Notes under the pieces: model-generated
Told to the model about the DNA's origin: nothing
The model's input: only the letters and a program-made list of their open reading frames with translations
Database searches by the model: none
Made by a program: the position numbers and the translations under genes
In this document: piece by piece, positions 1-64,000 of the stretch
Position numbering within the stretch: the stretch's first letter is position 1
How the letters are laid out: each line of letters begins with the position of its first letter
NCBI RefSeq assembly: GCF_900475315.1
Contig: NZ_LS483369.1
Location: forward strand, 1,674,001 to 1,738,000
Reading direction: 5' to 3'
Length of the DNA stretch: 64,000 bases
DNA from: Neisseria cinerea
GTDB taxonomy: Bacteria > Pseudomonadota > Gammaproteobacteria > Burkholderiales > Neisseriaceae

Positions 1-344
1 TGTTGGTGGAAATGGAAATGACGGATGATTCTTGGTATCTTGTAAAGAGTACGCCTCGTGTTTCCGGATTTATCGGAGGAACGGCTAATAAACCCATGCC
101 TATTAGCCAAAGAGAAGCTGAAATTATTTTGCAGCAGGTTCAAACTGGTGCTGAGAAACCCAAACCAAAAATCGAATTTGAAGTTGGTCAGCAGATACGT
201 GTGAATGAGGGACCGTTTGCCGATTTTAATGGTGTTGTTGATGAAGTTAATTATGAGCGGAACAAGTTGCGTGTATCTGTTCAGATATTTGGTCGTGAAA
301 CACCTGTCGAGCTGGAGTTTGGGCAAGTTGAGAAGATTAACTAA
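1..344 (+). CDS. nusG: Transcription termination/antitermination protein NusG, C-terminal part (cut by window edge)
   Basis: The reading frame is open from the first base of the window, so only the last ~113 codons are seen. The C-terminal KOW domain is clear ([20 protein letters not shown], then a beta-barrel ending in EFGQVEKIN). NusG binds RNA polymerase through its missing N-terminal domain, and the KOW domain contacts Rho or ribosomal protein S10. The gene lies just upstream of rplK-rplA, the usual bacterial order secE-nusG-rplK. The N-terminus is outside the window, so no start can be assigned. Confidence 0.95.
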
Positions 345-352
345 TTTTATAC

Positions 353-381
353 TTGAAAAATAAGTATTAAAACGATAAAAT
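353..381 (+). promoter_or_regulatory. Predicted sigma-70 promoter for rplK-rplA
   Basis: A -35-like TTGAAA (353-358) and a -10-like TAAAAT (376-381) are separated by 17 bp in the nusG-rplK gap. Transcription would start about 60 nt before rplK and include the hairpin at 400-415. Read from sequence only. Confidence 0.55.
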
Positions 382-399
382 TAAAAATTAATTTGGGGA

Positions 400-415
400 G
401 CGGAAATGGTTCCGC
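400..415 (+). promoter_or_regulatory. Hairpin in the rplK leader, possible L1 feedback site
   Basis: GCGGAA (400-405) pairs with TTCCGC (410-415) around the loop ATGG, in the short leader before rplK. In E. coli, L1 represses its own operon by binding the rplK leader. The position fits, but I have not matched the L1 consensus, so the role is inference. Confidence 0.35.
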
Positions 416-445
416 GTTATACCCGTTTCTAGGAGTCCTATAAAA

Positions 446-880
446 GTGGCAAAGAAAATTATCGGCTACATTAAACTGCAAATTCCTGCAGGTAAAGCCA
501 ATCCATCTCCCCCAGTTGGTCCTGCTTTGGGTCAACGTGGTTTGAATATCATGGAATTCTGTAAAGCATTTAATGCTGCAACCCAAGGTATGGAACCTGG
601 TTTGCCAATTCCAGTTGTTATTACTGCATTTGCGGATAAATCATTCACTTTTGTGATGAAAACCCCGCCGGCTTCTATCTTGTTGAAAAAAGCTGCCGGT
701 CTGCAAAAAGGTAGTTCTAATCCTCTGACTAACAAAGTGGGTAAACTGACCCGCGCTCAGTTGGAAGAAATTGCTAAAACTAAAGAGCCTGATTTGACTG
801 CTGCTGACTTGGATGCTGCTGTTCGTACTATTGCCGGCTCTGCTCGTTCAATGGGTTTGGATGTGGAGGGTGTTGTATAA
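446..880 (+). CDS. rplK: 50S ribosomal protein L11
   Basis: This 144-residue protein is full length for L11. The N-terminal domain has the proline-rich segment ([12 protein letters not shown]) that contacts the thiostrepton-binding loop and factor-binding site. The C-terminal rRNA-binding domain ends with [12 protein letters not shown]. The start is GTG at 446, preceded by AGGAG at 431-435. The stop overlaps the rplA start by one base (TAATG), so the two genes are translationally coupled. L11 sits at the GTPase-associated centre of 23S rRNA and is needed for RelA activation. Confidence 0.98.
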
Positions 881-1575
881 TGGCTAAAGTATCTAAACGC
901 TTGAAAGCTCTGCGCTCTTCTGTTGAAGCTAACAAACTGTACGCAATCGACGAAGCAATTGCTTTGGTTAAAAAAGCTGCTACTGCTAAATTTGACGAGT
1001 CTGTTGACGTGTCTTTCAACCTGGGTGTTGACCCTCGTAAATCTGACCAAGTTATTCGTGGTTCAGTCGTTCTGCCTAAAGGTACCGGTAAAACAACTCG
1101 CGTAGCTGTATTTACTCAAGGTGCAAATGCAGATGCTGCTAAAGAAGCTGGTGCAGATATTGTCGGTTTTGAGGATCTGGCAGCTGAAATCAAAGCTGGT
1201 AACCTGAACTTTGACGTTGTTATTGCTTCTCCTGATGCAATGCGTATTGTTGGTCAGTTGGGTACCATCTTGGGTCCTCGTGGTCTGATGCCAAACCCCA
1301 AAGTAGGTACTGTTACTCCTAACGTTGCTGAAGCAGTTAAAAATGCAAAAGCAGGTCAAGTACAATACCGTACAGATAAAGCCGGTATCGTTCACGCAAC
1401 TATCGGTCGTGCTTCTTTCGCTGAAGCTGACTTGAAAGAAAACTTCAATGCGTTGTTGGATGCTATCGTCAAAGCTAAACCTGCTGCTGCTAAAGGTCAG
1501 TATCTGAAAAAAGTTGCTGTATCCAGCACTATGGGTTTGGGTGTTCGCGTTGATACTGCAAGCGTGAACAACTAA
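880..1575 (+). CDS. rplA: 50S ribosomal protein L1
   Basis: The 231-residue protein matches L1 throughout, including the conserved stretch [20 protein letters not shown]1 forms the mobile stalk that guides deacylated tRNA out of the E site, and in other bacteria it represses rplK-rplA translation. The start ATG overlaps the rplK stop. It is followed by a 223-bp gap containing a hairpin and the L10-type leader. Confidence 0.98.
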
Positions 1576-1581
1576 GAAATT

Positions 1582-1613
1582 TTCAGGTAATCCGGTTTTC
1601 TGGATTATCTGAA
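1582..1613 (+). terminator. Hairpin after rplA, possible terminator or attenuator
   Basis: TTCAGGTAATCC (1582-1593) pairs with GGATTATCTGAA (1602-1613) with one G-U pair and an 8-nt loop. Only a short T stretch follows, so termination is likely partial. A second perfect small inverted repeat, CTACTTAA/TTAAGTAG, follows at 1620-1637. Confidence 0.4.
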
Positions 1614-1637
1614 TTTGGGCTACTTAAAATTAAGTAG

Positions 1638-1798
1638 ATGTCCAAGACCGTAGGGATCGTAAGATTTAATCGTAACTGCCCTACGCAGACGGTAGTCCTG
1701 AAACACATTGCAAGATTGCTTGTAAGATGTCTTTTTAGGTTACCGCGCTGGTGGGATATCATTTCGGTATCCTGTTTATAAACAGTGGGAGGTAGACC
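1638..1798 (+). promoter_or_regulatory. L10-type mRNA leader before rplJ-rplL
   Basis: The untranslated stretch before rplJ begins TGTCCAAGACCGTAGGGATC and ends with GTGGGAGG just before the TTG start. It has the position and the CCAAGACCGTAGG-type opening of the L10 leader, the structured RNA to which the L10-L7/L12 complex binds to repress its own translation. A covariance search with the Rfam L10_leader model would decide. Confidence 0.6.
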
Positions 1799-2299
1799 TT
1801 GAGTCTCAATATTGAAACCAAGAAAGTGGCCGTAGAGGAAATTAGCGCAGCAATTGCTAACGCTCAAACTCTCGTAGTCGCTGAATATCGCGGTATCAGT
1901 GTTTCCAGCATGACTGAGCTTCGTGCGAATGCACGTAAAGAAGGCGTTTACTTGCGCGTTCTGAAAAATACTCTGGCTCGTCGCGCAGTAGAGGGTACTT
2001 CATTCGCAGGTTTGGCCGATCAAATGGTTGGTCCGTTAGTTTACGCTGCTTCTGAAGATGCTGTTGCTGCTGCTAAAGTGCTGCACCAATTCGCGAAAAA
2101 AGATGACAAAATTGTCGTTAAAGCCGGTTCTTACAATGGTGAAGTAATGAATGCTGCTCAGGTTGCGGAGTTGGCTTCTATTCCAAGTCGCGAAGAGCTG
2201 TTGTCCAAACTGTTGTTCGTTATGCAAGCTCCTGTATCAGGCCTTGCGCGTGGTTTGGCTGCTTTGGCAGAGAAAAAAGCTGGCGAAGAAGCCGCTTAA
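1799..2299 (+). CDS. rplJ: 50S ribosomal protein L10
   Basis: The 166-residue protein is normal length for L10. The N-terminal domain binds 23S rRNA together with L11. The C-terminal helix (from about [14 protein letters not shown] onward) is the platform for L7/L12 dimers. The start is TTG at 1799 with a strong GGGAGG about 6 nt upstream. This start gives the expected N-terminus [14 protein letters not shown], so the rare codon is probably real and may keep translation tunable by the leader. Confidence 0.97.
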
Positions 2300-2357
2300 T
2301 CGATTTTGTTTCATTTAATCAATTATTTTTTAATACAATATTTGGAGTATAAATAGC

Positions 2358-2729
2358 ATGGCTATTACTAAAGAAGACATTTTGGAAGCCGTTGGTTCCT
2401 TGACCGTAATGGAATTGAACGACCTGGTTAAAGCTTTTGAAGAAAAATTTGGTGTTTCTGCTGCTGCAGTTGCAGTTGCAGGTCCTGCAGGTGCTGGTGC
2501 AGCTGCTGCTGAAGAAAAAACTGAATTTGACGTAGTATTGGCTTCTGCCGGTGATCAAAAAGTTGGCGTGATTAAAGTTGTCCGCGCTATCACTGGTCTG
2601 GGTCTGAAAGAAGCTAAAGACATCGTTGACGGTGCACCTAAAACTCTGAAAGAAGGTGTTTCTAAAGCTGAAGCTGAAGACATCCAAAAACAACTGGAAG
2701 AAGCCGGCGCTAAAGTCGAAATCAAATAA
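2358..2729 (+). CDS. rplL: 50S ribosomal protein L7/L12
   Basis: The 123-residue acidic protein has the N-terminal dimerisation helices, an Ala/Gly-rich flexible hinge ([17 protein letters not shown]), and the C-terminal factor-binding domain ([20 protein letters not shown]). It recruits EF-Tu, EF-G and other GTPases to the ribosome. It lies 58 bp after rplJ with GGAG before the ATG. A perfect hairpin follows before rpoB. Confidence 0.98.
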
Positions 2730-2745
2730 TTTGATGCTTCCTATG

Positions 2746-2771
2746 AAGGCTGGCAGTTTTCTGCCAGCCTT
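2746..2771 (+). terminator. Perfect hairpin between rplL and rpoB (attenuator or processing site)
   Basis: AAGGCTGGCAG (2746-2756) pairs perfectly with CTGCCAGCCTT (2761-2771) around TTTT. A weak T-rich tail (ATTTTG) follows. In other bacteria the rplL-rpoB junction carries a partial attenuator and an RNase III site that lower rpoBC expression relative to the ribosomal proteins. This hairpin is at that position. Confidence 0.6.
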
Positions 2772-2876
2772 ATTTTGCTTCTTAAAATAAACATCAGCCA
2801 TTGTTTACATTTATTTGCATGGTCTTTATAAAATCATTGCAAATAAATGTAAATATCAGATTGATGCATACCGTTT

Positions 2877-2888
2877 TTCAGACGGCCT
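2877..2888 (-). repeat. DNA uptake sequence (AG type) before rpoB
   Basis: TTCAGACGGCCT is the reverse complement of AGGCCGTCTGAA, a 12-mer DUS of the AG dialect. It lies about 30 bp before the rpoB start and has no inverted partner. Confidence 0.9.
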
Positions 2889-2917
2889 ATTATTTAAAAT
2901 TGCTTTTCGGAGTGTAT

Positions 2918-5900
2918 ATGAGCTATTCGTTTACCGAGAAAAAACGTATCCGTAAGAGTTTTGCAAAGCGAGAGAATGTTTTAGATGTTCCTTTCCTGCT
3001 GGCAACCCAAATTGATTCTTATGCGAAATTTTTGCAGCTGGAAAATGCTTTTGACCAACGCACTGATGATGGTCTGCAAGCAGCATTTAATTCTATTTTC
3101 CCGATTGTGAGCCATAACGGTTATGCGCGCTTGGAGTTTGTGCATTACACATTGGGCGAGCCTTTGTTCGATATTCCTGAATGCCAATTGCGCGGTATTA
3201 CTTATGCTGCTCCATTGCGTGCCCGTATCCGTTTGGTAATTTTGGATAAAGAAGCATCTAAGCCGACTGTAAAAGAAGTTCGTGAAAACGAAGTGTATAT
3301 GGGCGAAATACCATTGATGACGCCAAGTGGCTCTTTTGTTATCAATGGTACGGAGCGCGTGATTGTTTCCCAGCTGCACCGTTCTCCCGGCGTGTTTTTT
3401 GAGCATGACCGTGGTAAAACACATTCTTCCGGTAAGCTGTTGTTCTCTGCTCGTATTATTCCTTACCGTGGTTCATGGTTGGATTTCGAATTTGATCCGA
3501 AAGATTTGCTGTATTTCCGTATCGACCGCCGTCGTAAAATGCCGGTTACGATTTTGTTGAAAGCTTTAGGCTACAACAATGAACAAATTTTGGATATTTT
3601 CTACGACAAAGAAACTTTCTATTTGTCTTCAAACGGTGTTCAAACTGATCTGATTGCAGGCCGTCTGAAAGGTGAAACTGCCAAAGTTGATATCTTGGAT
3701 AAAGAAGGCAATGTACTGGTTGCCAAAGGTAAACGCATTACTGCGAAAAATATCCGTGATATTACCAATGCAGGCTTGACTCGTCTGGATGTAGAGCCAG
3801 AAAGCCTGATAGGCAAAGCATTGGCTGCTGACCTGATTGATCCGGAAACCGGCGAAGTATTGGCTTCTGCTAACGATGAAATTACAGAAGAACTGTTGGC
3901 TAAACTTGATATCCATGGCGTAAAAGAAATTACGACCCTTTATATCAATGAATTGGATCAAGGCGGTTACATCTCCAGCACTCTGCGTACAGACGAAACT
4001 GCTGATCAGCAAGCTGCACGCGTAGCGATTTACCGCATGATGCGTCCTGGCGAACCGCCTACCGAAGAAGCTGTTGAGCAGCTCTTCAACCGCTTGTTCT
4101 TCAGTGAAGACAGCTATGATTTGTCTCGCGTAGGCCGTATGAAATTTAATACGCGTACATACGAGCAAAAACTGTCTGAAGCACAACAAAACTCTTGGTA
4201 TGGCCGTTTGTTGAACGAAACTTTGGCCGGAGCAGCTGAAAAAGGCGGTTACGTTCTGAGCGTTGAAGACATTGTTGCTTCCATTGCTACATTGGTTGAA
4301 CTGCGTAACGGTCATGGCGAAGTAGACGATATTGACCACTTGGGTAATCGTCGTGTTCGTTCTGTGGGTGAGTTGACTGAAAACCAATTCCGCAGCGGTT
4401 TGGCTCGTGTAGAACGTGCAGTTAAAGAGCGTTTAAACCAAGCAGAATCTGAGAACTTGATGCCGCATGACTTGATCAATGCGAAACCTGTTTCTGCCGC
4501 GATTAAAGAATTCTTCGGTTCTAGCCAATTGAGCCAATTTATGGATCAGACCAACCCATTGTCTGAAGTAACCCATAAACGCCGTGTATCTGCATTGGGC
4601 CCGGGCGGTTTGACTCGCGAACGTGCAGGCTTTGAGGTGCGAGACGTACATCCGACCCACTATGGCCGTGTATGTCCTATTGAAACACCTGAAGGTCCAA
4701 ACATTGGTTTGATCAACTCATTGTCCGTTTATGCGCGTACCAATGATTATGGTTTCTTGGAAACTCCTTACCGCCGTGTTGTCGATGGCAAAGTAACTGA
4801 AGAAATCGACTATTTGTCTGCTATCGAAGAAGGCCGTTATGTGATTGCACAGGCAAATGCCGATTTGGACAAAGACGGTAATTTGATTGGTGACTTGGTT
4901 ACTTGTCGTGAAAAAGGCGAAACCATTATGGCAACGCCTGACCGCGTTCAATATATGGACGTGGCAACCGGTCAAGTGGTATCCGTTGCAGCATCTCTGA
5001 TTCCATTCTTGGAACATGATGACGCGAACCGTGCATTGATGGGTGCCAACATGCAACGTCAGGCTGTACCTTGCCTGCGCCCTGAAAAACCGATGGTTGG
5101 TACCGGTATCGAGCGCTCTGTTGCCGTTGACTCTGCAACTGCAATCGTTGCCCGCCGTGGTGGTGTGGTTGAGTATGTAGATGCCAACCGCGTTGTGGTT
5201 CGTGTTCATGACGATGAAGCGACTGCAGGTGAAGTGGGTGTCGATATTTATAACTTGGTTAAATTCACCCGTTCCAACCAATCTACCAACATCAACCAAC
5301 GTCCGGCCGTAAAAGCAGGTGATGTGTTGCAACGTGGTGACTTGGTGGCCGATGGTGCATCTACCGACTTGGGTGAATTGGCTTTGGGTCAAAACATGAC
5401 CATCGCCTTCATGCCATGGAATGGTTACAACTACGAAGACTCGATTCTGATTTCCGAAAAAGTGGCAGCGGACGATCGTTACACTTCGATTCACATTGAA
5501 GAGCTGAACGTTGTTGCACGTGACACTAAATTGGGTGCAGAAGACATTACCCGCGATATTCCGAACTTGTCCGAACGTATGCAAAACCGTTTGGATGAAT
5601 CCGGTATCGTATATATCGGTGCAGAAGTAGAAGCCGGTGACGTCTTGGTAGGTAAAGTAACACCTAAAGGTGAAACCCAACTGACTCCTGAAGAAAAACT
5701 GCTGCGTGCCATCTTCGGCGAAAAAGCATCCGACGTAAAAGATACTTCATTGCGTATGCCTACCGGCATGAGCGGTACCGTTATCGACGTCCAAGTCTTC
5801 ACTCGTGAAGGTATCCAACGCGATAAACGTGCTCAATCCATTATTGATTCTGAATTGAAACGTTACCGTCAAGATTTGGGCGATCAATTGCGTATTTTCG

Positions 5901-7096
5901 ATAATGACGCATTCGACCGTATCGAGCGTATGATCGTCGGCCAAAAAGCCAATGGTGGTCCGATGAAGCTGGCTAAAGGCAGCGAAATCACTACCGAATA
6001 TTTGGCAAGCCTGTCCAGCAAACATGATTGGTTTGATATCCGTCTGGCTGACGAAGACTTGGCCAAACAGTTGGAACTGATTAAATTGAGCCTGCAACAA
6101 AAACGCGAAGAAGCGGATGAGTTGTATGAGATCAAGAAGAAAAAACTGACCCAAGGCGACGAGCTGCAACCGGGCGTACAAAAAATGGTGAAAGTATTTA
6201 TCGCCATCAAACGCCGTCTGCAAGCCGGTGACAAAATGGCGGGTCGCCACGGTAACAAAGGTGTGGTATCACGCATTCTGCCAGTTGAAGACATGCCTTA
6301 CATGGCTGACGGCCGTCCGGTAGACATCGTACTGAACCCGTTGGGCGTACCTTCCCGTATGAACATCGGTCAAATTTTGGAAGTTCACTTGGGTTGGGCG
6401 GCAAAAGGTATCGGCGAACGCATCGACCGTATGCTGAAAGAGCAACGCAAAGCCAGCGAGCTGCGTGAGTTCTTGAACAAACTCTACAACGGCAGCGGTA
6501 AGAAAGAAGATTTGGACAGCCTGACAGATGAAGAAATCATCGAATTGGCTTCTAACCTGCGCAAAGGTGCATCTTTCGCATCTCCTGTATTCGACGGTGC
6601 GAAAGAGTCTGAAATCCGCGAAATGTTGAATTTGGCTTACCCAAGCGAAGATCCTGAGGTTGAGAAACTGGGCTTCAACGACAGTAAAACTCAAATCACG
6701 TTGTATGACGGCCGTTCAGGCGAAGCATTTGACCGCAAGGTTACAGTCGGTGTGATGCACTATCTGAAACTGCACCACTTGGTTGACGAAAAAATGCACG
6801 CCCGTTCTACCGGTCCATACAGTCTGGTTACCCAGCAGCCTTTGGGCGGTAAAGCTCAGTTCGGTGGCCAACGTTTCGGTGAGATGGAGGTTTGGGCATT
6901 GGAAGCATACGGTGCGGCATACACGCTGCAAGAGATGCTGACAGTGAAGTCTGACGACGTGAACGGCCGTACCAAAATGTACGAAAACATCGTCAAAGGC
7001 GAACACAAAATCGATGCCGGTATGCCTGAATCCTTCAACGTATTGGTTAAAGAGATTCGCTCACTGGGCTTGGATATCGATTTGGAACGCTACTAA
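2918..7096 (+). CDS. rpoB: DNA-directed RNA polymerase subunit beta
   Basis: The 1392-residue protein is the full catalytic beta subunit. The frame is open upstream to 2801, but the start was set at ATG 2918. It has CGGAG 5 nt upstream and gives the normal N-terminus ([15 protein letters not shown]). The rifampicin region reads [20 protein letters not shown], with the Asp, His and Ser that are changed in resistant isolates all present, so it looks rifampicin-susceptible. The C-terminal region contains [20 protein letters not shown], which docks on beta'. It is co-transcribed with rpoC, 156 bp downstream. Confidence 0.98.
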
Positions 7097-7103
7097 ACAG
7101 AAG

Positions 7104-7135
7104 TTTTCAGACGGCCTTTTAAGGTCGTCTGAAAA
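7104..7135. repeat. Inverted DUS pair between rpoB and rpoC, one arm a dialect variant
   Basis: The left arm TTTTCAGACGGCCTT (7104-7118) pairs with AAGGTCGTCTGAAAA (7121-7135). The left arm is the AG-type DUS. The right arm is AGGTCGTCTGAA, the form used as the mucosa-type dialect, and the single difference leaves a G-U pair in RNA. A further single AGGCCGTCTGAA lies at 7172-7183. Such pairs can act as terminators, but no T-run follows here and rpoC must be read through. Confidence 0.8.
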
Positions 7136-7171
7136 AGCGGTTTCAGAATAAGAATGAAGCAATCGGCATTT

Positions 7172-7183
7172 AGGCCGTCTGAA
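7172..7183 (+). repeat. DNA uptake sequence (AG type) before rpoC
   Basis: A single AGGCCGTCTGAA in the rpoB-rpoC gap, about 70 bp before the rpoC start. Confidence 0.9.
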
Positions 7184-7252
7184 ATCAAAAGTATCGTTTC
7201 TCAATATCGAAAATCCGCCATGCGGTAAAAATACTTCCTTCAAGGAGCAAAA

Positions 7253-10200
7253 ATGAATTTGTTGAACTTATTTAATCCGTTGCAAACTGCCGGCATGGAA
7301 GAAGAGTTTGATGCCATCAAAATCGGTATTGCCTCTCCCGAAACCATCCGCTCATGGTCTTACGGCGAAGTTAAAAAACCTGAAACCATCAACTACCGTA
7401 CGTTCAAACCTGAGCGCGACGGTTTGTTCTGCGCCAAAATCTTTGGCCCGGTCAAAGACTATGAATGTTTGTGCGGTAAATACAAACGCTTGAAATTTAA
7501 AGGCGTAACCTGTGAAAAATGTGGCGTAGAAGTGACCCTGTCCAAAGTACGCCGCGAACGCATGGGCCACATTGAATTGGCTGCACCAGTTGCACACATT
7601 TGGTTCTTGAAATCCCTGCCTTCCCGCTTGGGTATGGTACTGGACATGACTTTGCGCGACATCGAACGCGTATTGTACTTTGAAGCATTTGTGGTAACCG
7701 ATCCCGGCATGACTCCGTTGCAACGTCGTCAATTGTTGACTGAAGACGATTACTACAACAAACTGGACGAATACGGCGATGACTTTGATGCCAAAATGGG
7801 TGCAGAAGGTATCCGCGAATTGCTGCGCACCTTGGATATTACCGGTGAAATCGAAATCCTTCGTCAAGAGCTGGAATCTACCGGTTCTGACACCAAAATC
7901 AAAAAAATCGCCAAACGTTTGAAAGTATTGGAAGCCTTCCACCGTTCCGGTATGAAACTGGAATGGATGATTATGGACGTGCTGCCGGTATTGCCGCCTG
8001 ATTTGCGTCCGTTGGTTCCATTAGATGGCGGTCGTTTTGCCACTTCCGATTTGAACGATTTATACCGTCGCGTCATCAACCGTAACAACCGTCTGAAACG
8101 ACTGCTGGAACTGCACGCTCCTGACATCATTGTTCGCAATGAAAAACGTATGTTGCAAGAAGCGGTTGACTCGCTGTTGGATAACGGCCGTCGCGGTAAA
8201 GCCATGACCGGTGCCAACAAGCGTCCACTGAAATCATTGGCAGACATGATTAAAGGTAAGGGCGGTCGTTTCCGCCAAAACCTGCTGGGTAAACGTGTGG
8301 ACTACTCCGGTCGTTCCGTGATTACCGTAGGTCCATACCTGCGTCTGCACCAATGCGGTCTGCCGAAAAAAATGGCTTTGGAACTGTTCAAGCCGTTCAT
8401 TTTCCATAAACTGGAAAAACAAGGTTTGGCATCTACCGTTAAAGCAGCGAAAAAATTGGTAGAGCAAGAAGTACCAGAAGTATGGGACATCTTGGAAGAA
8501 GTCATTCGCGAACATCCGATTATGCTGAACCGTGCGCCGACCCTGCACCGTTTGGGTATTCAAGCGTTTGAACCTATCCTGATTGAAGGTAAAGCCATTC
8601 AGCTGCATCCGTTGGTATGTGCCGCGTTTAACGCCGACTTTGACGGTGACCAAATGGCGGTACATGTTCCATTGAGCTTGGAAGCGCAAATGGAAGCACG
8701 CACGCTGATGCTGGCTTCAAATAACGTATTGTCTCCAGCTAACGGCGAACCAATCATCGTACCTTCTCAAGATATCGTATTGGGTCTGTACTACATGACC
8801 CGCGACCGTATCAATGCTAAAGGCGAAGGTAGCCTGTTTGCTGATGTGAAAGAAGTGCATCGTGCATACCATACCAAACAGGTTGAACTGGGTACGAAAA
8901 TTACCGTACGTCTGCGCGAATGGGTGAAAAACGAAGCAGGTGAGTTTGAGCCTGTCGTTAACCGTTATGAAACAACCGTCGGCCGTGCATTGTTGAGCGA
9001 AATCTTGCCTAAAGGCCTGCCGTTCGAGTACATCAACAAAGCGCTGAAGAAAAAAGAAATTTCTAAACTAATTAACGCATCATTCCGTCTGTGCGGCTTG
9101 CGTGACACAGTTATTTTCGCCGACCACCTGATGTATACCGGTTTCGGTTTTGCGGCTAAAGGCGGTATTTCCATTGCGGTTGACGATATGGAAATTCCGA
9201 AAGAAAAAGCAGCCTTGCTGGCCGAGGCTAATGCCGAAGTTAAAGAAATCGAAGACCAATACCGTCAAGGTTTGGTAACCAACGGCGAACGTTACAACAA
9301 AGTGGTCGATATTTGGGGTCGTGCCGGCGATAAGATTGCTAAAGCGATGATGGACAACCTGTCCAAACAAAAAGTCATCGACCGTGACGGCAACGAAGTT
9401 GATCAAGAGTCCTTCAACTCTATTTACATGATGGCCGACTCTGGTGCCCGTGGTTCTGCGGCTCAGATTAAACAGTTGTCCGGTATGCGTGGTTTGATGG
9501 CTAAACCTGACGGCTCGATTATTGAAACGCCGATTACCTCAAACTTCCGCGAAGGTCTGACCGTATTGCAATACTTTATTGCGACCCACGGTGCACGTAA
9601 GGGTTTGGCGGATACCGCATTGAAAACCGCGAACTCCGGTTACCTGACCCGTCGTCTGGTAGATGTAACTCAAGACTTGGTCGTTGTTGAAGACGATTGC
9701 GGTACTTCAGACGGCTTTGTCATGAAGGCAGTGGTACAAGGCGGTGATGTAATTGAAGCATTGCGCGATCGTATTTTGGGTCGTGTTACCGCGTCTGACG
9801 TTGTCGATCCGTCAAGTGGCGAAACATTGGTTGAAGCAGGCACGTTGTTGACTGAAAAACTGGTAGATATGATCGACCAATCCGGTGTCGATGAAGTCAA
9901 AGTCCGTACTCCGATTACTTGTAAAACCCGACATGGCTTGTGTGCGCACTGTTATGGTCGCGACTTGGCACGCGGTAAGCTGGTTAACGCCGGTGAGGCA
10001 GTTGGTGTGATTGCTGCACAATCCATTGGTGAACCGGGTACCCAGTTGACCATGCGTACGTTCCACATCGGTGGTGCGGCATCCCGTGCGGCAGCAGCCA
10101 GCCAAGTTGAAGCCAAATCCAACGGTACGGCACGTTTCAGCAGCCAGATGCGTTACGTTGCCAACAATAAAGGCGAATTGGTTGTCATCGGCCGCTCTTG

Positions 10201-11428
10201 CGAAGTCGTGATTCACGACGATATCGGTCGCGAACGTGAACGTCACAAAGTACCTTACGGTGCAATCCTGCTGGTACAAGACGGCGCAGCCATTAAAGCC
10301 GGCCAAACGTTGGCAACTTGGGATCCGCATACCCGTCCGATGATTACCGAACACGCAGGTTGGGTGAAATTCGAAAACGTGGAAGAGGGTGTAACCGTTG
10401 CCAAACAAACTGACGATGTAACCGGTTTGTCCACTTTGGTGGTGATTGACGGTAAACGCCGTTCCAGCAGCGCATCCAAACTGCTGCGTCCGACTGTGAA
10501 ACTGTTGGATGAAAACGGTCTGGAAATCTGTATCCCGGGTACTTCTACTCCGGTATCCATGGCATTCCCAGTGGGCGCTGTGATTACCGTACGCGAAGGT
10601 CAGGAAATCGGTAAAGGTGACGTATTGGCGCGTATTCCGCAAGCCTCTTCCAAAACCCGCGACATTACCGGTGGTCTGCCGCGCGTTGCCGAGCTGTTTG
10701 AAGCACGCGTGCCGAAAGATGCAGGTATGCTGGCGGAAATTACCGGTACCGTTTCCTTCGGCAAAGAGACCAAAGGCAAGCAACGTCTGATTATCACTGA
10801 CGTGGACGGTGTAGCATACGAGACTTTGATTTCCAAAGAGAAACAAATTCTGGTACACGACGGTCAAGTGGTAAACCGCGGTGAAACCATCGTGGACGGA
10901 GCTGTTGATCCGCATGATATTCTGCGTCTGCAAGGTATCGAAGCACTGGCACGCTACATTGTTCAAGAGGTGCAAGAGGTTTACCGTCTGCAAGGTGTGA
11001 AGATTTCCGATAAACACATCGAAGTCATCATCCGTCAGATGCTGCGCCGTGTGAATATTGTCGATTCAGGAGAAACCGAATTCATTACCGGTGAGCAAGT
11101 CGAACGCGGCGATGTGATGACAGCCAATGAAAAAGCGTTGGAGGAAGGTAAAGAGCCGGCACGTTACGAAAACGTATTGTTGGGTATTACCAAAGCCTCC
11201 CTGTCTACCGACAGCTTCATTTCTGCTGCATCGTTCCAAGAAACGACCCGCGTTCTGACCGAAGCCGCCATCATGGGCAAACAAGACGAGTTGCGTGGTC
11301 TGAAAGAGAACGTAATTGTCGGTCGTTTGATTCCTGCCGGTACTGGTTTGACTTACCACCGCAGCCGTCATCAACAATGGCAAGAGGTGGAGCAGGAGAC
11401 TGCTGAAACCCAAGTAACGGATGAATAA
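7253..11428 (+). CDS. rpoC: DNA-directed RNA polymerase subunit beta'
   Basis: The 1391-residue protein is the full beta' subunit. An N-terminal zinc site is visible ([19 protein letters not shown]). The absolutely conserved active-site motif NADFDGDQM, whose aspartates bind the catalytic magnesium, is near residue 460. A second zinc cluster lies further on ([15 protein letters not shown]). Start ATG follows AAGGAGC. A DUS core (TTCAGACGGC, 9706-9715) sits inside the coding sequence. A strong terminator follows. Confidence 0.98.
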
Positions 11429-11451
11429 TCTTTGGTGCGTTTATCCAATAC

Positions 11452-11484
11452 AAAACCGCAAGCTTTAAGCTTGCGGTTTTTCTT
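11452..11484 (+). terminator. Rho-independent terminator after rpoC
   Basis: AAAACCGCAAGCTT (11452-11465) pairs with AAGCTTGCGGTTTT (11467-11480), followed by TCTTT. The A-tract, GC-rich stem and T-tail are typical. A DUS copy (TTCAGACGGCAT, 11484-11495) abuts it. Confidence 0.85.
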
Positions 11485-11495
11485 TCAGACGGCAT
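11484..11495 (-). repeat. DNA uptake sequence (AT type) after rpoC
   Basis: TTCAGACGGCAT, the reverse complement of ATGCCGTCTGAA, directly after the rpoC terminator. The remaining bases to the str promoter (about 11496-11600) show no gene. Confidence 0.9.
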
Positions 11496-11600
11496 TTAAA
11501 TTATTAGTGATTTCCTTTCTGGTAATAGTTGTTTATGAGTATAAGGGACCTAAATGTTTATCTGAAAAAAGAAAAATGATGAATCTTCCTGATCTTGCGC

Positions 11601-11630
11601 TTGACTGTATGCTTGCAATAAAAATATAAT
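11601..11630 (+). promoter_or_regulatory. Predicted strong promoter of the str operon
   Basis: TTGACT (11601-11606) and a perfect TATAAT (11625-11630) are separated by 18 bp, about 55 bp before rpsL and downstream of the rpoC terminator. This is a near-consensus sigma-70 promoter for rpsL-rpsG-fusA-tuf-rpsJ. Confidence 0.75.
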
Positions 11631-11685
11631 TCCACTCTTGTCGACATGGTGTCGGCAAGTATTTAACTCAACAGGACGAGAAAAT

Positions 11686-12057
11686 ATGCCAACTATCAAC
11701 CAATTGGTACGCAAAGGCCGTCAAAAGCCTGTGTACGTAAACAAAGTGCCTGCACTGGAAGCTTGCCCGCAAAAACGTGGCGTGTGCACCCGTGTATACA
11801 CAACTACCCCTAAAAAACCTAACTCTGCATTGCGTAAAGTGTGTAAAGTTCGCCTGACCAACGGTTTTGAAGTGATTTCATACATCGGTGGTGAAGGTCA
11901 TAACCTGCAAGAACACAGCGTTGTACTGATCCGCGGCGGTCGTGTAAAAGACTTGCCAGGTGTACGTTACCACACTGTACGCGGTTCTTTGGATACTGCA
12001 GGTGTTAAAGACCGTAAACAAGCCCGTTCTAAATACGGTGCTAAGCGTCCTAAATAA
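11686..12057 (+). CDS. rpsL: 30S ribosomal protein S12
   Basis: The 123-residue protein is normal length. The frame extends upstream, but ATG 11686 gives the standard N-terminus [11 protein letters not shown] with AGGACGAG before it. S12 lies at the decoding centre. The two streptomycin-resistance hot spots (Lys in [11 protein letters not shown] and Lys in [12 protein letters not shown]) carry the wild-type lysines, so the protein looks streptomycin-susceptible. It is the first gene of the str operon. Confidence 0.98.
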
Positions 12058-12174
12058 TTATCGGGACTCAAATAGGCACGTCGGCCGCCTAAGCTGAACA
12101 ACGGCCGAGTAAGTGAATACTCAATTGGGTATTCATGGGAATTGACCCAACTGAATAGATTAAAGGAAATTAAA
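12058..12174 (+). promoter_or_regulatory. rpsL-rpsG intercistronic region, possible S7 feedback site
   Basis: This 117-nt gap contains an imperfect inverted repeat GAATAC...GTATTC (about 12115-12134). In E. coli S7 represses str operon translation by binding this intercistronic region. Only the position and the presence of structure support that role here. Confidence 0.3.
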
Positions 12175-12645
12175 ATGCCAAGACGTAGAGAAGTCCCTAA
12201 GCGCGACGTACTGCCAGATCCTAAATTCGGCAGCGTTGAGCTGACTAAATTCATGAACGTATTGATGATTGACGGTAAAAAATCTGTTGCAGAACGTATT
12301 GTTTACGGTGCGCTGGAACAAATTGAGAAAAAAACCGGCAAAGTAGCAATCGAAGTATTTAACGAAGCCATTGCAAACGCCAAACCTATCGTGGAAGTGA
12401 AAAGCCGCCGTGTAGGTGGTGCAAACTACCAAGTTCCTGTTGAAGTTCGTCCTTCACGTCGTCTGGCTTTGGCAATGCGCTGGGTTCGTGACGCGGCCCG
12501 TAAACGTGGTGAGAAATCTATGGACCTGCGTTTGGCAGGCGAATTGATTGATGCGGCTGAAGGTCGTGGCGGTGCGTTGAAAAAACGTGAAGAAGTACAC
12601 CGCATGGCTGAAGCCAACAAAGCATTCTCTCACTTCCGTTTCTAA
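12175..12645 (+). CDS. rpsG: 30S ribosomal protein S7
   Basis: The 156-residue protein begins [20 protein letters not shown], the conserved S7 N-terminus. The frame is open upstream to 12142. ATG 12175 was chosen because AAAGGA precedes it and family members start there. S7 nucleates assembly of the 30S head and lines the E site. It lies 18 bp before fusA. Confidence 0.98.
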
Positions 12646-12663
12646 TTTTGAAAGGCTAATAAA

Positions 12664-14769
12664 ATGGCTCGTAAGACCCCGATCAGCCTGTACCGTAATA
12701 TCGGTATTTCCGCCCATATTGACGCGGGTAAAACCACTACTACAGAACGTATTTTGTTCTATACCGGTTTGACTCACAAGTTGGGCGAGGTACATGATGG
12801 CGCGGCTACTACCGACTACATGGAACAAGAGCAAGAGCGTGGTATTACCATTACCTCTGCTGCCGTAACTTCCTACTGGTCCGGTATGGCGAAACAATTC
12901 CCTGAACACCGCTTCAACATCATCGATACCCCGGGACACGTTGACTTTACCGTAGAGGTAGAGCGTTCTATGCGTGTATTGGATGGTGCGGTAATGGTTT
13001 ACTGTGCGGTGGGTGGTGTTCAACCTCAATCCGAAACCGTATGGCGTCAAGCTAACAAATACCAAGTACCACGCTTGGCGTTTGTAAACAAAATGGACCG
13101 TCAAGGTGCAAACTTCTTCCGTGTTGTCGAGCAAATGAAAACCCGTTTGCGTGCAAACCCAGTGCCTATTGTTATTCCGGTGGGTGCAGAAGACAGTTTC
13201 ACCGGTGTTGTTGACCTGCTGAAAATGAAATCCATCATTTGGAATGAGGCCGATAAAGGTACGACCTTTACTTATGGCGACATTCCTGCCGAATTGGTTG
13301 AAACTGCCGAGGAATGGCGTCAAAACATGATTGAAGCCGCAGCAGAAGCCAGTGAAGAATTGATGGATAAATACTTGGGTGGCGATGAGCTGACCGAAGA
13401 AGAAATCGTAGGTGCATTGCGTCAACGTACTTTGGCAGGTGAAATCCAACCTATGTTGTGTGGTTCTGCATTTAAAAACAAAGGTGTTCAACGTATGTTG
13501 GACGCAGTTGTAGAGTTGTTGCCTGCTCCTACCGATATTCCTCCGGTTCAAGGTGTTAACCCTAACACTGAAGAAGCTGACAGCCGTCAAGCCAGCGATG
13601 AAGAGAAATTCTCTGCATTGGCGTTCAAAATGTTGAACGACAAATATGTTGGTCAATTGACCTTTATCCGCGTTTACTCTGGCGTTGTGAAATCCGGTGA
13701 TACCGTATTGAACTCAGTAAAAGGTACTCGTGAACGTATCGGCCGTTTGGTACAAATGACTGCTGCAGACCGTACTGAAATCGAAGAAGTACGCGCTGGT
13801 GATATTGCAGCCGCTATCGGTCTGAAAGACGTTACTACCGGTGAAACCCTGTGTGCTGAAAGCGCACCAATTATCTTGGAACGCATGGAATTCCCTGAGC
13901 CGGTAATCCATATTGCCGTTGAGCCGAAAACCAAAGCCGACCAAGAGAAAATGGGTATTGCCCTGAACCGTCTGGCTAAAGAAGACCCTTCTTTCCGTGT
14001 CCGTACAGACGAGGAATCCGGTCAAACCATTATTTCCGGTATGGGTGAGCTGCACTTGGAAATTATTGTAGACCGTATGAAACGTGAATTCGGTGTGGAA
14101 GCGAATATCGGTGCGCCTCAAGTGGCTTACCGTGAAACCATCCGCAAAGAAGTTGAAGCTGAATACAAACACGCCAAACAATCTGGTGGTAAAGGTCAAT
14201 ACGGTCACGTTGTGATCAAAATGGAACCTATGGAACCGGGTGGTGCAGGCTACGAATTTATCGACGAAATTAAAGGTGGTGTGATTCCTCGCGAATTTAT
14301 TCCGTCTGTCGATAAAGGTATCCGCGATACCCTGCCTAACGGTATCGTTGCAGGTTACCCAGTAGTTGACGTACGCGTACGTTTGATCTTCGGTTCCTCA
14401 CACGATGTCGACTCCTCTCAACTGGCCTTCGAATTGGCTGCTTCTCAAGCCTTCAAAGAAGGTATGCGTAAAGCCAATCCTGCTCTGCTTGAGCCAATCA
14501 TGGCAGTTGAAGTGGAAACCCCTGAAGAATACATGGGTGACGTAATGGGTGACTTGAACCGTCGTCGTGGCGTTGTATTGGGTATGGATGATGACGGTAT
14601 CGGCGGTAAGAAAGTCCGTGCCGAAGTACCTCTGGCAGAAATGTTCGGTTACTCAACCGACCTGCGTTCTGCAACCCAAGGCCGCGCTACTTACTCCATG
14701 GAGTTCAAAAAATACGCTGAAGCTCCTGCTCACGTAGCTGCTGCTGTAACTGAAGCCCGCAAAGGCTAA
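12664..14769 (+). CDS. fusA: Elongation factor G
   Basis: The 701-residue GTPase drives ribosomal translocation. The G1 motif AHIDAGKTT is near residue 18, the G2 region contains the RGIT motif, G3 is DTPGHVDF, and G4 is NKMDR. Domains II-V follow, with the domain IV region [11 protein letters not shown]. Start ATG follows AAAGG. It is the third gene of the str operon. Confidence 0.98.
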
Positions 14770-14777
14770 TTAGAAAA

Positions 14778-14813
14778 GGCCGTCTGAAACTGAAAATAAA
14801 TTTTCAGACGGCC
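14778..14813. repeat. Inverted DUS pair between fusA and tuf
   Basis: GGCCGTCTGAAA (14778-14789) pairs perfectly with TTTCAGACGGCC (14802-14813) around a 12-nt loop. The RNA would form a 12-bp stem, but the tail (ATTGTTCTTTAA) is only weakly T-rich. It may reduce read-through or stabilise the upstream mRNA end rather than terminate fully. Confidence 0.8.
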
Positions 14814-14854
14814 ATTGTTCTTTAATCGATCTTTATATGTAAAGGAATTAGCTC

Positions 14855-16039
14855 ATGGCTAAGGAAAAATTTGAACGTAGCAAACCGCACGTAAACGTTG
14901 GCACCATCGGTCACGTTGACCATGGTAAAACCACTCTGACTGCTGCTTTGACTACTATTTTGGCTAAAAAATTCGGTGGCGCTGCAAAAGCTTACGACCA
15001 AATCGACAACGCTCCCGAAGAAAAAGCCCGCGGTATTACCATTAATACCTCACACGTAGAATACGAAACCGAAACCCGCCACTACGCACACGTAGACTGC
15101 CCGGGTCACGCCGACTACGTTAAAAACATGATTACCGGTGCTGCCCAAATGGACGGTGCGATCTTGGTATGTTCCGCAGCTGACGGTCCTATGCCGCAAA
15201 CTCGCGAACACATCCTGTTGGCCCGCCAAGTAGGTGTACCTTACATCATCGTGTTCATGAACAAATGCGACATGGTTGACGATGCCGAGCTGTTGGAGCT
15301 GGTTGAAATGGAAATCCGTGACTTGCTGTCAAGCTACGACTTCCCAGGTGACGATTGCCCGATCGTACAAGGTTCTGCACTGAAAGCCTTGGAAGGCGAC
15401 GCTGCTTACGAAGAAAAAATCTTCGAATTGGCTGCTGCTCTGGACAGCTACATCCCAACACCTGAGCGTGCTGTGGACAAACCTTTCTTGTTGCCTATCG
15501 AAGATGTATTCTCTATCTCTGGCCGTGGTACAGTAGTAACCGGTCGTGTAGAGCGCGGTATCATCCACGTTGGTGACGAGATCGAAATCGTAGGTCTGAA
15601 AGAAACCCAAAAAACCACTTGTACCGGCGTTGAAATGTTCCGCAAACTGCTGGACGAAGGTCAAGCTGGTGACAACGTAGGTGTATTGCTGCGTGGTACT
15701 AAACGTGAAGACGTAGAGCGTGGTCAAGTATTGGCTAAACCGGGTACTATCACTCCTCACACCAAGTTCAAAGCAGAAGTATACGTACTGAGCAAAGAAG
15801 AGGGTGGTCGTCACACTCCGTTCTTCGCTAACTACCGTCCACAATTCTACTTCCGTACTACCGACGTAACCGGCGCGGTTACTTTGGAAGAAGGTGTAGA
15901 AATGGTAATGCCGGGTGAGAACGTAACCATTACTGTAGAACTGATTGCGCCTATCGCTATGGAAGAAGGTCTGCGCTTTGCGATTCGCGAAGGTGGCCGT
16001 ACCGTAGGTGCCGGCGTGGTTTCTTCTGTAATCGCTTAA
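14855..16039 (+). CDS. tuf: Elongation factor Tu
   Basis: The 394-residue GTPase delivers aminoacyl-tRNA to the A site. Motifs are complete: GHVDHGKTT (G1), the RGIT effector region, DCPGHADY (G3) and NKCDMVD (G4). Domains II and III follow and end with [10 protein letters not shown]. Neisseria genomes usually carry a second copy upstream of secE-nusG, outside this window, so this would be the str-operon copy. The rpsJ start follows 17 bp after the stop, which makes str and rpsJ one transcript. Confidence 0.98.
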
Positions 16040-16056
16040 TTGAAGGATATTGATAA

Positions 16057-16368
16057 ATGGCAAACCAAAAAATCCGTATCCGCCTGAAAGCTTATGATTA
16101 CAGCCTGATCGACCGTTCTGCCCAAGAAATTGTTGAAACTGCAAAACGTACTGGCGCCGTTGTAAAAGGCCCGATTCCGTTGCCGACTAAAATCGAGCGC
16201 TTCAACATTCTGCGTTCTCCACACGTGAATAAAACTTCTCGTGAACAATTGGAAATCCGCACCCACTTGCGCCTGATGGACATCGTGGATTGGACTGATA
16301 AAACTACTGAAGCACTAATGAAGCTGGACTTACCTGCAGGTGTTGATGTAGAAATCAAAGTTCAATAA
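16057..16368 (+). CDS. rpsJ: 30S ribosomal protein S10
   Basis: The 103-residue protein is full-length S10, a 30S head protein and, as NusE, a partner of NusB and NusG in antitermination. Position 57, where V57M gives tetracycline resistance in gonococci, is the wild-type valine ([11 protein letters not shown]). The gene is attached to the str operon end. It is separated from the rest of the S10 operon by a terminator and a ~750-bp relic region, instead of leading rplC directly as in E. coli. Confidence 0.98.
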
Positions 16369-16382
16369 TTAGGACTACTGAG

Positions 16383-16420
16383 AATCCCCAAGCAATAAAT
16401 GCTTGGGGATTTTTTATTTT
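16383..16420 (+). terminator. Rho-independent terminator after rpsJ
   Basis: AATCCCCAAGCA (16383-16394) pairs perfectly with TGCTTGGGGATT (16400-16411), followed by TTTTATTTT. This is a strong intrinsic terminator that ends the str-rpsJ transcript. Confidence 0.92.
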
Positions 16421-16535
16421 ATGCCGTCTGAAAATATGAGGAGGAATAACAGATTCAAGACAAAACAGTAAAATTAAAAAAGTATGTGCCGGGGAAATTA
16501 GCTTATTTTTTACTTCAGAAATTTTCAGACGGCAT
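16421..16535. repeat. Pair of inverted DUS copies flanking ~90 bp
   Basis: ATGCCGTCTGAA at 16421-16432 and its reverse complement TTCAGACGGCAT at 16524-16535. The 91 bp between them show no gene. The second copy lies just before the truncated hydrophobic frame, as if a DUS-bounded exchange had removed its start. Confidence 0.75.
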
Positions 16536-16550
16536 TACACGATATTTTTT

Positions 16551-16715
16551 AGTGAACAATATCGGCAGTGCGCTAGAAAAAATATTGGGGCTGCGGGAGA
16601 TGCAGTTAAAAAAGTTGTTTCAACGATAACGAGCGGCGTCGGGACGCTGATCGGTGGTGCTGCAAAAGCGATTGGAGGGATGATTAGCATGTTTGCCTCT
16701 TTGTTTGGCTGGTAG
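16551..16715 (+). pseudogene. Relic of a small hydrophobic protein (C-terminal part only)
   Basis: A frame ending in TAG at 16713-16715 reads AGDAVKKVVSTITSGV, GGAAKAIGGMIS, then MFASLFGW. It is glycine/alanine-rich and amphipathic. No start codon or ribosome site precedes it and it runs back into a DUS. Its stop lies inside the AGGAG that serves the next relic, so the two were probably one transcription unit. I do not recognise the family. Confidence 0.45.
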
Positions 16716-16723
16716 GAGCACAT

Positions 16724-16893
16724 ATGCATCGTTACCGTATTTCTGAAATTGGGCAAAAGGTCACAGCAGCCGATTTCCGTCCTTTGGATGTCTTGCTTGT
16801 CGGTGCGACAAGTGTCGGCAAGTCTTCAATCTTAAATGTTTTCATCTCAAAGAAATAATGGATGCAGTCATCAACCATATTCCGGTTTGTTGA
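16724..16893 (+). pseudogene. Truncated P-loop GTPase relic
   Basis: ATG 16724 has AGGAG 5 nt upstream and opens a 44-codon frame (ends 16858) beginning MHRYRISEIGQKVTAADF. It includes a clear Walker A/G1 motif, LLVGATSVGKSS, and stops almost at once. A second short frame overlaps the stop (TAATG, 16858-16893, MDAVINHIPVC) and may be a displaced fragment of the same protein. The arrangement suggests a membrane-associated or ribosome-associated small GTPase of the kind with a GATGxGKSS P-loop, now deleted internally. Loss of function is clear; the exact family is inference. Confidence 0.55.
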
Positions 16894-16950
16894 AGAAAGA
16901 TGAATACGCTGTGATGATTGGATACAGGCCTTTTGAAAGAGTCCGATCCT

Positions 16951-16986
16951 ATGCCGTCTGAAGATTCAAAACGTTTCAGGCGGCAT
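16951..16986. repeat. Inverted DUS pair with one degenerate arm, before the S10 promoter
   Basis: ATGCCGTCTGAA (16951-16962) faces TTCAGGCGGCAT (16975-16986), which has one change from the DUS. The repeat ends the relic region. The remaining bases to rplC hold the promoter and leader. Confidence 0.75.
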
Positions 16987-17001
16987 ATTTAGATATTTTT
17001 G

Positions 17002-17031
17002 TTGATATTTCTTTGACTTGTCGGATATAAT
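17002..17031 (+). promoter_or_regulatory. Predicted promoter for the S10 operon (rplC onward)
   Basis: TTGATA (17002-17007) and TATAAT (17026-17031) are separated by 18 bp. The start would leave a leader of about 85 nt before rplC, which could hold autoregulatory structure as in the L4-controlled S10 leader of E. coli; I did not resolve one. Confidence 0.65.
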
Positions 17032-17121
17032 GTCTGACTTGGTACATTCGTGCCAAGTTTAACTTTGTCTGAAAGACAGGCCAATCGTAGCCTGTCCCTT
17101 TACTTTAAAAGGAAAATAATC

Positions 17122-17766
17122 ATGACTTTAGGTCTGGTTGGGCGCAAAGTTGGTATGACCCGCGTGTTCGACGAACAAGGTGTTTCTGTTCCGGTAACCG
17201 TTTTGGATATGTCTGCCAACCGCGTTACACAAGTAAAATCCAAAGATGCTGACGGCTATACTGCCGTTCAAGTTACCTTTGGTCAGAAAAAAGCTAACCG
17301 TGTCAATAAAGCCGAAGCTGGACACTTTGCAAAAGCAGGTGTTGAAGCCGGTCGCGGTTTGATTGAGTTTGCTTTGACTGAAGAAAAACTGGCTGAATTG
17401 AAGGCCGGTGACGAAATTACCGTTTCTATGTTTGAAGTCGGTCAACTGGTTGATGTAACCGGTACCTCTAAAGGTAAAGGTTTCTCTGGTACGATCAAAC
17501 GTCATAACTTCGGTGCTCAACGTACTTCCCACGGTAACTCCCGTTCTCACCGTGTTCCAGGCTCTATCGGTATGGCGCAAGACCCGGGTCGCGTGTTCCC
17601 TGGTAAACGCATGGCCGGTCAATACGGTAACACCAAAGCAACTGTCCAAAAACTGGAAGTTGTACGTGTTGATGCAGAACGCCAACTGCTGTTGGTCAAG
17701 GGTGCTGTTCCGGGTGCGGTCAACAGCGATGTTGTAGTTCGTCCTAGCGTGAAAGTAGGTGCGTAA
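17122..17766 (+). CDS. rplC: 50S ribosomal protein L3
   Basis: The 214-residue protein starts at ATG 17122 ([15 protein letters not shown]) with AAAAGGA upstream. The open frame extends to 17050, but that part is leader. The conserved central loop ([15 protein letters not shown]) reaches the peptidyl transferase centre. L3 is one of two proteins that start 50S assembly. The stop overlaps the rplD start (TAATG). Confidence 0.97.
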
Positions 17767-18386
17767 TGGAATTGAAAGTAATTGACGCTAAAGGACAAGT
17801 TTCAGGCAGTCTGTCTGTTTCTGATGCTTTGTTCGCTCGCGAATACAATGAAGCGTTGGTTCATCAGCTGGTAAATGCCTACCTGGCAAACGCCCGCTCT
17901 GGTAACCGCGCTCAAAAAACCCGTGCCGAAGTAAAACACTCAACCAAAAAACCATGGCGTCAAAAAGGTACCGGCCGTGCACGTTCCGGTATGACTTCTT
18001 CTCCGCTGTGGCGTAAAGGTGGTCGCGCGTTCCCGAACAAACCTGACGAAAACTTCACTCAAAAAGTAAACCGTAAAATGTACCGTGCTGGTATGGCGAC
18101 TATTCTGTCCCAATTGGCTCGTGACGAGCGTTTGTTTGCTATCGAAGCGTTGACTGCTGAAACTCCTAAAACCAAAGTTTTTGCTGAACAAGTGAAAAAT
18201 CTGGGTCTGGAGCAAGTGTTGTTTGTAACCAAACAGCTCGACGAGAATGTTTACTTGGCTTCACGCAACTTGCCAAACGTGTTGGTTTTGGAAGCTCAAC
18301 AAGTTGATCCTTACAGCTTGCTGCGTTACAAAAAAGTAATCATCACTAAAGATGCGGTTGCACAATTAGAGGAGCAATGGGTATGA
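17766..18386 (+). CDS. rplD: 50S ribosomal protein L4
   Basis: The 206-residue protein has the extended loop ([14 protein letters not shown]) that lines the exit tunnel and contacts macrolides. In E. coli L4 also represses the S10 operon by transcription attenuation and translation control. It is coupled to rplC by a one-base overlap and to rplW by ATGA-type overlap. Confidence 0.98.
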
Positions 18387-18697
18387 ATCAACAACGTTTG
18401 ACTCAAGTGATTTTGGCACCTATCGTTTCTGAAAAAAGCAACGTATTGGCTGAAAAACGCAACCAAATGACGTTTAAAGTCTTGGCAAATGCAACCAAAC
18501 CTGAAATCAAAGCTGCTGTTGAGCTGCTGTTTGGTGTTCAAGTTGCTTCTGTAACTACCGTTACAACTAAAGGCAAAACTAAGCGTTTTGGTCGTACTTT
18601 GGGCCGCCGCAGCGATGTTAAAAAAGCTTATGTAAGCTTGGCAGCCGGTCAAGAGTTGGATTTGGAAGCCGCTGCTGCAGCTGCAGATAAGGAATAA
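18383..18697 (+). CDS. rplW: 50S ribosomal protein L23
   Basis: L23 lies at the tunnel exit and docks trigger factor, SRP and the Sec translocon. Two in-frame starts exist. ATG 18377 is only 2 nt from the GAGGAG site, while ATG 18383 is 8 nt away and overlaps the rplD stop as ATGA. I therefore prefer 18383 (104 residues, [13 protein letters not shown]), though databases may use 18377 (106). The C-terminus has an alanine-rich tail ([12 protein letters not shown]). Confidence 0.95.
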
Positions 18698-18702
18698 ACA
18701 AA

Positions 18703-19536
18703 ATGGCAATCGTTAAAATGAAGCCAACTTCTGCAGGCCGTCGCGGCATGGTTCGCGTGGTAACAGAAGGTTTGCACAAAGGTGCGCCTTATGCACCTTT
18801 GCTCGAAAAGAAAAATTCTACTGCCGGTCGTAACCATAATGGTCATATCACCACCCGTCATAAAGGCGGCGGTCATAAACACCATTACCGTGTTGTAGAC
18901 TTTAAACGTAACAAAGACGGTATCCCTGCAAAAGTAGAGCGTATCGAATACGATCCTAACCGCACTGCCTTTATTGCATTGTTGTGCTATGCAGACGGCG
19001 AACGTCGCTACATCATCGCTCCTCGCGGTATTCAAGCCGGTGCTGTATTGGTTTCCGGTGCTGAAGCTGCCATCAAAGTAGGTAACACCCTGCCAATCCG
19101 CAATATTCCCGTTGGTACGACTATCCACTGTATCGAAATGAAACCTGGTAAAGGTGCACAAATTGCACGTTCTGCCGGTGCTTCTGCGGTATTGCTGGCT
19201 AAAGAAGGCGCATACGCTCAAGTCCGTCTGCGCTCTGGCGAAGTTCGTAAAATCAACGTAAATTGCCGTGCAACCATCGGTGAAGTCGGTAACGAAGAGC
19301 AAAGCCTGAAGAAAATCGGTAAAGCCGGTGCTAATCGTTGGCGCGGTATTCGTCCGACCGTTCGTGGTGTTGTGATGAACCCTGTCGATCACCCGCATGG
19401 TGGTGGTGAAGGTCGTACCGGTGAAGCTCGCGAACCGGTTAGCCCATGGGGTACTCCTGCTAAAGGCTACCGCACTCGTAATAACAAACGCACGGATAAC
19501 ATGATTGTTCGTCGTCGTTACTCAAATAAAGGTTAA
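18703..19536 (+). CDS. rplB: 50S ribosomal protein L2
   Basis: The 277-residue protein is full-length L2. It binds domain IV of 23S rRNA, bridges the subunits, and carries near residue 230 the conserved HPHGGGEG loop close to the peptidyl transferase centre. The C-terminus is basic (KTGTRNN-like [15 protein letters not shown]). The gene sits 5 bp after rplW. Confidence 0.98.
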
Positions 19537-19541
19537 TTAGT

Positions 19542-19820
19542 ATGGCTCGTTCATTGAAAAAAGGCCCATATGTAGACCTGCATTTGCTGAAAAAAGTAGA
19601 TGCTGCTCGTGCAAGCAACGATAAGCGCCCGATTAAAACTTGGTCTCGTCGTTCTACCATTCTGCCTGATTTTATCGGTCTGACCATTGCTGTACACAAC
19701 GGCCGCACTCATGTGCCCGTGTTTATCAGTGATAACATGGTTGGTCATAAATTAGGTGAATTCTCATTGACCCGTACCTTTAAAGGCCACCTGGCTGATA
19801 AAAAGGCTAAAAAGAAATAA
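19542..19820 (+). CDS. rpsS: 30S ribosomal protein S19
   Basis: The 92-residue protein starts [19 protein letters not shown] and has the conserved [21 protein letters not shown] core. S19 binds S13 in the 30S head and contacts A-site tRNA. It is tightly packed between rplB and rplV. Confidence 0.98.
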
Positions 19821-19828
19821 GGTGAATC

Positions 19829-20158
19829 ATGAGAGTAAATGCACAACATAAAAATGCCCGTATCTCTGCTCAAAAGGCTCGTTTGGTAGCTGATTTGATT
19901 CGTGGTAAAGACGTTGCCCAAGCTTTGAATATTTTGACTTTCAGTCCTAAAAAAGGTGCTGAGTTGATTAAAAAAGTATTGGAATCAGCTATTGCTAATG
20001 CTGAGCACAATAACGGTGCTGACATTGATGAGTTGAAAGTAGTAACTATCTTTGTTGACAAAGGTCCAAGCTTGAAACGTTTCCAAGCTCGTGCCAAAGG
20101 TCGCGGTAACCGCATTGAAAAACAAACTTGTCATATCAATGTGACAGTGGGCAACTAA
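19829..20158 (+). CDS. rplV: 50S ribosomal protein L22
   Basis: The 109-residue protein has the globular domain plus the long beta-hairpin ([19 protein letters not shown]) that lines the exit tunnel, where macrolide-resistance changes occur in other species. No duplication or deletion is visible in the hairpin. ATG follows AAGGTGA, 8 bp after rpsS. Confidence 0.98.
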
Positions 20159-20167
20159 GGAAAAGCT

Positions 20168-20863
20168 ATGGGACAAAAGATTAACCCTACAGGCTTTCGC
20201 CTGGCGGTAACTAAAGACTGGGCTTCAAAATGGTTTGCTAAAAGCACCGACTTTTCTGCTGTTTTGAAACAAGATATTGATGTTCGTAACTACCTGCGTA
20301 AAAAATTGGCGAATGCTTCTGTTGGTCGCGTAGTTATTGAACGTCCTGCAAAATCTGCACGTATTACCATCCATTCCGCCCGTCCAGGCGTAGTAATTGG
20401 TAAAAAAGGTGAGGATATCGAAGTTCTGAAACGTGATTTGCAAGCCTTGATGGGTGTGCCTGTTCATGTGAATATTGAAGAAATCCGTAAACCTGAATTG
20501 GATGCACAAATTATTGCTGATGGTATTGCTCAGCAATTGGAAAAACGCGTTCAATTCCGCCGTGCTATGAAACGTGCTATGCAAAATGCTATGCGTTCAG
20601 GAGCAAAAGGTATCAAGATTATGACCTCAGGTCGTCTGAATGGTGCGGATATTGCTCGTAGCGAATGGTATCGTGAAGGTCGTGTACCTCTGCATACTTT
20701 GCGTGCAAACGTAGATTATGCGACTAGCGAAGCTCATACCACTTATGGCGTGCTGGGTCTGAAAGTTTGGGTTTATACTGAAGGTAATGTGAAGACTTCA
20801 GCTAAATCTGAGCATGAAAAGAAACAAAGAAAGGCAGGTGGACGTAATGCTGCAGCCAACTAG
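20168..20863 (+). CDS. rpsC: 30S ribosomal protein S3
   Basis: The 231-residue protein has an N-terminal KH domain with the GxxG-type loop ([14 protein letters not shown]) and a C-terminal domain that, with S4 and S5, surrounds the mRNA entry tunnel and contributes helicase activity. The end overlaps rplP by 17 nt, so translation is probably coupled. Confidence 0.98.
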
Positions 20864-21263
20864 ACTGAAATACCGCAAGCAACAAAAAGGTCGCAATACT
20901 GGTATTGCTACTCGCGGTAATAAAGTAAGTTTCGGTGAGTTCGGTTTGAAAGCCGTTGGTCGTGGTCGTTTGACTGCCCGCCAGATCGAAGCTGCTCGTC
21001 GTACGATGACTCGCCACATTAAACGTGGTGGTCGTATTTGGATTCGTGTATTCCCTGACAAACCAATTACTGAAAAACCTATTCAAGTTCGTATGGGTGG
21101 CGGTAAAGGTAACGTGGAATATTACATTGCCGAAATCAAACCAGGCAAAGTGTTGTATGAAATGGACGGTGTTCCAGAGGCTTTGGCTCGTGAAGCATTT
21201 GAATTAGCTGCTGCCAAATTGCCTATTCCTACGACCTTTGTAGTAAGACAGGTAGGTCAATAA
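20847..21263 (+). CDS. rplP: 50S ribosomal protein L16
   Basis: The 138-residue protein starts at ATG 20847 ([17 protein letters not shown]), inside the end of rpsC. An in-frame upstream ATG at 20814 was rejected because family members begin at MLQP and AGGTGG precedes the chosen start. L16 positions A-site tRNA near the peptidyl transferase centre. The stop overlaps the rpmC start by one base. Confidence 0.97.
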
Positions 21264-21454
21264 TGAAAGCAAATGAATTGAAAGACAAATCTATTGAGCA
21301 ATTAAATGCAGATTTGTTGGACTTGTTGAAGGCTCAATTTGGCTTACGTATGCAAAATGCAACTGGTCAGTTGGGTAAACCAAGTGAATTAAAACGTGTA
21401 CGTCGCGATATTGCTCGTATTAAAACCATTTTAACTGAAAAAGGTGCTAAGTAA
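21263..21454 (+). CDS. rpmC: 50S ribosomal protein L29
   Basis: The 63-residue helical-hairpin protein ([19 protein letters not shown]) is next to L23 at the tunnel exit. It overlaps both rplP and rpsQ by single bases (TAATG), a continuous coupled chain. Confidence 0.97.
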
Positions 21455-21717
21455 TGAGCGAAAATAAAAATGTTCGTACTTTGCAAGGCAAAGTGGTAAG
21501 CGACAAGATGGACAAAACCGTTACGGTATTGGTTGAACGTAAAGTAAAACATCCTCTGTACGGTAAAATTATCCGTTTATCAACTAAAATCCATGCCCAT
21601 GATGAAAGCAATCAATATGGGATTGGTGATGTAGTAGTAATTGCGGAGACTCGTCCACTGTCAAAAACCAAATCTTGGGTTGTTAAAGAACTGGTTGAGA
21701 AGGCACGTGCTGTTTAG
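21454..21717 (+). CDS. rpsQ: 30S ribosomal protein S17
   Basis: The 87-residue OB-fold protein ([24 protein letters not shown]) is an early 16S rRNA binder. It is the last gene of the S10 operon. A 221-bp gap follows before rplN. Confidence 0.97.
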
Positions 21718-21742
21718 AAATTAAGACAGTTAGCTTTAATAG

Positions 21743-21789
21743 GAAACGAAGTATTGCGCCAAAGTAAATTTGAGTGTAAACTTCGTTTC
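21743..21789 (+). terminator. Inverted repeat at the S10/spc operon boundary
   Basis: GAAACGAAGT (21743-21752) pairs perfectly with ACTTCGTTTC (21780-21789) across a 27-nt loop, followed by TTATCTTTC. It is at the place where E. coli separates the S10 and spc operons. It could be a weak terminator or part of an untranslated leader. The remaining ~150 nt to rplN contain a small TCCC-CTTC-GGGA hairpin (about 21816-21827) and no gene. Confidence 0.4.
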
Positions 21790-21938
21790 TTATCTTTCAG
21801 TTTCTTCTGGAAGTTCTCCCCTTCGGGATCCAAGACTGGTTTACTAGAACCTTGATGGTTTCATTTAATAAGCAGCTGTAGTTAGGTGCAAGTTATATGA
21901 AAGTGGTAAATTAAGTTGGTTAATTTAAAGGTACTAAT

Positions 21939-22307
21939 ATGATTCAAATGCAGACCATCTTAGATGTGGCTGATAACTCTGGTGCACGACGCGTAATGTG
22001 TATCAAAGTATTAGGCGGCTCTAAGCGTCGCTACGCTTCTGTTGGCGATATTATTAAAGTTGCAGTTAAAGATGCAGCCCCGCGTGGCCGTGTCAAAAAA
22101 GGTGATGTATACAATGCAGTAGTTGTTCGTACTGCTAAGGGTGTGCGTCGTCCAGATGGCGCGTTAATTAAATTTGATAATAACGCTGCTGTATTATTGA
22201 ATAATAAACTTGAACCCTTGGGTACTCGTATTTTTGGTCCGGTAACCCGTGAATTGCGTACTGAGCGATTTATGAAAATCGTTTCATTGGCGCCTGAAGT
22301 ATTATAA
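21939..22307 (+). CDS. rplN: 50S ribosomal protein L14
   Basis: The 122-residue protein ([21 protein letters not shown]) forms the subunit bridge B8 with 16S rRNA and is a binding site for the silencing factor RsfS. It begins with MIQMQT; ATG 21939 follows AAAGGTAC. First gene of the spc operon. Confidence 0.97.
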
Positions 22308-22318
22308 GGAATAGCGCG

Positions 22319-22642
22319 ATGAATAAAATCATTAAAGGCGATCAGGTTGTAGTAATTGCCGGTAAAGATAAAGGTAAGCAAGGTCAGGTAGTTCGAGTAT
22401 TGGGTGATAAAGTTGTTGTTGAAGGTGTGAATGTTGTGAAGCGCCATCAAAAACCTAATCCAATGCGTGGCATTGAGGGTGGCATTATTACTAAAGAAAT
22501 GCCTTTAGATATTTCTAATGTTGCAATCCTGAATCCAGAAACTAATAAAGCAGACCGTGTTGGTATTAAGCTGATTGAAAATGAAGGCAAAGTTAAACGC
22601 GTTCGTTTCTTCAAATCAAATGGCTCTATCATTGGAGCATAA
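22319..22642 (+). CDS. rplX: 50S ribosomal protein L24
   Basis: The 107-residue KOW-fold protein ([21 protein letters not shown]) is an assembly initiator that binds the 5' end of 23S rRNA. It lies 11 bp after rplN with AGGAATAG upstream. Confidence 0.97.
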
Positions 22643-22651
22643 GGAGATAAC

Positions 22652-23191
22652 ATGGCTCGTTTAAGAGAGTTTTATAAAAATACAGTTGTTCCTGAATTGG
22701 TTAAGCAATTTGGTTACAAATCAGTAATGGAAGTTCCGCGTATTGAGAAAATCACCTTAAATATGGGTGTAGGTGAGGCCGTTGCTGATAAAAAAGTCAT
22801 GGAACATGCTGTTTCAGATTTAGAGAAAATTGCTGGCCAAAAACCGGTTGTTACGGTTGCTCGTAAATCTATCGCAGGTTTTAAAATCCGTGATAACTAT
22901 CCGGTTGGTTGCAAAGTAACATTGCGTCGTGATCAAATGTTTGAATTCTTAGATCGTTTGATCACTATTGCATTGCCTCGTGTACGTGACTTCCGTGGTG
23001 TAAGCGGTAAATCATTTGATGGTCGTGGCAATTACAATATGGGCGTTCGTGAGCAAATTATTTTCCCGGAAATTGAATACGATAAAATTGATGCTTTGCG
23101 TGGTTTGAATATTACAATTACAACTACCGCAAAAACTGATGAAGAAGCGAAAGCTTTGTTGTCACTGTTCAAGTTTCCGTTTAAAGGATAA
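22652..23191 (+). CDS. rplE: 50S ribosomal protein L5
   Basis: The 179-residue protein ([35 protein letters not shown]) binds 5S rRNA in the central protuberance and contacts P-site tRNA. In E. coli the S8 repressor site lies at the start of this gene; I did not test for that structure. Start ATG follows AAGGAG. Confidence 0.97.
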
Positions 23192-23193
23192 TC

Positions 23194-23499
23194 ATGGCTA
23201 AGAAAGCACTTATTAATCGTGAGCTGAAACGTCAGGCATTGGCAAAAAAATTTGCAGCTAAACGTGAGGCAATTTTTGCTGTTATTAATGATGCAGATGC
23301 GACTGAAGAAGAGCGTTTTGAGGCACGTTTGAAATTTCAATCCATTCCTCGTAATGCAGCACCTGTGCGTCAACGTCGTCGTTGTGCTTTAACAGGTCGT
23401 CCTCGTGGCACTTTCCGTAAATTTGGTTTGGGCCGTATTAAAATCCGTGAAATCGCTATGCGTGGCGAGATTCCTGGTGTTGTTAAAGCTAGCTGGTAA
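23194..23499 (+). CDS. rpsN: 30S ribosomal protein S14 (zinc-free form)
   Basis: The 101-residue protein is the long type. The conserved core [21 protein letters not shown] has only one cysteine and lacks the CxxC...CxxC zinc ribbon of the short type. S14 is a 30S head protein near the A and P sites. It starts 2 bp after rplE. Confidence 0.97.
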
Positions 23500-23513
23500 T
23501 AGGAGTATAAATA

Positions 23514-23906
23514 ATGAGTATGCATGATCCTATTTCCGATATGTTGACTCGTGTTCGCAATGCGCAACGTGCTAATAAAGCAACAGTTGCCATGCCTTCC
23601 TCAAAATTGAAATGCGCAATTGCAAAAGTTTTGAAAGATGAAGGTTATATCGAGGATTTTACGGTTTCTGCTGATGCAAAACCGGTATTGGAAATTCAAT
23701 TGAAATACTATGCAGGTCGTCCTGTGATTGAGCAAATCAAACGTGTTTCACGTCCAGGTTTGCGTATTTACAAAGCATCCAGCGAGATCCCTAGTGTAAT
23801 GAATGGCTTGGGTGTTGCTATTGTTAGTACTTCTAAAGGTGTGATGACTGATCGCAAAGCCCGTTCTGAGGGTGTTGGTGGTGAGTTGTTGTGCATCGTA
23901 GCCTAG
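23514..23906 (+). CDS. rpsH: 30S ribosomal protein S8
   Basis: The 130-residue protein ([19 protein letters not shown]-terminal [13 protein letters not shown]) binds the central domain of 16S rRNA and, in E. coli, represses the spc operon. ATG 23514 has GGAG 9 nt before it. Confidence 0.97.
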
Positions 23907-23919
23907 TGGAGAAAAGTAA

Positions 23920-24453
23920 ATGTCACGCGTCGCAAAAAACCCAGTGACTGTTCCTGCTGGTGTAGAAGTAAAATTCGGAACAGATGCATTGGTAATCAAA
24001 GGTAAAAATGGCGAATTGTCTTTTCCTTTGCATTCCGATGTTGCTATTGAATTGAACGATGGTAAATTGACTTTTGCTGCAAAAAATAACAGTAAGCAGG
24101 CTAATGCTATGTCTGGTACTGCTCGTGCATTGGTTAATAACATGGTTAAGGGTGTTTCAGAAGGTTTTGAGAAAAAACTTCAATTAATTGGTGTGGGTTA
24201 TCGTGCCCAAGCTCAAGGTAAAGTTTTAAACTTGTCTTTGGGTTTCTCTCATCCGATCGTGTATGAAATGCCTGAAGGTGTTTCTGTTCAAACACCTAGT
24301 CAAACAGAAATTATTTTGACTGGTGCAGATAAACAAGTGGTTGGCCAAGTCGCTGCTGAAATTCGTGCATTCCGTTCTCCTGAACCTTATAAAGGCAAAG
24401 GTGTTCGTTATGTAGGTGAAGTAGTAGTGATGAAAGAAGCCAAGAAAAAATAA
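23920..24453 (+). CDS. rplF: 50S ribosomal protein L6
   Basis: The 177-residue protein ([17 protein letters not shown]) has two similar domains and the C-terminal conserved block [14 protein letters not shown]. It sits by the factor-binding site and sarcin-ricin loop. Confidence 0.97.
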
Positions 24454-24466
24454 TTGAGGTTCACTA

Positions 24467-24820
24467 ATGGATAAACATGCAACCCGACTCCGTCGTGCAC
24501 GCAAAACCCGTGCACGTATCGCGGACTTGAAAATGGTAAGATTATGTGTGTTCCGCAGCAATAATCATATTTATGCTCAAGTAATTAGTGCTGAAGGTGA
24601 TAAAGTATTGGCTCAAGCCTCTACATTGGAAGCTGAAGTACGTAGTAGCCTGAAATCAGGTGGCAACGTTGAAGCAGCAGCTGTAGTTGGTAAGCGTATT
24701 GCTGAAAAAGCTAAAGCAGTAGGTGTTGAAAAAGTTGCTTTTGACCGTTCAGGTTTCCAATATCACGGTCGTGTGAAAGCTTTGGCTGAAGCTGCGCGTG
24801 AAAATGGTTTAAGCTTCTAA
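24467..24820 (+). CDS. rplR: 50S ribosomal protein L18
   Basis: The 117-residue protein begins [18 protein letters not shown] and ends with [15 protein letters not shown]. It binds 5S rRNA with L5. The basic N-terminus and conserved [11 protein letters not shown] motif identify it. Confidence 0.97.
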
Positions 24821-24837
24821 TATTTGGAGACTTTCAG

Positions 24838-25356
24838 ATGGCAAAACATGAAATTGAAGAACGCGGTGACGGTCTGATTGAAAAGATGGTCGCAGTTAAT
24901 CGCGTAACTAAAGTAGTTAAAGGTGGTCGTATTATGGCTTTCTCTGCGCTGACTGTTGTTGGTGATGGAGATGGTCGTATCGGTATGGGTAAGGGTAAAT
25001 CAAAAGAAGTACCGGTTGCTGTACAAAAAGCAATGGATCAAGCTCGTCGCTCTATGATTAAAGTACCTTTGAGAAATGGTACGATTCATCACGAAGTTAT
25101 TGGTCGTCATGGTGCTACTAAAGTATTTATGCAACCTGCTAAAGAAGGTAGTGGTGTGAAAGCCGGTGGTCCAATGCGTTTAGTATTTGATGCTATGGGT
25201 ATCCATAACATTTCAGCTAAAGTACATGGTTCTACTAATCCTTACAATATTGTACGAGCTACATTAGACGGTTTATCTAAACTGTATACCCCTGCTGATA
25301 TTGCTGCTAAACGCGGGTTGACAGTAGAAGATATTTTGGGAGTAAACCATGAGTGA
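24838..25356 (+). CDS. rpsE: 30S ribosomal protein S5
   Basis: The 172-residue protein has the N-terminal double-stranded RNA-binding domain ([19 protein letters not shown]) where spectinomycin-resistance changes map; no change or deletion is evident in that loop. The C-terminal domain follows ([19 protein letters not shown]). It overlaps rpmD by 8 nt. Confidence 0.97.
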
Positions 25357-25534
25357 GCAAAAAAAGATTAAAGTTACTTTGGTTAAGAGCTTGATTGGTA
25401 CAATTGAATCTCATCGAGCTTGTGCTCGTGGTTTGGGTTTGCGTCGCCGCGAGCATGTAGTGGAGGTTTTGGATACCCCTGAAAACCGTGGTATGATTAA
25501 TAAAATCAGCTACTTGTTGAAAGTGGAGTCTTGA
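25349..25534 (+). CDS. rpmD: 50S ribosomal protein L30
   Basis: The 61-residue protein ([20 protein letters not shown]) is normal length for L30. Its start lies inside the end of rpsE, suggesting coupled translation. Confidence 0.96.
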
Positions 25535-25535
25535 T

Positions 25536-25970
25536 ATGTTTTTGAATACTATTCAACCTGCTGAAGGGTCTACTCACGCTAGTCGTCGTGTAGGTCGTGG
25601 TATTGGTAGTGGCTTGGGTAAGACAGCTGGTCGTGGTCATAAAGGTCAAAAAAGCCGTGCTGGTGGTTTCCACAAGGTAGGTTTTGAAGGCGGTCAAATG
25701 CCTTTGCAACGTCGTCTGCCAAAACGTGGTTTTAAATCTTTGACTGCTGCTACTAATGCTGAGGTTCGTCTAAGTGAATTGAATCTGATAGCTGTTGATG
25801 AAATTGATGTCTTAGCTCTGAAGCAAGCTGGTCTGATTCCCGCAAATGCTTCTAATGTAAAAGTTATTGCTTCTGGTGAAATTTCAAAAGCGGTTACCTT
25901 GAAAGGTGTAAAAGCTACTAAAGGTGCTAAGGCCGCAATTGAAGCTATTGGTGGCAAGATTGAGATATAA
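25536..25970 (+). CDS. rplO: 50S ribosomal protein L15
   Basis: The 144-residue protein ([20 protein letters not shown]) has the glycine/arginine-rich N-terminal extension ([20 protein letters not shown]) that threads into 23S rRNA. It lies one base after rpmD and 12 bp before secY. Confidence 0.97.
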
Positions 25971-25982
25971 GGTTTAATTATT

Positions 25983-27293
25983 GTGGCTAAACAGCAATTG
26001 TCATCAGCTTTGTCCAATTTTGGAGATCTTAAGAAACGTCTTTTATTTCTATTTGGGGCGTTAATTGTTTTTCGAATTGGTGCTCATATACCCGTTCCTG
26101 GAGTTGATGCTGTTGCTTTAGCCAAGTTATACGAAAGCGCTGGGAACGGTATCCTAGGAATGTTAAATATGTTTTCCGGTGGATCGTTAGAGCGCTTTAG
26201 TATATTTGCAATAGGCATTATGCCGTATATTTCTGCATCCATTATTGTTCAGCTGGCTTCAGAAATTTTACCCTCATTAAAGGCACTAAAAAAAGAAGGT
26301 GAAGCTGGTAGAAAGTTAATTACGAAATATACTAGATATGGCACTGTATTATTAGCAATACTACAGAGTCTAGGTGTTGCGTCCTTTGTATTTCAGCAGG
26401 GAGTTGTTGTAACAAGCTCATTTGAGTTTCATGTTTCCACCATAGTTTCTTTGGTAACAGGAACTATGTTCCTTATGTGGCTTGGTGAGCAGATTACTGA
26501 AAGAGGTATTGGGAACGGAATTTCTCTGATTATTACGGCTGGCATAGCTTCAGGCATTCCATCAGGTATTACGAGGATCATTACCTTGACAAATCAAGGT
26601 GCCATGAGCATGTTGATGGCATTATTTATTGTTTTTGGTGCCTTGTTATTAATTTATTTGGTTGTATATTTTGAAAGTGCACAGCGTAAGATTCCTATTC
26701 ATTATGCGAAACGCCAGTTTAATAGCGGGTTGGGTGGTCAGAATACGCACATGCCTTTTAAGTTAAATATGGCTGGTGTTATTCCTCCTATTTTTGCTTC
26801 TAGTATTATTCTGTTTCCATCTACTCTTTTGGGTTGGCTTGGTTCAGCTGATCCAAATAATATTTTGCATACAATAGCAGGATTATTGCAGCACGGCCAG
26901 ATTCTGTACATTGTTTTATTTGCGGTGACAGTAATTTTCTTCTGCTATTTTTATACGGCTTTGGTCTTCAGCCCTAAGGAGATGGCGGAGAATTTGAAGA
27001 AGAGTGGTGCTTTTGTCCCTGGGATTAGGCCTGGTGAACAAACTTCTAGATATTTAGAAAAAGTTGTATTGCATTTAACATTGTTTGGGGCACTCTATAT
27101 TACGATTATTTGTTTAATTCCGGAGCTCTTAACTACGTTTCTAAATGTGCCTTTTTATTTGGGAGGTACTTCTTTGCTGATTCTAGTTGTTGTAACGATG
27201 GATTTTAGTACACAGATAAATTCATACAGGCTTACTCAGCAGTATGATAAGTTAATGAGCCGTTCAGACGTGAAGTCATTTTCTCGGAAATAG
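25983..27293 (+). CDS. secY: Protein translocase subunit SecY
   Basis: The 436-residue inner-membrane protein has ten predicted membrane segments and the family landmarks: [12 protein letters not shown] before the plug, [12 protein letters not shown] in segment 2, and [12 protein letters not shown] in segment 4. It forms the SecYEG channel with SecE and SecG, and exports signal-peptide proteins including both adhesins here. The start is GTG 25983. Codon use is more A/T-rich than in the neighbouring ribosomal genes, as expected for lower expression. Confidence 0.98.
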
Positions 27294-27297
27294 AATT

Positions 27298-27516
27298 ATG
27301 GCAAAAGAAGATACTATTCAAATGCAGGGTGAAATCCTTGAAACTTTACCTAATGCTACTTTTAAAGTAAAACTAGAGAATGACCATATAGTATTAGGTC
27401 ATATTTCTGGAAAGATGCGGATGCATTACATCCGTATTTCTCCGGGAGATAAGGTTACAGTGGAACTGACGCCTTACGATTTAACTAGGGCTCGAATTGT
27501 TTTTAGAGCAAGATAA
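27298..27516 (+). CDS. infA: Translation initiation factor IF-1
   Basis: The 72-residue S1/OB-fold protein ([20 protein letters not shown]) binds the 30S A site during initiation. It starts 4 bp after secY. The position between secY and rpmJ is common in beta-proteobacteria but differs from E. coli. Confidence 0.97.
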
Positions 27517-27534
27517 ACCAAAAAGGAAAATATG

Positions 27535-27648
27535 ATGCGTGTACAACCATCCGTTAAGAAAATTTGTCGTAATTGTAAGATTATTCGCCGAAATCGTGTA
27601 GTTCGTGTAATTTGCACTGATCCCCGTCATAAACAGCGTCAAGGTTAA
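27535..27648 (+). CDS. rpmJ: 50S ribosomal protein L36 (zinc-binding form)
   Basis: A 37-residue protein ([20 protein letters not shown]...) with the CxxC...C...H zinc pattern (CRNC, then VICTDPRH), so it is the zinc-containing paralogue. Two adjacent ATGs exist (27532, 27535). The second gives the family N-terminus and 8-nt spacing from AAAAGG. It ends the spc operon. Confidence 0.93.
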
Positions 27649-27713
27649 TAGAATATTTCTTTTAATGTGATTCTGTGATATAGTGACACACTTTGCCCTA
27701 AAAAGGAAAAAAT

Positions 27714-28076
27714 ATGGCTCGTATTGCAGGGGTAAATATCCCTAATAACGCTCATATCGTGATTGGTCTTCAGGCTATTTACGGTATTGGTGCGACTCGT
27801 GCTAAATTGATTTGTGAGGCAGCAAATATTGCTCCTACTACTAAAGCAAAAGATTTGGACGAGGCTCAATTAGACGCTTTGCGTGAACAAGTTGCTAAAT
27901 ATGAAGTTGAAGGTGATTTGCGTCGTGAAGTAACAATGAGCATCAAGCGACTGATTGATATGGGTTGCTATCGTGGCTTCCGTCATCGTCGTGGCTTGCC
28001 TTGTCGTGGTCAACGCACTCGCACAAATGCTCGTACCCGTAAAGGTCCGCGCAAAGCGATTGCCGGTAAGAAATAA
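27714..28076 (+). CDS. rpsM: 30S ribosomal protein S13
   Basis: The 120-residue protein ([20 protein letters not shown]) has the basic C-terminal tail ([18 protein letters not shown]) that touches P-site tRNA. It is the first gene of the alpha operon. The 65-bp gap before it contains TGTGATATAGT, a possible extended -10, but no convincing -35. Confidence 0.97.
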
Positions 28077-28095
28077 ATTTTAAGGAATTTGATTA

Positions 28096-28491
28096 ATGGC
28101 TAAAGCAAACACAGCTTCGCGTGTACGTAAAAAAGTACGTAAAACCGTAAGCGAAGGTATTGTTCACGTTCATGCATCTTTCAACAATACCATCATTACA
28201 ATCACTGACCGTCAAGGCAATGCATTGTCTTGGGCTACCTCTGGCGGCGCTGGTTTTAAAGGTTCTCGTAAAAGTACACCATTTGCAGCGCAAGTTGCAG
28301 CAGAAGCAGCTGGTAAAGTTGCCCAAGAGTATGGCGTTAAAAATTTAGAGGTTCGCATTAAAGGCCCTGGTCCTGGTCGCGAATCATCTGTACGTGCTTT
28401 AAACGCTCTTGGTTTCAAGATTACCAGCATTACTGACGTTACCCCGTTGCCTCATAACGGTTGCCGTCCGCCTAAAAAACGTCGTATTTAA
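28096..28491 (+). CDS. rpsK: 30S ribosomal protein S11
   Basis: The 131-residue protein ([21 protein letters not shown]-terminal [16 protein letters not shown]) lines the mRNA exit path near the E site. It lies 19 bp after rpsM. Confidence 0.97.
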
Positions 28492-28510
28492 TATTGGAGT
28501 GATTTAAAAC

Positions 28511-29131
28511 ATGGCACGTTATATTGGCCCTAAATGTAAATTAGCACGTCGTGAAGGTACAGATTTGTTTTTGAAGAGTGCGCGTCGCTCTTTGGATTCC
28601 AAATGTAAAATTGATTCTGCTCCTGGTCAGCATGGTGGAAAAAAACCACGTTTGTCAGACTATGGTTTGCAGTTGCGTGAAAAGCAAAAAATTCGTCGCA
28701 TTTATGGCGTATTAGAGCGTCAGTTCCGCCGTTATTTCGCGGAAGCAGAGCGTCGCAAAGGATCTACCGGCGAGTTGCTATTGCAGTTGTTAGAGTCTCG
28801 TTTGGATAATGTTGTTTATCGTATGGGTTTTGGCTCTACTCGTGCAGAAGCAAGACAACTTGTCTCCCACAAGGCTATAGCTGTTAATGGGCAAGTTGTA
28901 AATATTCCCTCTTTCCAAGTGAAGGTTGGTGATGTTGTCTCTATTCGCGAAAAAGCTAAAAAGCAAGTACGTATTCAAGAGGCATTGAGTCTGGCTACTC
29001 AAGTTGGTTTGCCTGGTTGGGTTGCTGTGGATGCTAATAAACTTGAGGGTGTATTCAAGAATATGCCAGATCGCGCGGAATTGACCGGTGATATTAATGA
29101 ACAGCTGGTGGTAGAGTTCTACTCTAAATAA
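28511..29131 (+). CDS. rpsD: 30S ribosomal protein S4
   Basis: The 206-residue protein starts [16 protein letters not shown]. It has the S4 RNA-binding domain ([20 protein letters not shown]) from about residue 95. S4 nucleates 30S assembly, affects accuracy, and in E. coli represses the alpha operon. The N-terminal cysteines are too few for a zinc finger. Confidence 0.97.
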
Positions 29132-29156
29132 TGCTAGCTCAGTGAGGGACAGTTAA

Positions 29157-30143
29157 ATGCAGAATAGCACAACCGAATTTTTGAAGCCTCGTCAAATTGA
29201 TGTAAATACTTTTTCTGCAACTCATGCAAGAGTATCTATGCAACCATTTGAGCGTGGTTTCGGTCATACTTTAGGTAATGCTTTGCGTCGTATCTTACTG
29301 TCATCCATGAATGGTTTTGCTCCTACAGAGGTGGCTATTACCGGTGTTTTGCATGAATATTCTACCCTTGACGGGGTTCAAGAAGATGTTGTTGATATCT
29401 TGTTGAATGTTAAGGGTATTGTATTTAAACTCCACGGGCGTAGCCAAGTTCAACTTACGTTGAAGAAGTCAGGTTCTGGTGTGGTATCTGCAGGTGATAT
29501 TGAATTGCCGCATGATGTAGAAATCCTGAATCCTGACCATATCATTTGTCATTTGGCTGATAATGGTCAAATTGAAATGGAGATTAAAGTAGAGCAAGGT
29601 CGTGGTTATCAATCTGTTTCGGGTCGTCAGGTTGTTCGTGATGAGAATCGTCAGATTGGTTCAATCCAGTTGGATGCGAGCTTTTCGCCCATCAGCCGTG
29701 TTAGCTTTGAAGTTGAACCTGCACGTGTAGAGCAACGGACAGATCTTGATAAATTGGTTTTAGATATTGAGACTGATGGTTCAATTGATCCTGAGGAAGC
29801 TGTGCGCAGTGCGGCACGTATTTTAATTGATCAGATGTCTATTTTTGCTGATTTACAGGGTACACCTGTAGAGGAAGTTGAAGAAAAAGCTCCCCCTATT
29901 GACCCTGTTCTCTTGCGTCCTGTAGACGATTTGGAATTGACAGTACGTTCAGCTAATTGTCTGAAAGCTGAAGATATTTATTATATTGGCGATTTGATTC
30001 AACGCACTGAAACTGAGCTTCTTAAAACTCCGAATTTAGGGCGAAAATCTTTAAATGAAATTAAAGAAGTATTGGCATCTAAAGGTTTGACACTGGGTTC
30101 TAAGTTGGAAGCTTGGCCACCCGTAGGCTTAGAAAAGCCTTAA
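29157..30143 (+). CDS. rpoA: DNA-directed RNA polymerase subunit alpha
   Basis: The 328-residue protein has the N-terminal assembly domain ([20 protein letters not shown]) and, after a linker near residue 235-250, the C-terminal domain with helix-hairpin-helix ([19 protein letters not shown]) that contacts UP elements and activators. Together with rpoB and rpoC the window encodes the whole polymerase core except omega. Confidence 0.98.
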
Positions 30144-30166
30144 TGAAGAATTAAAGGATAATTAAT

Positions 30167-30535
30167 ATGCGTCATCGTAATGGCAATCGCAAATTAAACC
30201 GTACAAGTAGCCATCGCGCTGCAATGTTGCGTAATATGGCGAATTCATTGTTGACTCACGAGACTATTGTAACAACTTTGCCTAAAGCAAAGGAATTACG
30301 CCGTGTGGTTGAACCATTGATTACATTGGGTAAGAAACCATCTTTGGCTAATCATCGTTTGGCATTTGACCGAACTCGTGATCGTGATGTTGTAGTGAAA
30401 TTATTTGGTGATTTGGGTCCTCGTTTCTCTACTCGTAATGGTGGTTATGTTCGAGTATTGAAATATGGGTTCCGTAAGGGCGATAATGCCCCATTGGCTT
30501 TGGTTGAATTAGTTGATAAACCAGTGGCTGAGTAA
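30167..30535 (+). CDS. rplQ: 50S ribosomal protein L17
   Basis: The 122-residue protein ([20 protein letters not shown]) is the last gene of the alpha operon, followed by a strong terminator. Confidence 0.97.
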
Positions 30536-30545
30536 TTTTAAGCAT

Positions 30546-30583
30546 ATAACGCCATCTATTTAGAAATAGATGGCGTTATTTTT
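30546..30583 (+). terminator. Rho-independent terminator after rplQ
   Basis: ATAACGCCATCTATTT (30546-30561) pairs with AAATAGATGGCGTTAT (30564-30579), followed by TTTT. A 16-bp perfect stem closes the ribosomal gene block. Confidence 0.92.
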
Positions 30584-30592
30584 ACATAATAT

Positions 30593-30621
30593 TTGAAGGT
30601 TAATGATTCATTGAGTATTGT
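30593..30621 (+). promoter_or_regulatory. Possible promoter for minCDE-oxyR
   Basis: TTGAAG (30593-30598) and TATTGT (30616-30621) with a 17-bp spacer follow the rplQ terminator. The match is moderate only. Confidence 0.35.
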
Positions 30622-30696
30622 GTTTTCAAATATTAATTGAATAGCTAAGGTTTGCGCGGTAAACTTATATCATTAAAAAATTCTATAGTTTTATCT

Positions 30697-31398
30697 ATGA
30701 TTAATGCCTTCGATATAAAATCGACAAAGATAGATGTATTATCTATTTGTTTGCATACATCAGATTTGCTTGATTTGGAAAATGTTTTAGTCAAATTGGG
30801 GAAGAAATTCCAGGAATCTGGTGTCGTTCCTTTTATGTTGGATGTTCAAGAGTTTGATTATCCTGAGTCTTTAGATCTTGCTGCATTGGTTTCACTTTTT
30901 TCGAGACATGGTATGCAGATTTTAGGTCTTAAACATCCTGATGAGCGATGGGCTGCCGTGGCAGCGAAGTATCATTTGCTTTTCTGTTCATCTCATCTAG
31001 AAAATATTAGAGAACAGGATCAGATTGAGGTGCAAGAAACTGCCGATGAGCTGAAAACGAGGAAAACGGTATTGGTTACAACCTCTGTCCGTACTGGCCA
31101 ACAGGTTTATGCTGAAGATGGAGATTTAATTGTAACCGGTGCTGTCAGTCAAGGTGCAGAGTTGATTGCAGACGGTAATATACATATTTATGCTCCAATG
31201 AGGGGACGGGCCTTAGCTGGTGCAAAAGGTGATACTTCCGCCCGTATATTTATTCATTCTATGCAGGCAGAGTTAGTTTCCATAGCTGGTATTTACCGCA
31301 ATTTTGAACAAGATTTGCCGGATCATTTGCATAAACAGCCGGTACAGATATTGTTGCAGGATAATCGTTTGGTTATCAGTGCAATTGATTCAGAGTAA
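30697..31398 (+). CDS. minC: Septum site-determining protein MinC
   Basis: MinC inhibits FtsZ assembly away from mid-cell. The N-terminal FtsZ-inhibiting domain is followed by the C-terminal beta-helix (VTGAVSQGAELIADGNIHIYA, then the AGAKGDTSARIFIHS block) that binds MinD and FtsZ tails. The start is uncertain. ATG 30697 gives 233 residues but lacks a clear ribosome site. The frame is open to TTG 30652 (248 residues), which has AAGG too close. An intermediate non-ATG start is possible. It is the first gene of minCDE. Confidence 0.9.
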   Translation: MINAFDIKSTKIDVLSICLHTSDLLDLENVLVKLGKKFQESGVVPFMLDVQEFDYPESLDLAALVSLFSRHGMQILGLKHPDERWAAVAAKYHLLFCSSHLENIREQDQIEVQETADELKTRKTVLVTTSVRTGQQVYAEDGDLIVTGAVSQGAELIADGNIHIYAPMRGRALAGAKGDTSARIFIHSMQAELVSIAGIYRNFEQDLPDHLHKQPVQILLQDNRLVISAIDSE

Positions 31399-31426
31399 TT
31401 GTTTGATATTTAAAAAAGGAAATATT

Positions 31427-32242
31427 GTGGCAAAAATTATTGTAGTAACTTCTGGTAAGGGTGGTGTTGGTAAAACGACTACCAGTGCCAGTATTGCAAC
31501 AGGTTTGGCATTGCGCGGATACAAAACTGCGGTGATTGATTTTGATGTTGGCTTACGTAATCTTGACTTAATTATGGGCTGTGAGCGGCGTGTCGTTTAT
31601 GACCTCATTAATGTCATTCAAGGTGAGGCGACACTTAATCAGGCATTGATTAAAGATAAAAACTGTGAAAATTTGTTTATTCTGCCTGCTTCCCAAACTC
31701 GGGATAAAGATGCTTTGACACGTGAGGGTGTAGAGAAGGTCATGAAAGAGTTGGGTAGTAAGAAAATGGGTTTCGAATATATTATTTGTGATTCTCCTGC
31801 CGGTATTGAGCAAGGTGCATTGATGGCATTGTATTTTGCCGATGAAGCCATCGTAACGACCAATCCGGAGGTTTCCAGTGTTCGAGACTCTGACAGAATT
31901 TTAGGCATTCTACAAAGTAAATCACGTAAAGCAGAGCAAGGTGGTTCGGTTAAGGAGCATTTGTTGATTACCCGTTATTCGCCTGAACGTGTAGCTAAAG
32001 GTGAAATGCTTTCAGTACAGGATATTTGTGACATTTTGCGTATTCCCTTGATTGGTGTGATTCCGGAATCGCAAAACGTTTTGCAGGCCTCTAACTCAGG
32101 TGAGCCTGTTATTCATCAAGACAGCGTGGTTGCTTCTGAAGCTTATAAGGACGTAATTGCCCGTCTATTGGGTGAAAATCGTGAAATGCGTTTCTTAGAA
32201 GTTGAGAAAAAAGGCTTCTTCAAACGTCTGTTTGGAGGTTAA
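31427..32242 (+). CDS. minD: Septum site-determining ATPase MinD
   Basis: The 271-residue deviant Walker ATPase has the motif SGKGGVGKTT (Lys11 and Lys16) and ends with the amphipathic membrane-targeting helix (EKKGFFKRLFGG). ATP-bound dimers recruit MinC to the membrane and are released by MinE. The start is GTG 31427 with AAAGGA upstream; the longer open frame upstream overlaps minC and was rejected. minE follows 3 bp later. Confidence 0.98.
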   Translation: MAKIIVVTSGKGGVGKTTTSASIATGLALRGYKTAVIDFDVGLRNLDLIMGCERRVVYDLINVIQGEATLNQALIKDKNCENLFILPASQTRDKDALTREGVEKVMKELGSKKMGFEYIICDSPAGIEQGALMALYFADEAIVTTNPEVSSVRDSDRILGILQSKSRKAEQGGSVKEHLLITRYSPERVAKGEMLSVQDICDILRIPLIGVIPESQNVLQASNSGEPVIHQDSVVASEAYKDVIARLLGENREMRFLEVEKKGFFKRLFGG

Positions 32243-32245
32243 CGT

Positions 32246-32509
32246 ATGTCATTAATTGATCTTTTATTTGGTAGAAAGCAGAAAACGGCAACTGTCGCAC
32301 GAGATCGTCTTCAAATTATCATTGCCCAAGAGCGTGCTCAAGAAGGTCAGGCTCCCGATTATTTGCCGACTCTGCGTAAAGAATTGATGGAAGTTTTGTC
32401 TAAGTATGTGAATGTTTCCTTGGATAATATCCGTATTTCTCAAGAGAAGCAGGATGGTGTGGATGTTCTGGAATTGAACATTACATTACCTGAACAGAAA
32501 AAGGTATAG
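32246..32509 (+). CDS. minE: Cell division topological specificity factor MinE
   Basis: The 87-residue protein has an N-terminal membrane/MinD-binding segment ([21 protein letters not shown]) and the C-terminal dimerisation domain. It stimulates MinD ATPase and drives the oscillation that restricts MinC to the poles. oxyR follows 3 bp after the stop, so the regulator is probably on the same transcript. Confidence 0.97.
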
Positions 32510-32512
32510 TTC

Positions 32513-33433
32513 ATGACCTTGACCGAATTACGGTACATCGTCGCAGTTGCTCAGGAACGTCACTTCGGTCGCGCTGCACGGCGTTGTTTTGTCAGTCAGC
32601 CCACTTTATCCATTGCTATTAAGAAGCTGGAAGAGGAGCTTGCTGTTTCCCTGTTTGACCGGAGTAGTAATGATATTATTACGACGGAGGCGGGGGAACG
32701 CATCGTTGCTCAGGCACGTAAAGTGCTTGAGGAGGCGGAGCTTATAAGGCATTTGGCAAATGAAGAGCAGAATGAGCTGGAGGGGGCATTCAAACTTGGA
32801 TTAATTTTCACAGTTGCTCCCTACCTGTTACCAAAGTTGATTGTTTCTCTGCGTCGTACTGCACCTAAGATGCCTCTGATGTTGGAGGAGAACTATACGC
32901 ATACGTTGACTGAATCTCTTAAGCGTGGAGATGTTGACGCAATTATCGTAGCAGAGCCGTTTCAGGAACCAGGTATCGTTACCGAACCGTTGTATGACGA
33001 ACCGTTCTTCGTCATTGTTCCCAAGGGGCATCCGTTTGAAGAGCTTGATGCTGTGTCATCTAAAATGTTGGGAGAAGAACAGGTTTTGTTGCTTACGGAA
33101 GGAAATTGTATGCGGGATCAAGTGTTGTCAAGTTGCTCCGAGTTGGCTGCCAAACAACGTATACAGGGCTTGACTAATACATTACAGGGTAGTTCGATTA
33201 ACACGATTCGCCATATGGTTGCAAGCGGTCTGGCAATCAGTGTATTACCAGCAACTGCACTGACAGAAAATGATCATATGCTTTTCAGTATCATTCCTTT
33301 TGAGGGTACTGCACCGAGCCGTCGGGTCGTGTTGGCATACCGTCGTAACTTTGTTCGTCCGAAAGCATTATCTGCAATGAAAACGGCGATTATGCAATCG
33401 AGGTTGAGCGGTGTAACGTTCCTTAGAGGGTAA
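32513..33433 (+). CDS. oxyR: Hydrogen peroxide-sensing LysR-type regulator OxyR
   Basis: The 306-residue protein has an N-terminal winged helix-turn-helix (FGRAARRCFVSQPTLSIAIK) and a LysR substrate-binding domain. Cys199 and Cys208 (TEGNCMRDQVLSSC) are at exactly the positions of the E. coli redox pair, so disulfide sensing should be intact. It controls catalase and other peroxide defences in Neisseria. Read with minCDE, it ends at a DUS-based terminator facing the adhesin locus. Confidence 0.96.
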   Translation: MTLTELRYIVAVAQERHFGRAARRCFVSQPTLSIAIKKLEEELAVSLFDRSSNDIITTEAGERIVAQARKVLEEAELIRHLANEEQNELEGAFKLGLIFTVAPYLLPKLIVSLRRTAPKMPLMLEENYTHTLTESLKRGDVDAIIVAEPFQEPGIVTEPLYDEPFFVIVPKGHPFEELDAVSSKMLGEEQVLLLTEGNCMRDQVLSSCSELAAKQRIQGLTNTLQGSSINTIRHMVASGLAISVLPATALTENDHMLFSIIPFEGTAPSRRVVLAYRRNFVRPKALSAMKTAIMQSRLSGVTFLRG

Positions 33434-33437
33434 TTCA

Positions 33438-33475
33438 AAAACAATGCCGTCTGAAGATTCAGACGGCATTGTTTT
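33438..33475 (+). terminator. DUS-pair terminator after oxyR
   Basis: AAAACAATGCCGTCTGAA (33438-33455) pairs perfectly with TTCAGACGGCATTGTTTT (33458-33475). Two 12-mer uptake sequences form the stem, and the T-run makes it an intrinsic terminator. The following ~240 bp (33476-33717) are A/T-rich and show no gene or recognisable element. Confidence 0.88.
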
Positions 33476-33717
33476 ATTCTTTTAGACTGTATTTAATATG
33501 CCGTGGATACAACCCTAACAGTTGAATGAAACGCCGTTTATCCAATGGAATAGATTTCCACCTAAATGGGAATCAACTGATTATTTAAACACAGGTTTTT
33601 ATTTAAATAGGATGTTTTATTTAGCTTTCAGTTTGAGGCAGATAGAGATATCGACTTATTGTTAGTTTGATATATTTGTAGGGATATCATATTTTGCAAT
33701 CCGCTACAAGCCATATA

Positions 33718-33753
33718 AAAAACCTCCGTATTGAATACAATACGGAGGTTTTT
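33718..33753 (-). terminator. Terminator of the large adhesin gene
   Basis: AAAAACCTCCGTATTG (33718-33733) pairs with CAATACGGAGGTTTTT (33738-33753). Read on the minus strand it gives a GC-rich stem with a T-run, 10 bp after the adhesin stop. Confidence 0.88.
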
Positions 33754-33762
33754 CAACTTGGT

Positions 33763-36700
33763 TTACCAGAGGTAGCCGACGCCGACACCACCACCAGTTT
33801 TGGCTTTAGTATTGACGTTGACTTGACCTTTAATCAACCATTTTCCATTATCGCTGATACTGGAGTAACCAACAGCCAAAGCACCTTGAGAACCGTAGGT
33901 GCCGACTGATGCGGCAACCATAGATTTACCCGGTAGGTAGACCTGAGGCAGGGATGCTGCAGCATTCGAGCCGGCTGCTACACCGTCGATCTTATCTTCA
34001 AGATCTTTTGTAACGCCTTTGAGCTGACTTACATTCACAGCATCACCATCTTTTATACCCGGAGCAACATTAGATATACGGACGGGTGCCTGATTACCCT
34101 TGCTGCCAAGCCTCAGCGATCCATCTTCATCAGCACTTAAAGTCGGAGCATGTTGCGAGGTTCCGAGAGACAGGCTGTTGAAATTCACATCGTTGGCTGT
34201 AGCGTAAGTGACTTTGCCATTTTTGTCTTGGGTAACAGTCAGATTTTTACCAGCCACCATTTCAACGGCTTTGCCCGGGTTGATGATTTCATCATTGCCG
34301 GATTCTTTCTTACCGTCGGCAGTTGCAGAAGTTTTCAGCGTAAAGCCGGATGCGTTAATCATATCCGCAACGTTTTGGGCAGTTGCCACTTTGTTCAACG
34401 GAGCTGCCGCATCTTGGGCTGCTTTAAGTGCATCTTGGGCAGCTTTTTTCGCTTCCGGAGTTGCCGCTGCATCTTTTGCCAACTCATCAACCGCTTTTTG
34501 CGCGTCAGCTACCGCTTTAAGCAAATCTGCAGGTTTTTTGTCGGCAGGAACCGGACCTACAACTTTACCCGTAGCTTTACCGTCTTTGGTTTCCGCAGTA
34601 ATTTCACCCGCATCCACATCAAACTTCACGGTGCTGGTCAGGTTGTCGGCTGTTTCAACAACTGCTTTTGTGCCTTTGCCGTTGATGAAGTTCACGGTAT
34701 CGTACGGTTTCACAAAGTCGCGGGCTTCTCCGTTGTTTTGCAGGTTCCAACCCGCATTCAACACGTCGGAAACGGTTGCCGCATTGTTACCGGCTTTATT
34801 GGCGATATCCGCAGCTTCTTTGGCTGTAATCGGCGCAGACTTGTTGTCTTTACCGGCAATCGGATTGCCCGCAACATCTTTGGCATTCTTATCTGCGTCA
34901 TTTACAGACGGCAGATTAGATTTCACATTACCCAATGTTGTTGGTGCGCCAATGACATTCGGTGCCGCCGCTGGATTAACCATGTTAGTTGTTAAATCTG
35001 CAGGCTTCACTTCTGTTGCAGTCGGATTGCCTTTATCGTCAACGGTAAAGTATTTGTCGCCCACTTTAGTTACCGGCGTACCGTTCTTATCCGTATATTG
35101 GACAGGCAAACCAGTCACATCGACTTTTACCGTCGTTGTGGTTACTTTATTGCCGTCTTTATCAACAGACTCTTTCGTCGCCAACTTAACTTTCGTGTTG
35201 TTGCCGTCTGCAAAACGAAGTTCGTCGTCAGGGTTGACTTTCTCATCTTCGTCTTTGAAGTCTGCCGCAGATAGAGCATCTTTCTGCTTACCAACTACAA
35301 AGCCTGATTTTTGAATCGCAGCAGCTACCTTATTACCTGTTACGTAACCATCACCCGCATTGGTCGGGGTCGTACCCGTGTCAGGAGTTACCGGGTTTGC
35401 ATCGGCTTTTGGATTGCCAGTTTTCGGATCAATATCTGCCGTATTGTAATATTGGTCTCCTACTTTGGTTACCGGGGTATCCGTTCCATTGACTTTAGCC
35501 GTAAATTGATTCGGTTTGATTACCTCGCCATCTTTAACGCTAATCGTGATTTCACGAACGCCGTCTTTTGTCGTCTCACCTTTGACGGAAATGCCGGTAC
35601 CGCCTTTGAAGTTCACTTGGTTGGCGTTCTTCACAACATCTTTATAGCCGTTGCCGTCTTTGGTCGATACCACCCAACCCATATTTTGCAGGTCGCCTAC
35701 GGTTGCAGCAGCGTTTTTATTTACCGGTGCATCTTTGGTACCCACTAAGTCAACCAGGTTAGGACGCGCATCACCCGTTGTTGCCTTACCGTTCGGATTG
35801 GTATCCACAGGTTTCACGTTCAGGGTAGAGCCCACACCTGTAATCTGGGTCGGTTTGCCGTCTGAAGAAGAGACATTCAGCGCAGTCGTCGGTTGGTCTT
35901 CCGCTTTATTGCCGTTATTCGTTGCAGGTTTGGCTTTCTCAGCCTTCATCGCAACTGGTGCCAGCTTGGTCACTTTACCTTCTTCAATTGGCTGACCTTT
36001 AGAATCAGTGTAAGTACCGTCTGCATTTTTGGTTACAGGCTTACCGTCTGCATCGACATAAGTATTGTCACCCACATTTACCGTATTGAATGACACATCA
36101 TCTTTGGTCGAATAGGTCACTTTACCGTTCGCTTCTTGTTTCACGGTTAAGTTTTTACCTGCAATCATTTCAACCGCTTTGCCCGGGTTGATAACTTCAT
36201 CACCAGTAGATGTAGCGTCTTTTTCTCCGCCTTCAACTTTAGATGTTTTCAGCGTAAAGCCGGATGCGTTAATCATATCCGCAACGTTTTGGGCAGTTGC
36301 CACTTTGTTCAACGGAGCTGCCGCAGCTTGAGCATCTTTCAATGCTTTTTGCGCTTTTGCTTTCTTATCTTCAGTCGCATCCGCAGGCAAATCTTTCACT
36401 GCCTGTTCGGCTTTCTTCAGATCATCTGCAAGTTTCTTCGCGTTCTCTGCTGTCGTTGGACCATTTACCGAACCATTTGTATTGCTGGTAATTTCACCCG
36501 CATCCACATCAAACTTCACGGTGCTGCTGGCCGCATCGTCTGCAGTTTCCACTACAGCGACGGTACCTTTGCCGTTGATGAAGTTCACAGTATCGTACGG
36601 TTTCACAAAGTCACGGGCTTCGCCGTTATTTTGCAGGTTCCAACCCGCATTCAACACGTCAGAAACCGTTGCCGCATTGTTACCGGCGTTATTGACGATA

Positions 36701-39700
36701 TCTGCAGCTTCTTTAGCTGTAATCGGCGCAGACTTGTTGTCTTTACCGGCTTTAGGCGTTGTGCTGTTCGGGTCAAATGCCTGTTTGTTGGTATCGTTCA
36801 CCGTCGGCAGGTTGCTGCCGATGTTTGCCAACTGCATAGGTTTGTTTGTTTTGTTGTCGCCATTGTTCATGGAGGCAATCACGTCACCGTTCGGTACTTC
36901 TTGGGCATTGTCTTTCGGTTTACCGTTTTCAACGTCATCGGCTTTATAGAATTTATCGCCGACTTTAACCAGCTTGTCACCGTCCTTATTGGTATAAACC
37001 ACCGGAGTTTGTGCCGCTTCAACGGTTTTTTGTGCATCCACGTTCACGGTAATGGTGCGGATACCGTCTTTATCGGTTTCACCCGTAACGGTAGCCAAAC
37101 CTGTGCCTTTGAAGTCCACTTGGTTAGCGTTCTTCACAACATCGGTATAGCCGTTGCCGTCTTTGGTTGATACAACCCAACCCATATTTTGTAGATCGCC
37201 TACGGTTGCAGCAGCGTTTTTATTTACCGGTGCATCTTTGGTACCCACTAAGTCAACCAGGTTAGGACGCGCATCACCCGTTGTTGCCTTACCGTTCGGA
37301 TTGGTATCCACAGGTTTCACGTTCAGGGTAGAGCCCACACCTGTAATCTGGGTCGGTTTGCCGTCTGAAGAAGAGACATTCAGCGCAGTCGTCGGTTGGT
37401 CTTCCGCTTTATTGCCGTTATTCGTTGCAGGTTTGGCTTTCTCAGCCTTCATCGCAACTGGTGCCAGCTTGGTCACTTTACCTTCTTCAATTGGCTGACC
37501 TTTAGAATCAGTGTAAGTACCGTCTGCATTTTTGGTTACAGGCTTACCGTCTGCATCGACATAAGTATTGTCACCCACATTTACCGTATTGAATGACACA
37601 TCATCTTTGGTCGAATAGGTCACTTTACCGTTCGCTTCTTGTTTCACGGTTAAGTTTTTACCTGCAATCATTTCAACCGCTTTGCCCGGGTTGATAACTT
37701 CATCACCAGTAGATGTAGCGTCTTTTTCTCCGCCTTCAACTTTAGATGTTTTCAGCGTAAAGCCGGATGCGTTAATCATATCCGCAACGTTTTGGGCAGT
37801 TGCCACTTTGTTCAACGGAGCTGCCGCAGCTTGAGCATCTTTCAATGCTTTTTGCGCTTTTGCTTTCTTATCTTCAGTCGCATCCGCAGGCAAATCTTTC
37901 ACTGCCTGTTCGGCTTTCTTCAGATCATCTGCAAGTTTCTTCGCGTTCTCTGCTGTCGTTGGACCATTTACCGAACCATTTGTATTGCTGGTAATTTCAC
38001 CCGCATCCACATCAAACTTCACGGTGCTGCTGGCCGCATCGTCTGCAGTTTCCACTACAGCGACGGTACCTTTGCCGTTGATGAAGTTCACAGTATCGTA
38101 CGGTTTCACAAAGTCACGGGCTTCGCCGTTATTTTGCAGGTTCCAACCCGCATTCAACACGTCAGAAACCGTTGCCGCATTGTTACCGGCGTTATTGACG
38201 ATATCTGCAGCTTCTTTAGCTGTAATCGGCGCAGACTTGTTGTCTTTACCGGCTTTAGGCGTTGTGCTGTTCGGGTCAAATGCCTGTTTGTTGGTATCGT
38301 TCACCGTCGGCAGGTTGCTGCCGATGTTTGCCAACTGCATAGGTTTGTTTGTTTTGTTGTCGCCATTGTTCATGGAGGCAATCACGTCACCGTTCGGTAC
38401 TTCTTGGGCATTGTCTTTCGGTTTACCGTTTTCAACGTCATCGGCTTTATAGAATTTATCGCCGACTTTAACCAGCTTGTCACCGTCCTTATTGGTATAA
38501 ACCACCGGAGTTTGTGCCGCTTCAACGGTTTTTTGTGCATCCACGTTCACGGTAATGGTGCGGATACCGTCTTTATCGGTTTCACCCGTAACGGTAGCCA
38601 AACCTGTGCCTTTGAAGTCCACTTGGTTAGCGTTCTTCACAACATCGGTATAGCCGTTGCCGTCTTTGGTTGATACAACCCAACCCATATTTTGTAGATC
38701 GCCTACGGTTGCAGCAGCGTTTTTATTCACCGGTGCATCTTTGGTACCTACCAAATTAACCAAAGACACATTCGGTTTGTTGGTATTGTCTTTACCTTGT
38801 GGTGCAGTAGCGATATCTTGAGTATTCAAGGTTGAACCCACGCCTGTCAATTGCGTTGGTTTCGCGTTGTCACCTTCGCCAGATGTAAAGTTCAATGCTG
38901 TTGTTGGTTGATCAGCACCGTTGTTTGTTGCAGGTTTAGCCGCTTCAGTCTTCATATTAACTGGCGCTTTACCATCTTTAGCATCACCTAATTTAACTGT
39001 GTTGAACGCCACATCGTCTTTGGTTGCATAGGTCACTTTACCGTTCGCTTCTTGTTTCACGGTTAAGTTTTTACCTGCAATCATTTCAACGGCTTTGCCC
39101 GGATTGATGACTTCATCGTCACCTGAAACTTTCTCACCACCATCCACGTTAGAAGTTTTCAGCGTAAAGCCGGATGCGTTAATCATATCCGCAACGTTTT
39201 GGGCGGTTGCCACTTTGTTCAACGGAGCTGCCGCATCTTGGGCATTTTTCAATGCTTTTTGCGCTTCTGCTTTCTTATCTTCAGTCGCATCCGCAGGCAA
39301 ATCTTTCACTGCCTGTTCGGCTTTCTTCAGATCATCTGCCAGTTTCTTAGCTTCATCCGCAGTAACAGGGCCTTTTACCGCACCAGGTTTGGTTTCATCT
39401 GCAGTAATTTCGCCCGCATCCACATCAAACTTCACGGTGCTGGTCAGGTTGTCTGCTGTTTCAACAACTGCTGTTGTGCCTTTGCCGTTTACAAAGTTTA
39501 CGGTGTCGAAAGGTTTCACAAAATCAACCGCTTGTCCGTTACCTTGCAAGTTCCAACCCGCATTCAACACGTCGGAAACGGTTGCCGCATTGTTACCAGC
39601 AAATTTATCGCTCTTCGGATTCAACAACTCAGCTGCTTCAGCTGCCGTCATCGGCGCAGACTTGTTGTTTTTGTCAGCTTTTGGCGTTGTGCTGTTCGGG

Positions 39701-42700
39701 TCAAATGCCTGTTTGTTGGTATCGTTCACCGTCGGCAAGTTGCTACCGATGTTTGACAAGTGCATAGGGTTGTTTGCAGTGTTGTTGTCGCCATTGTTCA
39801 TGGAGGCAATCACGTCACCGTTCGGTACTTCTGGTGCACCATCTTTCGGTTTGCCGTTTACAACATCACCGGCTTTATAGAATTTATCGCCAACTTTAAC
39901 CAGCTTGTCACCGTCCTTATTGGTATAAACCACAGGAGTTTGTGCTGCCTCAACGGTAATGGTGCGAACGCCATCGGTGCCAGTTTCGCCTGTCACTGTA
40001 ATGCCATTTTTACCCACAAAGTCTACTTGGTTTGCATTCTTCACAACATCAGTGTAACCATTGCCGTCTTTCGTTGATACCACCCAACCCATATTTTGTA
40101 GATCGCCTACTGTTGCAGCCGCATTTTTGTTTACAGGTGCTTCAGTTGTACCGACTAAATCCACTAAGTTTGGACGAGCAGCTTCCTCTGTTGGTGTACC
40201 ATTTGGATTCGTACCCACAGGTTTCACGTTCAGAGTAGAACCCACACCTGTAATCTGGGTCGGTTTGCCGTCTGAAGAGACGTTCAACGCCGTTATCGGT
40301 GTTTTGTCTGTTCCGTTGTTGCTTGCAGGTTTGGCGGCTTCGGTCGTGAAGTTAACCGGTGCTTTACCGTTTTGGGTATCACCCACTTTCACAGAAGTGA
40401 ATTCAACGTTGTCTTTGGTTGAATAGGTCACTTTACCGTTAGCTTCTTGTTTCACGGTTAAGTTTTTACCTGCCACCATTTCAACGGCTTTGCCCGGGTT
40501 GATGACTTCATCGTCGCCGGATTCTTTCTTACCGTCGGCGGTTGCAGAAGTCTTCAGCGTAAAGCCGGAGTTGTTGATCATATCCGCAACATTTTTAGCC
40601 GTAGCAACGCCTTTGTCATCTACTGCCTTATTTAATGCGGTTTCAGCATCTTTAACTTTATTCTTAGCCGCTTCTTTCTGCTCAGGTGTCGCGTCTTTAG
40701 GCAATGCAGCTAAAGCATCTTTTGCATCTTTTAATGCTTTTTGAAGCTCAGGATTAGTTGACGGCGCAATAACAGAACCGTCTTTGCTTGAAACCAGCTC
40801 GGCTGTTTTAACATCAGGCACTTCTACATCAACAGTAATAGTGCGCACGCCGTTCTCGGTTTTACCCGATACTTTGGCTGCGTTTTTACCGACGAATTTC
40901 ACTTCGTCCGCATTCTTAACTTGTTCGGAGTAAGCACCATTTCCATCTGTTGTTTTATCAGAAGATACAACCCAACCCATATTACGTAAATCGCCTACAG
41001 TAGCTGCTGTAGTATCAGGAACAGTTGGATTTCCTGCAGTTGGTTTGCTTAAGTCTACAAGACCTGCTTTTGGCGTTCCTTCTGCATAATTCGTCAAACC
41101 AGATGTAACATTTTTAACTGTTTTTCCACCATTATCTAAGCCATCTTTTGTCAAAGATACTGGTTTTTCTGATGCATTTTTTGGAGTGATTTTTATGCCA
41201 TCACTGTTGATTACAGTTTTGTCACCAGCTTGGTTTTTAAATTCAGCACTTGTTAGACCAGTTAATTCTTTTTGTAAAGAATAGATAAAGTTTTTACCAT
41301 CTTGTTTAACGGCTAAATTATCACCAGCTTTGAAAGTTACTGTATTACCTGCTTTGATCAACTCTGTAGCAGCACCAGACACAGTGCCAGAGCCATCTTT
41401 ATCTGCTGTCGCTTTCCAACCCATTTCTGTTAAGGTATTCACTAATTGATCAGCAGTAACCAATTTGCCATTTGTCGTATCCGCTGTTGGCACGCCATCA
41501 GCTCCTGTTGTAAGGGTCGCTGTTTTTGGTTTTAATGTAATCGTATCATCAGCTGCTGTTACCTCTAATAAGTTACCATCGCTAGATTTAACAGTGAACG
41601 TAATGCCATTTTCTTTATTTAACTCTTGTTTTTTAGTTTCTGTAGCGGTCTTATCACCTGTTTGGCCTTTTAATTGAATTGTATTATTCGCCAGTTTATG
41701 GAATTGACTACCGTTAATAGCATCTTTGGAATCTGCAGAAATATCTCCATCTTTTACATTCGTAACTTTTACTGGATCTGTACCATTAGGACCAGATACT
41801 TTCAGATCTCCCGCATCGGATTTACTCAATTTAGGACCTTGATCTCCACCTACTTGTACGGTATTGAATATCACATTTTCTTTCGTAGCAAACGTGAATT
41901 TACCCGCCTCTTGGGTAATCTTGATATTTTTATCCGCTTCGAAGGTTACCGTATCGCCTGCTTTAACTGGCTGTACTGTCTTACCGATATTTTCGCCGTT
42001 TGCCGTTGCGGCAGAAGTTGCATTCCAAGCAGCTGCTTTAATTGCCTCTGCCACGTTGCCTACTGTAGCGATTTTGTCTTTATCGGCATCGGCTACGGTT
42101 GGTACAGATGAGGCAGTGATGTTGCCGGTATTAACTTTTAAACCCTTGTCATCGGTTGTAAGGGTGTTGTCGGCAGCTTTTACTTTAACGCCTTCATTTG
42201 TTACTTCTAAAGACTTATCTGCTGCTTTTACCTTGATTTTATTGTCGTTGGTTTTTTCCAAACCATCGCCAAGGTTTGCACTGTATTTGATTGTGCTGGT
42301 TTTGCCGTCTGTATTTGTAGTAACAGATACACTTGTGCCGTCTCCGTCAACAAAATTAACGGTGTCATAAGCGGTAACAAAATCTTTTGCCGTACCTTTT
42401 TCTTGCAAGTTCCAGCCTGCATTCAACACATCGCCCACGGTTGCAGCGTTGTTTTTAATAGTGTCTGCATTAGCCGGTTTGTCTGCTTTAGTTGTCGGCG
42501 CAGTTGTATTTGCTTTTGCACCGTCAAGATTGCCGGCTACATTGGTAATCGGATTACCGCCGTTGTCTAAGCCGTTTTCAGTCAATGAAACGGGTTTCTT
42601 ACCTGTAGAGGTTTCCGGAGTAATGGTTACGCCTGCATTAGTCAGCTTGGTTGTCGGCGCATTTGCATCTGTGCCTTTAAACTCTGCACTGGTCAGGTTG

Positions 42701-45516
42701 GTTAATACAGGATTCAGGCTGTAGGCAAAATCGGCTTTTCTGATTTTCTTTTTAACTGTTTTGGTTTTATCAAAATCATCCGGAACATCAATTTCGCCTT
42801 CAGTTTCATCACGGTCTAATTTCAAGTTGTTGCCGACTTGGAATTGGACTTTGTCTTCCGAACGGATAGAAGTCTCATAATCGGCTTTTGTAGAGGCGGT
42901 ATTCGCTTTTTTAGATGTGAATTCGCCTGAAGATCCCGTTACCACATTACCGCTTGTGTTAAAACCTGCTGCAATTTTTTTAGTGATGGAGTTCAACTGG
43001 GAGCCGTTGATTGCATCGGTAGAGTCTTCTGCCACGCGACCGGCTGCCACGTTTTTCAATTGACGTTCTGCACCTGAGCTACCGAAGGATACGACGTCGC
43101 CTTCAGCGGTATTGGTACCGCCCGCCCATTTAAATGTGTAAGCAATCTTGTCTTTGTCGTTATCGGAAACAATATTGCCGTCGCTGTCGTAGTTCACGCT
43201 TAATTGGCGTGTACCCACCAACTCAGTTGTGGAGCCTGTACCGATTGCTACCGCATTTTGTTTAGTCGCATGTGCCCCGGTACCTAATGCCAGAGAACCG
43301 ATAGCATCAGCCCGTGCACTCGCACCGATGGCCGTTGCCAAATTTCCTTTTGATAATGCATGAACACCCAAAGAAGTTGAAGCATGGCCGTTTTTATTTT
43401 TCGCATCAGCAAAGTCAAGGGTGGATACATCCATATTGAGGCCTGTTAGTTCTTTATATGCCTGAGCGATGGTTCCTTGAGTCGTTCTTGTTTCAGCAAA
43501 AGTATAATTACGGGTAACGTCTTTACCGTTAATTTTCTCGGTTACGCTTTTAGCGGTTATGCCACCCGTTGCTTCTTCAAACTCTGTTCTTTGACCAGCA
43601 GCCGATGAAATATTCGAGCCGCCAATCATAATAGAGGAATCGCCTTGTGCATTGGTACCCAAGCCCATGGCAATTGCACCTTCATTACCTGACGCTTTTG
43701 CTCCTTGACCAACTGCGATATCAGCTTCTTTCGTTGCTTGTGCCAACTGACCGACAGCAACAGAAGAGGTTGTCGCCTTAGAACTATCGCCGACAGCTAC
43801 CGCAGATTTATCAGCATTTGCCTGATAACCTGCAGCCACCGCACTTTCTTGTGCACGGGCAGCCGTACCGGCAGCTACGGCGTAATTGCCCTGAGCTTCC
43901 GCGCCCATACCGATGGCGACTGCAGCCTCTGCATTCGCTACTACTGATGCACCGGAACCAATGGCTGTCGCACCAAAAGCACCTTTTCGAACGATGGCGT
44001 TTGTACCAATCGCCACGCCCAACGGGGTGGTAGAGTGGGCCTGCATACCGATTACGGTAGAACCATCTTGACCATAGCTGGCACGATAGGCTCTATCTAA
44101 TTCTGCGCCTACAAGCTCCTTATATTTAGCGGTAATCGTAATAGGCTGACCATTTTTTCCTGTGCCAGGCGTTGTCTCAGCATTAAAATCATTTACGCCT
44201 TTGGCATCTCCGCTATTAGGATTCGCGGCTTTAAAATATTTCTTTCCGTCATAGGCTTGAATATCATTACCACCGATAACGATAGAACCTTGACCTGCTA
44301 CGGATTGCGCACCAATGGCTACCGATTGGTCACCCATAGCACGGGTGTTACGGCCTAGTGCGGTACCTTCATTAATATCTACATTTTGGAAAGAGAAGAA
44401 TCCTTCTGAATTAGCCTTTCCTGAGTTTTGAAAATAATTTAATGTACTTGTAGTGCCGCCAAAGGCTTTGACCAATACCTTATCGTTATCATCCGCATCC
44501 GTACCAACGCCAAGAGGTTTTCCATCAGTATCCACAGAGCGATACCCTACACCCGCGCCGGCACCGAGTGCGACTGAATTGTTAACGGCAGTATTATTTT
44601 TATTAAGTCCTGTATAGGCATTCGTACCAATAGCCACGCTACCGTCATCACCCCGTAGCCCTGTACTTTTATCATCTTGTACGAAGCCATTTCTATTACT
44701 ACCCGCAGTTGCCTTTTGACCGATAGCAATACTACGTCCGCCACCTTCATCGCGGCTTTTTGCGTCCTTACCAAGAATGATATCCCCATTTTTTTTGGCA
44801 GTTGCTGAGTTACCGATTGCTATTGTATCGTCTCCAGTTGCAGCTGCTGTCGAGCCTAATGCTATGACTCCTAATTTTTCTGCTTTCGCTAAATTACCTA
44901 TAGCAATTGTATTTGTAGCAGTAGCTCTAGCCCCATATCCTAAAGCTGTAGCTCCTTCTTGATTAGCAAAAGCTGTTCCGCCGACCGCTGTGGTGTATTT
45001 ATTCGTTGAGGTTGTATTGCTCCCTAAGGCAACGCTAGATTCATTTGATGCATTTGCATTATTACCGATAGCAACAGTCTCTTTGCCTGTTGCTTTACCT
45101 TGATATCCGATTGCTACTGATTTCTCACCGGTCGCTTTAGATGTAACACCGATTGCCTCTGACAAATTCCCTGATGCTTGCGCGTCAATTCCTACTGCAA
45201 TTGCACTATCCCCTGTGGCTTGTGCTTTTCTACCTAGCGCTACTGCATTATTTCCTGAAGCATTTGACGATGCCCCCCAAGCGACACTGGTATTTTGACC
45301 TTCCCCCGCTGTATTGCCTGCTGAGGCAGCATAGACCGAATGGCTGCTTAATAGCGACAATGCGATGGCTGAGTATTTGATTACTTTTCCCGAAAAACCG
45401 TCAGCACTTTTTTGTTTATTGGATGAGCTTTGTTTTTTGTGCGCTTTGGTTAACTCGGATACCGCCACCCAAGATTGGGTTGCCTGGCTCCAAATCACGC
45501 GGAATACTTTATTCAT
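33763..45516 (-). CDS. Giant trimeric autotransporter adhesin (YadA/Hia-like), 3917 residues
   Basis: The type Vc adhesin is intact. It starts with an extended signal peptide region (MNKVFRVIWSQATQSWVAVS) and a hydrophobic segment with likely cleavage near residue 63 (SVYAAS). From about 75 to 780 are YadA-like head repeats of the form AVALGxxAxATG. A neck follows near 835 (DAINGSQLN). The rest is a long stalk of recurring modules marked by VSDVLNAGWNLQ, VGDLQNMGWVVS and VADMINASGFTLK (five each, allowing close variants), with charged helical inserts. The last ~75 residues are the YadA anchor (GSNAAASLPQVYLPGKSMVA) ending in YLW. Residues ~2273-2773 and ~2774-3274 are a tandem duplication. 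It is not NhhA by N-terminus or length; ligand unknown. AAAGGG precedes the ATG. No frameshift is seen. Confidence 0.95.
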   Translation of the reverse strand: MNKVFRVIWSQATQSWVAVSELTKAHKKQSSSNKQKSADGFSGKVIKYSAIALSLLSSHSVYAASAGNTAGEGQNTSVAWGASSNASGNNAVALGRKAQATGDSAIAVGIDAQASGNLSEAIGVTSKATGEKSVAIGYQGKATGKETVAIGNNANASNESSVALGSNTTSTNKYTTAVGGTAFANQEGATALGYGARATATNTIAIGNLAKAEKLGVIALGSTAAATGDDTIAIGNSATAKKNGDIILGKDAKSRDEGGGRSIAIGQKATAGSNRNGFVQDDKSTGLRGDDGSVAIGTNAYTGLNKNNTAVNNSVALGAGAGVGYRSVDTDGKPLGVGTDADDNDKVLVKAFGGTTSTLNYFQNSGKANSEGFFSFQNVDINEGTALGRNTRAMGDQSVAIGAQSVAGQGSIVIGGNDIQAYDGKKYFKAANPNSGDAKGVNDFNAETTPGTGKNGQPITITAKYKELVGAELDRAYRASYGQDGSTVIGMQAHSTTPLGVAIGTNAIVRKGAFGATAIGSGASVVANAEAAVAIGMGAEAQGNYAVAAGTAARAQESAVAAGYQANADKSAVAVGDSSKATTSSVAVGQLAQATKEADIAVGQGAKASGNEGAIAMGLGTNAQGDSSIMIGGSNISSAAGQRTEFEEATGGITAKSVTEKINGKDVTRNYTFAETRTTQGTIAQAYKELTGLNMDVSTLDFADAKNKNGHASTSLGVHALSKGNLATAIGASARADAIGSLALGTGAHATKQNAVAIGTGSTTELVGTRQLSVNYDSDGNIVSDNDKDKIAYTFKWAGGTNTAEGDVVSFGSSGAERQLKNVAAGRVAEDSTDAINGSQLNSITKKIAAGFNTSGNVVTGSSGEFTSKKANTASTKADYETSIRSEDKVQFQVGNNLKLDRDETEGEIDVPDDFDKTKTVKKKIRKADFAYSLNPVLTNLTSAEFKGTDANAPTTKLTNAGVTITPETSTGKKPVSLTENGLDNGGNPITNVAGNLDGAKANTTAPTTKADKPANADTIKNNAATVGDVLNAGWNLQEKGTAKDFVTAYDTVNFVDGDGTSVSVTTNTDGKTSTIKYSANLGDGLEKTNDNKIKVKAADKSLEVTNEGVKVKAADNTLTTDDKGLKVNTGNITASSVPTVADADKDKIATVGNVAEAIKAAAWNATSAATANGENIGKTVQPVKAGDTVTFEADKNIKITQEAGKFTFATKENVIFNTVQVGGDQGPKLSKSDAGDLKVSGPNGTDPVKVTNVKDGDISADSKDAINGSQFHKLANNTIQLKGQTGDKTATETKKQELNKENGITFTVKSSDGNLLEVTAADDTITLKPKTATLTTGADGVPTADTTNGKLVTADQLVNTLTEMGWKATADKDGSGTVSGAATELIKAGNTVTFKAGDNLAVKQDGKNFIYSLQKELTGLTSAEFKNQAGDKTVINSDGIKITPKNASEKPVSLTKDGLDNGGKTVKNVTSGLTNYAEGTPKAGLVDLSKPTAGNPTVPDTTAATVGDLRNMGWVVSSDKTTDGNGAYSEQVKNADEVKFVGKNAAKVSGKTENGVRTITVDVEVPDVKTAELVSSKDGSVIAPSTNPELQKALKDAKDALAALPKDATPEQKEAAKNKVKDAETALNKAVDDKGVATAKNVADMINNSGFTLKTSATADGKKESGDDEVINPGKAVEMVAGKNLTVKQEANGKVTYSTKDNVEFTSVKVGDTQNGKAPVNFTTEAAKPASNNGTDKTPITALNVSSDGKPTQITGVGSTLNVKPVGTNPNGTPTEEAARPNLVDLVGTTEAPVNKNAAATVGDLQNMGWVVSTKDGNGYTDVVKNANQVDFVGKNGITVTGETGTDGVRTITVEAAQTPVVYTNKDGDKLVKVGDKFYKAGDVVNGKPKDGAPEVPNGDVIASMNNGDNNTANNPMHLSNIGSNLPTVNDTNKQAFDPNSTTPKADKNNKSAPMTAAEAAELLNPKSDKFAGNNAATVSDVLNAGWNLQGNGQAVDFVKPFDTVNFVNGKGTTAVVETADNLTSTVKFDVDAGEITADETKPGAVKGPVTADEAKKLADDLKKAEQAVKDLPADATEDKKAEAQKALKNAQDAAAPLNKVATAQNVADMINASGFTLKTSNVDGGEKVSGDDEVINPGKAVEMIAGKNLTVKQEANGKVTYATKDDVAFNTVKLGDAKDGKAPVNMKTEAAKPATNNGADQPTTALNFTSGEGDNAKPTQLTGVGSTLNTQDIATAPQGKDNTNKPNVSLVNLVGTKDAPVNKNAAATVGDLQNMGWVVSTKDGNGYTDVVKNANQVDFKGTGLATVTGETDKDGIRTITVNVDAQKTVEAAQTPVVYTNKDGDKLVKVGDKFYKADDVENGKPKDNAQEVPNGDVIASMNNGDNKTNKPMQLANIGSNLPTVNDTNKQAFDPNSTTPKAGKDNKSAPITAKEAADIVNNAGNNAATVSDVLNAGWNLQNNGEARDFVKPYDTVNFINGKGTVAVVETADDAASSTVKFDVDAGEITSNTNGSVNGPTTAENAKKLADDLKKAEQAVKDLPADATEDKKAKAQKALKDAQAAAAPLNKVATAQNVADMINASGFTLKTSKVEGGEKDATSTGDEVINPGKAVEMIAGKNLTVKQEANGKVTYSTKDDVSFNTVNVGDNTYVDADGKPVTKNADGTYTDSKGQPIEEGKVTKLAPVAMKAEKAKPATNNGNKAEDQPTTALNVSSSDGKPTQITGVGSTLNVKPVDTNPNGKATTGDARPNLVDLVGTKDAPVNKNAAATVGDLQNMGWVVSTKDGNGYTDVVKNANQVDFKGTGLATVTGETDKDGIRTITVNVDAQKTVEAAQTPVVYTNKDGDKLVKVGDKFYKADDVENGKPKDNAQEVPNGDVIASMNNGDNKTNKPMQLANIGSNLPTVNDTNKQAFDPNSTTPKAGKDNKSAPITAKEAADIVNNAGNNAATVSDVLNAGWNLQNNGEARDFVKPYDTVNFINGKGTVAVVETADDAASSTVKFDVDAGEITSNTNGSVNGPTTAENAKKLADDLKKAEQAVKDLPADATEDKKAKAQKALKDAQAAAAPLNKVATAQNVADMINASGFTLKTSKVEGGEKDATSTGDEVINPGKAVEMIAGKNLTVKQEANGKVTYSTKDDVSFNTVNVGDNTYVDADGKPVTKNADGTYTDSKGQPIEEGKVTKLAPVAMKAEKAKPATNNGNKAEDQPTTALNVSSSDGKPTQITGVGSTLNVKPVDTNPNGKATTGDARPNLVDLVGTKDAPVNKNAAATVGDLQNMGWVVSTKDGNGYKDVVKNANQVNFKGGTGISVKGETTKDGVREITISVKDGEVIKPNQFTAKVNGTDTPVTKVGDQYYNTADIDPKTGNPKADANPVTPDTGTTPTNAGDGYVTGNKVAAAIQKSGFVVGKQKDALSAADFKDEDEKVNPDDELRFADGNNTKVKLATKESVDKDGNKVTTTTVKVDVTGLPVQYTDKNGTPVTKVGDKYFTVDDKGNPTATEVKPADLTTNMVNPAAAPNVIGAPTTLGNVKSNLPSVNDADKNAKDVAGNPIAGKDNKSAPITAKEAADIANKAGNNAATVSDVLNAGWNLQNNGEARDFVKPYDTVNFINGKGTKAVVETADNLTSTVKFDVDAGEITAETKDGKATGKVVGPVPADKKPADLLKAVADAQKAVDELAKDAAATPEAKKAAQDALKAAQDAAAPLNKVATAQNVADMINASGFTLKTSATADGKKESGNDEIINPGKAVEMVAGKNLTVTQDKNGKVTYATANDVNFNSLSLGTSQHAPTLSADEDGSLRLGSKGNQAPVRISNVAPGIKDGDAVNVSQLKGVTKDLEDKIDGVAAGSNAAASLPQVYLPGKSMVAASVGTYGSQGALAVGYSSISDNGKWLIKGQVNVNTKAKTGGGVGVGYLW
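35694..38699 (-). repeat. Tandem duplication, two 1503-bp units inside the adhesin stalk
   Basis: Unit 35694-37196 and unit 37197-38699 appear identical at every stretch I compared, and the identity continues about 29 bp further. Flanking bases diverge at once (TGCAGG versus TGTAGA on one side, TTATTT versus TTATTC on the other). 1503 is 501 codons, so the frame is kept. Each unit holds one VADMIN module, one VGDLQN module, one VSDVLN module, one helical insert and one DUS core. Confidence 0.9.
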
Positions 45517-46036
45517 AATATAACCCTTTAAAATGTGTTTAAGATAGTCAATCCGCTATTCCGAATCGATAGGGGCGGCAGGCGTACCTTTTGGGTACTG
45601 AGCGGCTGTATGCGGTTTTTGCATATTCGCCCTTGCTCATACGGTTTGTAAGCTTGGGACAAACCATGTGCTGTGTTTTCGGAAAAAAACGGGAAAAAGT
45701 CAACTCTACATTATAACAAAGAGCCGACGGTGTTTTAGAAATTGATGTAATATTGCCTTATTTTACAATGGAGTCTTAGCTCTAGTGTTGTGTGGCGGGG
45801 AGTGGGTATGTTGTCTGCCGGTGGAGGTTTCAGACGGCATCGGTTTGGGTGGGCGGGTAGATTTGGCTCGGTTGATATTTAATATCTTGTTTTGTAATGT
45901 TTTGTTTTGTACCGCTTGGCTGAGGTTGAAGCGGAGAGGGCATTCGGAGGAGTGGGGTCGAGGCCGGGTTCGGCATACGGGCTGTATATTGTAAGGTTTC
46001 TTTGTGTTGCAATTGTGCAAATGTTTTATCTGAAAA
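45517..46036. other. Gap between the two adhesin genes
   Basis: The stretch holds the ribosome site and possible promoter of the large adhesin, a single DUS (TTCAGACGGCAT, 45829-45840), and G-rich sequence at about 45930-45970. No credible gene is seen; short open frames here have no ribosome sites or recognisable product. Confidence 0.6.
45710..45715 (-). promoter_or_regulatory. Possible -10 of the large adhesin promoter
   Basis: On the minus strand this reads a perfect TATAAT, about 195 bp before the adhesin start, but no good -35 lies 16-18 bp further upstream. A long leader is implied if it is used. Confidence 0.3.
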
Positions 46037-46064
46037 AAAGCCCTTCGGAAATCCGAAGGGCTTT
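46037..46064 (-). terminator. Terminator of the second adhesin gene
   Basis: AAAGCCCTTCGGA (46037-46049) pairs with TCCGAAGGGCTTT (46052-46064). On the minus strand the stem is followed by TTTT, 18 bp after the stop codon. Confidence 0.88.
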
Positions 46065-46081
46065 GTGTAAGGCTAAACAGA

Positions 46082-49000
46082 TTACCAAAGGTAACCCATG
46101 CCTACGCCTACGCCGACATCTGCACGGCTGTTGAGGTTGGCTTGCGCTTTCCAAATCAGTTTGCCGTTGTCGCTGATGCTTGAGTAGCCGACAGCCAGGG
46201 CGTTTTGACCCTTGAACGTGCCTGCTGCTGCGGCAACCATGGATTTGCCCGGCAGGTAAACCTGCGGCAGGCTGGCTGCGGCGTTGCTGCCCGCAATACC
46301 TGCGCGGTAGTCGCGATCCATGTTGTCCACTTTGTCGCTCAGTCGGGTAACGTTGCCGCCGATGTTGTTGACGGTGTCGCCCAGTCGGTTGATGCTTTGG
46401 TTGGTCGCGTGCAGCTGGCCGCCGTTAACCGCATCTTTAGAATCTGCGCTAATGTTTCCGTCTGCGACGTTGGTAATTTTGACCGGAGTTCCGTTACTGC
46501 CGGATACTTTCAGATCGTTACCGTTGTTAGTTAATTTAGGACCGTTATCCCCACCAAGCTGTACGCTGTTGAATTGAACATCGTCTTTGGTTGCATAGGT
46601 CACTTTACCGTTCGCTTCTTGTTTCACGGTTAAGTTTTTACCTGCCACCATTTCAACAGCTTTGCCCGGGTTGATGACTTCGTCACCGGTTGATGCAGCA
46701 TCTTTCTTACCATCAGCAGTTGCTGAAGTTTTCAGCGTAAAGCCAGATGCGTTAATCATATCCGCAACGTTTTGAGCAGTTGCCACTTTGTTCAACGGAG
46801 CTGCCGCATCTTGGGCTGCTTTAAGGGCATCTTGAGCTTTTTGTTTAGCATCTTCTGTAGCAGATGGATCTTTCGCTAAATCATCTACTGCTTTTTGAGC
46901 ATCTGCTAAGTTTTTCGCTAATTCTGCCGGGGTTTTTCCTGTTGTGTTAGGACCTTTTACCGCACCAGGCTTGGTTTCATCCGCAGTAATTTCACCCGCA
47001 TCCACATCAAACTTCACGGTGCTGGTCAGGTTGTCGGCTGTTTCAACAACTGCTTTTGTGCCTTTGCCGTTGACAAAGTTTACCGTATCGTACGGTTTCA
47101 CAAAGTCGCGGGCTTCGCCGTTGTTTTGCAGATTCCAACCCGCATTCAACACGTCGGAAACGGTTGCCGCATTGTTACCGGCTTTATTGACGATATCGGC
47201 AGCTTCTTTGGCCGTAATCGGCGCAGACTTGTTGTCTTTACCGGCTTTAGGCGTTGTGCTGTTCGGGTCGAATGCCTGTTTGTTGGTATCGTTCACCGTC
47301 GGCAGGTTGCTGCCGACGTTTGCCAACTGCATAGGTTTGCTTGTGTTGTTGTCGCCATTGCTCATGGAGGCAATCACATCACCGTTCGGTACTGCTTTGG
47401 CATTTTCTTGCGGTTTGCCGTTTACAACATCACCGGCTTTATAGAATTTATCGCCGACTTTAACCAGCTTGTTACCATCCTTGTTGGTGTAAACTACCGG
47501 AGTTTGTATCGCTTCAACAGCTTTTTGTGCATCCACGTTCACAGTAATGGTGCGGATACCGTCTTTAGTTTCACCTGTAACGGTAGCCAGACCTGTGCCT
47601 TTGAACTCCACTTGGTTGGCGTTCTTCACAACGTCTTTATAACCGTTGCCTTTTTCGGTTGATACTACCCAACCCATATTTTGCAGGTCGCCTACGGTTG
47701 CAGCAGCGTTTTTGTTTACAGGTGCTTCATCTGTACCGACTAAATCCACTAAGTTTGGACGTTTAGCTTCCGCTGTCGGCGTACCGTTTGTGTTGGTATC
47801 CACAGGTTTCACGTTCAGAGTAGAACCTACACCCGTAATCTGGGTCGGTTTGCCGTCTGAAGAAGAGACATTCAGCGCAGTCGTCGGTTGATCTTCCGCT
47901 TTATTGCCGTTATTCGTTGCAGGTTTGGCTTTCTCAGCCTTCATCGCAACTGGTGCCAGCTTGGTCACTTTACCTTCTTCAATTGGCTGACCTTTAGAAT
48001 CAGTGTAAGTACCGTCTGCATTTTTGGTTACAGGCTTACCGTCTGCATCAACATAGGTATTGTCACTACCCACATTAACAGTATTGAATGACACATCGTC
48101 TTTGGTTGCATAGGTCACTTTACCGTTCGCTTCTTGTTTCACGGTTAAGTTTTTACCTGCAATCATTTCAACGGTTTTACCCGGGTTGATGATTTCATCG
48201 TCGCCGGATTCTTTCTTACCGTCGGCAGTTGCAGAAGTCTTCAGCGTAAAGCCGGATGAGTTAATCATATCCGCAACGTTTTGGGCAGTTGCCACTTTGT
48301 TCAACGGAGCTGCCGCAGCTTGGGCATCTTTCAATGCTTTTTGTGCTTCTGCTTTCTTATCTTCAGTTGCATCCGCAGGCAAATCTTTCACTGCCTGTTC
48401 AGCTTTCTTCAGATCATCAGCAAGTTTCTTCGCTTCATCTGCCGCAACAGGAGCAGCCACCGAACCGTCGGTATTTTTAGTGATTTTGGCAGTTTCAACA
48501 GATGGCGCTTCCACATCAACGGTAATAGTGCGCACGCCGTTCACGGTTTTGCCCGATACTTTGGCTGCGTTTTTGCCGACGAATTGCACTTCGTTAGCGT
48601 TTTTCACTACATCTTTATATTCGCCTGTTGCATCGGTTGCTTTATCAGATGAAACTACCCAACCCATATTTTGCAGGTCGCCTACGGTTGCAGCAGCGTT
48701 TTTGTTCACCGGTGCGGCGTCTGTACCTACTAAGTCAACCAGTTTAGGTTTGTCTGCATCGGCTGTCGGCGTACCGTTTGTGTTGGTATCCACAGGTTTC
48801 ACGTTCAGGGTAGAACCCACACCCGTAATCTGGGTCGGTTTGCCGTCTGAAGAAGAAACATTCAACGCGGTTGTCGGTTTATTTGCCGGATCGTTGTTAG
48901 AGGCATCTGTTGCTTTCTCTGTTGTGAAGTTCACCGGTTTTTTACCGTCTTTGTCTTCGCCGACTTTCACAGAAGTGAACTCAACATCGTCTTTCATCGA

Positions 49001-51412
49001 ATAGGTCACTTTACCGTTCGCTTCTTGTTTCACGGTTAAGTTTTTACCTGCCACCATTTCAACGGTTTTACCCGGGTTGATGATTTCATCACCGGTTGAT
49101 GCATCATCTTTCTTACCATCAGCAGTTGCAGAAGTTTTCAGCGTAAAGCCGGATGAGTTAATCATATCCGCAACGTTTTGGGCGTTAGCAACTTTATTGC
49201 CGCCAGCTTTATTCACTGCATCTTGTGCAGCTTCTAATGCTTTTTTCGCTTCCTCATCATCGGGATTTTCATCAACTTTTGCTTGAGCTGCATCTAATGC
49301 ATCTAACAAATCTTGAGAAACCGGACCGTTTACCGAACCATCACTTTCTGGCGTTATTTCTGCCATATCGACATTGAACGTTACGTTTGTGGTATCCACG
49401 CCGTTAGCATCACGTGTAGTTACTGCTTTAATCACGGTACCGTTACCGTTTACAAAGTTAACTACATCGTTTGGCGTTACTTTTTCGGTGTCTGATACCT
49501 TATCAGAGTCGGTTTTAGCATCTAAAGTAGACTTACCATTTTGCTGAACATAGAAACCAGATTTATTCACAGTTTGATCTAACTGATCTTTATTTACAGC
49601 TTGATCTGGTTGTGTAGCCCAGCCCACATTATTTAACTGAACACCATTTTTCCCTGCGGTAATCTCATCCTTAGATTCTGGTTTAGTTTTATCATAACCA
49701 GTGGCAGTAATATTGCCGTCCTTATCATAGGTATAGGAATTACCTTTCTCATACGGATTATTCTCCGTATCAGAGTCTGTTAATTTAGCGCCTTTCTTCA
49801 GTATTTCTGATGATGGAATTGGTGCAGCGCCCTCTTTAGGATTATTGTCTTCATCCACTTTATCTTTTGGATACCACTTACCATCATTCGCTTTAACTAC
49901 ATCAACTTCATTGCCATCTACTTCGGCTTTTGTGGTTGCGTAGTCAATAGGCGAGTCAGACGAAATGTTTATAGTGCGTACGCCATTTTCTTCATTAACG
50001 CCATCTACATCTACATTACCTAAACCAACAAAGTTAACAGTATGTCCAACTGACACATTATTCTTATAGTCATTACCAGATGCAGTAATGTTCCAACCAG
50101 CATTAACATAATTATTTAAATTAGTAAGTGCAGTCTTTACATCTCCTGCAGCAGGAGGTGCAGTATAATTGCTACCTTCAGCAACTGTTAATGGTTGTGA
50201 GAATTTATTTTTTACAGTTCCATCTTCATTCAAATCTACACCTAAGGTGTCAGCAAGCCCTTCTGCTGCATTACCTAACGTTTTTGCAACGCTATAAAGT
50301 TGAGAACCATTTAACGCATCAGTTGAGTCTGCTGTTATTCGGCCAGCGGCGACATGTTTAATTTGGCGCTCATTATCCTCTGAACCAATAGAAACAAAGT
50401 TACCTTGCTTATCGCTTGCAGCAGGTTTATTTTTCCCTTTGTTATTCGTTCCGCCCAAATCACCAGCGAAACCAGTATAAGTTAACTTTGATTGATCGCC
50501 AATTTTTGCAGAGTGTACCGCAATAACATCTGTATCCTTACCAGCATCACTGCCATGGCCTAACACAACTGCGCCATCACGACCTGCGGGCACTGTTATA
50601 TTAGAACCTAGAGTCGATACATTTTTACTTGATACATTTGTGCCACTACCAACAGCGACTGTTCCTTCTCCATTTACTTTAGTTTCTGTACCCACGCCGA
50701 TAGCATTTTTGCCTGAAACAACAGCCGCTTTACCAATTGAAGTTGATGAATGGGAATTAGCTTTAGAATTTACACCAATTGATGTTGCATAAAAACCCAA
50801 AGCTTCAGCCGTATTACCCAATGCTGTACCTTGCCACTCAGCCCTTGTACTCGTACCTACCGCTGTTGAGCCATCTCCATTTGCTTTTGCTACTTTACCT
50901 AAAGCAGTTGAATTTAATGCATCGGCAACCGAATGAGCCCCTATAGCTGTACCACCTTGACCTGTTGCTAATGAATAAGCACCTAATGCAACAGCCGCAT
51001 TCTGACCATTTGCGCCACCGGCACTTGCCTGCGCCATTAAACCAATCGCAACATGACCATTCCCACCTGTACCACTTGGCGAACCAGAAACGGCCCCATT
51101 ACCAATTGCAATACCATCATAAGCATTTACCTTTGCCCCTGCGACATTGTTACTTAAACCAGTTTCATCTTGATATCTTTTATTTCCAAAAAATTGGTTT
51201 GTTACTTTATTTGTTGCAATTGATAACTGCCCCAACTCACCTGCTTCACTTACTACATTCGCAGCCTCAACGCCACTAGCAGCAACTAAAAGTGCGGTAG
51301 AAATTGCGGCTAATTTTACAGATTTTGATTTACCTTTTACGGACGCTAATTCATCCACAGCAGTCCAAGTTTGGGTTGTATGATTCCAGATGACCTTGAA
51401 AATCTTATTCAT
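46082..51412 (-). CDS. Second trimeric autotransporter adhesin (YadA/Hia-like), 1776 residues
   Basis: Same architecture as its larger neighbour. It has an extended signal peptide region (MNKIFKVIWNHTTQTWTAVD) with likely cleavage near residue 50 (GVEAAN), head repeats at about 85-310 (AVALGAYSLATG; TSIGVNSKANS), and a neck near 355 (TDALNGSQLYSVAK). The stalk has three VADMIN-type modules and related VGDLQN and VSDVLN modules. A second neck (DAVNGGQLH) and short coiled coil precede the anchor (GSNAAASLPQVYLPG), ending YLW. The head differs from the large adhesin but several stalk blocks are nearly identical. The predicted role is outer-membrane adhesion, with ligand unknown. AAGGAC precedes the ATG, and a G11 tract lies upstream. 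Confidence 0.95.
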   Translation of the reverse strand: MNKIFKVIWNHTTQTWTAVDELASVKGKSKSVKLAAISTALLVAASGVEAANVVSEAGELGQLSIATNKVTNQFFGNKRYQDETGLSNNVAGAKVNAYDGIAIGNGAVSGSPSGTGGNGHVAIGLMAQASAGGANGQNAAVALGAYSLATGQGGTAIGAHSVADALNSTALGKVAKANGDGSTAVGTSTRAEWQGTALGNTAEALGFYATSIGVNSKANSHSSTSIGKAAVVSGKNAIGVGTETKVNGEGTVAVGSGTNVSSKNVSTLGSNITVPAGRDGAVVLGHGSDAGKDTDVIAVHSAKIGDQSKLTYTGFAGDLGGTNNKGKNKPAASDKQGNFVSIGSEDNERQIKHVAAGRITADSTDALNGSQLYSVAKTLGNAAEGLADTLGVDLNEDGTVKNKFSQPLTVAEGSNYTAPPAAGDVKTALTNLNNYVNAGWNITASGNDYKNNVSVGHTVNFVGLGNVDVDGVNEENGVRTINISSDSPIDYATTKAEVDGNEVDVVKANDGKWYPKDKVDEDNNPKEGAAPIPSSEILKKGAKLTDSDTENNPYEKGNSYTYDKDGNITATGYDKTKPESKDEITAGKNGVQLNNVGWATQPDQAVNKDQLDQTVNKSGFYVQQNGKSTLDAKTDSDKVSDTEKVTPNDVVNFVNGNGTVIKAVTTRDANGVDTTNVTFNVDMAEITPESDGSVNGPVSQDLLDALDAAQAKVDENPDDEEAKKALEAAQDAVNKAGGNKVANAQNVADMINSSGFTLKTSATADGKKDDASTGDEIINPGKTVEMVAGKNLTVKQEANGKVTYSMKDDVEFTSVKVGEDKDGKKPVNFTTEKATDASNNDPANKPTTALNVSSSDGKPTQITGVGSTLNVKPVDTNTNGTPTADADKPKLVDLVGTDAAPVNKNAAATVGDLQNMGWVVSSDKATDATGEYKDVVKNANEVQFVGKNAAKVSGKTVNGVRTITVDVEAPSVETAKITKNTDGSVAAPVAADEAKKLADDLKKAEQAVKDLPADATEDKKAEAQKALKDAQAAAAPLNKVATAQNVADMINSSGFTLKTSATADGKKESGDDEIINPGKTVEMIAGKNLTVKQEANGKVTYATKDDVSFNTVNVGSDNTYVDADGKPVTKNADGTYTDSKGQPIEEGKVTKLAPVAMKAEKAKPATNNGNKAEDQPTTALNVSSSDGKPTQITGVGSTLNVKPVDTNTNGTPTAEAKRPNLVDLVGTDEAPVNKNAAATVGDLQNMGWVVSTEKGNGYKDVVKNANQVEFKGTGLATVTGETKDGIRTITVNVDAQKAVEAIQTPVVYTNKDGNKLVKVGDKFYKAGDVVNGKPQENAKAVPNGDVIASMSNGDNNTSKPMQLANVGSNLPTVNDTNKQAFDPNSTTPKAGKDNKSAPITAKEAADIVNKAGNNAATVSDVLNAGWNLQNNGEARDFVKPYDTVNFVNGKGTKAVVETADNLTSTVKFDVDAGEITADETKPGAVKGPNTTGKTPAELAKNLADAQKAVDDLAKDPSATEDAKQKAQDALKAAQDAAAPLNKVATAQNVADMINASGFTLKTSATADGKKDAASTGDEVINPGKAVEMVAGKNLTVKQEANGKVTYATKDDVQFNSVQLGGDNGPKLTNNGNDLKVSGSNGTPVKITNVADGNISADSKDAVNGGQLHATNQSINRLGDTVNNIGGNVTRLSDKVDNMDRDYRAGIAGSNAAASLPQVYLPGKSMVAAAAGTFKGQNALAVGYSSISDNGKLIWKAQANLNSRADVGVGVGMGYLW
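47834..48048 (-). repeat. Stalk block shared almost identically with the large adhesin
   Basis: About 215 bp match 35842-36056 (and its duplicate at 37345-37559) with one difference seen (A versus G near 47889). Outside the block the genes diverge. The block begins at the DUS-containing SSDGKP codons, which suggests recombination or gene conversion. Confidence 0.75.
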
Positions 51413-51462
51413 CGTTAAAGTCCTTGTAGAGGTTAATGAATTGTCATGAAAAACCGTAATAT

Positions 51463-51488
51463 GATACTTGAAAAATATGGGGTTTACA
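51463..51488 (-). promoter_or_regulatory. Tentative promoter of the second adhesin
   Basis: On the minus strand TGTAAA, a 16-bp spacer and TATCAT lie about 50-75 bp before the start codon, just downstream of the poly-C run. The match is weak. An alternative is a promoter whose -35/-10 spacing includes the run itself (TAATTC as -10). Transcript mapping would decide. Confidence 0.3.
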
Positions 51489-51503
51489 TAGAGGGAATTA
51501 TGC

Positions 51504-51514
51504 GGGGGGGGGGG
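51504..51514 (-). repeat. Homopolymer tract (11 G; C on the coding strand) upstream of the second adhesin
   Basis: Eleven consecutive G residues on the plus strand, 92-102 bp before the adhesin start. In Neisseria, poly-G/poly-C tracts of this length in porA, opc and fetA promoters change length by slippage and alter transcription. The tract is beyond chance length for this window and at a promoter position, so phase-variable expression is a strong inference. Confidence 0.8.
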
Positions 51515-51589
51515 TTATTTTATGTAAATTTTGGAGGCTGTGCCATTGGGAGGAAGTTGATTTTTAATGATAGATGCGTTGATATGTCG

Positions 51590-51750
51590 GGTAATTCGGC
51601 TGTAAAGATTTTTTAATCATCAAGATTAACGGATTACAGGTGAGAATCTGTTTGCCGGTGTGGTTTCGGCGTTATAAAACGCCCTGTATCCGGCTGTTGC
51701 CTGATCAGCGAAGCCGTTATCTTCCGCCTAAGGTAGGCGCCTTATTTTTG
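51590..51750 (+). ncRNA. Possible small RNA ending in a terminator-like hairpin
   Basis: In the 529-bp gap between adhesin and valS the plus strand has a hairpin GGCGTT-ATAA-AACGCC (51668-51683). A second, CGCCTA-AGG-TAGGCG (51725-51739), is followed by CCTTATTTTTG. No gene lies beside it for this terminator to serve, so a small RNA is possible. The 5' end is a guess and the promoter unclear. Confidence 0.3.
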
Positions 51751-51887
51751 TCCATCTGCAATATGGTGGTTTGATTGGGTGTTCACATGCCGACCATGAT
51801 ACGGGCAAACCGCAAACCGAATAGGAAATCTGCATCAGTGCGGATGAAAGTCGGATGGTTTGATTGAATTTGACGGATTAAAAAAGA

Positions 51888-51925
51888 AAAATGCCGTCTG
51901 AAAAACATTTTTCAGACGGCATTTT
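51888..51925 (-). terminator. DUS-pair terminator of valS
   Basis: AAAATGCCGTCTGAAAAA (51888-51905) pairs perfectly with TTTTTCAGACGGCATTTT (51908-51925). On the minus strand a T-rich tail (TTTTTCTTTTTT) follows, 17 bp after the valS stop. Confidence 0.88.
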
Positions 51926-51941
51926 GTCTATTCAATCAAAA

Positions 51942-54779
51942 TCAGTCTTTCAACTTTGCCAACTGAGTTTGAACTTTCGCCATTTTGTCTTCCAATTCCG
52001 CCAAATCGGCTTTGTCTTTTTCCACCAGATGCGTGGGGGCTTTTTCGGTGTAGCCGGGTTTGGAGAGTTTGGCGTTGAGTTTGTCCAAGGCTTTTTGCAG
52101 CTTCTCGGCTTCTTTGCTCAAACGGGCGGTTTCGGCGGCTTTGTCGATTTCGACTTTCAGCATCAGGCGCGCGCCGTTGCAGACGGCGACGGGCGCGTCT
52201 TCGCTTTCGGGCAGGGCGGCGACTTGCTGCGCTTCGGTCAGGCGGGTCATCATCGGCAGGTATTTGAGGTAGTCTGCCAAGTCGTCCGCGCTTTCGACAA
52301 ACAGCGGGGCTTTGACATTAGGCTGGATGCCCATTTCGCCGCGCAGGTTGCGGACGGCGCCAATCAAATCCTGCAACACGGTCATTTGCTCGAATGCCGT
52401 CTGAACAATATCGCCGCCGTCGGCTTCGGGGAAGCGGGCGAGCATGATGCTGTCGGCGGTTTTGGCGTCGCACATGGGGGCGACGGTTTGCCACAATTCT
52501 TCGGTGATGAACGGGATAATCGGATGCAGCAGGCGCAGGGCGGCTTCGAGTACGCGCAATAAGGTATGGCGTGTGGCGCGTTGGCGGCTGGCGCAGCCGG
52601 TTTGAAGCTGCACTTTGGCAAGTTCCAGATACCAGTCGCAATAGTCGTTCCACACGAAGCTGTATAGGGTTTCCGCCGCCAAATCAAAGCGGTAGGTTTC
52701 GTAGGCTTGCGTAACCTGTTCGATGGTCTGATTCAGACGGCCTATGATCCACATATCGGGGAAGGAGTAGCCGCGCGGCTCAGTGGCGGTTGCGCCGTAG
52801 CCGCAGTCTTGGTTTTCGGTGTTCATCAAGACGAAGTTGGTGGCATTCCAGATTTTGTTGCAGAAGTTGCGGTAGCCTTCGGCGCGTTTGAAGTCGAAGT
52901 TGACCGAACGCCCCAAGCTGGCGTAGCTCGCCATGGTGAAGCGCAATGCGTCCGCGCCCATGCTGGGGATGCCTTCGGGGAAGAGTTTTTTGGTTGCTTC
53001 TTCCACTTTCGGCGCGGTTTCGGGTTTGCGCAGGCCGGTGGTGCGTTTCACCAGCAGCTTGTCCAAGTCGATGCCGTCGATCAAATCCACAGGGTCGATG
53101 ACGTTGCCTTCGGATTTGGACATTTTTTTGCCTTCGTGGTCGCGCACGATGCCGTGGATGTACACGTCTTTAAACGGTACTTTGCCGGTGAAGTGGGTGG
53201 TCATCATAATCATGCGCGCCACCCAGAAGAAGATGATTTCGTAACCTGTTACCAAGACATTGGACGGCAGGAAGGCTTTGAGTTCGTCGGTTTCAGACGG
53301 CCAGCCGAGTGTGGAAAACGGTACGAGCGCGGAGGAGAACCATGTATCCAATACGTCTTCTTCGCGGGTCAAGCCTGTTTTGCCGGCTTGTTTTTCGGCT
53401 TCTTCCTGATTGCGGGCAACGTAAACATTGCCTGCTTCGTCGTACCACGCGGGGATTTGATGCCCCCACCACAGTTGGCGCGAGATGCACCAGTCTTGGA
53501 TGTTGTTCATCCATTGGTTGTAGGTGTTGACCCAGTTTTCAGGGATAAAGTGTACCGCGCCGCTGTCGACGGCTTTTTTGGCTTTATCGGCAAGGCTTAA
53601 GCCTTTGAACTCGCTGTCAGGCTCGCCGCCGTTTGGCGTGGCGGACATGGCGACAAACCATTGGCTGGTCAGCATCGGCTCAATCACTGAGCCGGTTCGG
53701 TCGCCTTTCGGCGTCATCAGCGTGTGCGGTTTGATTTCGACCAAGAAGCCTTGTTCCTGTAAATCGGCAACCATTTGTTTGCGCGCGGCAAAGCGGTCCA
53801 AGCCTGCGTATTTTTCAGGCAGGGCAAAGCCTGGTTGCGCTTCGCCTTTGAAGTTGAACACTTCGGCGTTTGCCAACACTTTGGCTTCCAAATCGAACAC
53901 ATTAATCAGGCGCGTGTCGTGGCGTTTGCCGACTTCGTAGTCGTTGAAGTCGTGCGCAGGCGTGATTTTCACGCAGCCGGTGCCGAAGTCTTTTTCAACG
54001 TATTCGTCGGCAATCACGGGGATGGTGCGGCCGGTCAGCGGCAGGATTAATTCTTTGCCGATTAAGTGGGTGTAACGTTCGTCTTCAGGATTGACGGCTA
54101 CGGCCACGTCGCCCAGCAGCGTTTCGGGACGGGTGGTCGCCACGATAACGGCTTCGGCGGGATTATCCGCCAGCGGATAGCGGATGTGCCACATAGAGCC
54201 TTGTTCTTCCACGCTTTCCACTTCCAAATCCGATACCGCCGTACCCAAAACCGGATCCCAGTTTACCAAGCGTTTGCCGCGATAAATCAAGCCCTGTTCA
54301 TACAGGCGTACGAACACTTCGGTCACGGTTTCGGCGCGCACGTCGTCCATCGTGAAATACTCGCGCGTCCAGTCGGCAGAGCAGCCCACGCGGCGCATTT
54401 GTTGGGTAATCGTACCGCCGGAAACTTCTTTCCATTCCCATACTTTTTCCAAGAATTTTTCGCGCCCCAAGTCATGACGGGACACATTTTGCGCGGCAAG
54501 CTGACGCTCGACCACGATTTGCGTGGCGATGCCCGCGTGGTCGGTGCCTGGAATCCAGGCGGTGTTGCAGCCTTTCATGCGGTAGTAGCGGGTCAGGCCG
54601 TCCATAATGGTTTGGTTGAAGGCATGACCCATGTGCAGCGTGCCGGTTACGTTGGGCGGCGGTAGTTGGATGGAGAAAGACGGTTTCGTCAAATCCATAT
54701 CGGGCTGGAAATAGCCTTGGCTTTCCCAGTTTTGATAGTGTTTGGATTCGATTTCGGCGGGGGAGTATTTGTCTAACAT
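51942..54779 (-). CDS. valS: Valyl-tRNA synthetase
   Basis: The 945-residue class I synthetase charges tRNA-Val. The HIGH-type motif is HMGH at residues 49-52 ([12 protein letters not shown]) and KMSKS is near residue 551 ([10 protein letters not shown]). The editing domain lies between, and the C-terminal coiled-coil arm is rich in Lys, Glu and Leu. The start ATG 54779 ([12 protein letters not shown]) has AGGG upstream. The frame is open 30 codons further but that part contains a DUS and is non-coding. Two DUS copies lie inside the gene (52394-52405 and 52732-52743), plus a 10-mer core at 53292-53301. Confidence 0.97.
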
Positions 54780-54828
54780 ATGAAGCCCTGAGAAATAAGA
54801 TGATTTGATGGTTTGAATTATAGCGCAA

Positions 54829-54866
54829 ATGCCGTCTGAAACGCTTTTGGAGGTTTCAGACGGCAT
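54829..54866. repeat. Inverted DUS pair between lpxA and valS
   Basis: ATGCCGTCTGAAAC (54829-54842) pairs with GTTTCAGACGGCAT (54853-54866), just after the lpxA stop. It may end the long envelope operon. A TATAAT on the minus strand (54817-54822) next to it could be the -10 of valS. Confidence 0.75.
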
Positions 54867-54878
54867 CAAAAGGGTACG

Positions 54879-55655
54879 TCAGCGGATGATGCCGCGCGTC
54901 GATTGTGCGAAAAAGTCTCGGAATACGGCAAGCTCGGCTTGGGTTTCGGCGCGGAGGAGAATGTCTGCCTTGGTTTCTTCAAACGGAATGCCGCGATGGT
55001 AGAGGGTTTTGTACACGTCTTTGACGGCGGAAATCTGCTCTGCGGTAAAACCGTTGCGGCGCATGCCTTCGCTGTTGAGCCCTGCCGGTTCGGCGCGGTA
55101 GCCCGATGCCATAAAGTAGGGCGGTACGTCTTTGTGTACACCTGCGGCGAAGGCGGTCATGGCGTAGTCGCCAATGCGGCAGAATTGGAAAACCAGCGTG
55201 TAGCCGCCCAAAACGACGTAGTCACCGATGGTAACGTGTCCGGCAAGCGAGGCGTTGTTGGCAAAAATGGTGTGGTTGCCGACCACGCAGTCGTGCGCGA
55301 GGTGGCAGTACGCCATAATCCAGTTGTCGTCGCCGATACGGGTTTCGCCGATGCCGGTTACCGTGCCTAAATTAAAGGTGGTGAATTCGCGGATGGTATT
55401 GCCGTTGCCGATAATCAGCTTGGTCGGCTCGTCGCGGTATTTTTTGTCCTGCGGAATTTCGCCGAGGCTGGCAAATTGGAAAATGCGGTTGTTTTCGCCG
55501 ATACTGGTGTGGCCGTTGATGACGGCGTGCGGGCCGATTTCGGTATTCGCACCGATTTGGACGTTGGGGCCGATAACGGTGTACGCGCCGACTTTGACGC
55601 TGGAGTCGAGTTCGGCTTTGGGGTCGATGACGGCGGTCGGGTGGATGAGGGGCAT
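54879..55655 (-). CDS. lpxA: UDP-N-acetylglucosamine acyltransferase LpxA
   Basis: The 258-residue left-handed beta-helix enzyme performs the first step of lipid A synthesis, 3-O-acylation of UDP-GlcNAc from hydroxyacyl-ACP. Hexapeptide repeats run through the first ~180 residues. The catalytic base corresponds to His121 ([11 protein letters not shown]. coli His125). At the position of E. coli His160 (HQFC) this protein has Phe156 (FQFC). At the acyl-ruler position (E. coli Gly173) it has Phe169, which fits a shorter C12 acyl chain. It is last in the envelope operon. Confidence 0.97.
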
Positions 55656-55676
55656 ATTTTGTTCCTTCGGATGGGT

Positions 55677-55714
55677 ATGCCGTCTGAAGGCCTGTGAGGA
55701 TGTTCAGACGGCAT
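55677..55714. repeat. Inverted DUS pair between fabZ and lpxA
   Basis: ATGCCGTCTGAA (55677-55688) faces TTCAGACGGCAT (55703-55714) in the 67-bp gap. A stem-loop could form in the operon mRNA, but it lacks a T-run and must allow read-through to lpxA. Confidence 0.8.
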
Positions 55715-55722
55715 CATGTGCA

Positions 55723-56172
55723 TCAAACCACGCGTTTGGCGCACATAATCACGGCTTCGACGGCGACTTGCCCGTCTACTTTGGCAACGGCGTTGAATTT
55801 GCCGATGCCGCGCCGGCTGGTCAGCAGCTCGACTTCAAAGACGAGTTGGTCGCCGGGGATGACTTGGCGTTTGAAACGGGCTTCGTCTATACCGGCGAAG
55901 AAGAAGAATTCGTTTTCCTTGCGGCCGCCTTCGCTGAGGATGGCGAGTGTGCCGCAGGCTTGCGCCATCGCTTCGATGATGAGTACGCCGGGCATCACGG
56001 GCAGGTCGGGGAAATGACCTTGGAACTGCGGCTCGTTCATGGTGACGTTTTTAATTGCGGTCAGGGTTTTCATCGGCTCGAAGGCGGTGATGCGGTCGAG
56101 CTGTAAAAACGGATAGCGGTGGGGGATGAGTTTTTGGATATCTTTGGCTTCGATGGGGAGTTGTACGTCCAT
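55723..56172 (-). CDS. fabZ: 3-hydroxyacyl-ACP dehydratase FabZ
   Basis: The 149-residue hotdog-fold enzyme dehydrates 3-hydroxyacyl-ACP in fatty-acid elongation. Catalytic His53 and Glu67 are in [21 protein letters not shown]. It competes with LpxA and LpxD for the same substrates, which explains its place between lpxD and lpxA. It starts 33 bp after lpxD. Confidence 0.97.
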
Positions 56173-56205
56173 GTCTGTCGTATTCCTTGAATAAAGTCGG
56201 TTTGG

Positions 56206-57252
56206 TTATTTGCTGTCTTGACCGGCATCTGAAAGCTGCTGCTCCAGTGTTTTGAGCCGTTTGTTCATTTCGCTCAGGCGGTGGATGTAAACAGCGTTGC
56301 GCGCCCATTCTTTATGGGTGGACATCGGGAAGATGCCGGCGAGGTGTTTGCCGCTTTCGGTAATGCTGTGGGTGACGGACGTGCCGCCGCCGATGGTGGT
56401 TTTGTCGGCAATTTCGATGTGTCCGACCGTACCGACGCCGCCGCCGATGATGCAGTAGCTGCCTATGGTTACGCTGCCTGAGATGCCGGTTTTGGCGGCG
56501 ATGACGGTGTGCGAACCGATTTTGCAGTTGTGTCCGATTTGGACTTGGTTGTCGATTTTGGTGCCGTTGCCGACGGTGGTGTCGCTCATTGCGCCGCGGT
56601 CGATGTTGGTGTTCGAGCCGATTTCTACGTCGTCGCCCAGCGTTACCGCGCCGGTTTGCGGGATTTTAAACCATGAATCGCCTGCAAAGGCGAGTCCGAA
56701 ACCGTCTGCGCCGATGACTGCGCCGCTGTGGATTTCGACGCGTCTGCCCAGTGTGCAGCCGTAATAAACGACGGCGTTGGGATGCAGGACGACTTCGTCG
56801 CCCAGTTTGCAATCGTGTTGGACGACGGCGTTTGCTAAGATGCGGCAGCCTTCGCCGAGCACGGTGTTTGCGCCGATGTAGGCGTTCGCGCCGATTTCGC
56901 AGCTTGCGGGAACGGTCGCACTTTCCTCGACGACGGCGGTCGGATGGATGCCGCCGCGCGCTTTGACGATGGGTGAAAACAGGCGCGCGACTTTGGCGAA
57001 ATAGAGATAGGGGTCGTCGGCGATAATCAGGTTGCGCCCTTCAAATCCGTCTGCTGCTTTGGCGGAAACGATGACCGCGCCCGCGTTGCTGTCGTGGACT
57101 TCGGCTTTGTATTTCGGATTGGCAAGGAAGCTGATGTGTTCCGCCTGCGCGTCTGCGAGCGGGCGCACGGCGGTAACGGAAATGTCTTCCCCTTGCCATT
57201 TTCCGCCGAGCTGTGCGGTGATTTGGGACAGGGTGTAGGTGGTCTGGCTCAT
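56206..57252 (-). CDS. lpxD: UDP-3-O-acylglucosamine N-acyltransferase LpxD
   Basis: The 348-residue enzyme adds the N-linked hydroxyacyl chain in the third step of lipid A synthesis. An N-terminal uridine-binding domain (about 1-100) precedes a left-handed beta-helix of hexapeptide repeats. The conserved DNQVQIGHNCKIG carries the candidate catalytic His. A C-terminal helix (LSEMNKRLKTLEQQL) closes the trimer. Confidence 0.97.
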   Translation of the reverse strand: MSQTTYTLSQITAQLGGKWQGEDISVTAVRPLADAQAEHISFLANPKYKAEVHDSNAGAVIVSAKAADGFEGRNLIIADDPYLYFAKVARLFSPIVKARGGIHPTAVVEESATVPASCEIGANAYIGANTVLGEGCRILANAVVQHDCKLGDEVVLHPNAVVYYGCTLGRRVEIHSGAVIGADGFGLAFAGDSWFKIPQTGAVTLGDDVEIGSNTNIDRGAMSDTTVGNGTKIDNQVQIGHNCKIGSHTVIAAKTGISGSVTIGSYCIIGGGVGTVGHIEIADKTTIGGGTSVTHSITESGKHLAGIFPMSTHKEWARNAVYIHRLSEMNKRLKTLEQQLSDAGQDSK

Positions 57253-57268
57253 GGTTTTCCTGTTTGGA

Positions 57269-57280
57269 ATGCCGTCTGAA
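57269..57280 (+). repeat. Single DUS between skp and lpxD
   Basis: ATGCCGTCTGAA without an inverted partner, in the 34-bp gap. Confidence 0.9.
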
Positions 57281-57286
57281 AGGGGG

Positions 57287-57787
57287 TTAGTGGGTGTTCA
57301 TTTCTTTGATGACGCTGTCGGTGATGTCGTATTGGGTGTTGACGTAAATCACGTCTTGCAAAATGAAATCGTAACCTTCCTGTTTGGCGATTTTGACGAT
57401 GACGCGGTTGGCATTTTGTTGGAGTGCGGCAAACTCTTCGTTACGGCGGAGGTTGTAGTCTTCTTCAAACTGGGCTTGTTTTTTGCGGAACGCTTCGACC
57501 ATTCCGCGCCATTTTTGTTCGGCTTGCGCCTTTTGCGCATCTTTGAGCTTGCTGCCGGCCAACTGCCTTTCCAACTGAAGCCCTTCGTGTTGCAGTTTTT
57601 GCAATTCGTCCTGACGGGCGGAAAATTCGCTGTCCAGCGTTTTTTGGATGTCGCGCGCCTGTTCGGATTCGAGGTAGATGCGCTCGGTGTTGATAAAGCC
57701 GATTTTTTGGATTGCGCCGGCATGCGCGCCTACGGTGCAGCACAGGCCTATTAGGACTGCGGCAAGCTTGTCGGTAAAGCGGGTCAT
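57287..57787 (-). CDS. skp: Periplasmic OMP chaperone Skp/OmpH
   Basis: The 166-residue protein has a signal peptide ([20 protein letters not shown], cleaved near GAHA-G), then [14 protein letters not shown] and long charged helices that form the tentacles of the trimer. It holds unfolded outer-membrane proteins on the way to BamA, whose gene lies just upstream. Confidence 0.95.
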
Positions 57788-57815
57788 GGGAACTCCTTTC
57801 GGATGTTGCCGCGAA

Positions 57816-57843
57816 ATGCCGTCTGAAGGGAATCAGACGGCAT
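57816..57843. repeat. Imperfect inverted DUS pair between bamA and skp
   Basis: ATGCCGTCTGAA (57816-57827) faces TCAGACGGCAT (57833-57843), an 11-base match to the other orientation, 8 bp after the bamA stop. Confidence 0.75.
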
Positions 57844-57851
57844 GTGCGGGA

Positions 57852-60230
57852 TTAGAACGTCGTACCGAGTTGAAATTGGAAGCGTTGGATTTCGTCTTCC
57901 GTTTTTTTCTTCAGCGGGTAGGCGTAGCTGAATTTCATCGGGCCCAAAGGCGAGAGCCAGGTTACGGCACCGCCGGCGGAATAGCGCAATTCGTTGGAGA
58001 AGGTGGATTTATGCGCGTTTTCCAGGTAAACCGATTTGTTGTTGCCGCTTTCGGCGGCGGTATAGGTTTTGTCGTCCCACACGCTGCCTGCATCGGCAAA
58101 CAGGCTCAGGCGGACGGTGCGTGCGTCTTTCGCACCCGGCATCGGGAAGAGCAGTTCGGCGGAGACGTTGGCTTTTTTGTTGCCGCCGTAGCTGATCTTG
58201 TCGCCGTATTCGTCATAGACTTTCGGACCGAGCGTGCCGCTTTCGTAACCTCGTACCGAACCCAGGCCGCCGCCGTAGAAGTTTTCAAAGAAGGGGATTT
58301 CTTTGGTTTTGCCGTAGCCGTTGGCATAGCCGATTTCTCCGCCAAGCATCAGTGTGAAGGTTTTGCTCAGGGGGAAGAACCAGGTTTGGTTGTGTGTGGC
58401 GGAGTAGTATTGCAGTTTGCTGCCGGGCAGGGCGATTTCGGCATTGACGCCTGCCAGGTAGCCGCGTGTCGGCCACAGGGCATTGTCGGTCTTGTTGCGT
58501 CCCCAGCCGACGGTACCTTTGTACAGCCAGCCTTTGAAGCTGCCGTCTGCGCCGTTGGTTTTGCCGTATTTCTTGATGAAGTCGGCATAGCGTTTGGGCG
58601 CTTTGTTGTAGGTGTTGACGGTCAGGTGTTCTGCCGCCAAACCGAAATTTACACGGTCGTATTCGGTAACGGGGATACCCATCCTTACGCCGCCGCCGGC
58701 GGTGGTGGTTTTATATTGTTTGACGCTGGTCGATGCTTTGCGCGGGTCGAAGGCTTTTCCGTAAATATCGTAGCCCAGGCTGACCCCGTCTGCCGTGAAG
58801 TACGGGTCGGTAAACGACAGCGAGCCGTTAAGCGTGGTTTTGCTCCTAGAGGCGCGCAGGGCGGCCGACTTGCCCGTACCGAACAGGTTGTCTTGGGAAA
58901 CGCCTGCGGACATGACCAACCCGGTATCTTGAACCCAACCCGCGCTCAAATCCAGGGAACCGGTGGAACGTTCGGTCAGGCTCATGTTCAAATCGACTTT
59001 GTCGGGCGTGTTGGCAAGCGGGACGGTGTCAAACTGGACATTGTCGAAGTAGCCTAAAAGCTCGACACGCTCTTTGGAGCGTTGCAGCTTGGAAGTGTCG
59101 TAAGGCGCGGATTCCATTTGGCGCAATTCGCGGCGCACGACTTCGTCGCGGGTTTTGTTGTTGCCTGTGATATGGATTTCGTTGACGTAGATTTTCCGGC
59201 CGGGTTCGATGTGCAGTATGAAGTCGACGGTTTTTGTTTCCGCATTGGGCAGCGGTTGGACGCTGATTTCGCTGTAGGCGTAGCCTGCGGAACCCATACG
59301 GTTTTGGATGGAGCTCAAAACTTCGGTCATTTGTTGGCGTTCGTACCATTTGCCGGGTTTCATGGTCAGCAGCTTTTCCAATTCGGCTTTGGGTACTTCG
59401 TTGGTATCGCCTTCAATGGAGACTTTGCCCCAGCGGAAACGTTCGCCTTCGTGGACGGTGATTTTGATGGTCTGCTTGGTTTTGTCTTCGTTGGTTTGGA
59501 TGTCGGTATCGAGGATACGGAAGTCGAAATAGCCGTTGTTTTGGTAGAAATCGGTTATTTTCTCCATATCTTGGGTGAATTTCTGACTGTTGAACTGGTT
59601 GCTCCTGGTCAGCCACGTCCAAATGCCGGCTTCGGTCAGGGACATTTGCCGCATCAGTTTGCGGTCGGAATAGACTTGGTTGCCTTCAAATTCGATGTCG
59701 GTGATTTTGGCGGATTGCCCCTCGTCAATCGTGATGTCTATGGAGACACGGTTGCGTGAGAGTTTGGTAACTTTGGGGGTAATTTGAATGTTGAGTTTGC
59801 CGCGTCCGAGATATTCTTCTTTCAGTCCGGCGACTGCCTGGTTGAGTGTCGCCTGGTTGAAGTATTGCGACTGCGCCAGTCCGAACGACTCGAGATTTTT
59901 TTTGATGACGTCGTTTTGCAGGATTTTCGCACCGCTGATATTGAGCGATCCGATAGTGGGACGTTCGATGACGGTCAGCAGGAGTTGTCCGTCCGCGGAT
60001 TCAACGCGTACATCGTCGAAGAACCCGGTCGCGTACAGGCTTTTGATGATTTCCCCGCCGCGGCCGTCGTTGTAGGCATCGCCGATTTTTACGGGCAGGT
60101 AGTTGAATACGGTACTCGGTTCGGTACGCTGCAAGCCTTCGATACGGATGTCTTGGATGGTAAAGTCGGCAAATGCCAAAGGCGATATGCCCAAGACCAT
60201 CAGTGCGGAAGCAATCTGTTTCAGTTTCAT
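57852..60230 (-). CDS. bamA: Outer membrane assembly factor BamA (Omp85)
   Basis: The 792-residue protein folds beta-barrel proteins into the outer membrane. It has a signal peptide (MKLKQIASALMVLGISPLAFA), five POTRA domains from about 22 to 420 (starting FTIQDIRIEGLQ), and a 16-strand barrel. The conserved L6 motif is VRGY (GSVRGYESG) and the C-terminal strand ends in Phe (QLGTTF). ATG 60230 was chosen. The frame opens 13 codons earlier but that part contains a DUS, and AAGGAA precedes the chosen start. It should insert both adhesins. Confidence 0.97.
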   Translation of the reverse strand: MKLKQIASALMVLGISPLAFADFTIQDIRIEGLQRTEPSTVFNYLPVKIGDAYNDGRGGEIIKSLYATGFFDDVRVESADGQLLLTVIERPTIGSLNISGAKILQNDVIKKNLESFGLAQSQYFNQATLNQAVAGLKEEYLGRGKLNIQITPKVTKLSRNRVSIDITIDEGQSAKITDIEFEGNQVYSDRKLMRQMSLTEAGIWTWLTRSNQFNSQKFTQDMEKITDFYQNNGYFDFRILDTDIQTNEDKTKQTIKITVHEGERFRWGKVSIEGDTNEVPKAELEKLLTMKPGKWYERQQMTEVLSSIQNRMGSAGYAYSEISVQPLPNAETKTVDFILHIEPGRKIYVNEIHITGNNKTRDEVVRRELRQMESAPYDTSKLQRSKERVELLGYFDNVQFDTVPLANTPDKVDLNMSLTERSTGSLDLSAGWVQDTGLVMSAGVSQDNLFGTGKSAALRASRSKTTLNGSLSFTDPYFTADGVSLGYDIYGKAFDPRKASTSVKQYKTTTAGGGVRMGIPVTEYDRVNFGLAAEHLTVNTYNKAPKRYADFIKKYGKTNGADGSFKGWLYKGTVGWGRNKTDNALWPTRGYLAGVNAEIALPGSKLQYYSATHNQTWFFPLSKTFTLMLGGEIGYANGYGKTKEIPFFENFYGGGLGSVRGYESGTLGPKVYDEYGDKISYGGNKKANVSAELLFPMPGAKDARTVRLSLFADAGSVWDDKTYTAAESGNNKSVYLENAHKSTFSNELRYSAGGAVTWLSPLGPMKFSYAYPLKKKTEDEIQRFQFQLGTTF

Positions 60231-60257
60231 CATAAGTTCCTTGTGGTGCGTTATGCT

Positions 60258-60269
60258 TTCAGACGGCAT
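60258..60269 (-). repeat. Single DUS between rseP and bamA
   Basis: TTCAGACGGCAT in the 54-bp gap, without a partner. Confidence 0.9.
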
Positions 60270-60284
60270 AACGAAACGTGAAAT

Positions 60285-61625
60285 TCAGCCAAGCAGGCGG
60301 GTAATGTCGTTGAAAAAAGCAATTGCCATCATCAGCATCATGAGGGCAAGCCCGAAGCGCAAACCGATGTTTTGGATGCGTTCGCCCAAAGGTTTGCCGC
60401 GTATCCATTCGGCAGTATAAAACACGAGGTGGCCGCCGTCCAAAACGGGAACCGGCAACAGGTTCAGCACGCCGAGGCTGATGCTGACCAGCGCTAAAAA
60501 TTCCAAATAACTTTGCAAGCCGAGTTCGGCGGACTGTCCGGCAATATCGGCAATGGTCAGCGGCCCGGAAATATGGCTGGCGGAAGCATTACCGCTGATG
60601 AGTTTGCCGAAAAACTTGACGGTTGTCCACGAGTAGGAAACGGTTTTTTCCCAACCCATGCCGAATGCGCGGACAACAGACGGACGGTAGTTGCGGCGGA
60701 TTTGCCTATCCCATGCTTTGTCGGACTGGGGGAGCAACCCGACTCGGCCGATCAGGGTTTTGTCGGATCGTTCGACAGTATCGGGGCGGATGTCGGCGGT
60801 ACGAGCCTGCCCGTCGCGTTCGTAGGTTAAGGCAATTTTCCTGCCTGGGCTTTGGCGGGTAAGGTTTGCCCATTCTTGCCATGAGGTAATGGGTTTGCCG
60901 TCGGCGGCAGTCAGCTTGTCGCCTGTTTTCAAGCCTGCTTTGTCGGCGGGGCTGCCTTTTTCTACTCCGCCGATAACGGTACTGATTTTAAATGGCATCA
61001 GGCCGATGTAGCCTTGGTTTTTCGCAATTTTACCTGCTTCTTCCGTGCCTGCGGCGTCGATGGTGCGGACGGTTTGCGCACCTGATGCCGTCTGAACGGC
61101 GACGGCGACTTTGCCTGCCTCAAGGTTGAGGGCGATTTCGGTTTGCGCGCTGCCCCAATCTTCAACGGGTGTGCTGTTGACGGATTGTATCCTGTCGCCG
61201 CTTTGGAAGCCGGCACGGGCGGCAATGGTGTCCGGTTCGACTGTGCCGACATAGGGGCGGATTTCGGTTACGCCGAAGGAAAAACTCAAGCCGTAAAGCA
61301 AAACCGCCAGCGCGAGATTGGTCAGTGGACCTGCGGCGACGATGGCGATGCGTTTGGCGGGATGCTGTTTGTCGAAGGCGTAAGGCAGGTCTGCCTGCGC
61401 CACTTCGCCCTCGCGCGTATCGACCATTTTGACATAGCCGCCCAAGGGGATGGGTGCCAAACACCATTCGGTATCGCCGCGTTTTCTGCTGAAAAACGGT
61501 TTGCCGAAGCCGACAGAAAAGCGCACAACCTTGACGCCGCACAATCTGGCGACGATGTAGTGTCCGAATTCGTGCAGGCTGACCAAAATCAGGATGGCGA
61601 AGATAAAAGCTAGAAGGGTTTGCAA
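60285..61625 (-). CDS. rseP: Site-2 intramembrane zinc protease RseP
   Basis: The 446-residue inner-membrane protease has the zinc motif HExxH at 18-22 ([12 protein letters not shown]) in the first membrane segment, two PDZ domains in the periplasmic region (about 110-300), and the third metal ligand in [13 protein letters not shown]. In E. coli it cleaves RseA to release sigma-E and removes signal peptide remnants; its substrates in Neisseria are less clear. A DUS lies inside (61085-61096). Start ATG 61625. Confidence 0.95.
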
Positions 61626-61666
61626 AAGAATCTCTCTGGTTGGGTATGGGTTGACGTTGCCGATGT

Positions 61667-61810
61667 TTCAGACGACATATGAGGGCAGGGGTCGTCTGAA
61701 AAACATTCGCAATGTATGGAAAATATTATTGGTGTTATTTTGCCGATTATAAAGCCAGTCTACCGTTTTGTCCGCCACACATGACGGATGGGCGGGTTTT
61801 CAGACGACCT
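61667..61810. repeat. Three variant DUS copies (GTCGTCTGAA) in the dxr-rseP gap
   Basis: TTCAGACGAC (61667-61676), GTCGTCTGAA (61691-61700) and TTCAGACGACCT (61799-61810) all have T for C at the third core base. The last is exactly AGGTCGTCTGAA in reverse, the mucosa-type dialect. The first two form an inverted pair. The 211-bp gap otherwise shows no gene. Confidence 0.75.
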
Positions 61811-61836
61811 GTCATTTTTTACCGTTGCGGCACGGT

Positions 61837-63021
61837 TTATCCCAATGCGGCGATAAATTCCTGCGCCTGCCTGCGGGTAACGGCGTCTTGAGCCAGCAGG
61901 TTTTCGATATTGCCAAGATCGTCTGAAAAGTCTTGTGCAAGACAGTGGGCGACGGTTTTGGCAATGTCGGTAAACTTAATCTGTCCGTCCAAAAAGGCGG
62001 CAACGGCGGCTTCGTTGGCGGCGTTCAATACGCAGGGCGCGGCTCCGCCTGCGTTCATGGCTTCATAGGCGAGCCTCAGGCAGGGGAAGCGGTCAAAGTC
62101 GGGCTTTTGGAAGGTCAGCGCGGACAATGCGTCGAAATCAAGGTCGCCGACACCCGAATCGATGCGCTCGGGCAAGCCCAAACAATAAGCGATGGGCGTA
62201 CGCATATCGGGATTGCCCAGTTGTGCCAACACGGAGCCGTCGCGGTAGCGCACCATGCTGTGTATCACGGATTGCGGATGGATGACGACTTCGAGTTTGT
62301 CAGGCGGACAGTTGAACAGCCAATGCGCTTCAATCAGCTCCAAACCTTTGTTCATCATGGTGGCGGAATCGACGGAGATTTTGCGCCCCATGCTCCAATT
62401 GGGGTGTTTGACCGCTTGGGCGGGCGTAATGCTGTCGAACGTGCCTAAATCGGTCGTTAAAAACGGGCCGCCGGAAGCGGTCAGGATAATCGAACGGATG
62501 CCGTGTTCGTTCAGACGGCCTGTGTAATCGCGCGGCAAAACTTGGAAAATGGCGTTGTGTTCGCTGTCGACGGGCAACACTGCCGCGCCGTTTGCACGGG
62601 CGGTTTCCATAAACAACGCGCCGGAAACCACCAACGTCTCTTTGTTCGCCAGATAAATGGTTTTGCCTTTTTGCGCCGCCGCCAGCGCGGAAGGCAGCCC
62701 CGCCGCACCGACGATGGCGCACATGACACCGCTGACTTCATCGGCAGACGCAACGTCAACCAATGCCTGCGCGCCGTGTAAAACCTGCGTCGCCGTGCCG
62801 TCGCGTTTCAACATGGCTTCAAGCCGGGCGGCATGTTCGGCATCGGCAACGACGGCATATTCGGGGCGGAGCGTTTGACATTGAGCCGCCAGTTTCTCAA
62901 CCTGCTTATGCCCCGCCAGCGCGAATACGCGGAATTTTTCGGGATGGCGCGAAACAACGTCCAGCGTGCTTTCGCCTATGCTGCCGGTACTGCCTAATAT
63001 GGTCAGGACTTGTGGTGTCAT
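61837..63021 (-). CDS. dxr: 1-deoxy-D-xylulose 5-phosphate reductoisomerase
   Basis: The 394-residue enzyme makes MEP, the committed step of non-mevalonate isoprenoid synthesis that supplies UppS. The NADPH motif is [10 protein letters not shown] (residues 10-19), and the metal/substrate region is [10 protein letters not shown]. Start ATG 63021 gives [10 protein letters not shown]. The frame opens 17 codons further, but that is DUS sequence. A DUS-like core at 62510-62519 lies inside the gene. Confidence 0.97.
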
Positions 63022-63043
63022 AATGAGGATAACTTTATACCGG

Positions 63044-63072
63044 ATGCCGTCTGAAGCGTTTTCAGACGGCAT
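63044..63072. repeat. Inverted DUS pair between cdsA and dxr
   Basis: ATGCCGTCTGAA (63044-63055) and TTCAGACGGCAT (63061-63072) form a perfect 12-bp stem with a 5-nt loop, 4 bp after the cdsA stop. Confidence 0.85.
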
Positions 63073-63076
63073 AGAA

Positions 63077-63874
63077 TCAATTTAAAACCGACATCATCGC
63101 CGCATAGACGCTGATGACGGCAATCAGGCTGTCGGTGCGGTCGAACACGCCGCCGTGTCCGGGCAGCAGGTTGCTGCTGTCTTTGATGCCTGCCGCGCGC
63201 TTGAGCCAGCTTTCCAAAAGGTCGCCGCATATGCTGACGACGGTCAGCACCAAACCGATTAACACGGTATCGAACCAGCCTGTATCGAATGCCAGCCAGC
63301 CGGCACCTCGTACGGCAGTCATGTACACTGCCACGCAAATCGCGCCGCCGATTGCGCCTTCCCAGCTCTTGCCGGGGCTGATTGCCGGTGCGATTTTGTG
63401 TTTGCCGAACGCCTTGCCGCTGAAATACGCGCAAACGTCGGCAACCCAGACCAGGCCCATGACGGCGAGCAGCGGCAGGGCATCATCGGGATGCGGGCGC
63501 AGGGATACGAGCGCGAACCAAAACGGCATGACCAGAAGCCAGCCGACGGCATAAACCTGCCAACCGCCGTTGAGCCTCCATTTGAATCTCAACCATAAAG
63601 GCATGATGGCGAGCCAAAATGCCAAAACAACATACCAAACCAAATTAGGCAGCATCCAGCCGCCCGCATAGGCAACCACGCCGAAAACCAAGGTTGCGGC
63701 AAGATAATGGTTGGTTTTGATTTTGCACAAGCCGCCCATACGGGCATATTCCCACAAGGCAATCAGGGCAATCAGTCCGCAAAATGCAGCCCACAACCAT
63801 TGCGGCGCGTAAAACAGCATGCCCAGCATCAGCGGCAGCAGCCACATAGCGGTTATTACCCGTTGTTTCAGCAT
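63077..63874 (-). CDS. cdsA: Phosphatidate cytidylyltransferase
   Basis: The 265-residue integral membrane enzyme makes CDP-diacylglycerol for all phospholipids. Several hydrophobic segments fill the first ~180 residues. The CdsA signature at the C-terminus is present ([20 protein letters not shown], then GVFDRTDS). It begins 2 bp after the uppS stop. Confidence 0.96.
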
Positions 63875-63876
63875 AT

Positions 63877-64000
63877 TCAGTTCCTTTGCTGTTCGATAGG
63901 CAGTTGCTCGGAGGTGCGTCCGAACCGCCGTTCGCGTTTTTGGAACGAAGCGACGGCATCGTCCAAAGCCTTGCCGTCAAAATCGGGCCACAAAATATCG
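63877..64000 (-). CDS. uppS: Undecaprenyl diphosphate synthase, C-terminal end (cut by window edge)
   Basis: The minus-strand frame from the right edge reads DILWPDFDGKALDDAVASFQ then KRERRFGRTSEQ and stops with TGA at 63877-63879. This is the conserved C-terminus of UppS (xLWPDF... RRFG), which makes the lipid carrier for peptidoglycan and LPS. Only about 41 residues are in the window. Confidence 0.92.
   Translation of the reverse strand, partial: DILWPDFDGKALDDAVASFQKRERRFGRTSEQLPIEQQRN

Follow-up and report, generated by a model that had tools for sequence, protein, structure and literature searches.

The window, the whole 64,000-nucleotide stretch of the Neisseria cinerea genome analysed here, carries on its minus strand a gene for a trimeric autotransporter adhesin downstream of a valine-tRNA ligase gene, with two further elements in and next to the intergenic region:

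46082..51412, minus strand: trimeric autotransporter adhesin gene, 1,776 aa, uninterrupted (ORF and Pfam)
51421..51425, minus strand: ribosome-binding-site-like AAGGA, 8 nt before the ATG (read by eye)
51888..51925, minus strand: terminator-like hairpin of 17 pairs with a T-rich tail, between the valine-tRNA ligase gene and the adhesin promoter
51942..54869, minus strand: valine-tRNA ligase gene, upstream of the adhesin (Pfam tRNA-synt_1, Anticodon_1, Val_tRNA-synt_C)

The predicted adhesin comprises an ESPR signal peptide, a YadA head, a Trp-ring, a stalk, and a YadA anchor (PF13018, PF05658, PF18669, PF05662, and PF03895, all of which exceed their Pfam cut-offs). Judged by these domains, with ESPR, head/stalk, and a C-terminal YadA anchor, it is a type Vc trimeric autotransporter. 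Because the valine-tRNA ligase gene upstream ends in a terminator-like hairpin, the adhesin gene probably has its own promoter; three terminator-like sites were found within 51200-52000, compared to 0.7 in shuffles.

The window also encodes a larger adhesin of 3,917 aa on the minus strand (33763-45516; locus L158). The 3,917-aa and 1,776-aa adhesins have stretches in common at 83-89% identity and others at 44-68%, a pattern suggestive of sequence exchange or duplication involving both genes. Elsewhere in the window, a prophage at 16-33 kb was considered and dropped; scanning 30652-33433 gave matches to MinC, a ParA/MinD-type ATPase, and a LysR regulator, and the ORF sizes across 16-33 kb presumably resemble those of ribosomal-protein operons. 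No Rfam family scored above its gathering score anywhere in the window.

The first-pass annotation had described a run of 11 G at 92-102 bp before the adhesin start codon, close to the likely promoter. Reading the sequence directly, we confirmed both the coordinates and the distance: the G11 run on the plus strand occupies exactly 51504-51514, reads as C11 on the coding strand, and lies 92-102 bp upstream of the ATG (51412). The tract and the promoter-like elements around it are as follows, in coding-strand order of the preferred pair, with two rival -10 elements listed last:

51523..51528, minus strand: -35-like hexamer TTTACA, 5/6 to TTGACA, 8 nt upstream of the tract
51504..51514, minus strand: C11 homopolymer, the proposed slippage tract (from the sequence; G11 on the plus strand)
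51497..51502, minus strand: -10-like hexamer CATAAT, 5/6 to TATAAT, 1 nt downstream of the tract
51517..51522, minus strand: rival -10 TAAAAT, with ATGGCA at 51541-51546 and a spacer of 18 (promoter scan, hexamer scoring)
51461..51466, minus strand: rival -10 TATCAT (TATAAT in N. bergeri), downstream of the tract and without a good -35

The tract precedes an intact gene, a 1,776-aa ORF with ESPR and a YadA anchor, whose product is predicted from these domains to be located at the surface. This genome has few long G/C runs. The window contains 82 runs of length 4, 14 of length 5, one of length 6, none of lengths 7-10, and one of length 11; across the genome, a single contig of 1,832,904 bp, the run at 51504-51514 is the sole one of at least nine bases. 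Under independent bases, we would expect about 10.5 runs of at least nine and about 0.7 of at least 11 in the whole genome, so tract length alone is not decisive, and a single 11-base run could in principle arise by chance. Position, rather than length, is the stronger argument for the tract, and it makes chance an unlikely explanation. The length of 11 is that given by the assembly, and homopolymers may be miscounted in sequencing.

On the coding strand, the order of elements is TTTACA-8-C11-1-CATAAT, with a spacer of 20 bp. Thus, the tract is not simply close to the likely promoter, as had been noted before, but falls inside the spacer of a -35/-10-like pair, the arrangement of porA/fetA/opc-type promoters. 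TTTACA/CATAAT is also the top-scoring hexamer pair in the 200 bp upstream of the gene at spacings of 15-21 (10/12; the next pairs score 9, then 8). With an imagined 11-nt tract, a comparable fit (5/6 in both hexamers, A at position 2 and T at position 6 of the -10, spacing 15-21) occurred by chance at 96 of 127,800 window positions on both strands and in 15 of 5,000 shuffles of the real flanks, figures that overstate the rarity of the placement because the hexamer thresholds and the spacing range were set after the site was seen.

A perfect 8-bp inverted repeat (TTTACATA/TATGTAAA, 51483-51490 and 51521-51528) flanks the tract and the likely promoter. It is absent from the orthologous sequence of N. 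bergeri (G005), and since that species does not keep it, we assign it no role.

The DNA at 51413-51880 matches seven of 46 Neisseria genomes, the N. cinerea genome counted. Among the other genomes, only G005 matches the promoter part, with 85% over the whole stretch, while the remaining five matching genomes align only over the portion on the valine-tRNA ligase side. Of the genomes compared, G005 is the nearest over 57852-60269 (94%; next 91, 90, 90, and 89%), and we infer that it is N. bergeri. In its ortholog, both hexamers are identical and the flanks are similar, while the tract is C7 and the spacing is 16 bp versus 20 in the window; two other hexamer pairs in the G005 upstream region tie with TTTACA/CATAAT at 10/12. 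The gene that follows (L043, G005:C13) looks like a relic: the reading frame of its ESPR signal peptide is closed by a TGA after 44 codons, beyond which a short stretch in another frame resembles the anchor end (by eye). Because such a relic is perhaps no longer under selection, C7 may reflect decay instead of a working switch, and the difference in tract length between the species, C11 in N. cinerea and C7 at the relic-like locus, is a comparison of one genome per species.

At the level of the family, the flank-and-tract pattern was found in two of 83 genomes. It had no match among viral contigs, the plasmid records had no match to 51300-51900, and a protein search of the viral contigs with the adhesin's first 350 codons matched eight stretches, none of them a relative, in collections that may omit viral and plasmid records of this or very near genomes. 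No second isolate came out of these searches.

The tract could be neutral, present by chance or descent and controlling nothing, or its length could be a sequencing artefact. The base-composition expectation of about 0.7 runs of at least 11 in a genome of this size and the relic-like state of the relative's gene are both compatible with this. However, the genome has no second G/C run of nine or more, and few positions would by chance put a tract between two such good hexamers, with the reservation that those thresholds were post hoc. We consider a neutral tract very improbable.

A generic promoter scan of the region returned two sites versus 2.4 in shuffles; it allowed only spacings of 16-18 and so could not list TTTACA-20-CATAAT, and one of its two sites was ATGGCA-18-TAAAAT. 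This promoter would have its -10 ending 2 nt before the tract, placing the tract at the transcript start, and slippage would then change the initially transcribed sequence or the 5' leader. Repeats in 5' leaders are mentioned in PMC2791445. UspA1 of Moraxella is one gene with such a repeat. ATGGCA-18-TAAAAT scores 9/12 in the window and its N. bergeri counterpart (CTGACA-18-TAAAAT) 10/12, with a normal 18-bp spacer. However, the hexamer score in the window is below that of the best pair, and the -35 differs between both species, whereas TTTACA and CATAAT are identical. Altogether, we regard a tract at the transcript start as unlikely.

The promoter could also lie downstream of the tract, with TATCAT at -54, in which case the length of the tract just upstream could affect contacts of RNA polymerase or a regulator, as has been proposed for the distal nadA repeat. 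NadA is a trimeric autotransporter, and nadA of N. meningitidis resembles the gene described here in being an adhesin gene with a repeat near its promoter; it undergoes transcriptional phase variation through that repeat, as is proposed here. For nadA, TAAA repeats located upstream of the promoter are described, together with NadR and IHF (PMC2791445), which is a precedent for a tract that acts from there; here, in contrast, the homopolymer is inside the likely promoter. TATCAT matches at 5/6 in the window, and the N. bergeri counterpart TATAAT at 6/6 with a 4/6 -35 at 19 bp, but the best -35 for TATCAT in the window, at 16-17 bp, reaches only 3/6, or 8/12 overall. A downstream promoter thus seems to us quite unlikely, and a nadA-type distal repeat switch, with a repeat upstream of the core promoter and regulator sites on both sides, would require transcription from the TATCAT promoter. 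Under all three promoter readings, the tract would adjoin or lie within the promoter.

Genes with the same signal peptide were compared across the 46 Neisseria genomes, which yielded 111 ESPR matches. We read 110 upstream regions (the excluded match begins at the first base of its contig), of which six were <450 bp long and two belonged to ESPR matches not starting at Met. A G/C run of at least seven bases was present in 12 of the 110 and one of at least nine in seven, and strict spacer geometry around a run of at least seven was found in just two, the window gene and its N. bergeri ortholog. Two more, L069 and L197, had a loose form of the geometry at 14 bp. No G/C run of at least seven occurs in the 450 bp upstream of the window's large adhesin, in agreement with the first-pass annotation, which had contrasted the two adhesins in this respect; the third ESPR gene of the genome has no such run upstream either.

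Poly-C tracts also stand upstream of ESPR adhesins in close relatives. Presumptive N. bergeri has a C14 (L140), with a T12 further up, and presumptive N. viridiae a C21 (L141), each before a large ESPR adhesin; unlike the window tract, these start 193-200 bp before the ATG, outside the spacer geometry. In presumptive N. polysaccharea, the matching contig starts just past the expected poly-C tract site. Repeats of other kinds turned up in the same survey: 33 tandem TGCC copies lie ~336 bp before an ESPR gene at L063 (G038), and nine tandem TTAAC copies ~124 bp before an ESPR gene start at L144 (G017), the latter a possible candidate for another transcriptional switch.

We then compared G/C tracts genome-wide across the genus. 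A nine-base G/C pattern gave 0 to 131 matches in each of the 46 Neisseria genomes and three in the N. cinerea genome, which also has no four-fold CTCTT repeat and no five-fold AGCC repeat. The five nearest genomes have many more (61 in G005, 42 in G014, 32 in G022, 26 in G019, and 131 in G039), while several more distant genomes also have low counts of 0-4 (none in G036 and G037; one each in G013, G024, and G035), and the scarcity of G/C tracts is not unique to this genome within the genus. It is conceivable, and we put it forward tentatively, that G/C-tract surface switching has here been reduced to one adhesin promoter locus, unlike in the five nearest relatives.

The closest likeness is to porA, fetA, and opc of pathogenic Neisseria, surface-protein genes with a G/C homopolymer between the -35 and the -10. 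This placement is described for all three tracts (PMC2791445) and likewise for fetA (PMC5320596). The earlier suggestion of phase variation of the porA/opc/fetA type gains support from the position of the tract in the putative spacer, its uniqueness in the genome, and the C7 ortholog, and further from the published -10/-35 placement. The gene here differs from porA, fetA, and opc in coding for a trimeric autotransporter adhesin, and its switching is a prediction. In a mutS background of N. meningitidis, opc variants with C12 are reported to be expressed more than the C11 parent (PMC3447861), so the active tract length is promoter-specific and does not transfer from one promoter to another.

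An adhesin gene of a commensal Neisseria with a C tract outside the coding region is also on record: for NLA_12310 of N. lactamica 020-06, Table 3 of PMC5953494 gives an intergenic C9-10 tract whose variation is supported by alignments. NLA_12310 is very large (11,184 bp; PMC3091772 Table 2) and is compared here by tract and gene description. Its neighbour is a TonB-dependent receptor; at the adhesin L079 of presumptive N. viridiae, considered as a possible NLA_12310-like gene, the two downstream ORFs that we scanned are gyrase A and a transposase, and the upstream side is off the contig. During N. lactamica carriage, the recurring contingency loci reported in PMC6232127 all had G/C tracts, and the same report describes a large ESPR/YadA-type protein without a G/C tract that was mutated in several volunteers, some of these mutations cutting the predicted size by 84-93%. 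Our literature search, which had most subscription journals outside its reach, turned up no paper that we recognised as describing the present adhesin locus. The mechanism is already well known and an N. lactamica adhesin with intergenic C9-10 is in print; the locus described here is a new case.

Taken together, we think it likely that the C11 tract is the spacer of a phase-variable adhesin promoter of the porA/fetA/opc type, in which slippage would switch transcription. Sigma-70 RNA polymerase would bind TTTACA and CATAAT, at a distance equal to the tract length plus nine. Replication slippage would alter the tract by one or more C, shifting the boxes apart or together, and these shifts in spacing would make adhesin transcription vary randomly and reversibly from one sister cell to another. 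The usual spacer of promoters is 16-18 bp. The 20-bp spacer exceeds this, which speaks against the proposed promoter; if the promoter is used, we predict low or no transcription from it in the sequenced line, with its C11, and more from shorter natural tracts. Such switching would not extend to the larger adhesin, whose gene lacks a tract. We infer promoter use, slippage, and the effect on expression from the DNA sequence.

If the tract works as proposed, the group of surface genes whose promoter tracts resemble those of porA, fetA, and opc would gain a trimeric autotransporter adhesin. According to the account of Wanford et al., commensals other than N. lactamica are without a core phasome (PMC5953494), and for this reason a genome in which one well-placed G/C tract stands alone may be a simple system for studying a single switch in isolation.
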